DNA of 64,000 nucleotides from Rudanella paleaurantiibacter. Its GTDB lineage: Bacteria; Bacteroidota; Bacteroidia; Cytophagales; Spirosomataceae. The position numbers were made by a program, and so were the translations under genes. Positions within the stretch are counted from its first letter, which is position 1, and every line of letters starts with the position of its first letter. This document shows, piece after piece, positions 1 to 64,000 of the stretch. The notes beneath the pieces were generated by a model that was given only the letters and a program-made list of their open reading frames with translations, searched no databases and was not told the DNA's origin. Location: the NCBI RefSeq assembly GCF_009184635.1, contig NZ_WELI01000006.1, positions 186,001 through 250,000 of the forward strand. The letters are read 5' to 3'.

Positions 1-1
1 G

Positions 2-1003
2 GAACTCAACGCTGGCCCCGACCGGTGCAGTGTAGTGGTGTACTGCCTCACGCGCCATCTGGCCGATGTGTTGCCTATGGTGAAAGAAATGCTCACCGAA
101 CCGGTGTTCCCTGAGAAAGAGTTTGAAGACCTGCGCAACATTACGCTCCAAAACCTGCGCGTCAACCTCGAAAAGAACGCCTATGTGGCCGGGGTGCTGT
201 TTCGGGAAAATCTGTTCGGGAAGGCGCATCCGTACGGGCGTACACAGCGGCCGGAGGTAGTCGAACAGATTACCCGGACCGATATTGCGGGCCATTTCGA
301 CCGAACCATTCGCAACCGGCCCTTTCAGGTCTTACTGGCCGGACACGTGACCGAAGCGGAAGTTGCACTCGTAGATCATTACTTCGGCTCCATGACCTTT
401 GCCGGGGCCGTTACCGACACAGAGGCCCTGCCCGAACGGACCACGAGCCAACCGGTTATTCTGGCCGAAAAAGCCGAGAGTCTGCAATCGTCAATTCGGA
501 TGGGACGCCGGTTGTTTACCCGCGATCATCCCGATTTCTTCCCGATGCTGGTGACCAACGAACTGCTGGGGGGTTATTTCGGGTCGCGACTCATGAAGAA
601 TATCCGCGAAGAAAAAGGGTTCACCTACGGCATTTCGTCAAATCTGATCTCATTCCGGCACGAAGGCTACTTCCTCATCGGTACCGATGTAAAGAAAGAG
701 TTTACCCAGCAAACCCTCGACGAAACCCGGAAGGAGATCCGGCGATTGCAAACCGAGCTTGTTCCGGCCGACGAGCTCGAAACGGTCAAGAATTTCATGG
801 CGGGTGAATTTGTGGGGTCGCTTAACACCCCATTCGAAATTGCGGACCGGTACAAGCTGATTCTGCTGGATGGCCTGCCAACCGATTTTCTGACGAATTA
901 CGTGGCTAACATCCGGTCTGTTTCCGCCGAAACCATTGCCCAAATGGCTACCCGCTACCTGACCGAAACTGACCTTATTGAGGTCGTAGTTGGAGGAAAG
1001 TAA
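2..1003 (+). CDS. M16 family metallopeptidase, C-terminal part (5' truncated by window edge)
   Basis: Pitrilysin/insulinase-type (M16) protease subunit. The reading frame is open to the first base of the window, so the gene starts upstream; the GTG at 35 is not taken as the start because in-frame codons before it continue the fold. The visible ~330 residues contain the inactive-type C-terminal M16 domain, including the conserved segment RLMKNIREEKGFTYG (around residue 190 of the visible part), a hallmark of M16 domains that close the peptidase chamber. The zinc motif HxxEH is not in the visible part and would lie upstream if present. It ends at TAA 1001-1003, and a weak hairpin follows. A second, full-length M16 protease lies at 16.9-19.8 kb, but the two are not adjacent. 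Family assignment is firm; whether it is the active or partner subunit cannot be told. Confidence 0.85.
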   Translation, partial: ELNAGPDRCSVVVYCLTRHLADVLPMVKEMLTEPVFPEKEFEDLRNITLQNLRVNLEKNAYVAGVLFRENLFGKAHPYGRTQRPEVVEQITRTDIAGHFDRTIRNRPFQVLLAGHVTEAEVALVDHYFGSMTFAGAVTDTEALPERTTSQPVILAEKAESLQSSIRMGRRLFTRDHPDFFPMLVTNELLGGYFGSRLMKNIREEKGFTYGISSNLISFRHEGYFLIGTDVKKEFTQQTLDETRKEIRRLQTELVPADELETVKNFMAGEFVGSLNTPFEIADRYKLILLDGLPTDFLTNYVANIRSVSAETIAQMATRYLTETDLIEVVVGGK

Positions 1004-1024
1004 GATTATGCAATAAAATAATGG

Positions 1025-1053
1025 TTTTGGTATATTTGATATGCCAAAAACTT
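1025..1053 (+). terminator. weak hairpin after M16 gene
   Basis: TTTTGGTATA (1025-1034) pairs with TATGCCAAAA (1040-1049) with one G-T pair, and is followed by a T-rich run. A low-stability terminator candidate between the M16 gene and plsY; the remaining spacer to 1155 is AT-rich with nothing else recognisable. Confidence 0.35.
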
Positions 1054-1155
1054 TTATTAAATCTCAACTTTGGGATAATATTGACGGTTTCATGTGTTAT
1101 CATTGCGACTGCCTGCAAAATAAAATGTAGGTTCAATCCATAATAACTCACGTTT

Positions 1156-1806
1156 ATGAGTGTATTGGCTGTAGCCGTAGCGTTTGTACTTGCGTATCTG
1201 TTGGGCTCCATCCCAACGTCTGTTTGGTATGGTCAGGCCTTTTTTGGGGTCGACGTTCGCCAGTTTGGAAGTGGTAACGCGGGAGCCACCAACACCTTTC
1301 GGGTGCTGGGCAAGCGGGCTGGTACAGTAGTAATGCTGGTTGATGTGCTCAAAGGCTACACGGCCGCTTTACTGGCTACGCTCCTGGGGCAGATTGGCTG
1401 GATTACCGAAGACCATATCCTGATTTTTAAGCTTCTGTTTGGCCTCACGGCCGTAGTGGGTCACCTGTATCCGGTGTTTGCTCAGTTTCGGGGTGGCAAA
1501 GGCGTTGCTTCATTGTTGGGTATGGTACTGGCTACGCACCCGGAGGTAGCTGCCGTTTGTATCGGTATCTTTTTGCTGGTGGTGCTTTCGTCGCAGTACG
1601 TATCACTCGGTTCAATGCTGGCTGCACTGGCGTTTCCGGTTCTGCTGCTCATGCGCGCCTTTGGTCAGAAAGAAAGCCCCCTGCTCATTGTGTTTGGCTT
1701 TGTGGTGTTTCTGCTGGTGGTGCTTACCCACAAAAAGAATATCAGCCGAATCCTGAACGGACAGGAAAGCCGAACCGTGCTGATTCGGTTGCGGAAACGG
1801 AAATAA
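1156..1806 (+). CDS. plsY: Acyl-phosphate:glycerol-3-phosphate acyltransferase PlsY
   Basis: PlsY makes lysophosphatidic acid from acyl-phosphate and glycerol-3-phosphate, the first membrane step of phospholipid synthesis. The 216-residue protein has the family length and is strongly hydrophobic, with about five membrane segments. Three PlsY signatures are visible: the early GSIPTS turn (17-22), GSGNAGATN at 38-46 (glycerol-3-phosphate binding), and GHLYPVF...RGGKGVAS around residues 107-126 (acyl-phosphate/phosphate binding). The ATG at 1156 starts directly at the first membrane helix. The tail is basic, as usual. Monocistronic by layout: a strong hairpin terminator follows at 1838-1890. Identification is secure. 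Confidence 0.96.
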   Translation: MSVLAVAVAFVLAYLLGSIPTSVWYGQAFFGVDVRQFGSGNAGATNTFRVLGKRAGTVVMLVDVLKGYTAALLATLLGQIGWITEDHILIFKLLFGLTAVVGHLYPVFAQFRGGKGVASLLGMVLATHPEVAAVCIGIFLLVVLSSQYVSLGSMLAALAFPVLLLMRAFGQKESPLLIVFGFVVFLLVVLTHKKNISRILNGQESRTVLIRLRKRK

Positions 1807-1837
1807 AGATTTACGAAATAGGGTGGGCATACGCCCC

Positions 1838-1890
1838 GAAGCGAAGGCACTGTGCAGAGATTAATTCTGTTCCGGTGCCTTCGCTTCTTT
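1838..1890 (+). terminator. intrinsic terminator after plsY
   Basis: Perfect 13-bp inverted repeat GAAGCGAAGGCAC (1838-1850) / GTGCCTTCGCTTC (1875-1887), 24-base loop, followed by TTT. Lies between plsY and the M20 peptidase gene. Confidence 0.7.
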
Positions 1891-1966
1891 GTATGAGGGT
1901 TTCAAAACCCGCCCGGTTTTTGCCAACTTTGCGAATCAACAGCGTGAACCTAAAAACCAAATCCTG

Positions 1967-3343
1967 ATGAATGCTGCTACTGCATCGTACATTGAGTCAA
2001 ACAAACAGCGTTATTTAGACGAACTGCTCGAACTGCTTCGGATTCCGTCTGTATCGGCCGACTCCAAATTCAAAGATGATGTTCGGCGGGCGGCTGAGTT
2101 TGTCCGTGATAAACTGACAGCGGCCGGTGTCGACCGGGCTCAGTTGTTCGAAACGGCCGGGCACCCGATTGTGTACGCCGAAAAACTGATTGACCCGGCT
2201 CTGCCTACCGTGCTGGTTTACGGCCACTACGACGTGCAACCCGCCGATCCCTACGAACTCTGGCACACGCCCCCCTTTGAGCCAACCATCCGTAACGAGC
2301 GCATCTATGCCCGTGGGGCCTGCGACGACAAAGGCCAGTTTTACATGCACGTGAAGGCCATTGAGGCCATGATTGCCACCAACTCACTGCCTTGTAACGT
2401 GAAGGTGATGATTGAAGGCGAGGAGGAAGTGGGTTCAGACCATCTGGGGCTTTTCGTAACCGAAAACCGTGAGCTTCTGAAGGCCGATGCCATCCTGATT
2501 TCCGACACGAGTATCATTGCCAACGATGTGCCCTCGCTCGAAACAGGTCTGCGTGGCCTTTCGTACGTAGAGGTGGAAGTGACCGGCCCTAACCGCGACC
2601 TGCATTCGGGGGTGTACGGCGGAGGAGTCGACAACCCGGTGAACGTATTGTGCCAGATGATTGCATCGCTGAAAGATGCCGACGGTCATATCACGATTCC
2701 GGGCTTCTACGATAAAGTAGTTGAACTGAGTGCCGACGAGCGTACCGAAATGGCGAAAGCACCTTTTGACCTTGTCGAGTACAAGCGCGATTTGGGTATT
2801 CAGGAGGTGTTTGGTGAGGCTGGTTACTCAACCATCGAGCGGACCTCGGTACGGCCCACACTCGACGTAAATGGTATCTGGGGCGGCTACATTGGCGAAG
2901 GGGCCAAAACGGTGTTGCCATCCAAAGCGTCGGCCAAAATCAGTATGCGACTCGTACCGAACCAAACGCCCGACGAAATCACCGAGTTGTTTACCCGGCA
3001 TTTTGAGTCCATTGCGCCGGCGTCTGTGCGGGTAGAGGTGCGGCCACATCATGGTGGGCTGCCTTACGTGATGCCTACCGACTCGGTGGAGTTCGAAGCT
3101 GCCAGCCGGGCTATGGAAGAGTCGTGGGGGAAAAAACCGATTCCGACCCGGGGTGGAGGCAGTATCCCGATTGTGGCGCTCTTTGAGCAGGAGCTGGGTA
3201 TCAAGTCGATCCTGATGGGTTTCGGGCTTGATATCGACGCGCTTCACTCGCCCAACGAGAGTTATGGCCTGTTTAATTTTTACAAAGGAATCGAAACCAT
3301 TCCCTTGTTTTTCAAGCACTACGCGGCTCTCAAACAGAACTAA
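1967..3343 (+). CDS. M20 family metallo-dipeptidase
   Basis: Cytosolic di-zinc peptidase of the M20 family (dipeptidase/ArgE/DapE-like), predicted to cleave dipeptides or small amide bonds. The frame is open from 1889, but the ATG at 1967 gives the usual N-terminus, so a 458-residue product is chosen. Metal and catalytic landmarks are visible: HYD in YGHYDVQPADP (85-95; ligand His and catalytic Asp), the Asp pair in CDDKGQ (119-124; bridging ligand), EGEEEVGS around 150 (general base and ligand), ISDTS (about 180), and the C-terminal LHSPNE ligand His. The middle RNRDLHSGVYGG-type segment belongs to the dimerisation lid domain. No signal peptide. A MITE-like palindrome and a hairpin terminator follow. 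Exact substrate is unknown. Confidence 0.92.
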   Translation: MNAATASYIESNKQRYLDELLELLRIPSVSADSKFKDDVRRAAEFVRDKLTAAGVDRAQLFETAGHPIVYAEKLIDPALPTVLVYGHYDVQPADPYELWHTPPFEPTIRNERIYARGACDDKGQFYMHVKAIEAMIATNSLPCNVKVMIEGEEEVGSDHLGLFVTENRELLKADAILISDTSIIANDVPSLETGLRGLSYVEVEVTGPNRDLHSGVYGGGVDNPVNVLCQMIASLKDADGHITIPGFYDKVVELSADERTEMAKAPFDLVEYKRDLGIQEVFGEAGYSTIERTSVRPTLDVNGIWGGYIGEGAKTVLPSKASAKISMRLVPNQTPDEITELFTRHFESIAPASVRVEVRPHHGGLPYVMPTDSVEFEAASRAMEESWGKKPIPTRGGGSIPIVALFEQELGIKSILMGFGLDIDALHSPNESYGLFNFYKGIETIPLFFKHYAALKQN

Positions 3344-3361
3344 GCGTATTTTGCATCCTAA

Positions 3362-3459
3362 GAAGCTGTTTGAGTTAATCGCTTTGGTCCGTAAGGGCGT
3401 CTTTGGGCCCTTGGCTTCTCCACTCCTTACAGCCTTAAATCGCTAACTCAAACAACTTC
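3362..3459. repeat. MITE-like palindrome with TAA target duplication
   Basis: A 98-bp imperfect palindrome. The ends read GAAGCTGTTTGAGTTA (3362-3377) and the complement of GAAGTTGTTTGAGTTA (3444-3459), with 15 of 16 matching; the arms continue with further matches toward a GGGCCC centre. TAA flanks it on both sides (3359-3361 and 3460-3462), as expected of a 3-bp target duplication of the TNA type made by IS5-group transposases. It has no coding capacity. It lies between the M20 gene and its terminator-like hairpin. Confidence 0.65.
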
Positions 3460-3460
3460 T

Positions 3461-3498
3461 AAAGAGGAGCGAGAGGGATTCTCTACGCTCCTCTTTTT
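3461..3498 (+). terminator. intrinsic terminator
   Basis: AAAGAGGAGCG (3461-3471) pairs perfectly with CGCTCCTCTTT (3486-3496) and continues into a T-run. It terminates the M20 transcript just before the DUF1207 gene; by symmetry it may work in both directions. Confidence 0.75.
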
Positions 3499-3511
3499 GT
3501 AAGCCTAAATC

Positions 3512-5077
3512 ATGCGCACTACTACTCAATTGATAGGTCTGCTGCTTGTTGCCAGTACGCTGACAGTCTACGCACAGACCCCTACTTCGCCGACGAGCAA
3601 AACGCTGACCCCCGCCGAACAGAAGCGGCAGGAGCGTTTGCAGCGAGAAATCGAAGCGCAACGTAAGTTTAAAGCCGAAATGGCCGAGCGGCAACGGCAG
3701 TATTTTGCCGAACAGGCCGAAAAAGAGCGCAAACGTAAAGAGCGTGAAGCCCAGAAAGAGGCCCAAAAACGGGGCGAAACACCCGCGGCCAAAACAGAAG
3801 CACCAAAGCCTGCACCGTCCAGCATGGCTCCCTCCAGCACGGTACCTCCCGCACCAGCTCCAGCTCCGGCATCGACGCCCGTAACGGCACCATCCAGTGC
3901 GGCACCCTCCAGTGCGGCACCTCCGGCTGCTACATCGCCAATTTCGACGGCCCCGGCTGAGGCACCCACCCCAACACCGAGTAAACCCACCACCGCCGAC
4001 CGCGAGCGCGAAGCCCGACGCGCAGCTGAGGCTGCCCGGCAGGAGCAGGCTGCCCGCGAGAAAGCGGCTCGGCAAGCCCAGGAGGCACAAAACCGCGAAG
4101 CAGCCCAAAAACAGCGTGACGTACTTCAGCAACAGCGCGAGGCCGCCCGTCGGCAGGCGGAGCTGGATCGGCAGCAGCAACAGCAGCAACGGGAGGCCGA
4201 GCGGGCGCTCGATCGGCAAACCAAGGAACAGCGTCGGCGCGAAGAAGCGGCTACGGCTGCGGCAACCCGCCCCGACACAACGGCGGCATTCAGTGCCCGG
4301 AAACAGTTATTTCCCAAAGACCACCTGTTTGCCCCCATTCTACTCGATCCGCTTCAGTCGCAGACGTACGGTAGTGTGTTACCGCTGTTTGTGAGCAATG
4401 GCGAGCGTTACGAAGGAACGATTGTGCCGTTTGCGTTTGGTTTGCAGAAACCGTTCTTCCGGCGGCAAACCGGCACCAACCGGGCCAGCGAATGGGCTCT
4501 CGATGTCGCTTCGTTTACGCAGTTTGAGGTGTACAAAGACGAAAAAATTAACAAGCAACGTCGGCAACTGATTAACACCGACTACCGGGTGGGTATCTCG
4601 TACCACCTTCGGCGCGGAGTTGGCACCTGGCGATTCCGGGCGTATCACCTTTCATCGCACCTCGGCGACGATTTTATCATTCGGAATCAGCTCAATTTCC
4701 GGCTCCCCAACGCTGTCAATTACGAACTGATCGACGCAACGTACAGCCAGCAGATACGTGACGTGCGCGTGTACGGAGGGGTGGGCGTAGGGCTGCGCAT
4801 CTCGCAGGAGCGCAAGCCCCTGAGCGCACAAGCGGGATTCTGGTACAAAAAGCCATCGACCAAAAACGCGCAGCTGGTAGGTGGACTTGATCTGAAAATG
4901 TGGCAGCAAACCAATTTCAGGCCGGGCGTAAAAGCCGGTATCGGAACAACCGTGGGGCAGGGACCCAATAACCTGACATTCCTGCTCGAAACCTACGCGG
5001 GTTTCCGGCCGTACAGCATCTACGAAGCCGACCGGGTGTTCTGGTTGGGTGTCGGGGTGTATCTGCAACCGTTCTAA
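3512..5077 (+). CDS. Exported DUF1207 protein with long charged coiled coil
   Basis: 521 residues. A cleavable signal peptide (residues 1-21, ending in VYAQ) is followed by a Lys/Glu/Arg/Gln-rich helix (about 30-90), a Pro/Ala/Ser/Thr-rich linker (about 92-165), a second Arg/Ala/Glu/Gln coiled coil (about 166-255), and a C-terminal domain from LFPKDHLFAP (about 270) to the end. The C-terminal part has the DUF1207 pattern: short beta stretches, NTDYRVGISYHLRRG, YHLSSHLGDDFI, and a final aromatic LGVGVYLQPF. This is typical of an outer-membrane beta-barrel, and the last residue is Phe. Function of DUF1207 is unknown. The long coil could span periplasm or peptidoglycan (inference). Flanked by terminators on both sides, so it is a single-gene unit. 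Confidence 0.85.
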   Translation: MRTTTQLIGLLLVASTLTVYAQTPTSPTSKTLTPAEQKRQERLQREIEAQRKFKAEMAERQRQYFAEQAEKERKRKEREAQKEAQKRGETPAAKTEAPKPAPSSMAPSSTVPPAPAPAPASTPVTAPSSAAPSSAAPPAATSPISTAPAEAPTPTPSKPTTADREREARRAAEAARQEQAAREKAARQAQEAQNREAAQKQRDVLQQQREAARRQAELDRQQQQQQREAERALDRQTKEQRRREEAATAAATRPDTTAAFSARKQLFPKDHLFAPILLDPLQSQTYGSVLPLFVSNGERYEGTIVPFAFGLQKPFFRRQTGTNRASEWALDVASFTQFEVYKDEKINKQRRQLINTDYRVGISYHLRRGVGTWRFRAYHLSSHLGDDFIIRNQLNFRLPNAVNYELIDATYSQQIRDVRVYGGVGVGLRISQERKPLSAQAGFWYKKPSTKNAQLVGGLDLKMWQQTNFRPGVKAGIGTTVGQGPNNLTFLLETYAGFRPYSIYEADRVFWLGVGVYLQPF

Positions 5078-5087
5078 GCGATGCCAG

Positions 5088-5130
5088 GACTACGGATTGA
5101 GTGGCTTGTACCGACTCAATCCGTAGTCTT
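5088..5130 (+). terminator. intrinsic terminator after DUF1207 gene
   Basis: Perfect 15-bp stem GACTACGGATTGAGT (5088-5102) / ACTCAATCCGTAGTC (5114-5128), 11-base loop, then TT. Confidence 0.75.
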
Positions 5131-5176
5131 ACCAAACTAACCGCCCGAATCCGTTCCATCCCTGCGCCTATTGCAA

Positions 5177-5184
5177 TATCTTTG
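5177..5184 (+). promoter_or_regulatory. candidate Bacteroidetes -7 element (TATCTTTG) before purB
   Basis: TATCTTTG fits the Bacteroidetes primary-sigma -7 consensus TAnnTTTG. No TTTG -33 box is seen at 19-21 bp upstream. It ends only 4 bases before the purB ATG, so if used the mRNA would be almost leaderless. Confidence 0.35.
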
Positions 5185-5188
5185 CCGG

Positions 5189-6529
5189 ATGGAATTATCT
5201 GCGCTGACGGCAATCACGCCCGTCGATGGCCGCTATCGTCGGCAAGTAACCGCTTTGGCCCCGTACTTCTCTGAATTTGGCCTGATTCGGTACCGGGTTC
5301 GGATCGAAATCGAGTACTTTATCGCGCTCTGCGAGTGGCCCATTCCCCAACTGGCTGATACAGATAAGAACCTGTTTCCGACACTCCGGGGTCTGTACGA
5401 AAACTTCACGGAGGCCGACGCCCTTCGGATCAAGGAAATTGAGGCTACAACCAACCACGACGTTAAGGCGGTTGAGTATTTCATCAAAGAAAAACTGCAA
5501 AGCCTGCCCATTGCCGATAAGCTGGAGTTTATCCATTTTGGCCTGACCTCGCAGGACATCAACAACACGGCTATTCCGCTGTTGCTCGACGAGGCTCTCA
5601 AAACCGAAATTACACCCCTTTACCGCGAGGTAAATGAGCGGCTACGGCAACTAGCCGACCAATGGGCCACTGTCCCGATGCTGGCCCGTACGCACGGGCA
5701 GCCCGCTTCGCCAACGCGCCTGGGCAAAGAGTTGCTGGTTTTCTGCGAGCGGATCGACAAGCAGCTCGACCTGCTGGTGCAGATTCCGTCGGCAGCCAAG
5801 TTTGGCGGAGCCACGGGTAATTTCAATGCGCACCATGTAGCCTACCCGGCTATCAACTGGAAACAGTTTGGCGATGCCTTTGTGCAGAGCCTGGGGCTGG
5901 TTCGGAGCCAGTTTACTACCCAGATTGAGCATTACGATATGCTGGCGGCTACGCTCGACGCGTTTAAGCGGCTCAACACGATTCTGATTGACCTGGACCG
6001 TGACATCTGGACGTATGTCTCGATGAACTACTTCAAGCAGAAGCTGAAAGCGGGTGAGGTTGGCTCGTCGGCCATGCCGCACAAGGTAAACCCGATTGAT
6101 TTTGAAAATTCGGAGGGGAATCTGGGCATCGCCAATGCGTTGTTCGAGCATCTGTCGGCCAAATTGCCCATCTCCCGCTTGCAGCGCGACCTGACCGACT
6201 CAACCGTGTTGCGCAACCTGGGCGTACCGTTTGCCCATGCCGTGATTGCCTTAAAAGCGACGCTCAAAGGGCTCAGTAAGCTTGAATTGAATGAAGCGGC
6301 TTTGCGGGCCGACCTCGAAGAAAACTGGGCTGTAGTGGCCGAAGCTCTCCAAACTATTTTGCGTCGGGAAGGCTACCCACAACCCTACGAAGCTCTGAAA
6401 GCCCTGACGCGGACCAACGAGAAAATCACGGCCGATAGCATCCGTCAGTTTATTGAGGGGCTAAACGTGTCGGAGTCGGTAAAAGCCGAGCTCCGCGCCG
6501 TAACCCCGCACGGGTACGTTGGAATATAA
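5189..6529 (+). CDS. purB: Adenylosuccinate lyase
   Basis: PurB catalyses two fumarate-releasing eliminations in purine synthesis: SAICAR to AICAR and adenylosuccinate to AMP. The frame opens at a TTG (5171), but the ATG at 5189 gives the classic MELSALTAITPVDGRY start of the E. coli-type enzyme; 446 residues, the usual length. The fumarase/aspartase superfamily signature GSSAMPHKVNPIDFENSEGN starts near residue 292, with the catalytic Ser in the flexible loop. TSQDINNTA (about 120) and ARTHGQPASPT (about 170, catalytic His) complete the active site. It is cytosolic, a homotetramer by family. It stands alone, ended by a very strong terminator. Highly confident. Confidence 0.97.
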   Translation: MELSALTAITPVDGRYRRQVTALAPYFSEFGLIRYRVRIEIEYFIALCEWPIPQLADTDKNLFPTLRGLYENFTEADALRIKEIEATTNHDVKAVEYFIKEKLQSLPIADKLEFIHFGLTSQDINNTAIPLLLDEALKTEITPLYREVNERLRQLADQWATVPMLARTHGQPASPTRLGKELLVFCERIDKQLDLLVQIPSAAKFGGATGNFNAHHVAYPAINWKQFGDAFVQSLGLVRSQFTTQIEHYDMLAATLDAFKRLNTILIDLDRDIWTYVSMNYFKQKLKAGEVGSSAMPHKVNPIDFENSEGNLGIANALFEHLSAKLPISRLQRDLTDSTVLRNLGVPFAHAVIALKATLKGLSKLELNEAALRADLEENWAVVAEALQTILRREGYPQPYEALKALTRTNEKITADSIRQFIEGLNVSESVKAELRAVTPHGYVGI

Positions 6530-6545
6530 GTAACTGGAAGATACG

Positions 6546-6595
6546 ACGGTCTGGTACCCAAAATAGGCTTGCTTTGGGTACCAGACCGTTTTTTT
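6546..6595 (+). terminator. strong intrinsic terminator after purB
   Basis: Perfect 17-bp stem (6546-6562 / 6573-6589; core GGTCTGGTACCC) followed by seven T. The convergent polyferredoxin gene ends at 6594, so the T-run overlaps its stop region. Confidence 0.85.
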
Positions 6596-8117
6596 AGATG
6601 TTACGGGTATCGACTCGCCCGGTTTCGAGGTTCAGAACCCCCCGCGGGCACACGGCCGAACAGATACCGCAGCCCACGCACGACGAGCGCACGATGTCTT
6701 GCTGACGTTGGGCGTACCAGCGCACATCAATACCCATTTCACAGTAGGCCGAGCAATTGCCGCACGAAATACACTGCCCCCCGTTGGTGGTAATCCGAAA
6801 GCGTGATTTAAAACGCTGGACCAGACCCAGATACGCGGCCAACGGGCACCCAAACCGGCACCAGACCCGGTTGCCCATGATGGGGTAAAAACCGGTACCA
6901 ATAACCCCCGAAAACAGGGAGCCTATGTAAAACCCATAGGCCGACCGAACGCTGTACGAATCGAGCACACCCAGCACAGTCGATTGGCCGGTGAAGTAGG
7001 TGTACAGAACGAGGGCCGTCATCACTACGGCGAAAACCAGTACGCTATGAACCATCCACCGCTCAAACTTCCAGGCCTCCAGCCGTTTGTCGGACAGTTG
7101 GCGGTACGGGTCACCGAGGGTTTCGGCCAGGCCCCCGCAGCCACATACCCATGAGCAATACCAACGCTTGCCGAAAAAGTAGGTGAGTACCGGCACGCCC
7201 ACGACGGTCAGAATAATGCCCCAAACGAGCATAAACACTCCGAAGGTGCCAGCCTCAATTTTGGCGTTGAGCTCGTAATCGAAGAAAAAATCGTAGTCGA
7301 GCGGCCAAATATTTTTCAAGTCCTGATACGGCTGGTTGAGCAAAGCGAGTATTTCGGGGATCAGGAAGGCAAATGAGACCTGAAAGAACATCACCGAAGC
7401 CGTACGCCATTGCTGATATGGGCTGTGCCGGTGCCGAACCAGCATTCGGATGCCCATGACCAGAATCACCACCGTGTATAGAAATCCGTACAGGAACCAT
7501 TGGCTGGCGAGTGTTTCGGTGCCCTGTTTGCCGCTAATCAGTTGCCGAATGGGGCTCACCAGGAGTGTCCAGTTGGTCAGGTATTCGGGGAAGAAATAAA
7601 GCAGGATATAAAACCCAATCAGAAACGACCCCACGAGCCAGGCTACCCAACCCCTATTGGTGGCTGGATGCTCGTACAAATGCTCGTTTCGAATACCTGC
7701 CGGGCCCCGGTATTTTGGGTTAATGAGCACATATAACAGCCCACCCAGTGTAGCTAAGCCAATACTCAGCCAGAACCACAGCCACGGATGGCTGGCCACG
7801 GCCCCTACCGACGCGGCCTGGGTTACGGCAAATGTATAATTGTCATAAATCACAGCATCCCATTGGCTTTGGGTACGCATCTCTTCATTATAGCCATCTA
7901 TAGCGCCCTGAAATGCCCCGATAAAGGCTATCTGGTTATCGTAAAGTTTGTCGCGCATAGGGGCCGTTCGGTCGAGCAGAACTGCCCGGTGTTCGGGTTT
8001 TACTAGGCCCGTCAGCGCGCTTTCGGTAAGCCGGAACTGCCCCAGTGTGAGGGTGAATACGAAAACCGCAAAACCGGTCAGAAAGAGCCCAAGCTCCAGA
8101 TTACGTAAGAGGTGCAT
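6594..8117 (-). CDS. Membrane-bound 4Fe-4S polyferredoxin (NapH/NosR/CcoG-like)
   Basis: A 507-residue polytopic membrane protein with cytosolic iron-sulfur centres, of the kind that passes electrons between the quinone pool or a flavin and a partner. About seven membrane segments are visible. Two Cys-rich loops, WYCSWVCGCGG and WCRFGCPLAAYLG, match the CxxxC(P) motifs of NapH/NosR-type proteins. The C-terminal end carries two 4Fe-4S motifs: CISCGNCSAYCEMG (about 450-463) and CVGCGICSAVCPRG (about 478-491). The family is used in nitrate/nitrous-oxide reduction and cytochrome oxidase assembly, but no nos, nap or cco gene is adjacent, so the partner is unknown. The long first periplasmic segment (about 25-110) lacks an FMN-binding motif that I can see. 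Divergent from the small gene at 8331. Confidence 0.82.
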   Translation of the reverse strand: MHLLRNLELGLFLTGFAVFVFTLTLGQFRLTESALTGLVKPEHRAVLLDRTAPMRDKLYDNQIAFIGAFQGAIDGYNEEMRTQSQWDAVIYDNYTFAVTQAASVGAVASHPWLWFWLSIGLATLGGLLYVLINPKYRGPAGIRNEHLYEHPATNRGWVAWLVGSFLIGFYILLYFFPEYLTNWTLLVSPIRQLISGKQGTETLASQWFLYGFLYTVVILVMGIRMLVRHRHSPYQQWRTASVMFFQVSFAFLIPEILALLNQPYQDLKNIWPLDYDFFFDYELNAKIEAGTFGVFMLVWGIILTVVGVPVLTYFFGKRWYCSWVCGCGGLAETLGDPYRQLSDKRLEAWKFERWMVHSVLVFAVVMTALVLYTYFTGQSTVLGVLDSYSVRSAYGFYIGSLFSGVIGTGFYPIMGNRVWCRFGCPLAAYLGLVQRFKSRFRITTNGGQCISCGNCSAYCEMGIDVRWYAQRQQDIVRSSCVGCGICSAVCPRGVLNLETGRVDTRNI

Positions 8118-8235
8118 GTGTTAACCAAGGCGAAGAATGTACTTGTGTAATATACGACACCCGGCTTGTAATGGTTCTATGCCGGTCGATTAAACCATTA
8201 AGTAGATTTTGGCTCTAAAGTTTGGTTACTAAGAA

Positions 8236-8284
8236 GGAATTCCAATTAAAATTTTATGAAACATATGGAATTCCTATTGTATAG
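8236..8284. promoter_or_regulatory. paired GGAATTCC palindromic boxes (operator candidate)
   Basis: Two identical 8-bp palindromes GGAATTCC at 8236-8243 and 8277-8284, set 41 bp apart (about four helical turns), within AGGAATTCCA / TGGAATTCCT arms. The second box sits between the candidate -33 and -7 elements of the 8331 gene, where a repressor would block polymerase. Confidence 0.4.
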
Positions 8285-8305
8285 TCAGTCTAGTGTCTAA
8301 ATTTG
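8274..8305 (+). promoter_or_regulatory. candidate promoter of the 8331 gene
   Basis: The -7 element TAAATTTG (8298-8305) fits TAnnTTTG; a TATG at 8274-8277 is one base from the TTTG -33 box with a 20-bp spacer. The predicted start of transcription is near 8311, leaving a 20-base leader before the ATG at 8331. Confidence 0.45.
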
Positions 8306-8330
8306 TTTAAACGCTTTTGCCGTAGCTGTT

Positions 8331-8726
8331 ATGCCGACCGTAACTTATGAATCACTGAAAGCCGAGCAGGCCTGGATGGTCGTTTCGGATCAATTGAACC
8401 AACGTAACACGTTGCTCTCCAGAGGAATCAGTCACCTCGAACGTCAGGCAACTGAGTTGCCACTCGCCAGCCGATTAATGATTCTGCGGTACCACCTGCG
8501 GCATAGCCTGCGCAAAATGACGGGCGATGCCCGACGGTTGCCCCGCAACTCCGACGAGGCCGATGCCATTAGTCAGCAGTGGATGCACATTCATCAGTTG
8601 CACTTTTTGCTGCGTCAGATCGATGCCGAATTAGAGAACGCTTCGGAAGACAGCGATGCGTTCCGCGATTGGCTCGAATCCATGGAGTCGCGCGTGTACA
8701 AGTCGGCTCTGGTCACCTTGAACTAA
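8331..8726 (+). CDS. Small helical protein of unknown function
   Basis: 131 residues, no signal peptide, no membrane segment, no Cys. It is predicted almost entirely helical, with many charged residues, including RYHLRHSLRK (about 53-62) and an acidic C-terminal half (AELENASEDSD). I do not recognise a family. It is preceded by a plausible promoter and paired palindromes and followed by a very strong terminator, so it looks like a real, independently regulated single-gene unit. It diverges from the polyferredoxin gene, and the shared 213-bp spacer may coordinate the two (inference). It could be a small regulatory or structural protein; no function is claimed. Confidence 0.7.
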   Translation: MPTVTYESLKAEQAWMVVSDQLNQRNTLLSRGISHLERQATELPLASRLMILRYHLRHSLRKMTGDARRLPRNSDEADAISQQWMHIHQLHFLLRQIDAELENASEDSDAFRDWLESMESRVYKSALVTLN

Positions 8727-8756
8727 GGGTTTACCGAATACGTGAACGAAATAAAA

Positions 8757-8790
8757 AAAGCCGCCCCTCAAGTTGGGGGCGGCTTTCTGT
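8757..8790 (+). terminator. strong intrinsic terminator
   Basis: AAAGCCGCCCC (8758-8768) pairs with GGGGCGGCTTT (8776-8786), short loop, T-rich tail; on the opposite strand an A/T-run also follows, so it can serve the convergent 8856 gene too. Confidence 0.85.
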
Positions 8791-8855
8791 TTAGCATATT
8801 CTCTCAAATAAAAAGACAAGATTTGGGGGAGCCATTGGCCCACAGGCCGGCATGT

Positions 8856-11273
8856 TTACTGAAGTCGTTTATGCCGTATGATTACGCAGGAGGGTTCTCC
8901 ACAATCGGGAATCAAGCCAAATGACGGGTCGGTCGATTGGGCCGGGGCCAGCGCTCGCAGCGACGGCGCGGTCGGGGCTGGGTTCTGAAGCTGAACTTTA
9001 GGGCTAAGCAGGCCGTAAACAGGCGAGAAATTCGACTGCCGGGTGCTTATAGTGCGGTGTAACGGCTGACCTGCCACGAAGTTCGACGCGTCGAGAGCGA
9101 TGATATAAATTTCGTTGGCGTACATATTATTGAACTGGTAAACGCCCTGGGCGTTGGTACGAACCCGGTCGAGTACTTTACCATCAGCCGGGTTACCATC
9201 TCCGTTGGGGTCAGAATAGAGCGTAGCCGTCACGTTTGGCACACCCGGTTCACCCAATTCCTGTCGTCCGTTACGAGCAATTCCGTTGCCGCGTCCGTTG
9301 TCCAGAAAAACCACGCTGGAGAGCGACTGCGGAGGCCCACAATCCGGTACGTTAATGGCCATCAGGTCAACTGCACTGAAGGTATCATTGGCCAAAGCCA
9401 CAACGTACGTACCGGCTTTCTGAAGGTCTCGCACGGCACCTTTGGGGCTGATGGTAGCCAACGACCCGCTTGGTTTACTGATCATCCGCCATGATAGACC
9501 CGCTGAAGGAGCTGTCAGATCGAGCGTAGTAATGCCGCACCGGGTTGTGATATCAGGACCAGCATCGGGCACTACGTTCGATGGGGTGGGGTTTACCGTG
9601 ACCAATACCGTATCGGTACAAACGGTGGCCGGAGCCTCGGGCTGTGGTGGGGGCGGGCCGTCGGGGCTGGTCGAAATCCATTCAATCTGGACGGAGCCGG
9701 TGGTTTGTGAACCTGCCGGTGGAGTCAGCTGAATTTGCCGGATAATAGACGAGGCCCAGTTGGTATTACGTAGATCGATCTCGTACGTACGAAACTGATT
9801 GTCGTTGACCACCGTAAATTCTTTGAACCGGAATCCGAGAAAGTCGGAATCCTCAAAGTTGCGCCAGTGAAACTGGTACTTAGTCTGGTTGTTGTTCAGG
9901 TTGAAAGCGGCCCGTACGTACACTTTGGGGTTGTCTGAACCTTTCCAGTGAACGGCGGGCGACTTGAACAGTTGCGATCCCTGACCATTGTGTACAATCT
10001 GTACTTTGTTGCTGATCGGAAAGCCTGTATCGTTCCCTTCAAACAGGTGCCATCCGGCCCGGCTGTTCGAAAACCGGTAGTTAGGCCCGGTGTCGGGACG
10101 TGGTTGGGCATATACGTAAGCCCGAATGTCGTTGACATGGCCTACCACCAGCTCATAATCGAAATCGGTAACGGAGTTATGATCGAGTTGGGCAAACGGT
10201 GTGGCGGCAATGTATGACGTACTGGAGCCAAACTCGTTGTCGGTAAACTCGTCGCCGAAAAATCCTTCCTTAAAAAACAGATTATTCGGCGAGTACAGGC
10301 CCACACCGGTACCATCGTCGCGGGTAAGCGCCATCCAGGGCTCCGATACCTTCACGTTGGCCAACTCAAACGGAGCCGTGCGCTGGTATTTATCGCCGTT
10401 GGTGAAAGGTTGTGCGCCGGTATATCCCCAGGCTTTACGATAGGCTCCGTTGAGGTAAAGGCACGGAAATTCCTGCTCACGGGCAGTGAACTGGGTTTTA
10501 TCATTGCGGGCAAGCGTAACCCGGACGTGTACTTTTACAACCGGGCCCGCCAGCCGAACCCAATGTTCGATGATGGTGCCTTCTTCGTAATTACGCAGGG
10601 GCCAGAACTTGGCGGCCGTTTTCACGTACAGAAGATTGTCGCGTTTCTCAAACGCCAGAATACGACCTGGGTTCCCGTAGTAGTCGCCAGCCTGAAGGGG
10701 GTTCCAGCCAATCTGACTCCAAACGTCTTTGATTTCAAAGCCAGCAGGTTTGAACGGAACAGGCCCCGAGTAGGCAGCTACCTGTATCTGGCGGCCAAGG
10801 TCATAATTATTGACCATGTTGACGCCCGTTTTGGTGGAGAGGTACGTGATAGCCCCGCCGTAACGGCCATCTACACCTACTTTGATCTGGCCGTTGTCGA
10901 GCATTTCGAGCCCGGTAAGCGTGTTGCTGCGCAAAGGGCCGTCCGACTCAATAGGACGGTCGGCGTGCATGTTCATGCTGTGCGCAATGGACGACAGCAC
11001 AAACCGATACGTACCGGGGGTGCGCATACCGCTGATCGCCCCAGTCTGAGCGTGAATGGTGGCATCGGCCACTGGGTTGCCGGAGGGCATACACCAGAAA
11101 TAGCCGGCTGGAGCGTCTTTCAATTTGAAAGACGACTGGGTAGTGCTCTGGTCAGCACCTGCGTCGGGTTTAACGCAGGGAATCTGGGCCAGCGCCTTCA
11201 TGGTCGTTAAATGGGTGATCAGTAAAAGCCCTGTCCAGATTCCTCTGAAACGCCGTTCTCGTAAAAAAACCAT
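8856..11273 (-). CDS. Large secreted protein with C-terminal SdrD B-like domain
   Basis: The frame runs to 11390, but that would overlap the preceding gene; the ATG at 11273 gives a signal peptide (ending near KALAQ) and a product of 805 residues. The first ~60 mature residues resemble an Ig/PKD-like module (DAGADQSTTQ...). The middle ~400 residues are beta-rich with many Trp/Tyr/Asn, as in carbohydrate-active or carbohydrate-binding proteins, but no catalytic motif is recognised. A PPPPQPEAP linker leads to another Ig-like stretch (DAGPDITTRCG). The C-terminal part has an SdrD B-like fold: VFLDNGRGNG...ELGEPGVPNVTATLYSD...TNAQGVYQFNNM. No type IX sorting domain is evident. It closes the exported sugar-pathway gene cluster, suggesting a substrate-binding or depolymerising role (inference). 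Confidence 0.75.
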   Translation of the reverse strand: MVFLRERRFRGIWTGLLLITHLTTMKALAQIPCVKPDAGADQSTTQSSFKLKDAPAGYFWCMPSGNPVADATIHAQTGAISGMRTPGTYRFVLSSIAHSMNMHADRPIESDGPLRSNTLTGLEMLDNGQIKVGVDGRYGGAITYLSTKTGVNMVNNYDLGRQIQVAAYSGPVPFKPAGFEIKDVWSQIGWNPLQAGDYYGNPGRILAFEKRDNLLYVKTAAKFWPLRNYEEGTIIEHWVRLAGPVVKVHVRVTLARNDKTQFTAREQEFPCLYLNGAYRKAWGYTGAQPFTNGDKYQRTAPFELANVKVSEPWMALTRDDGTGVGLYSPNNLFFKEGFFGDEFTDNEFGSSTSYIAATPFAQLDHNSVTDFDYELVVGHVNDIRAYVYAQPRPDTGPNYRFSNSRAGWHLFEGNDTGFPISNKVQIVHNGQGSQLFKSPAVHWKGSDNPKVYVRAAFNLNNNQTKYQFHWRNFEDSDFLGFRFKEFTVVNDNQFRTYEIDLRNTNWASSIIRQIQLTPPAGSQTTGSVQIEWISTSPDGPPPPQPEAPATVCTDTVLVTVNPTPSNVVPDAGPDITTRCGITTLDLTAPSAGLSWRMISKPSGSLATISPKGAVRDLQKAGTYVVALANDTFSAVDLMAINVPDCGPPQSLSSVVFLDNGRGNGIARNGRQELGEPGVPNVTATLYSDPNGDGNPADGKVLDRVRTNAQGVYQFNNMYANEIYIIALDASNFVAGQPLHRTISTRQSNFSPVYGLLSPKVQLQNPAPTAPSLRALAPAQSTDPSFGLIPDCGEPSCVIIRHKRLQ

Positions 11274-11355
11274 ACCTGGATTGACTTCTTTTTTAGCCTC
11301 AGGTATGGTTCTGAACAAAATGTATGCCAGTATGTTAAATAGCTCAAAATGGGCC

Positions 11356-12384
11356 TTACTGACCTGTAAACGCCTTATTCTGAGCTTCAATGCTCGCGTT
11401 GTCGTTAGGGCCGGAAGTAATTACAACCCGGTACTGGAATGTAACTGATTTGCCTGCGCCGAGCGTATAGTTCATCGGGGCGGCCTTGCCACTCGACAAT
11501 ACCGAAGGAGCCAGCGGATTGGCCGCGTATAGGCCATAACCTCTTGAGTGCCAGTAAGTAGGATAGCCAACATTTTTCGGGTGATCCATGATAACGACCG
11601 AGACGTCTTCATCGTTGATCCTACCGGTCAGGTTCATCCATTTGGCGCGGGTGCCCCAAACGGCCTCGCCTTCAACGCCTTCGCTGCTATGGTATTTACC
11701 AGTGATACCGGCGCTTGCCGTAGCCGCTACTTTGGTAGCTATCCCGTTTGCGTCGGTGAAAACTTCGGGTTTGTTGGAAGGGTGTTCCAGCTCCCGGCTA
11801 ACCCGAATAGCAACCATACCTTCTTTGTTGTCTTTGAAAACAACGTCTTTACCCAGGGCGGTGAGGGTGGTAATCCGGTCGATGCTGCGCTGCTTGCCGC
11901 TGCCCTTGAAAATATACGTGGTGCGTTCGCGAAGCATGGGCTGATTGTCTTTATCGAGCCAGGCGGCTGTCACGACCAGCTCGGCCTGATCTTTTCCGCT
12001 TTTCATCGATTGTACACCCGTATGCACAACCGTTCCGTAGGTGCCTTTATGGTCAGGGCTAATATCAGTCGAGTTGTTCCAGAAGTCGTGGCCGTTTACG
12101 TCGCCGTAGTTCAACCACATACCCACGTGGTGGGGGTGGTCAACGCGCTCACCGGGGCGCGGGTCGAGGGGCCAACCCCGCGTGATGAAGTTACCGCCCG
12201 CTGTTCGGATAGGGTACAGAACGGCTTTTTTGAGCGATGCCGGGCCGGGGTAGATGTAGGCCGTAAAGGGTTTACCGTCGACGGTGACCTCAACCCGCTT
12301 GGCGGCCTCGTCGTGACGAAGCTGAATCCGGTTTTGGGCAACGGCCGACAAGCTGATTAACGACAGGAACAGGATCTTTTTCAT
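11356..12384 (-). CDS. Exported DUF6807 (PmoA-like) protein
   Basis: 342 residues with a signal peptide (MKKILFLSLISLSAVAQ). The mature part matches the DUF6807 family, annotated in databases as 'methane oxygenase PmoA', although it is unrelated to the membrane particulate methane monooxygenase. Visible features are TVDGKPFTAYIYPG, the HPHHVGMWLNYGDVNG segment with clustered His (about 85-98), and a late VIMDHPKNVGYPTYWHSRGYGL stretch. The family is common in sugar-utilisation clusters of Bacteroidetes and Planctomycetes next to Gfo/Idh/MocA oxidoreductases and DUF1080 proteins, exactly as here. Biochemical function is unknown; a beta-sandwich sugar-processing or binding role is an inference. 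It is downstream of the oxidoreductase, separated by a palindromic repeat. Confidence 0.85.
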   Translation of the reverse strand: MKKILFLSLISLSAVAQNRIQLRHDEAAKRVEVTVDGKPFTAYIYPGPASLKKAVLYPIRTAGGNFITRGWPLDPRPGERVDHPHHVGMWLNYGDVNGHDFWNNSTDISPDHKGTYGTVVHTGVQSMKSGKDQAELVVTAAWLDKDNQPMLRERTTYIFKGSGKQRSIDRITTLTALGKDVVFKDNKEGMVAIRVSRELEHPSNKPEVFTDANGIATKVAATASAGITGKYHSSEGVEGEAVWGTRAKWMNLTGRINDEDVSVVIMDHPKNVGYPTYWHSRGYGLYAANPLAPSVLSSGKAAPMNYTLGAGKSVTFQYRVVITSGPNDNASIEAQNKAFTGQ

Positions 12385-12400
12385 GAATTTCGGATAAAAG

Positions 12401-12498
12401 GAATGGCACGCAAATGACGTGGATTAGACTGATCGACAGAGATTTTCTGCATGAAATCCGTGTCGATCCGCTACATCTGCGTCATCCGCGTGCCATTC
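12401..12498. repeat. 98-bp imperfect palindrome (REP/MITE-like)
   Basis: GAATGGCACGC at 12401-12411 and its complement at 12488-12498 form the ends; the arms continue with ATGACG..GAT matches and inner GATCGACA / TGTCGATC arms, so almost the whole 98 bp folds on itself. A 14-bp piece of the same arm, GGATGACGCAGATG, recurs at 13954-13967 in the next intergenic gap on the other side of the oxidoreductase gene. Confidence 0.6.
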
Positions 12499-12511
12499 GG
12501 GCGGTTAAAAG

Positions 12512-13837
12512 TTAGCTCAGAATCATGTCGTTTTTGCCCGCATCCCAGGCAACCCGCTTACCAGTTTGCAAAGCTGTTGTCGCCATAATGTTGGCTATCG
12601 AGTGATTGAAACCGGCCCGTGCGGGGGCGTTGGGCTCCTTGCGGCTGCGTACGCACTCCATCCAGTTGAGCATGTGGAGCGAGGTCATTGGGTCGGCCCC
12701 GGTATTGGCTCCTGTTTCCATCCGGGCGGCATTAGGCAGCGTCATTTCGGGCAACAGGTTAGCCTGCATACCCATGTCTTTGGCCGGACCTGCCTGCAGA
12801 CCACCCTCGGGCGTGATTTTGTTCGTGTCGAGGTTAATCATGCCACCGTTCGAGTAGTAGTACTCTTTGGTGCCGCCGGCTTCGTTGTGCATCCGCGACG
12901 AATACAGTACCTGAAAGCCTTTCGATTTGTCGTTGTCAGGGCCGTAATCAAATACCGCCGTGAAGGTGTCGGCGTTTACACGACCGTCTTTCCAAACGTA
13001 CACTCCGCCATTGGCTACCACCGAACGGGGATGGTCGAAACCGCTGAACCAGTGAACCGTGTCAATTTGGTGCGACATCCACTGCCCTGGAATACCCGAC
13101 GAATACGGATAGAACAACCGGAACTCCAGATATTTGCGGGGGTCCCACTCTACCTTTGGCCGGTTGAGCAGATAGCGGTTCCAGTCGGTATCCTCTTTCC
13201 GGATTTCGGAAACAAGCTTAGCCCGACGCCAGCGACCGGGCTGGTTTACGTTCCAGGTCATTTCAACCATGCTGATATCGCCAAACTTGCCCGACCGGAT
13301 AAACTCATTGGCCGAATGGTAGTTGGGGGCCGACCGGCGCTGCGAGCCTACCTGTACAATCCGCTTTGATTTCTCAACTGCCTTGAGGGCTTTGCGGGCG
13401 TCTTCCATCGACTCCGCAAACGGCTTTTCTACGTACACATCACGCCCTGACTCAACCGCGTCGACGCAGTGCAGCGCGTGCTGAAAGTCGGCGGTGCTGA
13501 TGATTACAGCGTCTACGTCCTTGCGGTCGAGCAGCTCGTCGTTATTCCGTGATTTAAAGAAATTCGAATCCGCCCAGTTTTTACCCTTCAGGTACTGCTC
13601 GGCCTCATCGCGCCGACGGCTCCAGATGTCTGAAACACCCACAAAGGCAAAGTTCTGGTTTTTGGCGTGGTTCATAAAGGCCGGGGCAAGCGACTGCCGA
13701 AACCGGTCAGAGAACCCAATGATACCCACCCGAACGCGCTCGTTGGCACCGAGAATCCGGGCGTAGCTGCTGGCAGAGAAGCTCATGCCCAGGCCAGCTA
13801 ATGCTGATTTTTTTATAAACTCACGACGATTTTCCAT
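12512..13837 (-). CDS. Gfo/Idh/MocA family oxidoreductase with Tat signal
   Basis: NAD(P)-dependent sugar oxidoreductase. The ORF extends to 13858, but the ATG at 13837 yields a twin-arginine leader (RREFIKK followed by ALAGLGMSFSAS), so a 441-residue exported enzyme is chosen. The Rossmann part shows VRVGIIGFSDR, with the usual GxGxxG degenerated to GIIGFS; AVIISTADFQHA and the EKPFAESMEDARKAL signature (about 130-140, catalytic Lys in EKP) are clear. The C-terminal GFO_IDH_MocA domain contains WNRYLLNRPK and WMSHQIDTVHW, the latter with the substrate-binding His. Exported members usually carry a tightly bound cofactor. Together with the DUF1080 hydrolase and the isomerase it suggests C3-oxidation of glycosides outside the cytoplasm (inference from family and context). 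Confidence 0.9.
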   Translation of the reverse strand: MENRREFIKKSALAGLGMSFSASSYARILGANERVRVGIIGFSDRFRQSLAPAFMNHAKNQNFAFVGVSDIWSRRRDEAEQYLKGKNWADSNFFKSRNNDELLDRKDVDAVIISTADFQHALHCVDAVESGRDVYVEKPFAESMEDARKALKAVEKSKRIVQVGSQRRSAPNYHSANEFIRSGKFGDISMVEMTWNVNQPGRWRRAKLVSEIRKEDTDWNRYLLNRPKVEWDPRKYLEFRLFYPYSSGIPGQWMSHQIDTVHWFSGFDHPRSVVANGGVYVWKDGRVNADTFTAVFDYGPDNDKSKGFQVLYSSRMHNEAGGTKEYYYSNGGMINLDTNKITPEGGLQAGPAKDMGMQANLLPEMTLPNAARMETGANTGADPMTSLHMLNWMECVRSRKEPNAPARAGFNHSIANIMATTALQTGKRVAWDAGKNDMILS

Positions 13838-14042
13838 GATAGGACTACGTTTTGCCACTGAATGTTATGCCTCTTGAAAAGAGCGTAGCGGGGGCTTCCT
13901 ACTGCCTGTGGTTAGTCATTACAGCATATTTGTTCGGGCCTGTAAGCCCGTAAGGATGACGCAGATGCACCCATGAGTCGGTATTTCTGGCGGTGTTTAA
14001 CAGATGCCTGCCCCAAAGCGGGATATTTGGGTAAAGCGGCTT

Positions 14043-14078
14043 AAAAAAGGGTCTGGCTTCGCGTTGGAAACCAGACCC
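14043..14078 (-). terminator. intrinsic terminator after the DUF1080 gene
   Basis: On the minus strand a GGGTCTGG/CCAGACCC stem (14071-14078 / 14049-14056) is followed by six T (14048-14043). It separates the isomerase-DUF1080 pair from the oxidoreductase gene. The rest of the 13838-14042 gap holds a partial copy of the 12401 palindrome (13954-13967) and nothing else I recognise. Confidence 0.75.
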
Positions 14079-14108
14079 TCGTATGAGCGTAAACTCTGCT
14101 GAGTGAGC

Positions 14109-14861
14109 TTACAGTGTTTTGATCTTGATGTTGCGGAACGACACTTTGTCGCCGTGGTCCTGAAGCAGAATGTGGCCAATGGGCGCTTCGCCGAACCGAC
14201 CATTGGCGTTGTAGGCGGGGGCGGCATACTTGCTCATGCCTACCAACTTCCGAAACTCTTCGCTGCCACGCTCGTACTCTACCACCTTTTTGCCGTTGAG
14301 CCAGTGCTCCACGTGCGTACCGTTGACGAGTACCCGGCCGGTGTTCCACTCGCCAATGGGATTCACTTGCTTACCCTTGGCCGTAATCAGGTCATAGAGT
14401 GAGCCTACGGTGCGGTTGCCATCGCGACCCATTTTGGCATCGGGGTGCTTGGCATCATCGAGTACCTGAAACTCCAGGCCAAAGGCCGAACCCGCCGGTT
14501 TGGGTTTGTGCTCAACTACAAAGTATTTCAATCCGCTGTTGGCCCCTTCGGTCAGTCGGAACTCAAACATGAGGTCAAAATTGCTGTACTCGCCCTCGGT
14601 GACGATATCGCCGAAGTTGGTCGACTCTGAACCGTCAGACTTCTGAATCGACAGCGTACCATCTTCAACATTCCAGCCTTTAGCCGGAAATTTATCCATG
14701 TAAGCGCCCCGCCAGCCTTTGGTGGTCTTACCGTCGAAAAGTAATTTCCAGCCCTCGCGCTTTTCTTTGGCGGTCAGGGTATTGGGCGATTGTGGCCCTT
14801 CGGCTGCAATCAGGGTGGTCAGTAACAGGCCAGTAAGGCCGGCGATCAAAAATGATTTCAC
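14109..14861 (-). CDS. Exported DUF1080 protein (3-keto-disaccharide hydrolase domain)
   Basis: 250 residues with a Sec signal peptide (about 1-20). The single DUF1080 (PF06439) domain is a concanavalin-like beta-sandwich; family landmarks are GWKLLFDGKTTKGWRG (about 37-52), WNVEDGTLSI, the EFRLTEGANSGLKYFV strand pair (about 100-115), GLEFQVLDD, and the closing GHILLQDHGDKVSFRNI. Members cleave 3-keto-glycosides formed by Gfo/Idh/MocA oxidoreductases. The start overlaps the stop of the upstream isomerase gene by 4 bases (ATGA-type coupling), so the two are cotranslated. The Asp/Glu/His residues expected in the active site are present in these motifs but I cannot assign them individually. Confidence 0.9.
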   Translation of the reverse strand: MKSFLIAGLTGLLLTTLIAAEGPQSPNTLTAKEKREGWKLLFDGKTTKGWRGAYMDKFPAKGWNVEDGTLSIQKSDGSESTNFGDIVTEGEYSNFDLMFEFRLTEGANSGLKYFVVEHKPKPAGSAFGLEFQVLDDAKHPDAKMGRDGNRTVGSLYDLITAKGKQVNPIGEWNTGRVLVNGTHVEHWLNGKKVVEYERGSEEFRKLVGMSKYAAPAYNANGRFGEAPIGHILLQDHGDKVSFRNIKIKTL

Positions 14862-15790
14862 AACTTAAATTTTAGTGTCTTGGTGATGTACTCTTTGCTA
14901 ATAGCCGCACACTGAGCTGCCGTTTTGTCTTTTTCGGGGACACCGTCGAGCTCAACCACGCCCCAGCCTTTAAACTTGATCTTGTCGAGAGCTTTAAACA
15001 CTGCCGCCACATCGACATTGCCCCGCCCGAGCTCAACGAATTTGTACGCCCGGCCGTTGTTCGTTCCATCGGTAATGGGCGACATGGTGTCTTTGAGATG
15101 TAGCGAATGAATCATATCGCGGTACTGAATCACGGCTTTCTCCGGCAGGCCACCCCCTTGCTTATAGTGGGCAATGTCGAGCAGGAGCCGTATATACTTC
15201 GGATTCATAGCCTGCACAATTACATCGACTTCTTCGGGGGTTTCGCCCAGTTGGTGCATGTGATTGTGGTACACTGCCTGCACGCCCAGGTCGGCCGTTT
15301 GCTGACCAATTTTGTTCATGACCTCCGCCAGCCGCTTCAGTTCGTCGGTGGTCGGGAGCCGGTCTTTGGGCCGTACATTGTTGGTGAGCTGCAAGGCCGA
15401 GCCACCCAATGCCTTCACAAAGCTGGCGTGAGCCACGTGCTGGTCAATAGTGCTTTGTTCTTTCGCGGGGTCGATTTCGACATTCCCGCTCGAGAACATG
15501 CACAGTTGCAGCCCGGCTGCGTCGAGCATGGCTTTCAGTTCCGAGGGTTTGGTCCGGTACGGCCCAAACGCGTTGGCGCGGAGCTGAATACCCCGAAAGC
15601 CAAGTCCGGAAATGTCTTTGATAGCCTGAGCATCGTTGCCTCCCCAGGTGATGGCCGAGTAGCCAATCTGCAAACCGGATTTGTGGGGGGCCGAGTGGAG
15701 GGCCAGGGCGTCGGCTCCGGCCGAGAGTGCCAGAGCCGACAGGCCGGCCGACTGGAGGAACTGCCGTCTGTTGAGTACGGACTCCTTCAT
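14858..15790 (-). CDS. Sugar phosphate isomerase/epimerase-like TIM barrel with Tat signal
   Basis: 310 residues of the xylose-isomerase-like (AP endonuclease 2) TIM-barrel family. A twin-arginine leader is visible (NRRQFLQSAGLSALALSAG), predicting export of the folded enzyme. Metal-site landmarks are FRGIQLRANAFG (about 65), VYHNHMHQ (about 168-175), LLLDIAHY (about 203-210), MIHSLHLKD (about 226-234) and WGVVELDG near the C-terminus, which together supply the His/Glu/Asp ligands of one divalent metal. In this family exported members sit beside DUF1080 and Gfo/Idh/MocA genes and are thought to isomerise keto-sugars; this is family context and not proven here. First gene of the minus-strand keto-sugar cluster; it overlaps the next by 4 bp. 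Confidence 0.88.
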   Translation of the reverse strand: MKESVLNRRQFLQSAGLSALALSAGADALALHSAPHKSGLQIGYSAITWGGNDAQAIKDISGLGFRGIQLRANAFGPYRTKPSELKAMLDAAGLQLCMFSSGNVEIDPAKEQSTIDQHVAHASFVKALGGSALQLTNNVRPKDRLPTTDELKRLAEVMNKIGQQTADLGVQAVYHNHMHQLGETPEEVDVIVQAMNPKYIRLLLDIAHYKQGGGLPEKAVIQYRDMIHSLHLKDTMSPITDGTNNGRAYKFVELGRGNVDVAAVFKALDKIKFKGWGVVELDGVPEKDKTAAQCAAISKEYITKTLKFKL

Positions 15791-15934
15791 GATGGATTCG
15801 GGAATAGTCAGTGCCGTTTCGATGTGTCAGACACGTCACAGCGACATCTGCTGGTTAAATGTATATACTTTGTCAGAAATAATGCGATTAAAAAAGTAGG
15901 CGCGGTCGATTATCTACCCAGTGGTACAGAGGGC

Positions 15935-16741
15935 TTATCGTTTGACCGCTTTGTTCAACTGACCTACCGAAAGTTTGAGCGGAAAGACCAGATGCCCCCG
16001 TACTTCGAGCGAATCACCGGGGTGCATTGTCACCCGCCGGTCGTCGTCGTTGAGCAAGAGGGTAAGGGTACCCCGTTGTAAGCCGATGCGGGTTCCTTCG
16101 GCCTGTTGACCAATCCAGAATTCGGTGCCGGTAGCTTCTACGGTTACGTCGGAGGTGTGAACCCGAAAGGTGGACGTTTTAGGGCTGTGTACCACCGAAA
16201 ACCGGGCCTCGCCCTGTAGCCATACTGCGCGTGGAATTTCGCCAACCCATTGCTGTACAAACTCCAGCTGACTGTTGGGTTGCAGCCGGGCTTTGGAGCC
16301 ATCGGGTAGCCGTACCATGCGGGTTTGGGCGCTACCCGAACGAATGGTTTGCAGTTTGTCGCTCCGGTGAATCCAGTAACTCCAGCCAATGAACAGGAGC
16401 AAGCCGAGGGCAGCGGCAACGGTGCGGCCAAAATACCACCACGTAACAACTTTCTGGATGCTGGGTTGCAGAGGCTTTATTTCGTCAAGTTCGCGCAGCG
16501 AGCCCCGAATCCGCTCCCACAGGTTCGCCATTTCGTCGTTCGCCATGGCTCCCGGCAGCGGGGTCGAGCAGTCGATCACCATTCGGCGGGCTTCTTCAAC
16601 TACGGCCCGGCGGTGCGGATGTTGCTTTGTAAAGGTTTGCCAGAACAAGGCCACTTCGTCGTCGTCGGGGTGTTGTACCCACCGCATGAACATATCGTCG
16701 AGGGCTAACTCCTCAGCGGCATATGTAGCGTAGGGTTTCAT
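15935..16741 (-). CDS. FecR-family anti-sigma/signal transducer, short form
   Basis: 268 residues. The N-terminal cytoplasmic part (1-100) resembles the anti-sigma region, with several Trp residues and WERIRGSLRELDE; one membrane helix follows (about 103-122, VAAALGLLLFIGWSYWI); the periplasmic FecR domain covers about 130-250 (TRMVRLPDGSKARLQPNSQLEF, ARFSVVHSP, FRVHTSDVTVEATGTEFWI). The protein stops right after this domain and lacks the C-terminal DUF4974 (STN-like) extension of most Bacteroidetes FecR proteins. No ECF sigma gene or TonB receptor is next to it, which is unusual; its sigma partner must be elsewhere. Neighbours (keto-sugar cluster downstream, M16 peptidase upstream on the same strand) give no clear link. 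Confidence 0.85.
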   Translation of the reverse strand: MKPYATYAAEELALDDMFMRWVQHPDDDEVALFWQTFTKQHPHRRAVVEEARRMVIDCSTPLPGAMANDEMANLWERIRGSLRELDEIKPLQPSIQKVVTWWYFGRTVAAALGLLLFIGWSYWIHRSDKLQTIRSGSAQTRMVRLPDGSKARLQPNSQLEFVQQWVGEIPRAVWLQGEARFSVVHSPKTSTFRVHTSDVTVEATGTEFWIGQQAEGTRIGLQRGTLTLLLNDDDRRVTMHPGDSLEVRGHLVFPLKLSVGQLNKAVKR

Positions 16742-16821
16742 CGTGTGGACGTTTGGACGAGTGTTGATACGGGGGCAAAAGATACCCGTGTTATAATTTC
16801 TACTTGTAATTCAGGGATTCT

Positions 16822-16905
16822 GACAAAAGAAGAAGTACCCCCCGGCTCACCGGACTGCGAAGATACTCACTTATCCAGTTTGTGTGGGATCTTTCTTCTT
16901 TTGTC
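16822..16905 (-). repeat. long-loop inverted repeat downstream of M16 gene
   Basis: Perfect 13-bp arms GACAAAAGAAGAA (16822-16834) and its complement (16893-16905), with a 58-base loop holding a small CCGG-CTCA-CCGG hairpin (16842-16853). It starts 12 bases after the M16 stop on the minus strand, so it may act as a terminator or mRNA 3' stabiliser; the loop is too long for a standard terminator. Confidence 0.4.
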
Positions 16906-16917
16906 TGTTATTTTGAC

Positions 16918-19785
16918 TTACTGCTTCCGTTCGGGCAAAAGCACAAACCGGATCAGGTTCTGCCCTGACAAATACTGGTTAGCCGCAGCCCGCGTGCTTT
17001 CGACAGTGACCCGGTTCAGCTGCTCGTCTTCCCGGAGAATCTCGGTCGGGTCGTCCTGGTTAAAATACTGATTGGTCAGGTAGCCCAGCCAGAAATTGTT
17101 GTCTTTCAGCTGAATTTCGGTTTCCCGGCGGCTCTCGGCCTTGAACTTATCGATGTCTTTGGGGGCGGCACCTTTCTGTTTTACCTCGTTAATTACGTCG
17201 AGGGTTTTCCCGATGAGCTTTTCCACGTTTTCGGGCGCACAGCCAAAGCCGATTCGGAAGGTGTATCGCTGCGCGGGTAGCTTGCTGTACGAGCCACTAA
17301 CACCCGGTGTGTACACGCCCCCTTCTTCTTCGCGGAGTTTTTCGGTTAGTTTTATTTCGAGCACTTCGGCCAGAGCATCGATCTGTGTTGTGGTTTCGGG
17401 GCTCCAGCTGAGATCACCACTGAATACGAGCTGCACCGTGGCGCGGGGTTCCAGACCCTTGTACACGGTTTTGCCCAGCTTACCGGCCGGAATTCGGATA
17501 CCCAGATCGCGGAAATTTTCTTTTGCGGTAGTGGCATTGCCGGGTAGGCCACCAATGTATTTCTCTACGAGAGGTTTCAGCCGGGCGGGGTCAATATTAC
17601 CGACAAAAAAGAAGGTAAAGTCGGCGGCATTGGCAAACCGTTCCCGGTAGATCTGCTCGGCCCGGTTGAGGTTGATCTGGTCCAGGTCAGCCGGGGCGAG
17701 GGGTTGCCGACGCGGGTTGTTTTGGCCCAGCGTTACCGAAATCGTGTCCTGAAATACTTTCTGGGGTGTTGGCGTAGTGATCTGATTCTGCAATAGGCTC
17801 TTCTGATTCGACAGGAACCCCTGCACCACGTCGGCATCTTTACGCGGTTGGGTGAAGTAGCTGTACAGCAATTGCAGTGACGTTTCGAGGTCTTTTGGGG
17901 TGGTGCTACCACTGATGCCCTCGTTGATCTCGCTGATGTATGGATTCACGCTGAGCGACTTTCCCGCCAGATATTTGCCCAACTGAATCTGATTGAACGG
18001 TCCGGTACCGCCCTGCCCGATAAGGGTTGACGCAAACCGGGCGGTCATGTAGTCGGTCTGGTTGTACAGCGATGTGCCCCCGTAGCTCACGCCCGAAAAA
18101 AGAATCTGGTCGTTTTTGAAATCGGTGGGTTTCAGCACCACGCGGGCTCCGTTGCCGAGGGTCCATTCGGTCACGCCAATGGGGGCAACCTGCTTTTCAC
18201 CGACTACGGGTTTGGCGGTCGGGCTGGTAGCCAGCAGCGGCTTATTGACCGTCTGGTCGACGTAAGCCGTCAGGTCTTTACCCGCGTTGTCGATAACCCG
18301 GATCACCTGCTCCACGCTGGGAAGTTTGTCTTTATCTTTTTCGGGGGCCATAATCACGACCGCCCGGTTTTCGTTGCCGATAAACGTGCCCGCCAGTTTG
18401 TTTACCTCGCTTAGCTGAATCCCGTCGAGGTACTTGCTCACAAACTGGTAATAAAAATCGATGCCTGTAGCAGGGCTGCCTTCCAGGTAATACTGCACAT
18501 ACTGCCCCACCAGCGACGACGACCGGGTTTTGTCGCGCTCGCGGTAGGCCTGCTCAACACCGGTGCGTAACTCCTGTTTGGCCCGCGCCAGTTCGGTCGG
18601 GGTAAAGCCGAAGCGCCGGGCCCGATCGTTTTCGTCGAGTACCGCCCGAATGGCTACCTCTACGCTGGCGGCATCCTTGGGCACGGTTACCGACGAGAAT
18701 GCATCCAGATTGCCTAGGAACCCACCGTAGTTGCTGAATCCGAACACAAAAGGCGGGTTGGCTTTCTGGGTCAGCTCCTGAATGCGGTTGCCGAGCATGG
18801 CGTTGAACAGGCTCCGCTGTAAGCCGTCGCGCAGGTCGGCAATAGTCCGTTCTTTTATTTCGGGCCGTTTGTAAATAACCTGCACAATGGTGTTGGGTTG
18901 TTCGGGGTCGGTAACCACCACCACCTTAGTGTCTTTGTGGGGTTCAATGCCGTACTCGGGTCGGGGCTTGGCATTGGGGGCAGCTTTAGGAATCCGGCCG
19001 AATTTTTCGCGGATCATGGCTTCCACCTGCTTCTCGTCGAAGTCGCCCACGGCAATAACCGCCATCAGGTCGGGGCGGTACCAGTCGCGGTAGAAATCGC
19101 GGAGCAGGCTTGGCCGGAAACTGCTGATAATATTGTCTTTGCCGATGGGCAGTCGGCTGGCATACCGGGAGTTGTTCAAAATAAGCGGAAAGTACTTGTC
19201 GCGCATCCGTTGTGGCGCTCCGCGTCCGAGCCGGGCCTCTTCCAGAATAACGCCCCGTTCCTTTTCGATCTCCACCGAATCGAGCAAGGCATTGTGCGCC
19301 CAGTCTTCCAGAATCTGGAACGACCGTTCGAAAAGCTGGACGGAGTCGGTGGGTACCGGAAGCTGATACACGGTTTCGTCAAAACTGGTGTAGGCGTTCA
19401 GATCGGCCCCGAACCGTACGCCCGACGATTGCAGAAAGTTAACGAGCTCGTTTTTAGGGAAATTCTTCGTGCCGTTGAAGGCCATGTGCTCCATGAAGTG
19501 CGCGAGACCTTGCTGATCGGCATTTTCGAGTACCGATCCGGCCCGGATCACCAGCCGTAACTCTGCCCGGTTTTTGGGCTCGGTATTTTTGCGGATAAAG
19601 TAGGTAAGTCCGTTTGATAACTTGCCCACCTTCACAGTCGGGTCAAACGGAATGGGGGCGGTTAGGTTTACCGGGCCCTTGGTGGTTTTGGCGGGCGCTT
19701 TGGGCGCTGAGGTTTTAGGGGCTGGCTGAGCCAGTAGGAGCGAGGAGCTAAAAAGCCACCCCGCCAGGTATACATACCGAAGCAT
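16918..19785 (-). CDS. Full-length M16 family zinc protease, periplasmic/exported
   Basis: 955 residues with a signal peptide (ending LLLAQ, about residue 19) and a Pro/Lys/Ala-rich linker. It is a two-unit pitrilysin-like enzyme. The N-terminal active domain has the inverted zinc motif HFMEHMAFNG (His and Glu around 97-101) preceded by RNTEPKNRAELRLVIRAGS, and a downstream Glu ligand in EIEKERGVILEE (about 170). Then come the M16_C middle domain (LLRDFYRDWYRPDLMAVIAVGD), a second M16 domain from about residue 540 (WTLGNGARVVLKPTDFKNDQ) and a last M16_C with LREEEGGVYTPGVSGSYSK. The overall order and length are typical of Bacteroidetes insulinase-family proteins. Likely degrades peptides in the periplasm. 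Upstream lies pyrF on the same strand with a hairpin between. Confidence 0.93.
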   Translation of the reverse strand: MLRYVYLAGWLFSSSLLLAQPAPKTSAPKAPAKTTKGPVNLTAPIPFDPTVKVGKLSNGLTYFIRKNTEPKNRAELRLVIRAGSVLENADQQGLAHFMEHMAFNGTKNFPKNELVNFLQSSGVRFGADLNAYTSFDETVYQLPVPTDSVQLFERSFQILEDWAHNALLDSVEIEKERGVILEEARLGRGAPQRMRDKYFPLILNNSRYASRLPIGKDNIISSFRPSLLRDFYRDWYRPDLMAVIAVGDFDEKQVEAMIREKFGRIPKAAPNAKPRPEYGIEPHKDTKVVVVTDPEQPNTIVQVIYKRPEIKERTIADLRDGLQRSLFNAMLGNRIQELTQKANPPFVFGFSNYGGFLGNLDAFSSVTVPKDAASVEVAIRAVLDENDRARRFGFTPTELARAKQELRTGVEQAYRERDKTRSSSLVGQYVQYYLEGSPATGIDFYYQFVSKYLDGIQLSEVNKLAGTFIGNENRAVVIMAPEKDKDKLPSVEQVIRVIDNAGKDLTAYVDQTVNKPLLATSPTAKPVVGEKQVAPIGVTEWTLGNGARVVLKPTDFKNDQILFSGVSYGGTSLYNQTDYMTARFASTLIGQGGTGPFNQIQLGKYLAGKSLSVNPYISEINEGISGSTTPKDLETSLQLLYSYFTQPRKDADVVQGFLSNQKSLLQNQITTPTPQKVFQDTISVTLGQNNPRRQPLAPADLDQINLNRAEQIYRERFANAADFTFFFVGNIDPARLKPLVEKYIGGLPGNATTAKENFRDLGIRIPAGKLGKTVYKGLEPRATVQLVFSGDLSWSPETTTQIDALAEVLEIKLTEKLREEEGGVYTPGVSGSYSKLPAQRYTFRIGFGCAPENVEKLIGKTLDVINEVKQKGAAPKDIDKFKAESRRETEIQLKDNNFWLGYLTNQYFNQDDPTEILREDEQLNRVTVESTRAAANQYLSGQNLIRFVLLPERKQ

Positions 19786-19816
19786 ACGGTCGGGAAGTCG
19801 TTCGTTTAGATAAAGT

Positions 19817-19845
19817 TAGCCGCACCAACGTGGTCAGTGCGGCTA
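19817..19845 (-). terminator. hairpin between pyrF and the M16 gene
   Basis: TAGCCGCAC (19817-19825) pairs with GTGCGGCTA (19837-19845). On the minus strand it follows pyrF and is followed by a short AT stretch (TAACTTTAT), so a moderate terminator. Confidence 0.5.
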
Positions 19846-19876
19846 TCCTGAATAACGAACCGACGGCCAGAAACGT

Positions 19877-20689
19877 TTATAAATAGCTTGCCATTTCGGC
19901 CTGGAGTGCCTGCGCTTCGGCGGCTGCCCGCTCGGCAAAGTCGGACCCGGCTGATGCGTAGAGAATACTGCGGGAAGCATTGACAAGCAATCCACCCCGG
20001 CTGTTGAGCCCTATCCGCGACACGTCGGCGAGTGAACCACCCTGTGCCCCCACTCCCGGAACGAGCAGAAAATGATCGGGGGCAATCTCGCGGATGCGCG
20101 CCAGTTGCTCGGTTTGTGTAGCCCCCACTACAAACATCAGTTGGTCGGGCGTGGCCCAGGTTTGAGCCGTTTCCATGACAACTTCGTACAACTCCCGCTC
20201 GCCTACGGGTTGGCGTTGAAAATCGGCGCTACCGGCGTTGGAGGTCAGCGCCAGTAGAATGACCCATTTTCCGGGGTATTCCAAAAACGGGACAACCGAA
20301 TCGCGGCCCATATACGGGGCCACCGTTACGGAGTCGAAATTTAGACCGGCCGCCGAGGGGTCAAAAAAAGTACGGGCGTACAAGCTTGAGGTGTTGCCAA
20401 TATCACCCCGCTTAGCGTCGGCAATGGTAAAGCAGTCGGCCGGGATATAATCAATTGTTTTCTGAAGGCTCTCCCAGCCGCGCGGGCCCATTGCCTCGTA
20501 GAAGGCAATATTGGGTTTGTAAGCTACGGCGTACGGGGCGGTGGCGTCGATGATAGCCCGGTTAAATGCAAAAACGGGATCGGGCTCACTCAGCAGGTGC
20601 GATGGAATCTTACGAATATCCGTATCCAGCCCTACGCAGAGGTATGACCGTTTCCGGTAAATAATTTGGGAAAGTTCTTCGGCAGTCAT
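19877..20689 (-). CDS. pyrF: Orotidine 5'-phosphate decarboxylase (PyrF, type 2)
   Basis: Catalyses the last step of UMP synthesis, OMP to UMP plus CO2. 270 residues, the size of the subfamily found in mycobacteria and Bacteroidetes (longer than the E. coli ~245-residue form). Landmarks are [14 protein letters not shown] (about 17-30, substrate Asp), [17 protein letters not shown], and the catalytic [12 protein letters not shown] (about 90-101; Lys-Asp pair). Late phosphate-binding segments [11 protein letters not shown] and [14 protein letters not shown] are typical. No signal peptide. It diverges from rfbC, with TAnnTTTG elements visible on both strands of the spacer. Confidence 0.95.
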
Positions 20690-20717
20690 GCAACGGATTA
20701 ACGAAAAGTCATGTCGT

Positions 20718-20725
20718 CAAAGGTA
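20718..20725 (-). promoter_or_regulatory. candidate -7 element (TACCTTTG) for pyrF
   Basis: Minus-strand TACCTTTG fits TAnnTTTG; it ends 29 bases before the pyrF ATG. No clear TTTG -33 box at 19-21 bp. Confidence 0.4.
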
Positions 20726-20746
20726 CGAACTACGACCGGGCTTTCG

Positions 20747-20754
20747 TAGTTTTG
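20747..20754 (+). promoter_or_regulatory. candidate -7 element (TAGTTTTG) for rfbC
   Basis: Plus-strand TAGTTTTG fits TAnnTTTG and lies 38 bases before the rfbC ATG. No clear -33 TTTG box. Confidence 0.4.
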
Positions 20755-20792
20755 TACCAATTACCGGATTTTCATCTAATTAGAACTGATTT

Positions 20793-21338
20793 ATGCAGGT
20801 TCGCCAAACGTCGATCGAGGGGCTGATTGAACTGATTCCACGCGTATTTAAAGACGAACGAGGACACTTTCTAGAAACATACAACAAGCCGTTGTTTGAG
20901 TCATTGGGCTTGCCCATGAACTTTGTGCAGGATAACCAGTCATTTTCGGTAAAGGGCGTTTTGCGGGGACTTCATTTTCAGAATGAGCCGTTTGCGCAAG
21001 GTAAACTGGTACGGGTTATTACCGGTCGGGTGCTCGATGTGGCCGTTGATCTCAGGGAAGATTCGCCCACGTTTGGCCGGTATGAGACGTTTCTGCTGGA
21101 TGCTGCTCTGAGCAATATGGCCTGGATTCCGGCCGGTTTTGCGCACGGCTTTGTGGCCCTTGAAGACTGTATTTTTAGCTATAAGTGCACCAATGTGTAT
21201 AACAAGCAGGCCGAAGGTGGTCTGATCTGGAACGACCCGGATATTAACATCGACTGGGGTATTACTAATCCGATTGTTTCGGACAAAGATCAGGAGTTGC
21301 CTACGCTGCGGAGCCTGTTTCCGCACGCCATGGTTTAG
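20793..21338 (+). CDS. rfbC: dTDP-4-dehydrorhamnose 3,5-epimerase
   Basis: RmlC/RfbC epimerises C3 and C5 of dTDP-4-keto-6-deoxyglucose on the way to dTDP-L-rhamnose, a precursor for surface glycans. 181 residues, the family length, cupin fold. Visible landmarks: FKDERGHFLETY (about 20-31), FVQDNQSFSVKGVLRGLHFQ (about 49-68, catalytic His in RGLHFQ), LVRVITGRVLDVAVDLRE, PAGFAHGFVALED (about 113-125) and SYKCTNVYN with the catalytic Tyr. rmlA, rmlB and rmlD are not beside it. It is followed by a strong terminator and then a CpsB-like phosphatase homologue, another glycan-related gene. Confidence 0.95.
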   Translation: MQVRQTSIEGLIELIPRVFKDERGHFLETYNKPLFESLGLPMNFVQDNQSFSVKGVLRGLHFQNEPFAQGKLVRVITGRVLDVAVDLREDSPTFGRYETFLLDAALSNMAWIPAGFAHGFVALEDCIFSYKCTNVYNKQAEGGLIWNDPDINIDWGITNPIVSDKDQELPTLRSLFPHAMV

Positions 21339-21357
21339 CCTAAATCAATTCTTTTTC

Positions 21358-21394
21358 AAAAAAAGCAGAGTCGTGAGGCTCTGCTTTTTTATTT
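21358..21394 (+). terminator. intrinsic terminator after rfbC
   Basis: AAAAGCAGAG / CTCTGCTTTT stem (21361-21370 / 21379-21388), 8-base loop, T-run and flanking A-run, so bidirectional in form. Confidence 0.8.
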
Positions 21395-21450
21395 TGGCAT
21401 AGTTCATGTATAATGAGGTTTTACCCAACTAACCCCCCATAAAATCGTGA

Positions 21451-21483
21451 GGCTCTTACTTAAACTCTGCGGCTCTTACTTAA
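21451..21483 (+). repeat. 13-bp tandem direct repeat before the CpsB-like gene
   Basis: GGCTCTTACTTAA occurs at 21451-21463 and 21471-21483, a 20-bp period, the second copy ending 3 bases before the start codon. Could be a binding site pair or a small duplication. Confidence 0.5.
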
Positions 21484-21486
21484 CGC

Positions 21487-22233
21487 ATGCCTATGTCGTT
21501 TTCTTTCCTTACGCGCTCACGAAGGCCGGCTCCCCGGTCTACCTCACTGTCGGTGAATACCACAGACATCCACTGCCATATCCTGCCCGGGCTGGGGGGA
21601 GGTCCTGAAACGCTCGATCAGAGTGTCTCAATCGTTCGTCAGCTCAGTCGGCTTGGATTTAAGCGAATTGTGGCAACCCCCCATATCATGCATCGCTTTT
21701 ATGGGGCAACGCCGGAGCAGATACGAACGGCAGCACATACCCTTCAGCATCGACTCCTCGACGAGGGGCTGATGGTTTATATCGATACGGCAGCTCAGTA
21801 CTACATTGACGATGGGTTTCTGACGATGCTCGACAATCGCAGTGAGCTACTGCCGTTTGGGACGTACATCGACGCCCCCCGGTCGCTGGTACTCATCGAA
21901 ACGTCGTTGATTAGCTTTCCCGATACCTGGTACGATGTGACCGATATGCTCAATGCCCGTGGATTGATGCCGGTACTGGCGCATCCCGAACGGTATATCT
22001 ATTTGCAGAACAACCGCGATTGGGTGCGCTTGCTCCGAAACCGCGGAACGCTCTTTAAGCTGGATATGAGCTCGTTACTCGGCCGTCATGGGCAAACAGC
22101 CCGGCAAATGGCCGAGTGGATGATTGAGCAAGGGCATATCTCGTTTATTGGGGCCGATGTGCTTAATGAACAACACCTCCGTATGTTACGCGAGGCTTTG
22201 GCTTCGCCGTTTGGGCAGCGGTTGAGAAAGTAG
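21487..22233 (+). CDS. CpsB/YwqE-type tyrosine phosphatase homologue with degenerate metal site
   Basis: 248-residue PHP-family protein, homologous over its length to the manganese-dependent protein-tyrosine phosphatases that dephosphorylate capsule kinases. Retained ligands: DIHCH (His29, His31), ATPH (His about 66), the Glu of LIETS (about 137) and AHPER (about 160). Lost ligands by motif alignment: the Asp of the GIDDG motif is Gly (GLGGG, 35-39), the Glu of AAEYY is Gln (AAQYY, about 100), and the final His of SDxHN is absent (GADVLN, about 222). So three of about eight metal ligands are replaced, predicting a weakened or inactive enzyme, perhaps a binding protein. It stands alone after rfbC; no Wzc kinase is nearby. 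A start at the second Met (21493) is also possible. Confidence 0.85.
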   Translation: MPMSFSFLTRSRRPAPRSTSLSVNTTDIHCHILPGLGGGPETLDQSVSIVRQLSRLGFKRIVATPHIMHRFYGATPEQIRTAAHTLQHRLLDEGLMVYIDTAAQYYIDDGFLTMLDNRSELLPFGTYIDAPRSLVLIETSLISFPDTWYDVTDMLNARGLMPVLAHPERYIYLQNNRDWVRLLRNRGTLFKLDMSSLLGRHGQTARQMAEWMIEQGHISFIGADVLNEQHLRMLREALASPFGQRLRK

Positions 22234-22241
22234 ATACAGGC

Positions 22242-22285
22242 ATCAGGGCGGGTACGCGTATTCGTTATCCGCCCTGATTTTATTT
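22242..22285 (+). terminator. bidirectional terminator between convergent genes
   Basis: ATCAGGGCGG (22242-22251) pairs with CCGCCCTGAT (22269-22278), 17-base loop, then TTTTATTTTT. Confidence 0.8.
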
Positions 22286-22960
22286 TTCAAACATTTCTTC
22301 CAGCACTTTGCGGCCTACTTTTCGGGCCGAAAGCGGGTTTTGCCCCGTAACAAGTCGCTCATCTACTTCGAGGTGCGGCAGAAACGGGATCAGCCCTTTG
22401 CTGTAGTGTGCGTTTTTTTTCTTCAGCTCATCTTCGAGCAAAAACGGCACTTCTTCGTTCAGCCTAATCAGCTTTTCTTCCATATTTGAGAAACCAGTAA
22501 CCTGCTTGTCGTTGAGCAGATAGCTGCCGTCGGAAAGCCGAACGTTGAGTAGCCCACAAACCCCATGACACACCGCCGACACCATACCGCCGGTTTCGTA
22601 AATACGCCGGGTGATATCTTGTAGCTGTACATTTTCGGGAAAGTCCCACATGGTGCCATGCCCACCGGTTAGGTACAGAAGCTGATACGTCTCCGTGGCA
22701 ACGTCGGCGAGGGAAACCGAGTTTTCCAGTTTATGGCGAATCTCGGGGTTCTGGTACCATTTTTCGTTGATGTTATCGCGTCGATCTAGGCTCCGCTCAT
22801 CAATCGGAATAAAGCCGCCGTTCGGGCTGGCAATGTCGATTGTGAAGTTTCGGTCGGCGATTTCATCGTAAAAGTGGGTAAGCTCACTCAGCCAAAGTCC
22901 GGTTTTATGAGGTTTGGTTGGGTAATCTTTGTGATTGGTACAGACAATGAGGGCTTTCAT
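22280..22960 (-). CDS. DJ-1/PfpI family protein (Hsp31/glyoxalase III-like)
   Basis: 226 residues of the class I glutamine-amidotransferase-like DJ-1/PfpI superfamily. The nucleophile elbow AVCHGVCG places the catalytic Cys near residue 131 followed by His, with the acidic helper in the conserved SPNGGFIPIDERS region (about 45-57); LYLTGGHGTMWDFPEN (about 94-109) is the typical oxyanion/Glu-loop segment of the Hsp31 subgroup. These proteins detoxify methylglyoxal or act as stress chaperones. No signal peptide, so cytosolic. It is last in a minus-strand run behind proC with a 67-bp gap, but no functional link is evident. Substrate is not determinable from sequence. Confidence 0.88.
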   Translation of the reverse strand: MKALIVCTNHKDYPTKPHKTGLWLSELTHFYDEIADRNFTIDIASPNGGFIPIDERSLDRRDNINEKWYQNPEIRHKLENSVSLADVATETYQLLYLTGGHGTMWDFPENVQLQDITRRIYETGGMVSAVCHGVCGLLNVRLSDGSYLLNDKQVTGFSNMEEKLIRLNEEVPFLLEDELKKKNAHYSKGLIPFLPHLEVDERLVTGQNPLSARKVGRKVLEEMFEK

Positions 22961-23027
22961 ATCGAAGGCAAAAGGGCGTACACACGGAACGCCAATCTAC
23001 AAACCAACACCAAGAATCCAAAAGAGA

Positions 23028-23831
23028 TTAGCCGTTCGAGAGTTCCTGAGCGCGTACCTGAGCGGCCCGGATGCCGGCTACCAGGGTATCGGCCAATGAA
23101 CCGGCTTCGAACTGACGCAGGGCAGCCTCGGTAGTTCCGCCCTTTGAGGCTACGGCTTTGATCAGGTCGTCGAGCGACTTGTCGGCGTTATTAATCAGGT
23201 GAAACGAGCCGAGCATGGTTTGCTTCACCAGCAACGTAGCCACACCTTCGTCGAAACCCATTTGTCGACCGGCCTCTACCATGGCTTTCACCACGTAGTA
23301 AAAGTAGGCAGGTCCACTGCCGCTGAGGGCCGTAACGGCATCGAGCATGGCTTCGTCTTCCAGAAAAATCGACCGTCCGGTAGCGTTGATCAGGTTCTCA
23401 ACCCGGCGCAGGTTGGTCAGGTCTACCTCTTTGGCGGCCGTGAAGCCCGTAATACCCATGCCGAGCATAGCGGGGGTGTTGGGCATGGCCCGGATCACCA
23501 GCGGGTGATTGAGCCGCTGCTGAATCTGACTCATCGGTATCCCCGCCATAATCGACAGTACCACCTGATTCGGTTTGATAACAGCGGCCAGCGCATCGCA
23601 CACACTGCCAAAATCCTGGGGTTTCACCGACAGGATAACCAGGTCGTACTCTGCTACGCGTGGCCCGATAGTATCAACAACAACCCCGGCTTTTTCGGCC
23701 TTGAGTGCCTGCGACCGCTCCGTGCTTTTTTCAATCAGCAACAGGTTTTCTTTCTTTACCAGATCGTATTGAAGAAACGACTTGGCGAAGGCCATACCCA
23801 TGTTACCACAACCAACAATTGCAATTTTCAT
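23028..23831 (-). CDS. proC: Pyrroline-5-carboxylate reductase
   Basis: Last step of proline synthesis: reduction of 1-pyrroline-5-carboxylate with NAD(P)H. 267 residues, as usual. The N-terminal Rossmann motif is IAIVGCGNMGMAF (3-15); then LSVKPQDFGSVCDAL (about 71), MAGIP, RAMPNTPAMLGMGITG (about 115-130), and the dimer-domain signature DAVTALSGSGPAYFYYVVKAM (about 163-184) with the substrate-binding region GSGPAY. The C-terminal KGGTTEAALRQFE matches the family's conserved ending. Cytosolic. It follows the TlpA-like gene on the same strand beyond a terminator, so probably has its own transcript. Confidence 0.96.
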   Translation of the reverse strand: MKIAIVGCGNMGMAFAKSFLQYDLVKKENLLLIEKSTERSQALKAEKAGVVVDTIGPRVAEYDLVILSVKPQDFGSVCDALAAVIKPNQVVLSIMAGIPMSQIQQRLNHPLVIRAMPNTPAMLGMGITGFTAAKEVDLTNLRRVENLINATGRSIFLEDEAMLDAVTALSGSGPAYFYYVVKAMVEAGRQMGFDEGVATLLVKQTMLGSFHLINNADKSLDDLIKAVASKGGTTEAALRQFEAGSLADTLVAGIRAAQVRAQELSNG

Positions 23832-23858
23832 AAAGTGGGAAAAGGAAAAAGGCGGTAA

Positions 23859-23902
23859 TAAAAAAGGAGAAAGAATACCGTATGTTCTGTCTCCTTTCTC
23901 CT
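23859..23902 (-). terminator. intrinsic terminator after the TlpA-like gene
   Basis: Minus-strand stem AGGAGAAAG (23902-23894) / CTTTCTCCT (23873-23865) followed by a run of T and TATT; 20-base loop. Confidence 0.7.
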
Positions 23903-23910
23903 CCTGCTCA

Positions 23911-25059
23911 TTATTTTAGAATCTCTTCAAGTTTTTGTTCAAGTGCCGGGCCACGCAGGTCTTTGGCAATAATCTTCCCCTCTTTGTCGAGCAGGAAGGT
24001 CTTCGGAATGCCCGTTACCCCGTACTGCTGAGCTGCGGCCGACTGCCAGTAGCGCAAATCCGAAACGTGCGTCCAGGTGAGGTTGTCGTTCCGAATGGCT
24101 TTTACCCAGTTTTCGCGGCTTTGGTCGAGCGATACGCTGTAAATCGTAAAATCTTTGTCTTTGTACTTGTTGTACAACCGCACGACGTTGGGGTTTTCCA
24201 TCCGGCAGGGGCCGCACCAGCTCGCCCAGAAGTCCACGAGCACATACTTACCCCGTAGCGACGACAGCGGTACGGCTTTGCCGGTAGTGTCGTTCAGGGC
24301 AATGTCGGGCGCTACCGAGCCGGTCATTAACCCCCGAATCCGGGCAATGTTACCAATAAATCCTTTGGCCTGCGGGCTGTTGGGGTTTTCGGTCTCGAAC
24401 CGGCGTGCCAAATTATCAAGCGTGGGGAAGTCGGTGTCAACGCTCAGAAAGTTGGTGGCAAACAGGGCGGCCAGTGAGGTGCCCATCTCGGGTAACAGGG
24501 CTTTTACCTTATCCGTAAACTCTTTAGATGCTCCATCGGACTGAGCCATGATTGCGTCCATTTTTTTCTGGTCGCGCTTGGCGGCTGCATCGTTGTACTG
24601 GCTTTGCCAGGCGGTACTTTTAGCCCGGATGTCTTCGTACATGCCCATCAGCTTGCCGTAGTACTCCATATTTTTGGAGCCCGTAACCACGGCCTGCCCT
24701 TTTTTGCCCGTTTTCAGATCGGTCTGAAAACCGTCGGCCGTGATATTGAGGGTTTCGCCCCCTTCGAGTAGGAGTACTACTTTCTGACCACCGGCAATAT
24801 TGACCAGATACACGCCCCCTCCGTCGGGTATGCGCGATTTGATGGTAAACTGGTTGTTACGGTCGAGCCGGGCCGAATCGAGCCGGAGGGCGGGTTGCCC
24901 GTTGGTCTCCAGATACACCATGTTGCCGGGGCTGGCGCTCCGTACCTTGCCGATAAGATTAATTTCTTTCTGCACGGGTGCTGTTTGGGCCATAGCGGTC
25001 ACAGCAGGCACAAACGCCGACAGAAGTATGCCAAAAAGTTGCTTTACGTTCATAGTCAC
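23911..25059 (-). CDS. TlpA-like thiol:disulfide oxidoreductase with DUF4369 domain
   Basis: 382 residues. A signal peptide (about 1-24, ending AMAQ) exports it to the periplasm or outer membrane face. Residues 30-130 form the DUF4369 beta domain common in Bacteroidetes (NLIGKVRSASPGNMVYLETNG, GGETLNITADG); a helical linker follows (130-235); the C-terminal AhpC/TSA-thioredoxin domain has PDIALNDTTGKAVPLSSLRGKYVLVDF and the redox motif WCGPC (about 280), then the cis-Pro TGIPKTF. It reduces or isomerises disulfides in exported proteins, by family. The start overlaps the gatB stop by 4 bases, so it is translationally coupled to gatB, a pairing without an obvious functional reason. The third-codon Met (25053) is an alternative start. 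Confidence 0.92.
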   Translation of the reverse strand: MTMNVKQLFGILLSAFVPAVTAMAQTAPVQKEINLIGKVRSASPGNMVYLETNGQPALRLDSARLDRNNQFTIKSRIPDGGGVYLVNIAGGQKVVLLLEGGETLNITADGFQTDLKTGKKGQAVVTGSKNMEYYGKLMGMYEDIRAKSTAWQSQYNDAAAKRDQKKMDAIMAQSDGASKEFTDKVKALLPEMGTSLAALFATNFLSVDTDFPTLDNLARRFETENPNSPQAKGFIGNIARIRGLMTGSVAPDIALNDTTGKAVPLSSLRGKYVLVDFWASWCGPCRMENPNVVRLYNKYKDKDFTIYSVSLDQSRENWVKAIRNDNLTWTHVSDLRYWQSAAAQQYGVTGIPKTFLLDKEGKIIAKDLRGPALEQKLEEILK

Positions 25060-26540
25060 TTCGACAATTCGTTGACAATTAATTGATTGACTAACTTGGG
25101 GTCTGCCGATCCTTTTGACTTTTTCATCACCTCACCAACAAACAAACCTAACAGGTTTTTCTTGCCTTTCTGGTACTGGGCAACTTTATCGGGCCAGGCG
25201 GCCAACACCTCACTTACCAACGTTTGCAGGGCGTCGGTATTGCGATTCTGCTCTAAGCCGTGGGCCTTGGCCAGGTCGGTGGGGGTAGCTTCTGGGTTTT
25301 CAATCAACAGGCCGAAGATCGTTTGGGCCGCGGTTTGGCTTACCGTTCCGGTATCGATGAGGGTAATCAGGCTGGCCAACTGCCCGGCCGATACCGGAAA
25401 CTGACGTTCGCGCAGCGCCCGGTCGGTGAGTTGCGCCCGCACGGGGCCCATAAGCCAGTTCGATACGGCTTTGTAATTGGGTGTCTCGGCACAAACGGCC
25501 TCAAAATACTCAACCAGTTCGCGGGCGTCGGAAAGCTGGGTCGCGTCGTACTCAGGTAGGCCGTAATGGGTAGTGAGTTTCTGAAACACAGCGGCCGGCA
25601 AAGCAGGCATTGAGGATTCGATGGCAGACAACCACTCGTCCGATACCACCAGCGGAGCCAGGTCGGGATCGGGGAAATAGCGGTAGTCGTTCATGGTCTC
25701 TTTCTCACGCATGGCGTGCGTGAGGCCCGTATTGGCGTCGAACGTGCGGGTTTGCTGCCGGATCGGTTCGCCGGCTTGAGTAGTCTCAACCTGCCGCTTA
25801 AACTCGGCCTCGACGGCCCGTTGTACATTGCGGATTGAGTTGAGATTTTTTACTTCGACTTTGGTACCGAGGTGTGTAGCGCCTTTGGGCCGGATAGACA
25901 GGTTGACATCGCAACGCAGCGACCCCTCTTCCATGTTTCCGTCGCAAATACCCAGATACCGCACCAGTTTCCGAACCTCGGTGAGGTACTGACCGGCTTC
26001 TTCGGCGGATTGGATGCAGGGTTCGGTCACCATCTCGATGAGGGGCGTACCGGCCCGGTTGTAATCCAGATTGGTAGAGGTACCCTCGTCGTGAATCGAT
26101 TTGCCGGCGTCTTCTTCGAGGTGGATGTGGTGAATCTGCACATCGCGCTCAAGCGTAGGCTTGCCGTTTTCGTCTTTAAGCTTTACCCGGATGCGGCCGC
26201 CCACGCAGATCGGCGTTTTGTCCTGCGAGAGCTGATAGCCTTTCGGCAGGTCGGGGTAGAAGTAATTTTTACGGGCAAAAACGTTGAACCGGGTAATGTC
26301 ACAACCGCAGGCGAGGCCCATCCGAATGGCGTATTCAACGGCTTTCCGGTTCAGCTTGGGCAGGGTACCGGGGTGCGCCAGCGTGATAACGCTCACGTTG
26401 GTATTGGGTTCCGATCCGAAGATGTTGGCATCGGCCGCAAAAATCTTGGACTCGGTTAATAACTGGCAGTGCACCTCCAGGCCAATGACGGCCTCATACT
26501 CTGTGCTTACCTCGCTGCCGGGGGCTACCGCTGCTACCAT
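25056..26540 (-). CDS. gatB: Aspartyl/glutamyl-tRNA amidotransferase subunit B
   Basis: GatB activates Glu-tRNA(Gln) or Asp-tRNA(Asn) with ATP so that ammonia from GatA can convert it to Gln- or Asn-tRNA. 494 residues, family length. Landmarks: YEAVIGLEVHCQLLTESKIF (about 14-33), THPGTLPKLN-like HPGTLPKLNRKAVE, NYFYPDLPKGYQLSQ (about 92-106), HLEEDAGK (about 142-149, metal/ATP-site acidic residues), EGSLRCDVNLSIR (about 204), and ending with the helical YqeY/tail domain. gatA and gatC are not adjacent, as is common outside Firmicutes. It is followed by the TlpA-like gene with a 4-bp overlap and preceded by crtB with a 54-bp gap. Confidence 0.96.
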   Translation of the reverse strand: MVAAVAPGSEVSTEYEAVIGLEVHCQLLTESKIFAADANIFGSEPNTNVSVITLAHPGTLPKLNRKAVEYAIRMGLACGCDITRFNVFARKNYFYPDLPKGYQLSQDKTPICVGGRIRVKLKDENGKPTLERDVQIHHIHLEEDAGKSIHDEGTSTNLDYNRAGTPLIEMVTEPCIQSAEEAGQYLTEVRKLVRYLGICDGNMEEGSLRCDVNLSIRPKGATHLGTKVEVKNLNSIRNVQRAVEAEFKRQVETTQAGEPIRQQTRTFDANTGLTHAMREKETMNDYRYFPDPDLAPLVVSDEWLSAIESSMPALPAAVFQKLTTHYGLPEYDATQLSDARELVEYFEAVCAETPNYKAVSNWLMGPVRAQLTDRALRERQFPVSAGQLASLITLIDTGTVSQTAAQTIFGLLIENPEATPTDLAKAHGLEQNRNTDALQTLVSEVLAAWPDKVAQYQKGKKNLLGLFVGEVMKKSKGSADPKLVNQLIVNELSK

Positions 26541-26594
26541 ACGTACTGAAAAAAGCTATTTTCAGCAAAGATAGTGGCATTTAGCTTGCCTACC

Positions 26595-27431
26595 TCAAAT
26601 CACGTTCAGCCGGTACTTTAGATAGGTCTGAGCCAGCAAGGCAATTTTGGTCGTATCGGGCACTCGTACCCGCTCGTTCTGAATCTTCGTGACGGGCAGT
26701 GCCTTGATCTTGTTGAACAAGGTTTGGTAGTAGGTGTAAGCCAGATAAACGCCCATGCGTGCACCTTTGGGCAGGTTCATGATACCAATATAAGCCTCAT
26801 CGAAGTCGCGTTGAATGTCGTCTTCGATCAGTTGCTTGGCATCGCGCGAGAAATCATTGAAGTCAACACCCGGAAAATAGGTCCGGCCGCGCTCCTGATA
26901 ATCGCTCTTTACATCGCGCAGGAAATTCACTTTCTGGAAAGCCGCTCCCAGCTTCCGGGCCGACTCGCGCAGCCGGTCGTATTCGGCACAATCGCCTTCG
27001 CAGAATACACGCAGGCACATGAGCCCAACCACCTCGGCCGAGCCGTAGATGTACTCGTTGTAGCCGCTATCGTCGTATTCCTGAAAATACAGATCCATCT
27101 CCATACTTTTCAGAAAGGCGTCGATCAGCTCGCGTTCAATGTTATACTGCCGAACCACCAACTGAAACGACTGGAGCACCGGGTTCAGGCTGATTCCTTT
27201 TTCAATAGCTTCATAGGTATCATGCCTGAACTTGTCGAGCAGTTCTTTCTTATCGAAGTCGTGAAACGTATCCACAATCTCGTCGGCATAACGCACAAAG
27301 CCGTAGATGGCGTAAATGGGCAGGTGAAACTTACGGTCCAGCGTTTTGATACCGAGCGTAAACGACGTGCTGTAGTGCTCGGTGATCAATTTACTGCATT
27401 CCAGTGCCGTTTGGTTAAATAAAGCCATCAT
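26595..27431 (-). CDS. crtB: Phytoene synthase (squalene/phytoene synthase family)
   Basis: Condenses two geranylgeranyl diphosphates to phytoene, the committed carotenoid step. 278 residues. Both Asp-rich magnesium/diphosphate motifs are present: DEIVD (about 50-54) and DVKSDYQERGR (about 172-182); RNA-like conserved segments YSTSFTLGIKTLDR near the start and AEVVGLMCLRVF (about 130) fit the trans-isoprenyl diphosphate synthase fold. Met1/Met2 are alternative starts. It lies 38 bp after crtI on the same strand, forming the usual crtI-crtB pair, so phytoene synthase is more likely than squalene synthase. No cyclase or hydroxylase gene follows; the next gene is gatB. Confidence 0.93.
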   Translation of the reverse strand: MMALFNQTALECSKLITEHYSTSFTLGIKTLDRKFHLPIYAIYGFVRYADEIVDTFHDFDKKELLDKFRHDTYEAIEKGISLNPVLQSFQLVVRQYNIERELIDAFLKSMEMDLYFQEYDDSGYNEYIYGSAEVVGLMCLRVFCEGDCAEYDRLRESARKLGAAFQKVNFLRDVKSDYQERGRTYFPGVDFNDFSRDAKQLIEDDIQRDFDEAYIGIMNLPKGARMGVYLAYTYYQTLFNKIKALPVTKIQNERVRVPDTTKIALLAQTYLKYRLNVI

Positions 27432-27469
27432 AGCATGTAGGGGGTACGGGAGGATGGAGAAACTGTAAT

Positions 27470-28948
27470 CTACGCAAATTCTCTGGCAACTTCATCAGCC
27501 ACGACCAAGCCAGAGATCAGAGACGGCGGAACGCCCGGCCCCGGAACAGTCAGTTGCCCCGTATAGAACAAGTTGGTGACTTTTTTGTTTTTTAGCGAGG
27601 GTTTCAGGAAGGCCGTTTGCAGCAACGTATTGGCTAAACCATAGGCATTGCCTCGGAACGCATTATAATCGGCCTTGAAATCGCTGTGGGCGTAGCTACG
27701 CTTGTACACCACGTGCTCGCGGATGGGCTCGCCAACGTAGGCTTCCAGACGCTCCATAATGAGCTGATAGTATTTCTCGCGGGTAGCTTCATCATCGGTC
27801 AGGTCGGGCGCGACCGGTATGAGCAGGAACAGATTTTCGGAACCCTCCGGTGCCACACTGGGGTCGGTTTTCGACGGGGCCGATGCGTAAAACAGCGGGC
27901 GCGAAGGCCAGCGTGGGTTGGTATAAATTTCTTCGGCGTGCAGCGTGAAGTCTTCGTCGAAGAAGAGATTATGATGTTGCAACTTGGGCAACCGCTTGTT
28001 TACACCGAGATAAAATAAGAGCGATGACGGGGCCATAACGCGTTTTTTCCAGTACGCGTCGTCGTAATTACGCAGGCGAGGGTCAACCAGTTTTGTTTCC
28101 ACATGGTTGTAATCGGCACCCGCTACTACTACATCGGCTTCAAACACACCTTTGTCCGTGACAATCCGGCGGGCCGCGAGGCTACCAGGGGCCAGCTCGA
28201 TTTGCTGTACGTTCTGATTCAGTAAAATCTTGACACCTTTCTCCTCCGCGAGGCTTACCATTCCCTTTACAATCTCGTGCATGCCGCCCATAGGGTACCA
28301 GGTGCCCATGGCCATTTCGGCATAGTTCATCAGGCTATACATTGCCGGTGTGTTCTGCGGAGTGGCACCCAGAAAAAGAATCGGAAACTCGATCAGCTGC
28401 AACAGGCGTGGGTGGCTGAAAAACTTGCGGGCGTGGCTGGCAAATGATTGAAACACGTCGAGCCGAGCCACGTCGTACAGGAGCTTCAAGCTCATAAATT
28501 CGGTAATCGACCGGCTTGGTTTCCAAACGAACTTATGAATACCAACGTCGTATTTATAAGCGGCCTGCCGTAAAAATTCCTCCAGCCGGGCACCGCTGCC
28601 GGGTTCGATGGATTCGAACAGGCGTTTCAGGCCGTCCATGTCAGCAGGCAGGTCAACCGCTTCGTCTGGGCCGAAAATAACCGAGTAGGAGGGGTCTAAC
28701 CGAATCAGGTTGTAGTAATCGGAAGGCTTCTTGCCGAACCGGGCGAAGTACGTTTCGAAGATGTCGGGCATCCAATACCAGCTTGGTCCCATATCGAACG
28801 TAAATCCAGACGCCTGAAAGACGCGGGCTCGCCCGCCGGCCATTTCGTTCTTCTCTAAAATTGTGACGTCGTATCCTTTATTGGCCAGACTTGTAGCCGC
28901 CGACAGACCGGCGAAACCGGCCCCAATCACAATTACCCGTTTAGGCAT
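27470..28948 (-). CDS. crtI: Phytoene desaturase
   Basis: FAD-dependent desaturase that introduces the conjugated double bonds of phytoene to give lycopene or a related polyene. 492 residues, the family length. The N-terminal dinucleotide-binding fold shows VIVIGAGFAGLSAATSLANKGYDVTILEKN (split: GAGFAG at about 8-13 and the acidic end of strand 2 at about 34) and GGRARVFQASGFTFDMGPSW. The C-terminal FAD signature is NLFYTGQLTVPGPGVPPSLISG (about 460-480). Membrane-associated. It leads the crtI-crtB pair, downstream of an ECF sigma factor gene, an arrangement common in carotenoid loci of this phylum. The number of desaturation steps cannot be read from sequence. Confidence 0.94.
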   Translation of the reverse strand: MPKRVIVIGAGFAGLSAATSLANKGYDVTILEKNEMAGGRARVFQASGFTFDMGPSWYWMPDIFETYFARFGKKPSDYYNLIRLDPSYSVIFGPDEAVDLPADMDGLKRLFESIEPGSGARLEEFLRQAAYKYDVGIHKFVWKPSRSITEFMSLKLLYDVARLDVFQSFASHARKFFSHPRLLQLIEFPILFLGATPQNTPAMYSLMNYAEMAMGTWYPMGGMHEIVKGMVSLAEEKGVKILLNQNVQQIELAPGSLAARRIVTDKGVFEADVVVAGADYNHVETKLVDPRLRNYDDAYWKKRVMAPSSLLFYLGVNKRLPKLQHHNLFFDEDFTLHAEEIYTNPRWPSRPLFYASAPSKTDPSVAPEGSENLFLLIPVAPDLTDDEATREKYYQLIMERLEAYVGEPIREHVVYKRSYAHSDFKADYNAFRGNAYGLANTLLQTAFLKPSLKNKKVTNLFYTGQLTVPGPGVPPSLISGLVVADEVAREFA

Positions 28949-29070
28949 ATGTACGATCCGGCTGAGAGCCGGGTTAAGTCAGTTTTTAGGTAGGTACCGG
29001 CCAAGCTAAAAAATAATTGGCGAAGGCCGTAAAGAGGTAACCTAATTCAGGGGCATTGGTTTGATATAAA

Positions 29071-29104
29071 ACCAAAAAAGTTGGTCGCAAAACAACCAAC
29101 TTTT
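29071..29104 (-). terminator. intrinsic terminator after the ECF sigma gene
   Basis: Minus-strand stem AAAAGTTGGT (29104-29095) / ACCAACTTTT (29085-29076) with a 9-base loop and continuing T-run. It separates the sigma gene from crtI, so crtI needs its own promoter in the 28949-29070 spacer, where I see no clear consensus. Confidence 0.75.
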
Positions 29105-29180
29105 CGGAACCTTCCTCTTTTTTAACCAAAAACTACTCAATCAAGATATAATACGAGTGGCCTCGTAAAAAGTCACACGA

Positions 29181-29696
29181 TTATGCAGCATAATACGCAT
29201 AAACTTTCAATTTATCTTTCAGCTCCTTGCGGGCAATGTGAATCCGGTTTTTCACAGTTCCGATGGGGATGTCCAGTTTAGCGGCAATCTCGTGGTATTT
29301 GAAACCCCGAAAGTGCATCATAAACGGCGTGCGGTATGTTTCGTCGAGGCTGTTTACTGCCCGGCTGATGTCTTCCTGAGCGAAGGTCGAATATGCGCCA
29401 TTGTCCGTGCTGCTGTCCATCGTGTTGATGTAATGCAGGTTGTCGGTTGTGTCAATGAACGTGTTTTTCCGAACCATCCGCTGATAGTTGGTAATGAATG
29501 TATTTTTCATGATCGTGTAAAGCCACGCCTTCAGGTTGGTACCGTCGGTGTACTTGTCACGATTGGTGAATGCTTTCAATAACGTGTCCTGCAACAGATC
29601 ATTGGCATCTTCAACGTCTTTAGTCAGGCGAAGGGCGAAGGGACGAAGTGATTTCGATACTTTGCCAATATGATGAGTGAATTCGAGCGCTGTCAT
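29181..29696 (-). CDS. ECF-type RNA polymerase sigma factor
   Basis: 171 residues. Region 2 spans about 10-80 with AEDANDLL-like DVEDANDLLQDTLLKAF (about 28-44, core binding and -10 melting) and NLKAWLYTIMKNTFITNYQR; region 4 spans about 110-165 with the helix-turn-helix YHEIAAKLDIPIGTVKNRIHIARKELK. There is no region 1 or 3, as in extracytoplasmic-function sigmas. No anti-sigma gene is adjacent. Position just upstream of crtI-crtB suggests control of carotenoid synthesis, for example in response to light or oxidative stress, but that is inference. Its own upstream region carries a candidate -7 element and a cluster of ACTGTG boxes. Confidence 0.93.
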   Translation of the reverse strand: MTALEFTHHIGKVSKSLRPFALRLTKDVEDANDLLQDTLLKAFTNRDKYTDGTNLKAWLYTIMKNTFITNYQRMVRKNTFIDTTDNLHYINTMDSSTDNGAYSTFAQEDISRAVNSLDETYRTPFMMHFRGFKYHEIAAKLDIPIGTVKNRIHIARKELKDKLKVYAYYAA

Positions 29697-29804
29697 GGCT
29701 GTTCAGTGTGTTATTTGTTGAACCGAGTCTGTATTTGTTTAGACAAAAACGCAACCAAAGTTTTTCAAAAAAGAAAATATCACTCGTAAAGTGGGTAAAT
29801 GACT

Positions 29805-29812
29805 CAAAATTA
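29805..29812 (-). promoter_or_regulatory. candidate -7 element (TAATTTTG) for the ECF sigma gene
   Basis: Minus-strand TAATTTTG fits TAnnTTTG; transcription would start near 29798, leaving a ~100-base leader. No TTTG -33 box; an ACTGTG box occupies that position. Confidence 0.4.
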
Positions 29813-29833
29813 GTGGGTTAAAAAGGGTCCCGT

Positions 29834-29906
29834 ACTGTGCCAGTTTGTCAATCTCACAGACTGTGGAGTGAGGAACTGTGGAAATCGTACCCCATACTGT
29901 GGAAAT
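29834..29906. promoter_or_regulatory. cluster of ACTGTG(GA) boxes upstream of the ECF sigma gene
   Basis: ACTGTG occurs four times: 29834, 29860, 29875 and 29896; the last two extend to ACTGTGGAAAT and are 21 bp apart (two helical turns). The second is the right half of a perfect palindrome CACAGACTGTG (29855-29865). The cluster covers about -35 to -105 of the candidate sigma-gene promoter. This lies in a 344-bp gene-free gap (29697-30040); apart from these sites and the terminator at 29978 I see nothing in it. Confidence 0.4.
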
Positions 29907-29977
29907 GAACGCTCAGGCTTTGTTTAAGTTCCCTTGGCATAAAATTAAACAAAACTTTTCGCTTGTCAAGTGTAACT

Positions 29978-30021
29978 AACAGAAAAAGCCGCCTGACTAT
30001 AGTCGGGCGGCTTTTTCTGTT
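29978..30021 (-). terminator. strong bidirectional terminator after the permease gene
   Basis: A 22-bp-per-arm palindrome (29978-29999 / 30000-30021; core AAAAAGCCGCC) with one T-G pair, flanked by A- and T-runs on both sides. Confidence 0.85.
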
Positions 30022-30040
30022 TAAGAAAACTGCAACAATC

Positions 30041-31543
30041 TTACTCAGAAGGGTTGTTCAGGTTGCTGTGACGGCGTCCGTAGAGGAAATACACGATTAA
30101 GCCGAGGGTTCCCCAGATCACAAACGTGATTTTGGTATCGGTCCGGAGGTTGTACATCAGGTACAGGTTGGCCAGAATACCAAGCGTAGCAATAACCGGC
30201 AGAGCGGGGGTCCGGTAGGGGCGCTCAAGGTTTGGTTCACGCACGCGCAGAATCCAGACAGCCGCGCAAATCATGGCAAAGGCCAGCAGCGTACCTGAGC
30301 TACACAATTCCGAAACCTTGTCGATAGGCGTCAGGGCGGCCACTACCGAAACAATCGCACCGACGAAGATGGTACTCTTCCAGGGTGTTTTGAAAGTAGG
30401 GTGAATGGAAGCAAACAGGTTTTTGGGCAACAGACCATCTTTAGCCATGCCGAGGAAGATACGAGTCTGCCCGAGCATCATCACAAGCATGACCGACGTA
30501 AGACCGGCAATGGCCGCAATCGTGATCAGGTAAACCGCCCACGTCAAGCCAGCGTCGGCGAAGGCCTGCGCTACCGGAGCTTTCAGATCCAGATCTTTGT
30601 AGTTGACCATACCCGTCAGTACAAGCGAGACAAGAATGTACAGCAACGTACAAATCAGCAGGGAGGCAATAATAGCAAACGGAACGTCTTTGCGCGGGTT
30701 GATGGCCTCGCCAGCCTGAGTTGATACGGCATCGAAACCGATATAGGCAAAGAACACAATACCAGCGGCTGTCACAATTCCATCAAAGCCATAATGGGTT
30801 TGGCCAGAATCATCCACAACTGGATCAGGAATAAATGGCGTCCAGTTGGCTACGTCTACAAAGAAAGCCCCGGCAATGATAACAAAGATTACCGTAGCCA
30901 CTTTCACAATTACAATCAGGTTGTTGGTGCTGGCGGCTTCTTTGATACCTTTCACCAGAATGTAGGTAACCACCCATACAATCAGGAAGGCCGGCAGGTT
31001 TACAGCAAACGTAAAGTCAGGAATGACTTCGCCAGCCGCACGCAGTTTCTCGGCTTTTTCCTGAGCCGTTACCGGGTCGTTCATAAGCCAGAGCGGAGGG
31101 TCAATACCGAAGAGGTGGAGCAGTTTTTCGAAATACCCCGACCAGCTCACGGCTACCGTTGTGGCCCCCATCATGTATTCCAGAATGAGGTTCCAACCGA
31201 TAAACCAGGCGAAAATTTCACCCACGGTACCGTATGAGTACGCATAGGCGGAGCCTTCTACTGGCAAAATGGAAGCAAATTCAGCGTAGCAAAGAGCGGC
31301 AAACGTACAGGCAATCCCTGCAATGATGAACGCTACAGCCAGTGCCGGACCGGCCCAGTCGTGAGCAGCAATACCCGTCAGAACGAAGATACCCCCTCCA
31401 ATTACAGCGCCAATACCGAGCGACGTAAGGCCCCAACGACTCAAAACTCGCTTGAGCTCGCTCTTTTTCATGTCGGCCTCGTAAGCAGCCAGGGGTTTTT
31501 TACGCCATACGCTGGTATCTACCTGTTTAATCTTTGTTTCCAT
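30041..31543 (-). CDS. APC-family amino acid permease
   Basis: 500-residue inner-membrane transporter with about 12-14 helices, of the APC superfamily and closest in style to the cationic amino acid transporter (CAT/YfnA-like) group. The first helix has the substrate-binding unwound motif GIGAVIGGGIFVLTG (about 42-56), followed by AGPALAVAFIIAGIACTFAALCYAEFAS (helices 2-3) and the conserved NPRKDVPFAI loop (about 283-292). The N-terminus is basic and cytosolic. Substrate (Arg/Lys, branched or other) cannot be fixed from sequence. It is a single-gene unit, ended by a near-perfect palindromic terminator. Confidence 0.92.
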   Translation of the reverse strand: METKIKQVDTSVWRKKPLAAYEADMKKSELKRVLSRWGLTSLGIGAVIGGGIFVLTGIAAHDWAGPALAVAFIIAGIACTFAALCYAEFASILPVEGSAYAYSYGTVGEIFAWFIGWNLILEYMMGATTVAVSWSGYFEKLLHLFGIDPPLWLMNDPVTAQEKAEKLRAAGEVIPDFTFAVNLPAFLIVWVVTYILVKGIKEAASTNNLIVIVKVATVIFVIIAGAFFVDVANWTPFIPDPVVDDSGQTHYGFDGIVTAAGIVFFAYIGFDAVSTQAGEAINPRKDVPFAIIASLLICTLLYILVSLVLTGMVNYKDLDLKAPVAQAFADAGLTWAVYLITIAAIAGLTSVMLVMMLGQTRIFLGMAKDGLLPKNLFASIHPTFKTPWKSTIFVGAIVSVVAALTPIDKVSELCSSGTLLAFAMICAAVWILRVREPNLERPYRTPALPVIATLGILANLYLMYNLRTDTKITFVIWGTLGLIVYFLYGRRHSNLNNPSE

Positions 31544-31636
31544 GTAGAGGAAAGATTATTGTGATGAATTAGTGTTTCAGGAAATTTTGTGCTGCTACAA
31601 CGAGCAAACAAGATAGCGAAATATTCAGCAAGACAA

Positions 31637-31672
31637 AAAAAGCCGGATGATGCACAAACCACCCGGCTTTTT
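31637..31672 (-). terminator. intrinsic terminator after secDF
   Basis: AAAAAGCCGG (31637-31646) pairs with CCGGCTTTTT (31663-31672), 16-base loop, minus-strand T-run (31641-31634). Confidence 0.85.
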
Positions 31673-31685
31673 CAGAATGCACACG

Positions 31686-34600
31686 TTATGACTGCGACGG
31701 GCGGATCAGGGGCGTTTTAGCCTTCTTCTCTTTCTTAGCCGCCGTTGCCGAAAACTCTTCGGGCGTCTCCACGTTGTCCGTAAAGTCGGCCGGAACCGTA
31801 TCAATCCGGGCGGTAGTACCAGGCGTAGTTGGCTTGTCCTGATCTTTGCTCAGGGTGTCAACTACAATCGGAGTAGCTACGAACAGCGATGAGTAGGTAC
31901 CCACAATTACCCCGATCAACATAGCGAACGAGAAGCCCCGGATGGTAGCACCACCAAACAGGAAGAGCACCACCAGTACCAGCATCGTCGACAGACCCGT
32001 TACGGCCGTGCGGCTCAGGGTGCTGTTGAGAGCGTTGTTGATAATCGTCGCGATGCTTTCTTTCTTACCCTTGCTTTCGTTCAGGTACTCGCGAACCCGG
32101 TCGAAGACCACAACCGTATCGTTCATCGAGTAACCCATGATAGTGAGCAGGGCGCCGATAAAGGCCTGGTCGATGTCGAGGGAGAACGGCAGGATGCCGT
32201 TAAAGATCGAGAAGATAGCCAGAATGATGAGTACATCGTGGAACAAGGCCACCAACGCACCGTATCCGAAGGCCAGCTTCTTGAATCGAATCAGAATGTA
32301 GGTGAATACAACGGCTACTGCCAGCAGAATCGACCAGAAGGCCGATACAATCAGGTCGTTGGCAATGGTAGGTCCTACCTTCTGCGAGCTTTCGATGCTC
32401 GCTTTGTTACCGCTGATTTTAGCCAGCCCGCCATTTACAGCGGCTTCTACCTGCTTGTCTGAATCGGGCGAGTCGTTATCGATCATGTAGCTGGTCGTAA
32501 TCTTTACCTGATCGGAGTTAACCCCCGTACCACCGTAGGTCTTCACCTCAGGAGCACCACCCAGCGGGGCTTCCAGCGCGTCTCGTACATCGGTTGTAGC
32601 AATGGGTTGCTCAAACCGAACCACGTACGAACGACCACCTTTGAAATCGACACCCAGGCCGAAGCCCTTTATCAGAACAGAGATAATACCCAGTCCGATA
32701 ATTGTCGACGAAATGATGTAGTAGATACGACGGTGCGAAACGAAGTCGAAGTTCGAATCTTTAAAGAGGTTCTTAGTCCAGCCTACCGAAAACGCCAGTG
32801 TTTTGCCGCTCTCTGTGTACGAGTCCAAAATCAGACGGGTGATCAGGATAGCTGCAAACAATGACGTGAAGATACCAATCACCAGCGTTACGGCGAAGCC
32901 ACGAATCAGACCTGTACCAAACAGCAGCAGGATAAAACCAGTGAGTAGGGTGGTGATGTTTGAATCGAAGATCGACGAGTATGCATTCCGGAAACCGTCG
33001 GCAATGGCTTGCTTAAACGGCTTGCCCAGCGCCAGTTCTTCTTTGATCCGCTCAAAAATCAGTACGTTCGCATCAACCGACATACCAATGGTCAGTACGA
33101 TACCCGCAATACCCGGCATAGTCAGTACGGTGCCTGGTACGGCCGCCATAACGCCCAGCAGGAAGAACATGTTTACGATCAGGGCAATGTCGGCAATGAC
33201 ACCGGCGCTTCCGTAGTAGATGACCACGAACGCCAGTACGATGAGCAAGCCCACCAGCGACGAAATAATACCGGCGCTGATAGCCTCTGAGCCGAGCGTA
33301 GAACCTACAATGCTCTCTTCCACAATGGTAGTAGGAGCAGGCAGTTTACCGGCCTTCAGTACGTTGGCCATGTCTTTGGTTTCTTCAACCGTAAACTGAC
33401 CCGTGATGCTTGAGCGACCACCCGTAATTTCGTTTTGAACGTTGGGGGCGGTGTACACCTGATTGTCGAGGAGGATGGCTACGGGCCGGCCTACGTTGGC
33501 TGCCGTCAGAGCAGCCCACTTACGGGCACCCGTTGCGTTCATGTTCATGGTCACCTCAGGGCGACCCGCTTCGTCATAATCGTTGGCTGCATCGGTAATC
33601 ACATCGCCTTCGAGCGGAGCCTGACCACCGGGTTTCTTCAGGAAGTAGATCGGCAGAATCTCGCGGTTGTCGGTGGTGGTAAAGCCTTTGCGATCCCATG
33701 AATACACCATGTCGGCCGGGAACAGAGCCCGCACTTCGGGGTTGTTCAAAACGGCGTTGGCACGAGCCGTATCTTTCAGGTAAACACCCAGTTGGTTCTG
33801 CGATACAGGGACAAACAATTGGGTCAGGGCTGAGCCTGTGGCTGCTGAGTCGGCTTTGGTTGAGTCGCCTTTAGCACCGCTTGCCAGCTGAGAAGCCAAA
33901 TCACCTTTAGCGGCCGTACCCGATGCAGGAGCAGCCGTCTGAGCAGCTTTGCGAGCGGCCTCTTCACGAAGCAGGTAAGCGCCTAAGCCTTCGATACCGG
34001 CCGAGATTTCGCCCAGTTGGTACACCTCGCAGAACTCAAGCTTGGCCGCACCGGTCAACAGTCGGCGAATACGCTCAGGGTTATCAGCACCCGGCAGCTC
34101 GATAAGTACCCGACCCGTACCCGGCAGGCGCTGAACGTTGGCGTTCGACACCCCGAATTTGTCGACACGAGCCTGAATAATCTGGAAAGCCCGGCCAATA
34201 GCGCCTTCAACTTCCTCGTTCAGTACCCGACGTACCTCAGTATCAGTCGACTGATAGCTCAGTTTACCCCGGTTGGCACTGGTAGCAAACAGGCTGGCCA
34301 GTTTGTTGCCCGGCGATACCTCTTTGTAGGCATCCACGAACAGATCAACAAAGCTGGCGCGGCTCGATTTCTGCGCTTCCTGTGCTTTCTTGATAGCCTC
34401 GTTGAACTTGGGGTCGCGGGTGTTGCCGGCCAAACCGCGCAAAATGTCGGCGGGGGTTACTTCGAGTACTACGTGCATACCCCCCTGGAGGTCAAGACCC
34501 AGGCCGAGTTCGCGCTCGGTCACTTCCTGAAGCGTGTTGCCCAGATAAACGGGCTCTTTCCAGAGTGAGTCAAGATACCGCTGTTTCTTTCTCAGGTCAA

Positions 34601-34736
34601 TATCGCCCGACTTAGTGGTGGCGAAGGCCGTCGCGTCTTCTTTAATACTGCGCGAGACGAACGTAAACGACAGGTAGTAAACGCTCAGCAGCGCAATGAC
34701 ACCCGTCAGGATAAGTATTCCGGTTTTGTTTTGCAT
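31686..34736 (-). CDS. secDF: Fused protein translocase subunit SecDF
   Basis: 1016 residues joining SecD (about 1-660) and SecF (about 660-970) in one chain, as typical in Bacteroidetes. SecDF uses the proton gradient to pull exported proteins through SecYEG. SecD landmarks are LGLDLQGGMHVVLEV (about 73-87), the P1 head with DKFGVSNANVQRLPGTGRVLIELPGADNP (about 190-220), and the transmembrane block with VDANVLIFERIKEEL (about 555, proton-path Asp). SecF has LGVDFKGGRSYVVRFE and SMNDTVVVFDRVRE (about 865). The periplasmic region between P1 and P4 contains a low-complexity Ala/Thr/Lys/Ser stretch (about 262-300). The tail is Lys-rich and cytosolic. Terminator downstream. Confidence 0.96.
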   Translation of the reverse strand: MQNKTGILILTGVIALLSVYYLSFTFVSRSIKEDATAFATTKSGDIDLRKKQRYLDSLWKEPVYLGNTLQEVTERELGLGLDLQGGMHVVLEVTPADILRGLAGNTRDPKFNEAIKKAQEAQKSSRASFVDLFVDAYKEVSPGNKLASLFATSANRGKLSYQSTDTEVRRVLNEEVEGAIGRAFQIIQARVDKFGVSNANVQRLPGTGRVLIELPGADNPERIRRLLTGAAKLEFCEVYQLGEISAGIEGLGAYLLREEAARKAAQTAAPASGTAAKGDLASQLASGAKGDSTKADSAATGSALTQLFVPVSQNQLGVYLKDTARANAVLNNPEVRALFPADMVYSWDRKGFTTTDNREILPIYFLKKPGGQAPLEGDVITDAANDYDEAGRPEVTMNMNATGARKWAALTAANVGRPVAILLDNQVYTAPNVQNEITGGRSSITGQFTVEETKDMANVLKAGKLPAPTTIVEESIVGSTLGSEAISAGIISSLVGLLIVLAFVVIYYGSAGVIADIALIVNMFFLLGVMAAVPGTVLTMPGIAGIVLTIGMSVDANVLIFERIKEELALGKPFKQAIADGFRNAYSSIFDSNITTLLTGFILLLFGTGLIRGFAVTLVIGIFTSLFAAILITRLILDSYTESGKTLAFSVGWTKNLFKDSNFDFVSHRRIYYIISSTIIGLGIISVLIKGFGLGVDFKGGRSYVVRFEQPIATTDVRDALEAPLGGAPEVKTYGGTGVNSDQVKITTSYMIDNDSPDSDKQVEAAVNGGLAKISGNKASIESSQKVGPTIANDLIVSAFWSILLAVAVVFTYILIRFKKLAFGYGALVALFHDVLIILAIFSIFNGILPFSLDIDQAFIGALLTIMGYSMNDTVVVFDRVREYLNESKGKKESIATIINNALNSTLSRTAVTGLSTMLVLVVLFLFGGATIRGFSFAMLIGVIVGTYSSLFVATPIVVDTLSKDQDKPTTPGTTARIDTVPADFTDNVETPEEFSATAAKKEKKAKTPLIRPSQS

Positions 34737-34923
34737 GGTCTTTCTACAGAAGACACTAATTGGAGGAATGCAGCGAGTCGCTCAACGTACGCATCTGGAG
34801 GTAGCCACGAAGCGGAACGAAGGGTACTGATTCCGATTGGAAAAATGGATTGTTACTGAAGAATGGAATGTGACAGCCCGACACGGAGAATAAACGTGCC
34901 GACAGGGTCACGAATGGGCCCGA

Positions 34924-35310
34924 CTACGGGGCGTTGGGGGCAATAAAGTGGCCGAATACGTGCCGGAAATAAGCGAAATAAAAGTAAGGCTCGGTGAGCA
35001 ACAACCGAATTGTACCGGCTGCCAGCATCAGCAAAACCGCCATGATTGGCGGAGGCAGCAACCAGAAAGGCTGCTCAAAATCGAAGGAAGTAGCTGGGGT
35101 AACAACGGCTTCAAACGCGGCCGCACTAATCTGCGTTTCGGCGGGCGCATTGGTCTTGCCTGCTTTCTGAGCGGCTTCGGTTTTCTGTACGGGTGCTTTG
35201 CCGGCTATTTCATGACCCGTTGAGGAATGACCCCAACCAGCCAGGAACAGCAGCAAGCTAACCAGTAGCAGGCTAACCGAACGGACCAATATGATGCGCT
35301 GATGCTTCAC
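34924..35310 (-). CDS. Small two-helix membrane protein, unknown function
   Basis: 128 residues. An N-terminal hydrophobic segment (about 9-27, VSLLLVSLLLFLAGWG) looks like a signal peptide or anchor, followed by a Lys/Ala/Thr-rich linker (35-75), a second membrane helix (about 85-105, IMAVLLMLAAGTIRLLL) and an aromatic tail YFYFAYFRHVFGHF. No family recognised. It precedes secDF on the same strand with a 187-bp gap that holds no evident hairpin, so cotranscription is possible. Codon use is like that of its neighbours. Real-gene status is likely but not certain. Confidence 0.6.
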   Translation of the reverse strand: MKHQRIILVRSVSLLLVSLLLFLAGWGHSSTGHEIAGKAPVQKTEAAQKAGKTNAPAETQISAAAFEAVVTPATSFDFEQPFWLLPPPIMAVLLMLAAGTIRLLLTEPYFYFAYFRHVFGHFIAPNAP

Positions 35311-35595
35311 GGTTTTACAATGCAGATTACAAATTTAGTGCCATTCTGTAAGATCTGCAAACCTTCCGGTGGTGATATTCACGCCTGTCGCCGATTACCC
35401 GAAACGATGGGGTCCACCAAATTACCCTATATGGACAAGCCCGGTCAACAACCTCATTACGCCAATTGAGCACGAATGGCGTGAGGTCAGATAGCGGAGG
35501 GTAGGTAGGCCCGGCTCGGCCAAATTTGAATCGCTGATAGTAGAACCAACCCCGGATTTGTTTCTTGAAAGGAAAATTAAGCCAATTCAGTGGTC

Positions 35596-36039
35596 ATGAA
35601 AACGATTATATGTAGTCTCTTTTTGTGTGCTCAGGTGTTTTTTGCGCAGGCCGTATTGGGGCAGCAAAGTCTGGGGGTTGTTCGGCACAATCATCTGGCC
35701 CTGCACGTGAAAGATATACAGGCCAGTACGCAATTTTACAAAGAAGTACTCGGGCTCAAGTCTATTCCGGTCCCCGACAACCTGAAAGCCATTCGCTCGT
35801 GGTTCGATGTGGGTGAGGGGCAGCAGATTCATCTACTGGCCGGGCGGAATACCGAGTTTACGCACGACAAAAACGGAAGCCATATTGCTTTATTCGTGGC
35901 CGACATTGCCCAGTCAGAGGCTTTCCTGAAACAGCGGGCCATCACCTACCACAAACAGGTTCGGTTTGATGGCGTTGTACAGATCTATTTTCCTGACCCC
36001 GATGGGTACTTGTTCGAACTGAATGAATTGAAAAAATAA
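35596..36039 (+). CDS. Exported VOC-superfamily (glyoxalase-like) protein
   Basis: 147 residues from the ATG at 35596 (an upstream in-frame GTG at 35590 is less likely). A signal peptide is visible (about 1-22, ending VLGQQ), uncommon for this fold. The mature part is one VOC domain made of two beta-alpha-beta-beta-beta units: HNHLALHVKDIQASTQFYKEVLGLK (about 31-55; metal-ligand His at the first strand), QQIHLLAG, then SHIALFVADIAQSEAFLKQ (second His), and YFPDPDGYLFELNE with the last Glu ligand. Possible roles are a lyase, isomerase or dioxygenase on a small molecule in the periplasm; substrate unknown. The preceding 285-bp gap (35311-35595) has only a small hairpin (35459-35481). Confidence 0.85.
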   Translation: MKTIICSLFLCAQVFFAQAVLGQQSLGVVRHNHLALHVKDIQASTQFYKEVLGLKSIPVPDNLKAIRSWFDVGEGQQIHLLAGRNTEFTHDKNGSHIALFVADIAQSEAFLKQRAITYHKQVRFDGVVQIYFPDPDGYLFELNELKK

Positions 36040-36056
36040 CTAAATTAGCTGTAGTT

Positions 36057-36127
36057 ATGGTAGCCGTATCGGGTCGGCCAGGGCTTAGGCCCACCACCTT
36101 CCCACTCGCGGGGCGTTCGGCTACCAT
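36057..36127. repeat. GC-rich structured hairpin between convergent genes
   Basis: Perfect 10-bp arms ATGGTAGCCG (36057-36066) and CGGCTACCAT (36118-36127) close a 51-base, very GC-rich loop with inner GGCC/GGCC and GGGC/GCCC pairings; outside, the sequence is AT-rich, and TTTCTTATTTTC follows on the plus strand. It may terminate the VOC gene, or be a structured RNA or a mobile repeat. Confidence 0.45.
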
Positions 36128-36234
36128 TTCTTATTTTCTGCACCTTGTGGGTATACAACCTATTCTGCCCGCGTAATTTTCTATCTGTTGGCTTTATTAG
36201 TTGAGAAAAAACACCGGCAGTCCGGCTTTGTTCG

Positions 36235-37197
36235 CTAAACTGTTCGGACGGCGGGTAGCGACTCGACAAACTGGTTGGTGAAAAGCTTGTTGATGTCGAG
36301 GCTCATCACGATCTCCCCATCGCGGTTCACAATCAGGCGGTGCCGGATGAGGTAGTTGACAAACTGAACCCAAACCTCCCGGCGCATAACGCCCCACTGC
36401 CCCGCCGTGTCGAGGTAATAACCTGAGGCTGTCTGCTGGCTCAGTTCCACAAACCCTTCGTCGGCCAGGGTGGGGTGCCCACTGGTTTTGCAGAGCAGGT
36501 GCGCGGCTTCGTCGGGCTTTTCGACGGCCAACCGAAAGCCAGCCGCCGTTGCTTCCACAAACCGTTGTAGCACATCGGCTTTTTGGTCGATCAGGTCCTG
36601 CCGGGTGGCCAGCAGGGGGCTATACCCGTACGGAATTTCGTAGTCGTCGAGCAGGAACCGGTTGAGTTGCACGTCATGCAACGTGGCCTCTACACCTTCC
36701 CAGGGCAGAAAGATCCAGGTAGCGTCGATCTCGTTGGTGAGCAGGGCTTGCCACAAATTGAGCCGGGTTGGCTTGTGGGTGGCAATCACGCCCCGGCCGC
36801 CATCGTTGCGAATCATCTGCCGGACAATATCGTCCTCAAACCGGGCCCCATACGAGCCATAGACTTTTCCATCGAGTTGAGCAGGGCGTTCGAGGCCGCT
36901 TTGCTGGAGTGTCACAATCGCACTGGCATCACGGGCTAGCATAGCCGCCACCGCTACCAGTGGCACGTTGGGGGTAGTGGTGTGGAAACTTATGATACTC
37001 TCCGAGGGCACCACAGCCAGATCAACCTCCCCTTTCGCCAGCCGACGGGCGGGTGTCTGTTTGTACTTATCCACATCGGGCGAGGTGATTTCCACCGTGA
37101 GGTTGGCATCCCGGTAATAGCCGAGTGCCGATGCCACATAAAATCCAGTATGATTAGTATTGGGTGTCCAGTCGAGGGCAAGGCGAAGCAAATCCAT
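36235..37197 (-). CDS. NMT1/THI5-like periplasmic-binding-fold protein, no signal peptide
   Basis: 320 residues of the type 2 binding-protein fold, family NMT1/THI5. The first strand LRLALDWTPNTNHTGFYVASALGYY (about 4-28) is the signature shared by ThiY pyrimidine-binding proteins and THI5 enzymes; GEVDLAVVPSESII (about 55-68) and GKVYGSYGARFEDDIVR (about 110-126) follow the same pattern. There is no export signal and no neighbouring permease or ATPase gene, so the usual transporter role is doubtful. The Cys-rich CCCFC iron motif of fungal THI5 is not present. It may be a cytosolic binding or biosynthetic relative (inference). The start codon abuts a terminator-like hairpin. No TPP riboswitch is visible. 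Confidence 0.85.
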   Translation of the reverse strand: MDLLRLALDWTPNTNHTGFYVASALGYYRDANLTVEITSPDVDKYKQTPARRLAKGEVDLAVVPSESIISFHTTTPNVPLVAVAAMLARDASAIVTLQQSGLERPAQLDGKVYGSYGARFEDDIVRQMIRNDGGRGVIATHKPTRLNLWQALLTNEIDATWIFLPWEGVEATLHDVQLNRFLLDDYEIPYGYSPLLATRQDLIDQKADVLQRFVEATAAGFRLAVEKPDEAAHLLCKTSGHPTLADEGFVELSQQTASGYYLDTAGQWGVMRREVWVQFVNYLIRHRLIVNRDGEIVMSLDINKLFTNQFVESLPAVRTV

Positions 37198-37232
37198 AAA
37201 AAAACGGGCTAACTACAAGAGTTAACCCGTTT
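37196..37232 (-). terminator. terminator after the TonB receptor, abutting the THI5-like start
   Basis: Minus-strand stem AAACGGGTTAACT (37232-37220) / AGTTAGCCCGTTT (37214-37202) followed by a T-run whose last base touches the ATG at 37195-37197. One C-T mismatch-type change (G-U pair in RNA). Confidence 0.8.
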
Positions 37233-37286
37233 AGGTTGGCATTAGTTATGAGCTGTTGCCCGTTGGCGCATGGATTACAATGTGCC

Positions 37287-40061
37287 TTAAAAGTTAGCCG
37301 TCAGGTTTACAAAGTAATAGCCCCCGTTGAACCCAAATTGCGTGGCATTACGGCTGTACACAAACCGGCCAAAAGACGTATTGTCGAGTGGAGGAGACAC
37401 AAATGCCTGCGTGTTTTTAATCTTGTCGGGGTACACATCCAACGCATTGTTGGCACCAACTGCAATGGTGATAGCCTTGGTCAGCGCGTAGCCAATGTTG
37501 ATGTCAGTCACAATTTTGGGGCTGTACGTCTCATCGAGGGCCGCGTTCGACGGATCGCGAACCGCCACTTCTCCGAATCGCGTAGCGCGGACATTGAAGC
37601 GCAGTTTATTGATCGTGTAGTTGGCCCCAAGGGTTATTTTGCTGCGCGGATTGGCTAATTCGATGAAACCCCGCTGCTGCCGGTTGAACAGTACGTTTCC
37701 GAAGGTATTGTCATTCGGAATACGCTCTGTGCCGCGTAGTTCAGTGATCTCGGTGCGGTTGAAGTTAGCCGCCAGCGTCAGGTCCAGCTTGCCCGTGTTG
37801 ATTCTGGGGCTGGTTGAGACCACTACATCCAGACCGCGGGTGCGGGTGTTGATGGCATTGGTGAAGAAAGCCGCTGCGTTCACATCGCGGGCCCCGGCTC
37901 CGTCGAGAATACCAGTTACGACCTGTCCAGAGGTGCTTGTGCCCCGCTGAAACTGTCCGGTCAACACAATCCGGTCGGTAATATCAATTTGGTAAGCATC
38001 CACCGTGATGCTCAGGTTCGAGACCGGCCGCGATGTAAGCCCGAGGGCGTAGTTCAACGAGCGTTCGGCCTTCAGCTGTGGAATCCCGAAGGCATTGGCA
38101 ATCGCTTCGCCGTTACGGAAGGTTCCTACCTGTAAGGGGGTCAGCGTACCGCCCACATTCACAAACTGTGTTGATACCGCGCTGAACAGCCGCTGATGCA
38201 TAGAGGGTGCCCGGAAACCTGTTGAGATACTCCCCCGAATCGACAGAATTTCGTCCACAATTTTGTAGCGGCCGGCTACCTTCCAGGCTACGTTGCCCCC
38301 AAAGTCAGAGTAATTTTCGAACCGGGTAGCCGCGTTCAGCAACAACCGGCTGGTAATGTCGCTTTCAACATCGACATAGGCCGCAAACACATTCCGGGTG
38401 GCATTAACAGCATTGGTGGGCCGGAAACCCGGAAATACCTGCGCCCCGGCCGCAAACTGAGTAGCCGGTGGAGCCTGGTTGTAGCTCTGCCACGAGGTTT
38501 CTTCGCCAGCTGAAATCTGGTAGTTGTCTACCCGGTACGAAAGGCCCCCCGCTACGTTGAACGAGTTCAGCCCCAACTGACTGCCAAAATCACGCGATAC
38601 CCCCGCATCGGTCGTAAGCTGATTAAACCGGAGTGTACCTGCGTAAAACTCCGACTGCGTCCGGTCGGGGCGGGTAGTAGCCCGCGCCAGCGAAGCGTTC
38701 AGGGAGTTTTTTACATCGAACCGGAATTGGTTACCACCATACACCGCACTAACGTCCCAGTTCCAGCCCGATTCGCTCTTGCCGCTCAAACCGGCCGTAC
38801 CCGAATAATCCTGAATAGTCGATTGGATTTGCGGCAGATATCCATTCCGGTATATCGTTGTGTCGATCTGCGTATTCTGGAATGGGTAACGGTAGAAGCC
38901 CGCAGCAATACCGCGTCGGTAGTTGTAGCCGCCGTTGGCGTAAAAAGTGGCGGTTTTACTTACCGGTAGGCGCATATTGATAAACGTAGCAATGTTGTCG
39001 ACAGCCGAGTTACCAATCTGCATGTTGTTTTCCCGGCTGAAGCCCCGTTGTGCAATACGGGCTTCGTCTTGTGCCCGCAAAGCCTGATTAACAACCCCGT
39101 TGTTGACCCAGTTGAAGTACACCGGCCCGGTGTAGGTACCAGCGCGGTTGGTGGCTTCGCGGCTGCGACCTTCAACCGTTACACTCAACACCCCTTCTTT
39201 CCCCAGCCGGAAACCGTGGTTCACGCCCAATAGCAACACCCGGCCGTCGCCGGCATATTGCTGACCAAATTGCGCATTGACCGAGGTGCCGATTTTTTCT
39301 TTTAGCCGAAGGTTGATAACCCCGGCGATGGCGTCGGAACCATACTGCGATGCGGCTCCGTCGCGCAGTACTTCAACGCGTTCCAGAGCGGTGGCGGGCA
39401 AGGCATTCAGGTCGGTACCCACCGAGCCGCGCCCGATGGTTCCATTGACATTGACCAGCGCCTGATTGTGTCGGCGCTTGCCATTGAGCAGAACCAGCAC
39501 CTGATCGGGGCCGAGACCGCGAATGGTGGCCGGATCAATGTGATCGGTTCCGTCGGCTACGGTCTGCCGCGACGAATTGAACGAAGGGGCCACAAAGTTC
39601 AGCTGCTGGGTTGGTTCAACCTGTCCGGTGGCGGCCAAATCGCGTGATTGGATTACGTCGACCGGGGCAACGGTTTCGACGCTCGTGCGTACCTGCGTTG
39701 AGCGCGAACCTACCACTACTACTTCGCTGAGGCTTGCATTTGACTCGGTCAGTTCGACGTTCAACACGACCGACTCACCAGAGCCTACCGGCACTTTTGA
39801 TTCACGGGTTTCGGAGCCGATCGCACTAAACCGAATGGTATATGTTCCGGCTGCTTTCAGCGGCAGAATGTAATTGCCGCTACCATCGGTAGTGGCACCC
39901 TGTGTGGTACCGGTAGCCAGGACCGTGACACCGGCCAGGGCCTCTTTAGTGCGGGCATCGGTGACACGCCCGCTAATTCGCTGGGCGAATGTGGCAGCTA
40001 CTGACAGTAGCAGTAGCGAAGCGGTTAAGGTTAGCCGCTTCAGGTTATAGAACTTGCGCAT
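37287..40061 (-). CDS. TonB-dependent outer-membrane receptor
   Basis: 924 residues. Signal peptide (1-26, ending TFAQ), then a CarboxypepD_reg-like domain (RISGRVTDARTKEALAGVTVLATG, about 28-110), a TonB box-like region (SEVVVVGSRS, about 112-121), the plug domain (DVIQSRDLAATGQ...ATIRGLGPDQVLVLLNGKRRH, about 134-240; ALERVEVLRDGAASQYGSDAIAGVINL) and a 22-strand barrel to the final aromatic residue. It is not SusC: there is no SusD partner, and the plug is of the siderophore/vitamin or peptide type with NGKRRHNQALVN. The ligand is unknown; the downstream THI5-like gene on the same strand is separated by a terminator. Confidence 0.95.
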   Translation of the reverse strand: MRKFYNLKRLTLTASLLLLSVAATFAQRISGRVTDARTKEALAGVTVLATGTTQGATTDGSGNYILPLKAAGTYTIRFSAIGSETRESKVPVGSGESVVLNVELTESNASLSEVVVVGSRSTQVRTSVETVAPVDVIQSRDLAATGQVEPTQQLNFVAPSFNSSRQTVADGTDHIDPATIRGLGPDQVLVLLNGKRRHNQALVNVNGTIGRGSVGTDLNALPATALERVEVLRDGAASQYGSDAIAGVINLRLKEKIGTSVNAQFGQQYAGDGRVLLLGVNHGFRLGKEGVLSVTVEGRSREATNRAGTYTGPVYFNWVNNGVVNQALRAQDEARIAQRGFSRENNMQIGNSAVDNIATFINMRLPVSKTATFYANGGYNYRRGIAAGFYRYPFQNTQIDTTIYRNGYLPQIQSTIQDYSGTAGLSGKSESGWNWDVSAVYGGNQFRFDVKNSLNASLARATTRPDRTQSEFYAGTLRFNQLTTDAGVSRDFGSQLGLNSFNVAGGLSYRVDNYQISAGEETSWQSYNQAPPATQFAAGAQVFPGFRPTNAVNATRNVFAAYVDVESDITSRLLLNAATRFENYSDFGGNVAWKVAGRYKIVDEILSIRGSISTGFRAPSMHQRLFSAVSTQFVNVGGTLTPLQVGTFRNGEAIANAFGIPQLKAERSLNYALGLTSRPVSNLSITVDAYQIDITDRIVLTGQFQRGTSTSGQVVTGILDGAGARDVNAAAFFTNAINTRTRGLDVVVSTSPRINTGKLDLTLAANFNRTEITELRGTERIPNDNTFGNVLFNRQQRGFIELANPRSKITLGANYTINKLRFNVRATRFGEVAVRDPSNAALDETYSPKIVTDINIGYALTKAITIAVGANNALDVYPDKIKNTQAFVSPPLDNTSFGRFVYSRNATQFGFNGGYYFVNLTANF

Positions 40062-40144
40062 AGGTTAGTTGGTTGACGAAATTAAATTTGGAAAACTTTA
40101 CTGATCACGACGAAATGTCTACGCACATAAGTGCATATGCCGTA

Positions 40145-40188
40145 AAATAAATAACCCGATTCAGCCCATACGGTTTGAATCGGGTTAT
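40145..40188 (-). terminator. hairpin terminator after the TPR gene
   Basis: Perfect 13-bp stem ATAACCCGATTCA (40151-40163) / TGAATCGGGTTAT (40176-40188); the minus strand continues into TTATTTTA. It lies between the TPR gene and the TonB receptor gene. Confidence 0.75.
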
Positions 40189-40243
40189 GTTTTCAAAAAC
40201 TATTTACTACCTACTCTTTGCGTAGAGTATCGGTATCGCTCTG

Positions 40244-41647
40244 TTACTCAGCTTTATATTGCTGAATGATTTTGTACAGAGCTTTTTGCTTTTCCAGCTC
40301 CGGGAAAAACTCAAAGAGTTGCAGGTGGCCGTTATAATCCAGAGTCAGGGCCGCTTCGAGCTGTATCAGGGCCTCGCGGTACATGCCCGCGTGAATTAGA
40401 TACACTGCTGAGCGGTAGTACAGGTCAGCCTCTTTCGGTAACTCCTCCAGGCCCAGTTGAATAATATCATTGGCTTTGTCGAAGTTGCCCTGATCAAACG
40501 GCACCAGCGACCAGACCAGATACACGTCGGGATTCGACGGGTCGACCGAGGCCGCCTTTTCGAAGGCTTCTACACTCGATACCACATTACCGATTTTGTA
40601 CTCGGTTTCGGCCAGCGCGAGGTAATACTCCGCGTTATTGTCGTTGAGCTTGATGGCTTTTTGCAGAAAGGGCAGAGCCTCGTACCACTTGCCCGATTCG
40701 CTCAAACAAACCCCGATACCGTACCAGGCTTCGTCCCACATGTTATCGAGCCGAACAGCCTCGCGGTACTCCCGAATAGCTTCGGGCAGGCGATCCTGCT
40801 TTTCCAGACTGGCCCCGAGGTGGCAGTAGGTATCAGCGGTTGGCTCTTCGTGCAGCAGGGTAGTCCGGTAGCAACCTTCGGCCTTTTCAAACTGACCCAG
40901 GTTCATGTAGGTATTGCCCAGATTGAAGTGGGCCGAGGCAAAATCGTCTTTGATGATTGTCGCGTACTCGTAGGCTTCGGCGGCTTCTTCAAACCGGGTG
41001 AGCTTGCTGTACGTAATCCCCAGATTATACCATGCATGGTACGAATACGGGTCTTTGTCAATCAGCCCTTTGTAGTACGGCAGGCTGGCTTCGAGCTCGC
41101 CCGTTACGTCAAAGCAAAACGACAGTTCGTAGAGCGCGTTTTCGTTGGCCATGTTGAGGTCAATGGCCTTCTTGTAGCAGTTGATGGCTTCGTCGTACTT
41201 ACCCCAGTTCTGGTAGCTCTGTCCGATCTGAAAATAGATATCGTCTTTGTCGTCGGTATTGTCGAGCATGTCTTCCAGGACCTGCACTGACTCTTCAAAC
41301 CGCCCGGCCATGTTCAGCACCGTGCCCTGCATGTACTGCACGTCGAGGTCACCGGGGTTAAACAGCCCCGCCCGCTCCAGCAGTTCGAGCGACTCATCAA
41401 ATCGGCTGAAATTGGCCAGAATCTGCGCCTTATCGAGCATCAGCTCAAGGGCGTAGGGGAAGTTTTCGAGGCCGGCTTCAGCGGCCTGGAAGGCTTTTTC
41501 GAGGTCGCCCTCACCCAGGTAGTGCTCAACGAATCGCTCATAGACGTCAAGGTCAAAAAACTGACGCTCCTGCTTAACCAGCATGGCCTCAAACCGCCGG
41601 AGAGAATCATTTATATCACCTTCTCTTTCTTCAAACTCTTGCTCCAT
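40244..41647 (-). CDS. Tetratricopeptide repeat protein
   Basis: 467 residues, no signal peptide, strongly acidic. After a short N-terminal helix (EQEFEEREGDINDSLRRFEAMLVKQE) come about eleven consecutive 34-residue TPR units from residue 35 to the end, with the usual W-LG-Y-A-F-A-P pattern, for example YFQIGQSYQNWGKYDEAINCYKKAIDLN and WYNLGITYSKLTRFEEAAEAYEYA (each shown only in part in most units). TPR arrays are protein-interaction scaffolds; the partner is unknown. Cytosolic by lack of signal. The gene is last of a minus-strand pair with the SDR epimerase (118-bp gap) and ends in a clear terminator. Confidence 0.9.
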   Translation of the reverse strand: MEQEFEEREGDINDSLRRFEAMLVKQERQFFDLDVYERFVEHYLGEGDLEKAFQAAEAGLENFPYALELMLDKAQILANFSRFDESLELLERAGLFNPGDLDVQYMQGTVLNMAGRFEESVQVLEDMLDNTDDKDDIYFQIGQSYQNWGKYDEAINCYKKAIDLNMANENALYELSFCFDVTGELEASLPYYKGLIDKDPYSYHAWYNLGITYSKLTRFEEAAEAYEYATIIKDDFASAHFNLGNTYMNLGQFEKAEGCYRTTLLHEEPTADTYCHLGASLEKQDRLPEAIREYREAVRLDNMWDEAWYGIGVCLSESGKWYEALPFLQKAIKLNDNNAEYYLALAETEYKIGNVVSSVEAFEKAASVDPSNPDVYLVWSLVPFDQGNFDKANDIIQLGLEELPKEADLYYRSAVYLIHAGMYREALIQLEAALTLDYNGHLQLFEFFPELEKQKALYKIIQQYKAE

Positions 41648-41765
41648 GTTGAGTCCTCAATGGGTTATGTTCGGGGGATAGGGGCCGCACCAGAAGCGCG
41701 AACTATCCCAAACTGTAAGAAATATAAGTACAAAAACAGAATCTGCAACGCCCGGAATTAAAAAA

Positions 41766-42797
41766 TTACAGCCCGGTGAAAGCTCGGGCCGCGCGTGTCA
41801 GGGTTTCTGAAAGTGGGCGGTATTGAAAATCAATTGTCTGGTTGATTTTCTGTCCATCAAATGCGTACCACGAACTGGCCGACCGTGCTGTTTCGCGGGT
41901 GATGAGCGGGGCTTTGCCCGTCAGTCGGGCGCGGATACTTTCCAGCGGCCAAAGCAACTGCGTCAGTGCGGGAGCTATACGGATTCGGGGTGGCCGTTTG
42001 TTGAGGGCTGCCGCCATCTGTTCTAACAATTCGCGGTAGGGAATCGTGCCCGCGTTCAGAATAAACCGGTCTTCGGTGAGCGAATTGGCCTCCATAAGCT
42101 GGAAAAGGGCTTCGGCTACATCGAGTACATCAACGTAGTTGACTAATCCGGCCGGATAAAATGGTTTTTCGTCGTTCACGTATTTGAAAAGCTGTACACT
42201 GCTCCGGTTCCAGTCGCCCTCACCCAGCACAATACTCGGGTTCACCATCACGGTGGGGAGCCCCTCCGCTACGCCCCGCCAAACTTCCAGCTCCGCCCGG
42301 TACTTACTCTTGGCATAGGCCGAGTTATTGGGTGAATCTTCCCATTTCTGGCTCTCATCAATCCGGATGGGCTCGGTGGTACGGGTCTTGTTGGCCGGGC
42401 GGCCCAGCGCAGCTACCGAACTCAGGTAGCCTAACTTCCGAACAGCCGCTTTCAGGCATACATTAACCACATTGGCGGTCCCCTCTACATTGACCTTGGT
42501 CATGCGGGTTTGATCCTTCGGCACAAACGAAACAATAGCGGCCGCGTGAATCACGTCGAGAGTAGGGGTGTCGCGTTTGGCGTGCAGGGCGGCTTCGAGC
42601 GAGGGAATATCGAGTATATCACCTTCGTGCCAGTGAATCTGATCGGCTACATCGGCGAGTAAGCCCGTGTGTCCTGCCGAGCGGGTGAGAGCCTCGACCC
42701 GGTACCCGGCTGCCAGGTAGCGCCGGGTTATATGTGACCCTATAAAGCCGGTAGCACCGGTTATGAATACGGTTCTAGGGGGTATCGATGAATCCAT
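41766..42797 (-). CDS. NAD-dependent epimerase/dehydratase (extended SDR)
   Basis: 343 residues. Extended short-chain dehydrogenase with the NAD-binding motif FITGATGFIGSH (about 10-21), an acidic second-strand loop, HAAAIVSF (about 86-93), SSVAALG with the active-site Ser (about 125), and the catalytic pair YAKSK (Tyr about 162, Lys about 166). The C-terminal substrate domain is less conserved. Members act on nucleotide sugars, flavonoid-like or hydroxysteroid-like substrates; the sequence does not decide. Cytosolic. Diverges from metG across a 243-bp spacer. Confidence 0.88.
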   Translation of the reverse strand: MDSSIPPRTVFITGATGFIGSHITRRYLAAGYRVEALTRSAGHTGLLADVADQIHWHEGDILDIPSLEAALHAKRDTPTLDVIHAAAIVSFVPKDQTRMTKVNVEGTANVVNVCLKAAVRKLGYLSSVAALGRPANKTRTTEPIRIDESQKWEDSPNNSAYAKSKYRAELEVWRGVAEGLPTVMVNPSIVLGEGDWNRSSVQLFKYVNDEKPFYPAGLVNYVDVLDVAEALFQLMEANSLTEDRFILNAGTIPYRELLEQMAAALNKRPPRIRIAPALTQLLWPLESIRARLTGKAPLITRETARSASSWYAFDGQKINQTIDFQYRPLSETLTRAARAFTGL

Positions 42798-42952
42798 GCA
42801 AAAAAGCGGTCGGTGCTATGAAAGGGGGACTCAAAACGCCACCGTCCGGTGACTATATAACCAACCGGGAACATATTAAGGTCCCTGTGGGTATATTCCA
42901 TAGCGATTCGACCCTGTTTTGGTAAACTTAACAATCCTCGGTGCCGAATTGC

Positions 42953-42960
42953 TAATTTTG
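42953..42960 (+). promoter_or_regulatory. candidate -7 element (TAATTTTG) before metG
   Basis: TAATTTTG fits TAnnTTTG and ends 80 bases before the metG ATG. The nearest TTTG upstream (42918-42921) is 31 bp away, too far for a standard -33 box. Confidence 0.35.
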
Positions 42961-43040
42961 CAGAAATTAGTTGCCAGTAGCCGGCATGGGTGGCACCACG
43001 AGGCCGCTTGTTCGGGTGCACCGGCGCGCAATCTCCTATC

Positions 43041-45104
43041 ATGTTAGAAAATCCGCAGCGATATACCGTAACGGCAGCCCTTATCTATGCAAACGGCCCT
43101 ATCCATATCGGGCACCTTGCTGGTTGCTACCTTCCGGCCGACATCTACGTGCGTTACCTTCGGGCAACGGGTAAAGATGTAGCCTTTATCAGTGGTACCG
43201 ACGAACATGGGGTGCCGATCACGATCCGGGCTCAGAAAGAGGGTATCACCCCGCAACAGGTGGTGGATAAGTACTATACCCAAATCAAAAAGTCGTTTGA
43301 AGATTTCGGGATCTCGTTCGATATCTATTCCCGGACTTCCAACAAAATTCACCACGAAACCTCGCAGGAAATCTTTCTGAACCTGTACAAGGGCGGTAAT
43401 TTCACGGAGGAGGTAACCGAACAGTATTACGACGAAACCGCGAAGCAGTTTCTGGCCGACCGCTACATTGTGGGCGTGTGCCCGGTATGCGGCAACGAAA
43501 ATGCGTACGGCGATCAGTGCGAACGGTGCGGCTCAACCCTCAGCCCCACCGAGTTGAAAGAACCGTTGCGGTCGATGCTGTCGGGAGCAAAACCCGTGCT
43601 GAAATCGACCAAAAACTGGTACTTGCCCCTCGACCGGATGCAGCCCCGGATTGAAGAATACGTGAACAGCCACCCGGAGTGGAAAACCAACGTATTTGGG
43701 CAGTGTCAGTCGTGGCTCAAAGAAGGGCTGCGTCCCCGCGCCATGACCCGCGACCTCGACTGGGGTATCAGCGTGCCTTTGCCTGATACTGACGGTAAGG
43801 TGTTGTATGTGTGGTTCGATGCGCCCATCGGCTATATTTCGATGACCAAGGAGTGGGCTGCCGAGCAGGGCCGCGACTGGGAACTGTACTGGCGCGACGA
43901 GCACACCAAGCTGGTACACTTTATCGGCAAAGACAATATCGTGTTTCACTGCATCATTTTCCCCGCGATGCTGATGCACGAAGGCAGCTATATTCTGGCC
44001 GACAACGTACCCGCCAATGAGTTTATGAATCTGGAGGGCGACAAAATCAGTACCTCGCGCAACTGGGCTGTCTGGCTGCACGAGTATCTGGACGAAATGC
44101 CCAACAAAGAAGATGTGCTCCGGTATGTGCTGGCGGCCAATGCCCCCGAAACTAAAGACTCTGAGTTTACGTGGAAGGATTTCCAGACCCGCAACAACGC
44201 CGAGCTGGTGGGGATATTCGGAAACTTTGTGAACCGGGCTTTCGTACTGACCCAGAAATTCTGCGACAACCGGGTGCCTACCCTCGCCGACCTGACTGAG
44301 TACGACCACGTGGTGCTCAACGAACTGGCGCAGTACCCCGACCGCATCGGGCAGGCCATTGGGCAGTATCGTTTCCGGGAGGCTCTCATGCACCTGATGG
44401 ATTTGGCGCGGCTGGGCAATAAGTACCTGGCCGAAACCGAACCCTGGAAGGTCGTCAAAACTGATGTGAACCGCGCCCAGACCATTCTGCACATTGCGTT
44501 GCAGATCACGGCCAATCTGAGTATTCTGTGCGAGCCCTTCCTGCCGTTTACGGCCCGTAAGCTCCGGCAGCAACTGAATGCCGAGGTCCTCGACAAGGAT
44601 ATTCTGACCTGGCTCAATGCCGGGAAAGCCGACCTGCTCACCGAAGGGCACACGCTGGGCCAAAGCAGTCTTCTGTTTGAGAAGCTGGAAGACGATGTGA
44701 TTAATCGACAGATTCAAAAATTACACGACGCTAAACGCATGAACGAGTTAGCTACCAAAGAGGTACCCACCCTCAAAGGCGAGATTGCCTACGACGATTT
44801 TGCCAAAATGGATATTCGGATCGGTACGATTACAGAAGCCGAGCGGGTACCTAAAAGTGATAAGTTGCTCAAATTACGGGTCGACGATGGGATGGGTGGC
44901 CGCCAGATTCTGAGCGGTATCGCCAAGCACTTCGCACCCGAAGATCTGATCGGAAAGCAGGTAACGTTTCTGGCCAATCTGGCTCCGCGCAAGATGATGG
45001 GGCTGGAGTCGCAAGGTATGATTCTGATGGCCGAAGACCGCGACGGAGCCCTGGCCATGCTGCCACCCAGCAAGGGGGTTTGGAACGGAGCTACTGTTAG
45101 CTAA
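43041..45104 (+). CDS. metG: Methionyl-tRNA synthetase
   Basis: Charges tRNA(Met) and initiator tRNA. The frame opens at 42990, but the ATG at 43041 gives the normal start [19 protein letters not shown]; 687 residues. Class I motifs: the HIGH box in [11 protein letters not shown] (about 19-29) and the KMSKS-type loop DKISTSRNW (about 333-341). A four-Cys zinc knuckle is visible, [19 protein letters not shown] (about 147-165). The anticodon-binding helical domain follows, then a C-terminal tRNA-binding OB-fold (about 578-687: [29 protein letters not shown]) that promotes dimerisation. Ends with a perfect short terminator. Confidence 0.97.
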
Positions 45105-45138
45105 TACTCAATTTATTGGAGTACGAAATGCTGTGAAG

Positions 45139-45162
45139 GCCGGGTGAAAACCCGGCTTTTTT
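45139..45162 (+). terminator. intrinsic terminator after metG
   Basis: GCCGGGT-GAAA-ACCCGGC (45139-45156) with a GNRA-type tetraloop, followed by six T. The rest of the 45105-45476 gap (about 310 bp) is AT-rich and must hold the promoter of the glycan operon; I see no clear -7/-33 pair in it. Confidence 0.88.
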
Positions 45163-45476
45163 ACTTAGTGAGTAGGCCCGTAATGCAGAGAATATGCCCT
45201 ATCGTTACTCGTATTGGTTACAAAATGATCTTGGTATAGTAATAAAATCTGATAGCTTTTGTCGCTGAAATAGCATTAAGAACAAATTAATTATGTGCCT
45301 TTTAAAGCTACTTACAGGTACTGTTGTGTAGAAATATATAGCGACTTATAGAAAAAATGCTATCAAAAAGACCACTTGTTCGAAATAGGACAAATTGTGA
45401 TCTTAAGATGAGTTACTCGGTATATATAAAATAGTCTAAATGGACAGATCTAACCCATCTTTAAAAAATCCATACA

Positions 45477-45977
45477 ATGAAACCGAAGTTCCAACTACTC
45501 ATAGTAGATGAAAGTACCTATGTAGCCGGTATTCTCACGCAAACGCTTGAAAAGGACTTTGAGATAACCGTTGTTAACACAGGTCAGGACGCGGCTCGGC
45601 TATTAATTCAGGGAAATCGGTACGATTGTGTGCTTACCGAGTTGAATCTTCCATTTTTCAGCGGTCTCGAAATCACGAAACTGATTCGTATGAGTAAACT
45701 TATTGCTCATACGCCAATTGTTATACTTTCCAGTGCTACCTCCAGCGACACCCGAATTGAGTGTCTTGAACAAGGCGTTGACAGTTTTATCTCCAAGCCG
45801 TTCAACCCCCTCGAAGTGAAGGCCAAACTCAATGCACTCCTGCGCCGGACGGTTCCCCAAACCGACGAGCGGATGGTGGCCGATCTGGACCGTGCCGAAC
45901 CCAAAAGCGCCTGGCAGCCCAAGTCTCGCTTCCTGTCGATTTTCTCGCGTGGGTACAGTGTGTCGCAAAGTGCCTGA
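45477..45977 (+). CDS. Stand-alone receiver-domain protein with Glu at the phospho-acceptor position
   Basis: 166 residues. Residues 5-122 form a CheY-like receiver: LLIVDES (acidic pair Asp11-Glu12), switch Ser85/Ser86 in ILSSA, and conserved Lys107-Pro108 in FISKPF. The phospho-acceptor Asp expected before LxLP is Glu55 (VLTELNLP), so ordinary phosphorylation is unlikely; Glu often mimics the phosphorylated state. No output domain follows: the last 40 residues are a basic, Ser-rich tail (KSAWQPKSRFLSIFSRG). It is the first gene of the exopolysaccharide operon, 100 bp before a sugar transferase that itself has a receiver-like N-terminus. A constitutive partner or scaffold for that enzyme is a plausible role (inference). 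Confidence 0.88.
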   Translation: MKPKFQLLIVDESTYVAGILTQTLEKDFEITVVNTGQDAARLLIQGNRYDCVLTELNLPFFSGLEITKLIRMSKLIAHTPIVILSSATSSDTRIECLEQGVDSFISKPFNPLEVKAKLNALLRRTVPQTDERMVADLDRAEPKSAWQPKSRFLSIFSRGYSVSQSA

Positions 45978-46077
45978 TTGGTTAGATAGCCCGTGTGTGC
46001 AATTGTCTGGTAAAAACACAGCAATATCTGTGCCAGCATCACGGTGCTAAGTCCTCGTTATACAGCCTCCTTGTTTT

Positions 46078-47268
46078 GTGAATAGTTCGATAAAGCCCAG
46101 TCTTCTCCTGATCGAGGAAGACGACTATATCGTGAATCGACTCATCGATTCATTGGGCGGATCATGCTTGCTCACGCGTTTTCGGAATACAAAACACGCA
46201 GAACTGTGGTTGGTCGGCGCTACTCCGGTAGATCTGATTATTGTAGACCAACAAAGCAGTTTTGGTGTATTGACCCTGGTTCGGACAAACCGAATGCTGG
46301 TGTCGGTGCCCGTTTTGTTGACGAGAGAGCTTGACAGGCAGATCGTTAGAGTTTCATCAACCCCAGGAGTTATGGATATTATTGACGCGGAGGAGCCTGA
46401 CAAACGTATTCGGCAACAAGTAGATTATTACACGGAGGTCTATGACCGATTGAAGCAGGCCCCGGCTCCGGTTGGGGGGCAGACGGCCTTTGTGTTCCGG
46501 TTGCCCTGGTGGAAACGCGCTGTGGATGTGCTGGTGTCATCAGTAGCTCTGATCCTGCTTTCACCACTCCTGCTGCTCGTCGCCATTCTGATTAAACTCG
46601 ATTCGAGAGGGCCGGTTTTTTATCGCTCTACCCGAGCTGGTACCAACTACCGGATCATCAACATGTATAAGTTTCGGACAATGCGGGTCCGGGCCGACCA
46701 GGAAATCACGAGCCTGGCCAGCTCCAATATCTATGCCAAAAGCCCGCAACCGGCCGATTCGGAAGACCCGGCCACCGGCTCATCCACGTTTTTGTGCAGT
46801 GCCTGCCGCGAGCGGGGTGTTGCGTGCCAGCAGCCACTCTTCGACCAGAACCGGCTGATTTGCGAGAAGCTGTACCTGCGCGAAAACGAAGAAGCGGCCA
46901 AGTTTATGAAGTTCCGAAACGACCCCCGTATTACGCGCCTGGGTACGTTTTTGCGCAATAGCAGTATCGACGAGCTACCGCAACTGCTCAATGTACTGCT
47001 GGGCGATATGTCGGTGGTAGGTAACCGGCCCTTACCCCTGTACGAAGCGGAAAAGCTGACCACCAACGAGTCGGCGCAGCGATTTGCCGGGCCGGCTGGC
47101 CTCACGGGGCTCTGGCAGGTAAAAAAGCGGGCTAAGGGGCAGGGGCCTATGTCGGACCGCGAACGAACCGCTCTCGACATTGAGTACGCCCAAACCTTCT
47201 CGTTCAAAACAGACCTATTTATCATGTGGCGGACTCTCTTTAGCTTATGGCAGAAGGAAAACGTGTAG
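46078..47268 (+). CDS. Initiating sugar transferase fused to a receiver-like domain
   Basis: 396 residues from a GTG start. Residues 8-118 are receiver-like: LLLIEEDD (acidic cluster 13-16), IIVDQ with Asp57 at the phospho-acceptor place, Thr81 at the switch position, but no conserved Lys (DAEEP). A membrane helix (about 147-171) leads into the bacterial sugar transferase domain (PF02397) that links the first sugar-phosphate to undecaprenyl phosphate: GPVFYRSTRAG, MYKFRTM (195-201), DPRITRLGTFLRNSSIDELPQLLN (split motif; about 283-306), MSVVGNRP. Between FRTM and DPRITR an enlarged loop carries four Cys (239, 242, 249, 261), spaced like a metal site. The stop overlaps the next GT2 gene by 22 bp. 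Confidence 0.9.
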   Translation: MNSSIKPSLLLIEEDDYIVNRLIDSLGGSCLLTRFRNTKHAELWLVGATPVDLIIVDQQSSFGVLTLVRTNRMLVSVPVLLTRELDRQIVRVSSTPGVMDIIDAEEPDKRIRQQVDYYTEVYDRLKQAPAPVGGQTAFVFRLPWWKRAVDVLVSSVALILLSPLLLLVAILIKLDSRGPVFYRSTRAGTNYRIINMYKFRTMRVRADQEITSLASSNIYAKSPQPADSEDPATGSSTFLCSACRERGVACQQPLFDQNRLICEKLYLRENEEAAKFMKFRNDPRITRLGTFLRNSSIDELPQLLNVLLGDMSVVGNRPLPLYEAEKLTTNESAQRFAGPAGLTGLWQVKKRAKGQGPMSDRERTALDIEYAQTFSFKTDLFIMWRTLFSLWQKENV

Positions 47269-48170
47269 GCGATAAGGCCCCGCTCGTGTCGATGGTGACC
47301 ATCAACTACAATCAGGCCGAAACAACCCGGCAGTTTCTGGAGTCGGTGCGGGCGCTGGCGTACCCGAATTATGAAGTGATTGTTGTCGACAATGCGTCGG
47401 AGCCGAGCCTGAACAGTCAGGTCGATATGGCGCTGTACCCGTGGGCACACGTGGTGCGGAGTGAGGTGAATCTGGGCTTTACGGGTGGCAATAATCTGGG
47501 GATGCAGCACGCGCGTGGGGAGTACTTTTTTATTGTCAATAACGATACGGAGCTGACCCCCAACGTGCTGCATGAATTGCTTCGGCCGTTTGAGGAGTCG
47601 ACGTTGGTGGGCGTGGTATGCCCCAAAATCAGCTATTTCGATAACCCCCGGCTGTTGCAATATGCCGGGTATGGAGCCATGAATATGCTAACCGGAACGG
47701 CGCATATGGTGGGTTGCAACCAAACCGATCAGGGGCAGTTCGACCAGCCGGGGCCTACCCCTTTTGCGCACGGTTGCGCCATGCTCGTGAGCCGGAAGGT
47801 GGTGGAGCAGGTAGGGCGGTTTGCCGAGCAGTTTTTCCTTTATTACGAAGAGCTCGACTGGTCGCAGCGCATCCGAAACGCCGGGTATCAGATCTACTAC
47901 CAGCCGTCGGCTACCATTTTGCACAAAGAGTCGGTTTCGGTAGGTCGGCATAGTACGCTCAAAACGTACTACCTGACCCGTAACCGGATTCTGTTCATGC
48001 GTCGGCATGGCTCACCTGCCCAACGAGCTGCATTTTACGCCTTTTTTGCCGGGGCTGTGCTGCCCAAGCATCTGCTTACATACGCCCTGAAAGGGCAGTT
48101 TGCCCATGCCAGAGCCTTTGCGCGTGGCGTGTTCTGGAACCTGACTTCAGGAAGTACGTCGCCCGTATAA
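47247..48170 (+). CDS. Glycosyltransferase family 2 (rhamnosyltransferase-like)
   Basis: 307 residues, GT-A fold. N-terminal nucleotide-sugar site VSMVTINYNQAETT (about 14-27), VIVVDNAS (about 44-51, first Asp), NLGFTGGNNLGMQHARGEYFFIVNNDTEL (about 75-103, with the NND metal-binding triad). The acceptor half has FAHGCAMLVSRKV and FFLYYEELDWSQRIRNAGY (about 190-208), the ED base and RxxxAGY typical of rhamnosyl/GT2 enzymes of WbbL type. The C-terminus has amphipathic or hydrophobic helices (about 250-280), suggesting membrane contact. It starts inside the sugar transferase gene (22-bp overlap), so it is translationally coupled and probably adds the second sugar of the repeat unit (inference). 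Confidence 0.92.
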   Translation: MAEGKRVGDKAPLVSMVTINYNQAETTRQFLESVRALAYPNYEVIVVDNASEPSLNSQVDMALYPWAHVVRSEVNLGFTGGNNLGMQHARGEYFFIVNNDTELTPNVLHELLRPFEESTLVGVVCPKISYFDNPRLLQYAGYGAMNMLTGTAHMVGCNQTDQGQFDQPGPTPFAHGCAMLVSRKVVEQVGRFAEQFFLYYEELDWSQRIRNAGYQIYYQPSATILHKESVSVGRHSTLKTYYLTRNRILFMRRHGSPAQRAAFYAFFAGAVLPKHLLTYALKGQFAHARAFARGVFWNLTSGSTSPV

Positions 48171-48190
48171 CACCTATTCCACCCTCATCC

Positions 48191-49405
48191 ATGACTGCAT
48201 TCTATTACATACTGGTGGGTTTATTTGCGGGGCTGAGCTTTGTGGTGTTTTACACCTATCTGGGGTACGGCCTTGTGGCCTGGGTGCTCGTAAAACTGCG
48301 CGGTAACCGGTACCAAAACAGCCAACCTGCAGAGTTACCGCACGTAACCATGGTGGTGCCGGCTTACAACGAAGCCGATTATTTGCCCGCCAAGCTCCGT
48401 AACTGCCTCGCTCAGGATTACCCGGCCGACCGACTGCACTTTCTGTTTGTGGTGGAAGGGTCAACTGATGGCTCGGCTGAGTTCCTGGCCCGGCAGGAGA
48501 TACCTAACCTCCGTATTCTGTCGGGGAGTCAACGTTTGGGCAAAATTGCGGCTATGAACCGGGCCATGAGCGAGGTGCAAACGCCCATCACCATTTTTAC
48601 CGATGCCAACACGCAGCTCAACACAGAGGCCGTGAGCCGCTTGGTGAGCCGGTTTACGGAGGGTGTGGGGGCCGTAACGGGCGAAAAACGGATTCAGATG
48701 GCCGACGCCGAGTCGGCTGCGGGCAGTGGCGAGGGCTTGTATTGGCGGTACGAGTCGTTTCTGAAAAAACTGGACGCGCAACTACACACCATTGTGGGGG
48801 CTGCGGGTGAGCTGTTTGCCATTCGCACCGACCTGTACGAACCTGTGGAACCCGATACCCTGCTCGATGATTTTGTGATTTCGCTTCGTATTGCCGGGCG
48901 TGGGTACCGGGTTGAGTATGCCCCCGATGCCTACGCCCTCGAACGCCCCTCGCACTCGGTGGGTGAAGAAAAAAAACGGAAAGTTCGGATAGCTGCCGGT
49001 GGTTTTCAGGCCATGAAACGGCTGGCGTACCTGCTCAATGTGGCGCGTTATGGCTGGTTGAGCTTTCAGTATGTGTCGCACCGGGTGTTGCGGTGGGCCG
49101 TAACACCGTTTTGTTTGCCCGCCCTACTCTTGCTCAATGTCCTGATTCTGGGTGTGCTGTACGTGGGTGATACCCAGATACCGGCGGGCGCGGCCCGGTT
49201 ATGGTGGGGTATGTTGGGGGCTCAGGTTGTTTTCTACGTGGCTGCCTATGTGGGTTATGTGCTCGAAAACCGACAAACCCGCCTGAAACTGACGTTTGTG
49301 CCGTTCTATTTCGTATTCATGAACTGGTGTGTACTGCTGGGGTTTGCCCGGTTCAACCGAGGTAATTTGACGGGTGTCTGGGAAAAATCGAAGCGAGCGG
49401 CCTAA
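48191..49405 (+). CDS. Membrane glycosyltransferase family 2
   Basis: 404 residues: one N-terminal membrane helix (about 4-30), a cytosolic GT2 domain (about 48-280) and two to three C-terminal helices (about 300-385), the topology of processive-type or chitin/hyaluronan-synthase-like GT2 enzymes. Motifs: VTMVVPAYNEADYLPAKL (about 51-68), FLFVVEGSTDGS (about 84-95; the usual DD is VE here), IFTDANTQL (about 137-145, DxD-type), GAAGELFAIRTDLY (about 196) and DDFVISLRIAGRGYRVEY (about 219-236; the ED-equivalent base). A QxxRW motif is degenerate (KKRKVRIAAGGFQ), arguing against a true polymer synthase. Second GT of the operon, 20 bp after the first. Confidence 0.9.
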   Translation: MTAFYYILVGLFAGLSFVVFYTYLGYGLVAWVLVKLRGNRYQNSQPAELPHVTMVVPAYNEADYLPAKLRNCLAQDYPADRLHFLFVVEGSTDGSAEFLARQEIPNLRILSGSQRLGKIAAMNRAMSEVQTPITIFTDANTQLNTEAVSRLVSRFTEGVGAVTGEKRIQMADAESAAGSGEGLYWRYESFLKKLDAQLHTIVGAAGELFAIRTDLYEPVEPDTLLDDFVISLRIAGRGYRVEYAPDAYALERPSHSVGEEKKRKVRIAAGGFQAMKRLAYLLNVARYGWLSFQYVSHRVLRWAVTPFCLPALLLLNVLILGVLYVGDTQIPAGAARLWWGMLGAQVVFYVAAYVGYVLENRQTRLKLTFVPFYFVFMNWCVLLGFARFNRGNLTGVWEKSKRAA

Positions 49406-49447
49406 GCAGAGGCTATTCGACTCAAACTCAACGATTCGAAAAAGACA

Positions 49448-50956
49448 ATGACCCATACTGATTCATTTACCGAAATGCTGATGGACCGGCTCCGGGATAA
49501 AGCCTGGCTGGTGGGGCTGTTCGGTGTGGCCACGGCACTGGCAAGTGGTTGGCTCATTGGAACGATGGGCGTCAAGGGGGCGCTGATTACCGTGGCACTG
49601 CCGGTTGTACTGGCCGTGTTGCTGAGTATTCTGCTCGAACCCCGCATTGGCCTGTATCTGTACATAAACTTCAGTTTTCTGATCGGGGCGTCACGGTTTC
49701 TCGAAAACGAACTTCCGGTAGGGACCGGCCTCGATGGGCTACTGGTTTTTACGTTGCTAAGTGTCTTTCTGAACGGCCGACAGATGAACTGGCGCCGACT
49801 GCACAATCCGGCTTTTTATCTGCTGACTATCTGGCTCGTTTATACCATTTTAGCCTATTTCAATCCCAACGCGCCGTATCCGCCCGCCTGGTTTTATCAC
49901 GCCCGGTCGTACTCGCTCAACTGGTTTTTTCTGGCCATCATTGTGCTGGTTACGCCCATCACGCAAGCCAATGTCTGGCTCTTTATCCGAACGTGGCTGG
50001 TGTGGTCAGTGCTGGCGGCTTTCTGGGGGTTCAAGCAGCAATACATCGGCCTCACACCCGCCGAGCAAAACTGGCTGGCTGCCGGGGCCGAGAAAACCCA
50101 CATTTTGTGGGGACAGCTCCGAAGCTTCTCGTTTTATTCCGACGCCGGGCAGTACGGTTCTGAGATGGCGGGCGTCACATTGGTGAGCCTGATTCTGTTT
50201 TTTCAGGTCAAAAAGATCCCATCGAAGGTGCTCTATCTGGTGCTGGTGCTGGTGTTGTTCTGGGGATACGCCGTTTCGGGAACGCGGTCGTCGCTCTTTG
50301 TGCTCATTGCCGGTTACGCGGCTTACCTGGGTCTTCAACGCAAAATTATCCCCATCATTCAGGGCGTCAGTTTGGCCGCGCCGTTGCTGGCGGTACTGCT
50401 GTTTACCAACATTGGCAACAACGTGTATCAGATTTACCGCATCCGAACGGCCTTGCGCCCCACGCAGGATGAGTCGTTTCTGGTACGGCTGGAAAATCAG
50501 CAGCGCATTCGTAATTACCTCAAAGACCTGCCATTTGGGGCCGGGGTCGGCTCGTCGTCGGGGGCGGGGGTTCGTTTTTCGCCCAATCACTGGGCCGCTC
50601 AAATTCCACCCGATAGCTGGTATGTGCAGCTTTGGATTGAGACGGGTATTGTGGGGGTGGTGATCTACGTCATCATGCTGATGGGTATGATTCTGATCGG
50701 TACGTATCGGCTTTGGCAGATCAAAGACCCCTGGCTGACTACCCTCATGCTGGTACTCTTGTCCGAGTTTATTGGTATTGCCGTAGTGAGTTATTCGAAC
50801 CCTATTATGGGGCAGTTTCCAACCAGTACCATCGTATTTATCAGCTCCATGCTGTTTACGTCGGCCCATCGTTGGGCGCGTAAGCCGGAGCCTTCTGTCG
50901 ACGATTCATTGTTACACCGCGTCCCATCTTACCCCGTACATGGAGCCTTTCGATAG
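49448..50956 (+). CDS. O-antigen polymerase/ligase-like membrane protein (Wzy/WaaL family)
   Basis: 502 residues with about 11-12 membrane helices and a large periplasmic loop near the C-terminal half (about 330-395), the hallmark of Wzy polymerases and O-antigen ligases. In the loop, RLENQQRIRNYLKDLPFGAGVGSSSG...PDSWYVQLWIETGIVG matches the Wzy_C region, with conserved Arg and Asp/Trp residues. GYAVSGTRSSLFVLIAGYAAYL (about 275-296) is the family's helix with SGTRS/A. With the flippase at 59.1 kb this supplies the Wzx/Wzy pair for repeat-unit polymerisation. Its last 17 bases overlap the next GT4 gene. Confidence 0.88.
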   Translation: MTHTDSFTEMLMDRLRDKAWLVGLFGVATALASGWLIGTMGVKGALITVALPVVLAVLLSILLEPRIGLYLYINFSFLIGASRFLENELPVGTGLDGLLVFTLLSVFLNGRQMNWRRLHNPAFYLLTIWLVYTILAYFNPNAPYPPAWFYHARSYSLNWFFLAIIVLVTPITQANVWLFIRTWLVWSVLAAFWGFKQQYIGLTPAEQNWLAAGAEKTHILWGQLRSFSFYSDAGQYGSEMAGVTLVSLILFFQVKKIPSKVLYLVLVLVLFWGYAVSGTRSSLFVLIAGYAAYLGLQRKIIPIIQGVSLAAPLLAVLLFTNIGNNVYQIYRIRTALRPTQDESFLVRLENQQRIRNYLKDLPFGAGVGSSSGAGVRFSPNHWAAQIPPDSWYVQLWIETGIVGVVIYVIMLMGMILIGTYRLWQIKDPWLTTLMLVLLSEFIGIAVVSYSNPIMGQFPTSTIVFISSMLFTSAHRWARKPEPSVDDSLLHRVPSYPVHGAFR

Positions 50957-52133
50957 TATCGTATGTGTTGGTCAGACCACCTGGGAGGGCGACTTCCAGA
51001 AGGCGGTTGTGCAGCTGATGTGTGAGTTCTCCGTACGGCACCGGGTGCTGTACGTCGACTATCAGCATACGTACAAAGATTTGCTGATGGGCGTGGCCGG
51101 GCAGCGCGGGGTGCCGGTCCGAACCATGATGCGGTTGAGTAGTCAGCTGGTAAAAAAGCCGGGGAAAAAGGGGAGTGAGGTGTACGTGTGGCACCCACCA
51201 ACTATGCTGCCGATCAATTGGTTGTCGCCCGAACGGCACGACCGTCTGATTACCTGGAACGTAAACCGCCTGGTGAAGAGCCTGCGGAGCGTGTTGCGGC
51301 AGCTGGGTATGAAACGCCCCCTGATTATCAACGGGATGAATCCGGTGTTTGGCTTGCCCATGCTGCATCAGCTCAACGAGGCCGGTACCATCTATTATTG
51401 TTTCGATGAGATCAGTATTGCCCGCTGGATGAATCGGCACGGCGGACGCTACGAAGATGAATACCTGCGCCGGGTCAATGCCGTCGTGACTACGTCCGAA
51501 ACCCTGCTCCAAACCAAAGCGCTACGGCAGCCGAACGCCTTTTGCGTGAAAAATGGCGTCAACTTCGAGCTGTTTTATCAGGCGCGCCAACTGGCCGAAA
51601 ACCGCCCGCCCCAGAAGCCGGTAGTGGGGTATCTGGGCACGGCCGACAACCGGATCAACGTCGATATAGTGGAGCATTGCGTTCGGGAGATGTCCGACGT
51701 GACGTTTCAGTTTATCGGCGAAATAAAAGAGCCGACCCTGACGGAACGGCTTTCGCGTTACCCCAATGTCGTGTTTACGCCCCCGCATCAGCCCACCGAT
51801 TTACCCCCACTGTTGGCCCGTTTATCGGCAGCTATGATTCCGTTTGTTTGCAACGAGCATACGTACACCATCTACCCGCTCAAAATCAACGAGTATCTGG
51901 CGGCCGGGTTGCCGGTGGTGTCTACACCCTTTTCGATTCTCGATGATTTTGCGGGCGTGGTCGAAATGGCCTCCTCGCCTGAGGTATTTGTGCAGGCCCT
52001 GCGTCGGGCCTTAGCCGATCAAAGCCCCGAGCGCATTGCCCAACGGGTCGATATGGCCCGTAATAACTCGTGGGAGCAGCGTTCGCACGAGTTTGAAGCC
52101 ATCTTTAGGCAACTTATTCTTCAGCATTCATAG
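50940..52133 (+). CDS. Glycosyltransferase family 4-like protein
   Basis: 397 residues, two Rossmann-type lobes. The N-terminal acceptor lobe starts DSIVCVGQTTWEGDFQKAV and has no membrane segment. The donor lobe has GYLGTADNRINVDIVEHC (about 212-229), FIGEIKEPTL, and the GT4-type PLKINEYLAAGLPVVSTPF (about 318-336) in which Glu-x(2)-Ala-G-P replaces the full EX7E motif. Overall style is like TuaH/UDP-galactopyranose-mutase-associated glycosyltransferases. It is coupled to the Wzy gene (17-bp overlap) and is the last gene of this plus-strand operon, 25 bp from the convergent GT11 gene, with no terminator between them. Confidence 0.88.
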   Translation: MEPFDSIVCVGQTTWEGDFQKAVVQLMCEFSVRHRVLYVDYQHTYKDLLMGVAGQRGVPVRTMMRLSSQLVKKPGKKGSEVYVWHPPTMLPINWLSPERHDRLITWNVNRLVKSLRSVLRQLGMKRPLIINGMNPVFGLPMLHQLNEAGTIYYCFDEISIARWMNRHGGRYEDEYLRRVNAVVTTSETLLQTKALRQPNAFCVKNGVNFELFYQARQLAENRPPQKPVVGYLGTADNRINVDIVEHCVREMSDVTFQFIGEIKEPTLTERLSRYPNVVFTPPHQPTDLPPLLARLSAAMIPFVCNEHTYTIYPLKINEYLAAGLPVVSTPFSILDDFAGVVEMASSPEVFVQALRRALADQSPERIAQRVDMARNNSWEQRSHEFEAIFRQLILQHS

Positions 52134-52158
52134 ACGCGCTAGCGAGCCCGGAACGGTT

Positions 52159-53028
52159 CTACAGGCGCACCCAGTCTGCCGGAATCAGGTCCGCCGTGTT
52201 CCAGGGTTTATTCCGAAACCATTGTTTGGGGGCAATCACCCGTTTGTTGGGGCGCGGGTTGAGCCAGGCTCCCCACCAGCTAAACGAACTGTTGGCAATG
52301 ATGTGATGATGGCAAAGGCTCATCAGTTGCAGGTCGTCCACGTCGGCGTCGGGGCCGGTGTTTTCGACGAGTACGTGCGGGCGCTCAAAGCGCATGTGCT
52401 GCCGTACCCACTCGGGGTCATCGCTAAACACAAACAGAGTCGCGTCGGGAAAATGCGCGCTCATCCGGGCCAAAGCAGCCTCGTAATAGGCATCGTTGAG
52501 GGCGCCGAATGACTGGCTAAACTCCGGGTGGCTCACATAGTCGCCCCGGCGGATATGCACCGAAACCGGCACCGGGGTTTGCTCAATCTGTTGCTGGTAC
52601 TGAGCGTACATCGGGCCGGGCTGACGCCTGAACGTCAACTCCTGCCGAATGGCCGGGGTATTGGCCGCAAAATACCCTTCCGATTGCCAGAAGCCGTCCA
52701 GCGTGATAAATGCCCCTTTGGTGTTAGGTACGCTGGGGTCAAGGTGAAAATGCCGCTCTTTGCGGGTATCGAAAAGAGGGCGCAACGACCGGCCGGGCAA
52801 CAAACGGGTGGCTTTAGACACGTACAGCCAGGGCGAATAATCGAGCAGGTCGTAGTCAATCGAAAACCGGTCGAGTTTGAACTGGCGGGGGGTATCGGTT
52901 TCGTAGGTTTGGTGATAGTAGCGCAGGTCGAACCAAAGCCGGGTCTGGTTCTGGATGGCCAAATGCCGCCCCAGCGCGTATTGAAACAACTGGTTGCCCA
53001 AGCCGCTTGTGATTTTTGCAATAACCAT
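52159..53028 (-). CDS. Alpha-1,2-fucosyltransferase (GT11)
   Basis: 289 residues. GT11 enzymes transfer L-fucose from GDP-fucose in alpha-1,2 linkage. The family motifs are clear: start motif ITSGLGNQLFQYALGRHLA (about 6-24), the GDP-fucose site VSVHIRRGDYVSHPEF (about 155-170, HxRRxDY), LFVFSDDPEWVRQHM (about 195-210), and the C-terminal SLCHHHIIANSSFSWWGAWLN (about 240-260) with the conserved NSSFSWW. Cytosolic. Last gene of the minus-strand operon. It implies fucose in the glycan, but no GDP-fucose synthesis genes (gmd, fcl) are in view. Confidence 0.94.
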   Translation of the reverse strand: MVIAKITSGLGNQLFQYALGRHLAIQNQTRLWFDLRYYHQTYETDTPRQFKLDRFSIDYDLLDYSPWLYVSKATRLLPGRSLRPLFDTRKERHFHLDPSVPNTKGAFITLDGFWQSEGYFAANTPAIRQELTFRRQPGPMYAQYQQQIEQTPVPVSVHIRRGDYVSHPEFSQSFGALNDAYYEAALARMSAHFPDATLFVFSDDPEWVRQHMRFERPHVLVENTGPDADVDDLQLMSLCHHHIIANSSFSWWGAWLNPRPNKRVIAPKQWFRNKPWNTADLIPADWVRL

Positions 53029-53049
53029 ACAGGTTGATCCGGTCGGGGG

Positions 53050-54003
53050 TTAAAAATACTGGTCTACGTACGCGAAAACCTCTTCTGTACTTTTGGCGTG
53101 CAGAATTTTGGCGCCCGAGAACGCTGGGAAAAGGGTGCTGTATTCGTCGAAAGCGTGCTCGAATCCACCGCCGGGGTGCGACAGAATCACGTTGATACCC
53201 CCGAAGTAACTGGCGAGGGCGGCCGTACCGCCGTGCATCGAGACAAACCGGTCGGCGTTGGCGTACACCATCAGTTGCAGATGGTTGTAGTTAGCTACCT
53301 GCGTGCGGTATTGCTCGAAGAGGTCGTTCATGAGCAGTACTTCGGGGTGGTTGGCCCGAAGCCAGGCATGTTCGCCCAAATCCATAATTTCGCTGTTGTC
53401 CAGCACAATTTGCCCCGATAGCGGCCGGTTATACACAATCTGATAAGTTCTTTTTAACCGCGAGATCAGCCGGTCGAGGGCGTCGATACTCAAAAAATTA
53501 ACGGGTGGGCGGTCCCACTCAATGTTGTACTTGTTGGCAATCACCAGCAGCGGTTTGTTGTACACAAACAGGTTGTTGCGGTAATGGCTTTTAAACGGGG
53601 GTGGGGTCCACTTGCCAAAATCGTACGTTGGGCTGTGGGTCATGTTAGGCACGTCGTAGCTGTCGTAGCCTTTCTGCCAGATTCGCTCGGTATAGCGTTC
53701 GGTGTGGTTCTCGCTGAAATAGTAAAACGGCTTTGTGTTGGCGCAACCGATGGTTTGCTTTAGGGTGCCATTGCGGTGGTGCCAGTACGCAAAGGGCAGG
53801 CAATAGCGCAATTCCTGGTCAAACTCGCCCTGAAACGAAATCACTTTGTACGGCTTTCGGGTGAGGTAATCGCGCCGAACGAAGCGAAGTTGATTGAGCC
53901 GGGCAAACCAGTTGTCGCGGATAAAATACGGTAGATCGCCCCGGTACTGCGGGTACCGGATAGCGGCCATAACGTACAGGAATTTGAGCAGAAGTCGTTG
54001 CAT
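53050..54003 (-). CDS. Glycan-locus protein of unknown family, possibly a glycosyltransferase
   Basis: 317 residues, rich in Tyr/Asn/His/Arg, with no signal peptide but a hydrophobic start (LLLKFLYVMAAI). I do not recognise the family with confidence. The C-terminal half has SMHGGTAALASYFGGINVILSHPGG (about 257-281), reminiscent of the 'HGxxxxN/LA' nucleotide-sugar region of GT61-like or capsule transferases. The N-terminal third has many aromatic residues (YWHHRNGTLKQTIGC, FYYFSENH). Its position between a GT4 and a GT11 in a glycan operon makes a transferase role likely, but this is inference. No overlap with neighbours (21- and 18-bp gaps). Confidence 0.75.
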   Translation of the reverse strand: MQRLLLKFLYVMAAIRYPQYRGDLPYFIRDNWFARLNQLRFVRRDYLTRKPYKVISFQGEFDQELRYCLPFAYWHHRNGTLKQTIGCANTKPFYYFSENHTERYTERIWQKGYDSYDVPNMTHSPTYDFGKWTPPPFKSHYRNNLFVYNKPLLVIANKYNIEWDRPPVNFLSIDALDRLISRLKRTYQIVYNRPLSGQIVLDNSEIMDLGEHAWLRANHPEVLLMNDLFEQYRTQVANYNHLQLMVYANADRFVSMHGGTAALASYFGGINVILSHPGGGFEHAFDEYSTLFPAFSGAKILHAKSTEEVFAYVDQYF

Positions 54004-54021
54004 ACAAGCTATGGGAGAGGG

Positions 54022-55164
54022 CTAAACAGAGGGTGTCGGCTCGCCGACGTGCTGTTGGTAAACTGCCATCAACTGGCAGGCGGTATGTTGCCAGGAGAAC
54101 GCGTTGGCCCGCTCAAGGCCCCGTTCGCGCAACTGCGCCCGCAACTCGGCCGAGTCGAGGAGCCGGTGGAGTTGGTGGGTCATTTCGTCGGTGGAGGCCG
54201 GGTTGGCCAACAGGGCCGCATCGCCGGCTACTTCGGGCATGGCCGAGGTGCTGGCAGTCAGTACGGGGGTACCGCAGGCCATCGACTCCAGAATAGGCAA
54301 CCCGAAGCTTTCGCGAAGAGACGGACACAAAAACACGCTGGCGGCATTGTAAACCACTGGCAGCAGCGTGTTCGGAATGTACCCACACAGCAAAATATCG
54401 TTGGTCAGCGCCCGGCCGCCAATCTGGTCGAGCAAGCCATTGACGTACTCGGCCGATACATTGGCCATCACGAGTGGGAGAGTTAGTAACCCTTTGTTTT
54501 TCAGGATCAATAAAGCCTTCAATACGCCAACGACGTTTTTCTTGGGGTCGGTATTGCCCAGAAAAAAGATGAACTCGGTCGGGAGTCGAAACCGCTCGCG
54601 TACCTGCGCCAGGGTGTCTGCATCGGTAATAACCCGAAACTGCCGACTGACCGCATTGTGCACCGTAACCACCCGCTCGGCGGGCAACCGGAGGTGTTCG
54701 ATAATCCGTTGCCGCTCGTAGTCTGAGACCGTGACAATACAGTCGGCTTTTTTTACAACGGCGGGGACGTTCCAGCGCCGATACCCGTTGCCCAGCCGCT
54801 GATACCAGTTGCCGCCCACGATGGCTTTTTCCAGAAAAATAATGTCGTGCAGGGTAATCACGAGCGGAGCCGAAACCCGCAGCGGGGCCGTGTTGGCCGT
54901 GCAGTGCAGCAGGTCGGGCTGGTAGGTTTTTACGGCTTTAGGCAGCGTAAACTGCTCCCAGAGGGGGTAAGCTCCGCCCGGTAGTTCGATAATCTGAATA
55001 TTTGGGGCCGTAGGCAGACCGGTGCGGTCGGTATCGGGTCGGGCAAATACCAGAAACTCGTGTTGGGGGTACTCGGCCAGGGCGCGAATCGTTTCGACGG
55101 CTACGATATCCATACCGTGTTTGTGGGGACGCAGGAGCCGCTGGGCCTCAATACCAATTCTCAT
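54022..55164 (-). CDS. Glycosyltransferase family 4
   Basis: 380 residues from the ATG at 55164; the longer frame (to 55191) is rejected because the ATG at 55164 overlaps the preceding stop by 4 bases (ATGA) and gives the standard start MRIGIEAQRLLRPHKHGMDIVA. GT-B fold: HCTANTAPLRVSAPLVITLHDIIFLE (about 88-113) in the acceptor lobe; donor lobe with FFLGNTDPKKNVVGVLKAL (about 205-223) and the EX7E motif ESFGLPILESMACGTPVLTA (about 283-302). Retaining nucleotide-sugar transferase of the mannosyl/rhamnosyl type; exact sugar unknown. Second gene of the minus-strand operon. Confidence 0.93.
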   Translation of the reverse strand: MRIGIEAQRLLRPHKHGMDIVAVETIRALAEYPQHEFLVFARPDTDRTGLPTAPNIQIIELPGGAYPLWEQFTLPKAVKTYQPDLLHCTANTAPLRVSAPLVITLHDIIFLEKAIVGGNWYQRLGNGYRRWNVPAVVKKADCIVTVSDYERQRIIEHLRLPAERVVTVHNAVSRQFRVITDADTLAQVRERFRLPTEFIFFLGNTDPKKNVVGVLKALLILKNKGLLTLPLVMANVSAEYVNGLLDQIGGRALTNDILLCGYIPNTLLPVVYNAASVFLCPSLRESFGLPILESMACGTPVLTASTSAMPEVAGDAALLANPASTDEMTHQLHRLLDSAELRAQLRERGLERANAFSWQHTACQLMAVYQQHVGEPTPSV

Positions 55165-55940
55165 GATTCGTCGGGGTGAGCCGGGCACCACCTACTGAAG
55201 CAGGCCGGGTCGATTTCGTAAAAACAAACGGTTTGCGGGCCGTCGGGCAGGGCAAGGGCCGCCGGGTAGCCCTGGTCTACCGAAAAGGGATACACGCGCC
55301 AGTGCCCGTCTGCGCCGAGTAGGCCCGCATCGGTACGGTGGGTGCCCTCCTGCGCCGGAATCGCCATCAGATGGTCGTTCATACCCTGTCCTGTAGCTTT
55401 CATCAAGGCTTCTTTTCGCGTCCAGAACTGGTAAAAAAGGGTCTGCGCATCCGGGCTCTGCACCAGGGCCCGCTGTTCGGCCGGACTTAATATGGACGAA
55501 AAAAGGTCGCTGACGTCAACATCGGCCCGCATAAATTCTATATCGACGCCCACCGGAACACGCCCGGCCGCCAGTACAATCCAGGTCCCAGAGTGTGAGA
55601 TATTGAGGTGGAGCTGCGGGTGGTCGGGCAGGAAGGGCTTGCCCGTTGTGCCCGTATCTATGCGGATTTCTGCCGGATTTTGCCCGGAGAATACGCCCGC
55701 CAGCAGCCTAAACAAGCCCCGCCCGACCACAAACCGGTGCTGGTCGGCCGTGAATCGGAACCGGTCGGCCCGCTCGCGTTCGGCGGGTTGCAGGAGCGTT
55801 GCCCAGAGAGCCACGGTGGCCGCTTCGGTGGGGAGCGGCATTCGGAAAACAGAAACAGTATCGGGAGCTGGCGCGAGGGGCTGTCCGGGTTGCCAGAGTG
55901 CCGAAACCGATGAATGACAAGTGACAAGAGCCGTTTGCAT
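55161..55940 (-). CDS. 4'-phosphopantetheinyl transferase, Sfp type
   Basis: 259 residues from the ATG at 55940 (the frame to 56075 would run into the divergent gene's leader). Sfp-type enzymes attach phosphopantetheine from CoA to carrier proteins of NRPS/PKS or fatty acid synthase. Pseudo-dimer with motifs TGKPFLPDHPQLHLNISHSG (about 125-144; KP..NISHS), VPVGVDIEFMR (about 153-163; metal Asp-x-Glu), and FWTRKEALMKATGQG (about 200-214; WxxKEA). A carrier domain target is in view: the NRPS PCP at about 61.7 kb. It heads the GT operon and overlaps the GT4 gene by 4 bp, an unusual partner for glycosyltransferases. Confidence 0.92.
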   Translation of the reverse strand: MQTALVTCHSSVSALWQPGQPLAPAPDTVSVFRMPLPTEAATVALWATLLQPAERERADRFRFTADQHRFVVGRGLFRLLAGVFSGQNPAEIRIDTGTTGKPFLPDHPQLHLNISHSGTWIVLAAGRVPVGVDIEFMRADVDVSDLFSSILSPAEQRALVQSPDAQTLFYQFWTRKEALMKATGQGMNDHLMAIPAQEGTHRTDAGLLGADGHWRVYPFSVDQGYPAALALPDGPQTVCFYEIDPACFSRWCPAHPDES

Positions 55941-56038
55941 GGGATAAAAGTAAGCGGATTTGAGAAGTTCTGTCGGGTTATTTAATCCATAGCGCAGGTT
56001 GGGTGACTGTGGTAAGCCGCCAACGTCTAAAGAGAAGC

Positions 56039-57037
56039 ATGCCCGCCCATTTTGTATTACGCCTGAAAACGGCAAAACGGCTACGCCGATCTGTTTGCCT
56101 GGTTGCTGGCTGGTTTGGGGTTTTCACCTTTACCACCGGCCAGCACAGTGCTGCCCAGTCGTGTTCGGGTGCTACGGCCGAAGTGCTCATTCGTGAGTCG
56201 TTTGGCACGGCCGAAGCCACGGCTTCGCTGAGTGGCCGCACCTCGTACCAATACGTGACCAAAGCCTGCCCCGACAATGGCGAGTACACCATTGCGTCGG
56301 CCGTTGACCGTACATGCTTCGGCTCGGTTTGGCACGGCCTGCCCACCGACCACACCGGCAATGCGGGCGGAGCCATGCTGATTGTGAACGGGTCGGATAG
56401 GCCGGGTGAATTTTTCCGGCAAACTATCCCCGGCCTGTGCGGGGGCACTACCTACGAGTTTTCGGTGTGGGGCCTCAATCTACTTCAGCCTAATAATTGT
56501 ACCGATTCTTCGCTGCCCAACCTCACCATCGAAATCGAAACGGCGGGAGGTCGCCCGCTTCGGCGCATCGATATTGGGTCTATCCCCGAAACGGTTACGC
56601 CCGAATGGCGTCGGTTTTCGGCTTCGTTTACCATGCCCGAAACCGATGAGCCCGTGTTGGTCAAACTCATCAACAATGCGGCTGCCGGTGGCTGTGGCAA
56701 TGATTTGGCCCTCGACGATCTGGAGCTGATTCGGTGCAGTGCCTGCCCACCCGAACCGGTGTATGTGCCCGATGCCTTCACCCCGAATCACGACGGACAC
56801 AACGACCGATTGGCCATTTATCTGGCCGAAGCGGTTTCGGTCGATATTAAGATTCTCGACCGGTGGGGGAGTCTTGTTTTCGCCAGCAATACCTTGTCGG
56901 AGCAGTGGGATGGCCGGTTTGGTGGTGTTGACTGCCCGCCGGGTGGGTACACCTGGATGGTCACTTACCGGGTTGCCGACTCGCCCACTACTACGTCTAC
57001 CTACGTCCGGTCGGGGCGTGTGATGCTGCTTCGTTAA
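56039..57037 (+). CDS. Secreted protein with type IX sorting domain (CHU_C / gliding motility-associated C-terminal)
   Basis: 332 residues from the ATG at 56039. A basic N-terminus and hydrophobic helix form a signal peptide (ending around HSAAQ, residue about 40). The middle (about 45-235) is a beta-sandwich with several Cys and the ENGT-like pattern of Bacteroidetes adhesins (GDNGEYT-type CPDNGEYTIAS, FRQTIPGLCGGTTYEFSVWGLN), CBM/discoidin-like. The C-terminal ~85 residues are a type B T9SS sorting domain: VYVPDAFTPNHDGHNDRLAIY, VDIKILDRWGSLVF, WDGRFGG, PPGGYTWMV. So it is predicted to be exported by T9SS and anchored or released at the surface. Three bases separate it from the glycosidase-like gene. 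Confidence 0.9.
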   Translation: MPAHFVLRLKTAKRLRRSVCLVAGWFGVFTFTTGQHSAAQSCSGATAEVLIRESFGTAEATASLSGRTSYQYVTKACPDNGEYTIASAVDRTCFGSVWHGLPTDHTGNAGGAMLIVNGSDRPGEFFRQTIPGLCGGTTYEFSVWGLNLLQPNNCTDSSLPNLTIEIETAGGRPLRRIDIGSIPETVTPEWRRFSASFTMPETDEPVLVKLINNAAAGGCGNDLALDDLELIRCSACPPEPVYVPDAFTPNHDGHNDRLAIYLAEAVSVDIKILDRWGSLVFASNTLSEQWDGRFGGVDCPPGGYTWMVTYRVADSPTTTSTYVRSGRVMLLR

Positions 57038-57040
57038 TCC

Positions 57041-59143
57041 ATGAAACCCTATTTTTTATCCTTGTCGGTGGTGTGTGTCGGGTTGTTATTTCTGCTCGAC
57101 GGCCCCCGTCGGCATGCTACACAAACGCCCGCATCGGTCCCTGTAGCCCGGCTCAAGCCCCACCAAATCCCCATCGACGGCCAACGTTGGTATCAAGTAG
57201 TGAATGCCCAGAATGGTCTCGCGGGGTTGTTCGACGGCATTACCGATCAGGCGGTACATACCGGGTACAACAAGCTGCTGAAAAATTACGATGCGTACTA
57301 CCCGCTGCGCGAGGGCGAAACCATGCGCATCGACAGCATCCGGCTCTACGATTATACCGATACGAATACCGATGCTCCGTTGACACTCTCGATCATCACC
57401 GCCGATTGGCAGCGAATACCGATTGCCCGGTTTATTGGCGATAAATACAAAGAATGGGTAGGCCCCGACCCCGCCCGCCCGAACACGTTTGCCCTGCCCA
57501 AGTCCGTAACCGGCGCCCGGTATCTGCTCCTGAATACGTCGGGCGCGTACCCATCGGAACTGGAGCTGTACGGTACTTACACGCCCGGCAAACAGCCCAC
57601 TAAAGCCCCGGCCCGCACGGGGACGCCGTTTCGGCAGGCCGTAGGGGTAAATATGTTCGAGTGGAATATGGAAGAGGCCGCCCGCTCGTGGGAGATTGAC
57701 GAGAGCCGGGTACCGGCCATTCGGGGGTTTGGGGCGGTACGGCACTACATGGATTGGGAAAAACTCGAAGCCCAACCCGGTCAGTACACCTACAACCTGA
57801 CCCTTAGCGGAGCCTGGAATTACGATGCTCTGTACGAACGGCTCCACCGCGAAGGGGTGGAGGTGCTGGCTTGTCTGAAAACGATTCCGAAATGGATGGA
57901 ACATACGTACCCGGCCGGGCAACGCGATTACGGCAACAACCCGGCTCCGTACGGCCGCGACCTGAGTAGGCCGCAATCGTACATCGAACAGGCACGGGTG
58001 GGATTTCAGTACATAGCCCGGTATGGGTCTAACAAACAGGTGAACCCCGCGCTGGTGAAAATCAGTACGGTAAAAACTTGGATGCCGCCCAATGAGAAGA
58101 AAATCGGGCTGGGCCTTATTCGCTACATCGAGTGCGAAAACGAGCGCGACCGCACCTGGGGCGGGCGTCAGGGCTACCAAACGGCCCGCGAGTACGCGGC
58201 TAATCTGTCGGCGTTCTATGATGGGCACAAAAACACGTTGGGGCCGGGCGTGGGCGTTAAAAACGCTGACCCGACCGTAACCGTCGTGATGGGCGGGCTG
58301 GCTTCACCAACGCTCGATTACCTGCGGGCTATGGTCGACTGGTGCCGCGAACACCGGGGCTACCGGCCCGATGGGCGGGTTGACCTTTGCTGGGACGTAA
58401 TCAACTACCACCTGTATGCCAACGACGCCCGTTCGTCGCAGGGCGGTGGGGGTACGCGCGGGGCTGCCCCTGAAGTGTCGGGTGTGGGTGAGCAGGCGGC
58501 CGCTTTTGTGCAACTGGCGCACGAACTGGCCTATGATATGCCTGTATGGATTACCGAAACGGGCTACGATACGCACCCCGGCAGTCCGTTTCATGCCATT
58601 CCGATTGGTGCTAAATCGGTGTTGCAGACCCAGGCCGACTGGATTTTACGGACGTCTCTCCTGTTTACCCGCGTGGGAGTGGCCCGCACGTTTTTCTACC
58701 AGTTGTACGACGATAACCCAAACAACCCGACTCAGTTTAGCTCGATGGGCCTCATCAACGGAAACAAAACCCGCAAGCCTGCGGCCGATTATCTGGCGCA
58801 GGCGCTCCGGCTCATGGGCAATTACGAGTACCGCCAAACCGTCAGCCAAAACTCGGTTGTGGTTGACCGTTACGAATACCGGGGCCAAACGTCCTATGTA
58901 TTGGTTGTTCCCGACGAGCAGGCCCGTACGGCTACGTACACGCTGCCCGTTCGGCCGGGCGATACCGTGCGCGTGTGCATCCCCGCGGCTGGCCGCGAAA
59001 CTATGCCCTGCACCAGCCGCGTAGCTACGTCGGGGCAACTGACGCTGACCGTAACCGAAACACCCACGTTTGTGATGTTGGGTAAGCCCGCAACCGGCCT
59101 CCGCGCACAAACCTCTCCATTGAAGACCTCTGCACCCCAATGA
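57041..59143 (+). CDS. Exported glycoside hydrolase-like protein, clan GH-A TIM barrel
   Basis: 700 residues. N-terminal hydrophobic segment (4-20) is a signal peptide or anchor. Residues about 45-190 form a beta-sandwich of F5/8-type/CBM style (GLFDGITDQAVHTGYN, DSIRLYDYTD, ARYLLLNTSGAYPSELELYGTY). The catalytic-type barrel covers about 200-600: RGFGAVRHYMDWEKLE, ALYERLHREGVEVLACLKTIPKWM, then IECENERDRTW (acid/base Glu about 364, after Asn in 'NE') and MPVWITETGYDTH (nucleophile Glu about 505). This two-Glu arrangement at strands 4 and 7 is that of clan GH-A (GH5/GH39-like). A small C-terminal beta domain ends the chain. Coupled to CHU_C gene upstream and Wzx downstream (4-bp overlap), so it may trim or modify the exported glycan (inference). 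Confidence 0.85.
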   Translation: MKPYFLSLSVVCVGLLFLLDGPRRHATQTPASVPVARLKPHQIPIDGQRWYQVVNAQNGLAGLFDGITDQAVHTGYNKLLKNYDAYYPLREGETMRIDSIRLYDYTDTNTDAPLTLSIITADWQRIPIARFIGDKYKEWVGPDPARPNTFALPKSVTGARYLLLNTSGAYPSELELYGTYTPGKQPTKAPARTGTPFRQAVGVNMFEWNMEEAARSWEIDESRVPAIRGFGAVRHYMDWEKLEAQPGQYTYNLTLSGAWNYDALYERLHREGVEVLACLKTIPKWMEHTYPAGQRDYGNNPAPYGRDLSRPQSYIEQARVGFQYIARYGSNKQVNPALVKISTVKTWMPPNEKKIGLGLIRYIECENERDRTWGGRQGYQTAREYAANLSAFYDGHKNTLGPGVGVKNADPTVTVVMGGLASPTLDYLRAMVDWCREHRGYRPDGRVDLCWDVINYHLYANDARSSQGGGGTRGAAPEVSGVGEQAAAFVQLAHELAYDMPVWITETGYDTHPGSPFHAIPIGAKSVLQTQADWILRTSLLFTRVGVARTFFYQLYDDNPNNPTQFSSMGLINGNKTRKPAADYLAQALRLMGNYEYRQTVSQNSVVVDRYEYRGQTSYVLVVPDEQARTATYTLPVRPGDTVRVCIPAAGRETMPCTSRVATSGQLTLTVTETPTFVMLGKPATGLRAQTSPLKTSAPQ

Positions 59144-60579
59144 GCAACAAAGAAAAGGCCATGGATGGCGGTAAATGGATCACGTTATCGACCGTGATCT
59201 CAACCGTGTTTCAGTTTGCGCAGGTCGCCCTGTTGGCCCGCCTGCTCAACCCGGCCGATTTTGGGGTAGTCAGTGTCAGCAACCTGATTATTGGCTTCTT
59301 CGGCGTGTTTGCCAACCTCGGTTTTTCCAACTCGATCATCTACAAACAGGAGAGCGACCGCACCGTACTGTCCACACTTTACTGGCTCAATATGCTCGTG
59401 GGGGCGTTCATTTTTGTGGTGATTCAGCTGGCAACACCCGCCATTGTCTCGTTTTACAGCGAGCCCCGGCTCGAACGGGTGCTGCATCTGTCATCGGGCT
59501 ATTTTCTGATTGTGTACATTGGGCAGCTGTACATGTTTTTGCTCGAAAAAGAGCTGCGCTTCCGGTCAGTTGCAACTGTCGATATTGCCGGAACCGTGAT
59601 TGGTGCGGGGGCTACGATTGTGTTGGCATACAGTGGTTTTCAGGAGCTATCGCTGATTATTGGGCAGTTGATCAGCCAGACCGTGAAGAGCGCCACGCAG
59701 GTAATTCTGGGTCGCCGGTATTTTAAGCCCGCCTTGCGGTTTTCGCTCAATCAGGTGCAGGAACACCTGCGTTTTGGCGTGTATAACCTGGGCGACGGGA
59801 TTCTGGGGTTTGTACAGTCTAACGCCGACAATTTCTTTATCGGCAGCATTCTGGGCGTGAAAATGCTGGGCTATTATACCCTGGCGTATCAGTTGGCTGT
59901 TTTTCCAATCAACCGGCTGAACCCCATTATCTTACAGGTGGCTTACCCCATTCTGGCCAAGATGAAGGACGATATTGAAGGGCTGAAACGAGCCTATCTG
60001 AAAATCTTGGACGTGCTTATTTTTTGTAATCTGCCCTTGCTGGCTGGCTTGTTTATCACCGCCGAAAGTGTTGTTCCGCTGATTTACGGGCCGGGCTGGC
60101 AGGAAACGACCCATCTGATTCAGATTTTCGTTTTCGTAAGCCTGTTTGCCTGCCTCAGCCACCCGCTGTTTACGCTGGCGTTTACGCGCGGCAAGCCCAA
60201 CCTTTTGTTTTATCTAAACCTGGCTACTCTGGTGGTGAAGATTCCGCTCGTGTATGTGCTGGGGCATTTGTACGGGGTAACGGGCATTGCCCTTTCGTTT
60301 CTGCTGGCGACCTTCTTCAACCTCGTGGCCAACTTTTTTCTGGTGCACTACCTCGTGGGCGATTTCTTCGGGCAGTTTCTCAAAAACTTCGTGCAGCCGT
60401 TGCTGTTTGGGGTAATCATGGTAGCGGTGATTGCCGCGTATAAAACCCTGGTAGGGTATGAGGGCATGGTGCATACCGTAGCGCAGATAGCCCTTGGGGG
60501 CCTTACGTACGTGAGCCTGACCCTCGCCTTCAAGTTTTCGTTTGCCGATTTGCGGGCTCTGCGTTTGGCTAAAAGCTAA
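59140..60579 (+). CDS. Lipopolysaccharide/exopolysaccharide flippase (Wzx, MOP superfamily)
   Basis: 479 residues with about 14 membrane helices. Wzx-type flippases move undecaprenyl-linked repeat units across the inner membrane. WzxC/Polysacc_synt_3 features: GGKWITLSTVISTVFQFAQVALLARLLNPADFGVVSV near the N-terminus (split motif), FANLGFSNSIIYKQE (about 60-74), ADNFFIGSILGVKMLGYYTLAYQL (about 230-253) and VYVLGHLYGVTGIALSFLLA (about 372-391). Start overlaps the glycosidase-like gene by 4 bp. With the Wzy-like protein it completes a Wzx/Wzy route. Export partners (Wza, Wzc) are absent from the window. Confidence 0.92.
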   Translation: MSNKEKAMDGGKWITLSTVISTVFQFAQVALLARLLNPADFGVVSVSNLIIGFFGVFANLGFSNSIIYKQESDRTVLSTLYWLNMLVGAFIFVVIQLATPAIVSFYSEPRLERVLHLSSGYFLIVYIGQLYMFLLEKELRFRSVATVDIAGTVIGAGATIVLAYSGFQELSLIIGQLISQTVKSATQVILGRRYFKPALRFSLNQVQEHLRFGVYNLGDGILGFVQSNADNFFIGSILGVKMLGYYTLAYQLAVFPINRLNPIILQVAYPILAKMKDDIEGLKRAYLKILDVLIFCNLPLLAGLFITAESVVPLIYGPGWQETTHLIQIFVFVSLFACLSHPLFTLAFTRGKPNLLFYLNLATLVVKIPLVYVLGHLYGVTGIALSFLLATFFNLVANFFLVHYLVGDFFGQFLKNFVQPLLFGVIMVAVIAAYKTLVGYEGMVHTVAQIALGGLTYVSLTLAFKFSFADLRALRLAKS

Positions 60580-60590
60580 ACATGATTTAG

Positions 60591-60741
60591 GATAACGTGA
60601 CTTACGAAAAGTTGCTGACAGTTAGGGCTTCGACAGGCTCAGCCTGACAGGATGCTCCCAAGGTTGCAGTCAGGCTGAGCCTGTCGAAGCCCTAAGCCGC
60701 ACCAGTGGACCGGGCAGCATTTTTCCGTAAGTCACGTTATC
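60591..60741. repeat. nested palindromic element (MITE-like with inner 27-bp hairpin)
   Basis: Outer arms: GATAACGTGACTTACG (60591-60606) and its complement (60726-60741), extended imperfectly for about 12 more bases per side. Inside is a second, perfect inverted repeat, 27 bp per arm (60622-60648 and 60669-60695; core GGCTTCGACAGGCTCAGCC), with a 20-base loop. A TTTA sequence flanks both sides closely (60586-60589, 60742-60745). It fills the gap between convergent flippase and NRPS genes and has no ORF. Confidence 0.75.
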
Positions 60742-60746
60742 TTTAC

Positions 60747-63700
60747 CTAACTCTCATCAAGGGCTTTTTGCAGAACCCGGGCAAATTCCTTGTCGTTGGG
60801 GGGGAGCAGCATGGTGGCATGGTCGCCCGGAACATCGTGGATGTGCAGCCCCCGGAGAGCAAATTTCTTCCAGCCCAGAAATTCGCGGTCTTCGATGTAG
60901 TAGAGCCGTTTCCGAGCCTTGAAAACATGAATTTCCCCGTCGTATGGCTGAATCCGGTAGGTGTGAAACGCCGTTTCGTGCTTCTCCATCATCCGTTGCA
61001 GATGGTCGTCGAGGGGCATGGGCTCGTTGTTCGCCAGGCCCACGGCCTTCAACACGCCTTTTACCTGCCGCTCTACGTATTCGCCCTGATACCGGAGCGT
61101 CGGAATCGGGTCTTCGAGCAGCGACCGGCCAATCCAGGCCATTTTGGGGATCTGCCGACCTAAACGCCACGTCAGCCGACTCAGGAACGGGCGGCTTTGG
61201 GTTGAGTCTTCGGCGTTGGTATCGAACATGCCAAGCAACTTCACCACTTTGCCTTGCTGCTGCAACTGCCGGGCCATTTCGAGGGCTACGTACCCGCCAA
61301 ACGAGTAGCCCGCCAGCGCGTACGGGCCGTTGGGATCGTGTTCGAGTAACTCCTCAATATAGTCGGCGGCAATAGCCTCCATGCTATCAAGGGGCTCCTC
61401 GGTACCGTCGAGACCGCGGGCCTGAAACCCGTAAATGGGCTGCTCGGCGTCCATGTGTTCTACCAGCCCTTTGAACGTGAGTAGATTGAGCCCTCCGCCA
61501 TGCACCACAAAGATCGGGGGCTTGCTCCCGTACGGCTTAATAGGCACCAGCGACCGTTGCAGACTGTATGTCTGGTCGGGCTGAATAAGCCGGGCCAACG
61601 CCCGAATAGTGGGTGCTTCGAACAGGGTAGACAGCGGTAACCGCCGACCGGTTTCGCGTTCGAGTTGCGCCATCGCCCGCACAGCCAGCATAGAGTGCCC
61701 GCCCAACTCAAAGAAGTTATCGTCCACGCTGATGTTCGGTAGGCCAAACATCTCCTGCCAGATAGCGGCTATCTGTTTTTCTTCGCGGGTGCTGGGCTCG
61801 CCCGAGGGTTTCGGGGCGGCTTCTTTTCGGGCGAAAGCTGGGGCAGGCAGGGCTTTCCGGTCAATTTTACCGTTGGCCGTTACCGGTAGTTTGGCCAGCG
61901 CCACAAAATCAGTGGGCACCATGTAGCCGGGCAGCGTTTGGGCCAATTGTTGCCGCCACTGCCCTATTTGCTCTTTAGTGAGGGTGGGCGTTGCGCGGTA
62001 GGGTTCGCTCACGAGTGAGCTGAGGGGCTGTTGTATCCCTTCGGTCAGCCCGGTCGGCATTGGGGGTAACTGGGCACTGGCTGTTTCGGGGATAAAAACG
62101 ACATCGAGTGCATTGTCGTGCCCATCCGACGCCCAGCGCACAAAAGCCCGGAATCCCGTTTGCTCGGCCAATTGCCAGAACTGGTTTGGGTCAATGCCCG
62201 CCGGAATCTGGGCCAGTCGTTGCCGAATCGGCTGAATAGATGCCAGACTGTCGGCTTCGTGGAGCCAGTTTCGCAGGGCATGATCGGCCGCTGTACGCCC
62301 GTTGGGTACGCCTGTGAGCCGTACGCCCGCCAGCGGATGCTGACGTAAGTGCCTTTCCAGAGCCTCTACGGACCCTACCGTATCCCAGTCGAGCGTAGTA
62401 GAGACCTCAGCCGTTGCCGGAGCCTCGCCCACGTATAGCCACACATCGAAGTGATATTTGGTGGTTTCGTTGATGGCCGCGCCTTCGCGGATCTGCACAT
62501 CAACCGCCGAAATAGCGGGTATCAGGCTCGGTAATTGGTAGAAAAACGCCGGGTCGGCCATGAGCTCGTCGTCGAGCCGGATGCGCCGGTTCACGGCATC
62601 CCGGAAATCGGCGACCCGTTGAGAGTCGGCGGCTCGTTTAAACTGATCGGCGGTGTGATGTTGCTCCTGAAGGCGGTAAATCTGCATATCGCCCACCAGT
62701 ACACAGCCGCCCGGTGCGGTAGCCGCCACGGCCCCCCGAATTACGTCGAGCAGATAGCGCAGATCGGGGAAATACTGGGCTACACTGTGCACCAGTACCA
62801 GGTCCTGCGAGGCCGGTTCAACCATCGAATAGTCGTCGGCGAGGGCCACCTGCGCCCGGATCTGCCCTTGTTTGGTCAGGTTGCGCCGGGTGAGTTGCTG
62901 GTTCAGGTTATCGATGGCCGACTGGGCGTAGTCGGTGGCGAGGTAGCTATCGGCTTCGGGGGCCAGTTCAAACAGCAATTGCCCGGCCCCGGAGCCTACT
63001 TCCAGAATCCGACGGGCGTGCAGGGCTTTGATCCGTTTGATCGATTGTTTCAGCCACTCGTCGGCCTGCTCGCGGATGTCTGTCTGGTCGGAGAGCTGCT
63101 CGGCAATCCGAATGTCCAGATCGGCTACATCGGCGGGGTCGGCATTGGGGTCGTTGAGGCCGGCTTCGTAAATGGCATCCCAACGGCTTTTCCAGCCCGC
63201 ATCGCCTTCATCGGCGGGGCTGCTACCCGGCACCACGTAGGCCACGAGTCGTTGGTCGCCGGGTTGGTCTTCGCGGGCCATCACCACGGCATTGTCGATA
63301 CCCGGCAACCGAAGTAGCTGGTGCTCAATTTCGCCCGGTTCAATCCGGTGCCCCCGAATCTTGATCTGCTGATCGATCCGGCCGAGGTACTGAATATCCC
63401 CGTTGGGCAGGTATCGGCCCAGATCGCCCGACCGGTAAAACCGCTCGCCCGGTGCGAACGGCAACGTGACAAACTTTTCGGCCGAAAGCTGCGGCTGGTT
63501 GAGGTAGCCTGCCCCCACACCCGCCCCGCCAATGACCAGTTCGCCCGCCATCCCGTTGGGTAGGGGCTGGAGTTGCTCATCAACAATCACAATGCGCACT
63601 CCACCGATTGGCGGGCCAATGGTGATGAGGTCGTCGGTGGGTAAAATCGTCTTGCCCGTTGCGTAGACCGTTGTTTCGGTTGGGCCGTAGTAGTTATACA

Positions 63701-64000
63701 GCTCCCGGCAGGTACCCAGCAGTTTATCGGCCAGGTCTTTGGGCAGAGCCTCCGCGCAGGAAATCACGCGCAGGTCGGCGGAGCCGCGCCAGCCGGTTTC
63801 CCATAACATACGGAGGGTGGCTGGGGTGGTTTGTACAAACGTGATGGCCTCGTTCCGAAATAGTTCGGCCAGGGCTTGTCCGTTGCGCACCGTATCGGTA
63901 TCGACCACGACGAGTTCGGCCCCCACGAGTAAGGGAAGGTAGATTTCGGCGGTGGTGATGTCAAACGCAATGGTGCCCATCGTCACCGTTTTGTCGGCCG
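60747..64000 (-). CDS. Nonribosomal peptide synthetase, terminal module A(nMT)-PCP-TE (5' part beyond window)
   Basis: The frame is open to the window edge; about 1,083 residues are visible and the gene begins off-window. Order from the visible start: adenylation domain from motif A4 (FDITTAEIY, Asp of the amino acid carboxyl/amino contact present), A5 NYYGPTETT, A7 YRSGDLGRYL, A8 GRIDQQIKIRGHRIEPGEIE; an N-methyltransferase inserted between A8 and A9 (ILEVGSGAGQLLFELAP, about 325-340, SAM site); A9 LPGYMVP and A10 NGKIDRKALP (about 700-720); PCP with DDNFFELGGHSMLAVRAM (about 765, carrier Ser); thioesterase with GYSFGGYVALEMA (about 885) and GDHATML His near the end. It activates and N-methylates one residue, then releases the product. 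The substrate amino acid is not determinable here. Confidence 0.92.
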   Translation of the reverse strand, partial: ADKTVTMGTIAFDITTAEIYLPLLVGAELVVVDTDTVRNGQALAELFRNEAITFVQTTPATLRMLWETGWRGSADLRVISCAEALPKDLADKLLGTCRELYNYYGPTETTVYATGKTILPTDDLITIGPPIGGVRIVIVDEQLQPLPNGMAGELVIGGAGVGAGYLNQPQLSAEKFVTLPFAPGERFYRSGDLGRYLPNGDIQYLGRIDQQIKIRGHRIEPGEIEHQLLRLPGIDNAVVMAREDQPGDQRLVAYVVPGSSPADEGDAGWKSRWDAIYEAGLNDPNADPADVADLDIRIAEQLSDQTDIREQADEWLKQSIKRIKALHARRILEVGSGAGQLLFELAPEADSYLATDYAQSAIDNLNQQLTRRNLTKQGQIRAQVALADDYSMVEPASQDLVLVHSVAQYFPDLRYLLDVIRGAVAATAPGGCVLVGDMQIYRLQEQHHTADQFKRAADSQRVADFRDAVNRRIRLDDELMADPAFFYQLPSLIPAISAVDVQIREGAAINETTKYHFDVWLYVGEAPATAEVSTTLDWDTVGSVEALERHLRQHPLAGVRLTGVPNGRTAADHALRNWLHEADSLASIQPIRQRLAQIPAGIDPNQFWQLAEQTGFRAFVRWASDGHDNALDVVFIPETASAQLPPMPTGLTEGIQQPLSSLVSEPYRATPTLTKEQIGQWRQQLAQTLPGYMVPTDFVALAKLPVTANGKIDRKALPAPAFARKEAAPKPSGEPSTREEKQIAAIWQEMFGLPNISVDDNFFELGGHSMLAVRAMAQLERETGRRLPLSTLFEAPTIRALARLIQPDQTYSLQRSLVPIKPYGSKPPIFVVHGGGLNLLTFKGLVEHMDAEQPIYGFQARGLDGTEEPLDSMEAIAADYIEELLEHDPNGPYALAGYSFGGYVALEMARQLQQQGKVVKLLGMFDTNAEDSTQSRPFLSRLTWRLGRQIPKMAWIGRSLLEDPIPTLRYQGEYVERQVKGVLKAVGLANNEPMPLDDHLQRMMEKHETAFHTYRIQPYDGEIHVFKARKRLYYIEDREFLGWKKFALRGLHIHDVPGDHATMLLPPNDKEFARVLQKALDES

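Follow-up and report, generated by a model that had tools for sequence, protein, structure and literature searches.

A stand-alone pseudo-receiver encoded beside a receiver-fused phosphoglycosyl transferase in Spirosomataceae: a possible regulatory pair at the start of exopolysaccharide synthesis

The DNA analysed here is a stretch of 64,000 nucleotides from Rudanella paleaurantiibacter (the window), in which metG is followed by a hairpin, a gene for a stand-alone receiver (RR1), a 100 bp gap, a gene for a phosphoglycosyl transferase (PGT) and a series of glycan genes. RR1 (45477..45977, + strand) is a pseudo-receiver of 166 aa whose C-terminal tail (residues 126–166; 45852..45974, +) is disordered in the AlphaFold model. 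The second gene (46078..47268, +) encodes REC'-PGT, a small monotopic PGT of 396 aa with a receiver-fold N-terminus, composed of the REC' domain (about residues 1–130; 46078..46467, +), a receiver fold with a degenerate active site, and the catalytic domain (about residues 144–396; 46507..47265, +). Within the latter, a four-Cys insert (C240-x2-C243-x6-C250-x11-C262; 46795..46863, +) is found between the KFRTM and DPRIT stretches. For both genes, the coordinates and reading frames given in an earlier note on this DNA were correct. The genes 3' of the PGT encode two GT2-type glycosyltransferases, a Wzy_C-type protein and a group-1-type glycosyltransferase (47247..52133, +), and a flippase-type gene is located at 59140-60579. 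Also near the polysaccharide genes are a 4'-phosphopantetheinyl transferase gene (55161-56075, −) and a large ORF that by eye resembles a non-ribosomal peptide synthetase module (60747-63986, −).

The hairpin, which lies 3' of metG and is followed by six T (45139..45162, +), was picked out by eye and then by folding (45125-45170; −19.1 kcal/mol, z −4.34); it is absent from the listing of the consensus scan, and its support comes from the folding. It is likely a terminator that splits metG from the receiver gene. The genome of the window has four PF02397 matches, and a search with the RR1 profile found no receiver in the stretches around the other three, taken with 1.5 kb flanks (L002-L007). 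Elsewhere in this genome, an export cluster is likewise opened by a receiver (L305:4250-9092; G000:C33): a stand-alone receiver ORF of 147 aa, which by eye retains Asp and Lys, overlaps a Poly_export (wza-type) gene by 4 bp and is followed by wzc-like and flippase-like ORFs (both by eye).

RR1 belongs to the receiver family, with a match to Pfam Response_reg (PF00072) at E 1.5e-20 over residues 8–118. Its AlphaFold model has a receiver fold, with a mean pLDDT of 84 and values of at least 92 in each ten-residue block up to residue 120, and was matched by Foldseek to solved receivers at E 2e-10 and up; as these structures include activated receivers as well as others, we assign no conformational state to RR1. 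The key residues are D11, E12, E55, S85 and K107. The stand-alone receiver described in the earlier note, with Glu55, a switch Ser (Ser85) and Lys107, was therefore recovered by Pfam, by the model and by the residues themselves. With Glu55 at the phospho-site and Glu12 in the Mg site, RR1 does not have the make-up of a phosphorylatable receiver. No DNA-binding domain was found in RR1 by Pfam scan or in the AlphaFold model.

The distribution of the pair was surveyed at three levels, where family, order and phylum are taken in all counts as the Spirosomataceae, its order and the Bacteroidota, respectively; Spirosoma accounts for 14 of the 17 named loci among the close relatives of the window. 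Within the family, 100 of 150 genomes had a match at E≤1e-60, giving 110 loci. One of these (L128; G118:C163) has a PGT gene with two in-frame TAG codons and an RR1 upstream, and was excluded from the set of 109 PGTs while being included among the 103 RR1s. RR1 was found directly upstream on the same strand in 103/110 family matches, with a gap of −94 to 359 bp; the seven loci without it comprise two at contig ends (L022, L122) and five others (L129-L133). At the order level, 95 of 291 genomes matched at E≤1e-70 (family members included), and 61 of the 71 outside-family matches were sampled, in 60 stretches with the best PGT taken per stretch. RR1 was adjacent in 45 of these, fused to the PGT in eight and in neither arrangement in seven. 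One of the seven (L223) is a split PGT gene with RR1 12 bp upstream of its front piece, and the RR1 of one locus counted as paired (L209) is degenerate and scores weakly (63 bits), with His at position 55. The phylum sample consisted of 26 examined loci from the 31/395 genomes that matched at E≤1e-90, four of which repeat order-set genomes, and RR1 was adjacent in 18/26. The recurrence of receiver and transferase in this gene order, a prediction of the earlier note, was thus borne out at each level, and by these counts the pairing is no accident.

In the eight order stretches with a fusion (L173, L180, L205-L208, L210 and L211, all belonging to f18, one of the families of the order), a canonical receiver that keeps the acidic pair, Asp, Ser or Thr, and Lys is joined to the PGT, and the stretches have no other same-strand RR1 match. 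The Cys insert is missing in six of the eight. In these fusions the pair occurs naturally as a single chain. In 17 of the 45 order pairs the PGT ORF was short (<370 aa) and did not include a complete fused module, so linkage of RR1 to a PGT does not require this module. Strictly at the level of gene linkage and fusions, then, a single-domain response regulator is linked here to an initiating PGT, as in the EpsW/EpsZ system of Myxococcus xanthus, for which a 2025 report describes a single-domain receiver that controls the initiating PGT through direct contact (PMC12802240).

The PF02397 match in the window transferase (E 1e-56) covers residues 146–390. The catalytic motifs, D150/P163 (DX12P) and the dyad D298/E299, were invariant in 81 aligned relatives, and K198, R293, R317 and D379 were likewise invariant in the PGT relatives. 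DX12P and the DE dyad are given as monoPGT motifs in PMC12802240 and, along with the PglC-like fold, identify the protein as a monotopic phosphoglycosyl transferase. It is not of the large EpsZ/WbaP type, having 396 aa, a receiver fold at about residues 1–130 and no match to PF13727 (the DUF) up to E 0.1. According to PMC12802240 and PMC10942596, a TMH bundle and a DUF precede the catalytic domain in large monoPGTs; this is the place that REC' occupies.

The catalytic domain is extended by an insert, with 245 residues vs 177 profile positions, and this carries the four cysteines (C240, C243, C250, C262), a feature the earlier note did not mention; pLDDT in the insert was 68–89 per ten-residue block. 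All four Cys were present in 104 of the 109 family PGTs, and the five without them (L129-L133) are also those without an upstream RR1. A looser four-Cys pattern was found in the order in 40/45 paired, 2/8 fused and 2/7 other PGTs. Since the phylum sample had some PGTs with the Cys but no neighbouring RR1 and others with RR1 but without the Cys pattern, the link between the two is not strict. Judging from its pattern, the insert could bind metal or sense redox state.

The N-terminus of the window transferase had no Pfam match of its own; nonetheless, several results agree with the receiver-like fold suggested for it in the earlier note. Response_reg matches at E≤0.01 were found in this region in 27 of 81 REC'-PGT relatives, profiles of REC'-PGT and RR1 aligned over 128 columns in hhalign (probability 99.5), the model has five beta-alpha units (residues 8–127), and comparison with solved receivers gave Z 15–17 among the matches listed. 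Asp57 is present and Lys is missing at its expected place, as had been noted; the Thr, previously placed at 81, sits at residue 82. Across 109 relatives, however, position 57 was Asp in 23, with Asn (38), Ser (19), His (16) and Gly (8) also occurring, and the acidic pair, Thr and Lys were all variable. REC' is thus not a phosphorylatable receiver, and Asp57, which had been put forward for a conservation check, was rejected as a conserved switch; with this Asp not conserved, REC' would be no working switch.

The earlier note had suggested that RR1 and REC' may pair and gate the first committed step; in the form considered here, REC' Asp57 would be phosphorylated. This Asp is indeed commoner beside RR1s of the Glu55 type (13/25 loci) than beside those with Asp55 (4/77), yet it is missing in 12/25 of the Glu55 loci themselves, and most relatives have Asn, Ser, His or Gly in a variable surrounding. 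The likeness between the two modules is also in favour of such a pair: the REC' profile scored a median of 49.2 bits on the 103 family RR1s, 54.9 on the 45 order RR1s and 47.3 on the RR1 of the window, compared with a median of 25.0 on the 30 best-scoring (Pfam) of the 94 receivers of the genome. These scores lean towards REC' being a duplicate of RR1, yet one of the 30 genome receivers, at 49.8, equals the median RR1. With the active-site columns as they are, we consider phosphorylation of REC' as the gate highly improbable.

Among the 103 family RR1s, 78 have Asp at position 55 and 25 have Glu; among the 45 from the order, 44 have Asp and one has His. The phospho-Asp is gone in the RR1 of the window and kept in most relatives. 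Glu55 as a universal feature of RR1 is ruled out by these counts, and an ordinary Asp, which the earlier note had named as evidence against its own reading, is present in the majority of orthologues, which makes Glu55 a clade-specific state. Residue 12 was non-Asp in 25/25 Glu55 RR1s and Asp in 76/78 Asp55 RR1s (the others being one Gly and one gap). The statement that RR1 keeps the acidic pair is therefore loosely right, in that D11 and E12 are both acidic, but residue 12 is Glu where nearly all Asp55-type relatives have Asp. S85 and K107 were kept in 103/103 family RR1s, although Ser85 is not absolute, as a named locus outside the 103 (L051) has Glu55 with Ala85.

On a quick tree built from the PGT catalytic domain, with RR1 not included, the Glu/Asp state at position 55 required 3 changes vs a shuffled mean of 23.4. 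All 25 Glu55 rows fell within one clade of 57 rows (support 99), and the 21-row subclade of the window (support 98) held 19 Glu, one row without RR1 data and one Asp (L021), the latter combined with Gly12. The RR1s of the order suggest that Asp55 is ancestral; Glu55 either had a single origin, followed by reversion to Asp in 30 rows, or originated more than once. The association of Glu55 with loss of Asp12 involves few events, and the pair test, with 2–3 independent pairs, has no statistical power.

At matched identity, variability in the beta3-alpha3 loop, beta4 and beta5 was greater among Glu55 RR1s than among Asp55 RR1s; it was lower in beta1, beta2, alpha3 and alpha4 and about equal in the KPFNP loop and alpha5. 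This comparison was devised post hoc on data already seen. The tail also differs between groups. Past residue 124 it has 31–48 residues in the subclade of the window (the 19 Glu rows and L021), 9–26 in the six other Glu55 RR1s and 2–27, most of them short, in the Asp55 RR1s except L021. Over 14 rows, likeness was 0.45 for the last 22 residues of the tail, 0.20 for the linker and 0.71 for the receiver, so that the end of the tail is moderately conserved within this subclade. It is tempting to speculate that the tail binds the membrane or the enzyme.

Kinase neighbours were counted for distinct RR1s with at least 1.5 kb of upstream sequence, as same-strand ORFs of at least 250 aa scoring at least 100 bits against a kinase profile within 2 kb. 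Such an ORF was present upstream of 15/65 family and 12/40 order Asp55 RR1s and of 0/33 Glu55 RR1s (Fisher p 0.002 for the family contrast, relatedness not corrected). All nine kinase ORFs that were scanned contained HisKA and HATPase_c, with a receiver also in eight and Hpt in three. Because 50/65 family and 28/40 order Asp55 RR1s also stand without a kinase neighbour, absence proves little, and with 94 receiver matches in the genome, distant kinases may serve.

Loss of Asp12, the absence of an adjacent kinase and the greater variability of three elements of the fold would all be expected if RR1 in the clade of the window were a remnant in decay that no longer influences the PGT. Against such decay, the Glu55 RR1s of ten genomes retain Glu55, K107 and the KPFNP loop at a mean mutual identity of 0.55–0.66, the tail with its conserved end is present and the gene order is maintained; we regard a remnant as unlikely.

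Eleven family genomes had two matches, and ten of these were compared, the second match of G112 being left out. In 10/10, the two RR1 types were divided between two PGT subfamilies, Glu55 with one and Asp55 with the other, and both RR1 and PGT resembled the same type in other genomes more than the second pair of their own genome. Paralogous pairs matched by type in this way argue for partnership and for distinct roles. They also bear on a reading in which RR1 regulates gene expression or another protein and has only a transcript in common with the PGT. With 100 bp between them in the window, the two genes could be linked by co-transcription alone, but this would leave aside the type-matched pairs and the eight receiver-PGT fusions (from one family of the order), and RR1 is without a DNA-binding domain; a separate target therefore seems very unlikely.

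Based on these results, we lean towards RR1 being the regulatory partner of the initiating PGT, with the phosphate step lost in the clade of the window, Glu55 as its stand-in and REC' in a structural or docking capacity. By analogy, the window pair is best read as a Bacteroidota counterpart of EpsW/EpsZ in which kinase control would be replaced by an active-like pseudo-receiver. In the usual module, a histidine kinase would phosphorylate RR1, and RR1~P would bind and stimulate the PGT. In the clade of the window, Glu55 would replace the phosphoryl group, with the Mg site altered and the phosphate step lost, and RR1 would serve as an active-like subunit, with PGT activity set by how much of it is supplied or by some other signal. 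REC', in the place of the large-monoPGT DUF, would most likely have a structural or docking function within the PGT and not that of a phospho-switch. We infer the RR1-PGT contact, the activation, the active-like state and the role of REC', with direct activation suggested by linkage, the fusions and the EpsW/EpsZ precedent. That precedent also keeps plausible the direct, non-transcriptional gate on the transferase advanced in the earlier note; its two matched switches are weakened by the lack of a conserved phospho-site in REC' and by the short PGTs of the order pairs.

The kept Ser85 and Lys107 would fit Glu55 as a phosphomimic. Glu replacing the phospho-Asp is common in aspartate-less receivers and pseudo-receivers, and Glu at this position is described as able to mimic the phosphorylated state in part in many regulators, a role disproved for some pseudo-receivers (PMC12632262). 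Earlier work cited in PMC12802240 found that substitution of EpsW D58 abolished function; a partner that has lost the Asp could thus just as well be inactive or under a different kind of control. Alternatively, RR1 might be gated by a ligand, by redox state or by its partner REC' instead of being constitutively active-like. The switching of bacterial pseudo-receivers is called a mystery in a 2025 review (PMC12632262), the fold, Ser and Lys of RR1 are kept, and the possible metal or redox chemistry of the four-Cys insert would suit such gating; the insert, however, occurs with Asp55-type and Glu55-type partners alike and so is no stand-in for phosphorylation. We hold gating of this kind to be rather doubtful, and the active-like partner described above is still preferred.

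A more far-reaching version of that preferred reading, which we offer tentatively, is that in one Spirosomataceae clade a kinase-controlled PGT activator was turned into an always-active-like subunit by the change to Glu55, the loss of both the Mg-site Asp and the neighbouring kinase and, in the subclade of the window, the gain of the tail, with the four-Cys insert as a possible second control point. The new tail may then tie RR1 to the membrane or the enzyme. If true, a phosphorelay output would have been rewired into a phosphate-free one in a single Spirosomataceae clade. The RR1-PGT pair touches on the wider question of how undecaprenyl phosphate is rationed at the first committed glycan step. 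Direct action of a receiver on the initiating enzyme was reported in 2025 from myxobacteria as a previously unrecognized mechanism (PMC12802240), and pairs of this kind are seen here across many genomes from a second phylum, where intact phospho-receivers, fusions and a Glu-type clade all occur. The Asp-type and Glu-type pairs found together in at least 10 genomes are a natural test of how a pseudo-receiver works.

Among known systems, the catalytic domain of the window PGT is close to PglC, the prototype of small monoPGTs (PDB 8e37; Z 21.9, rmsd 2.4, 178 residues), but nothing in the 185-residue chain of PglC corresponds to REC', and the window domain has the insert. Receiver domains on small monoPGTs were recorded in the survey of O'Toole 2021, as cited in PMC12802240; compared with these, the fused receiver of the window is degenerate and lies beside a second, stand-alone receiver. 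RR1 differs from the pseudo-receivers described in PMC12632262 and PMC4395418 in standing alone, in having a PGT partner and in the C-terminal tail of its subclade, and the main text of PMC4395418 has no occurrence of 'sugar', 'glycosyl' or 'polysaccharide'. Among the open-licence papers listed by the searches, no description was found of the Bacteroidota RR1-PGT pair, of the Glu-type clade and its tail, or of the four-Cys PGT insert, for which the metal-site search was too broad to show absence.

The closest parallel is EpsW/EpsZ, where a single-domain response regulator is likewise paired with a PGT that starts an exopolysaccharide of the Wzx/Wzy type. PMC12802240, whose main text does not contain the term 'bacteroid', describes phosphorylated EpsW near EpsZ in vivo and a rise in EpsZ activity with EpsW in a heterologous host. 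Control there is post-translational and by direct contact, as we infer for the window pair. EpsW acts when phosphorylated (DifE; D58), whereas the RR1 of the window has Glu and no adjacent kinase, and EpsZ is a large monoPGT with a TMH bundle and DUF, whereas the window PGT is small, with REC' and the Cys insert. The action of a receiver on an initiating PGT is thus already published, and the Bacteroidota pair with its Glu-type clade would be a variant of it.
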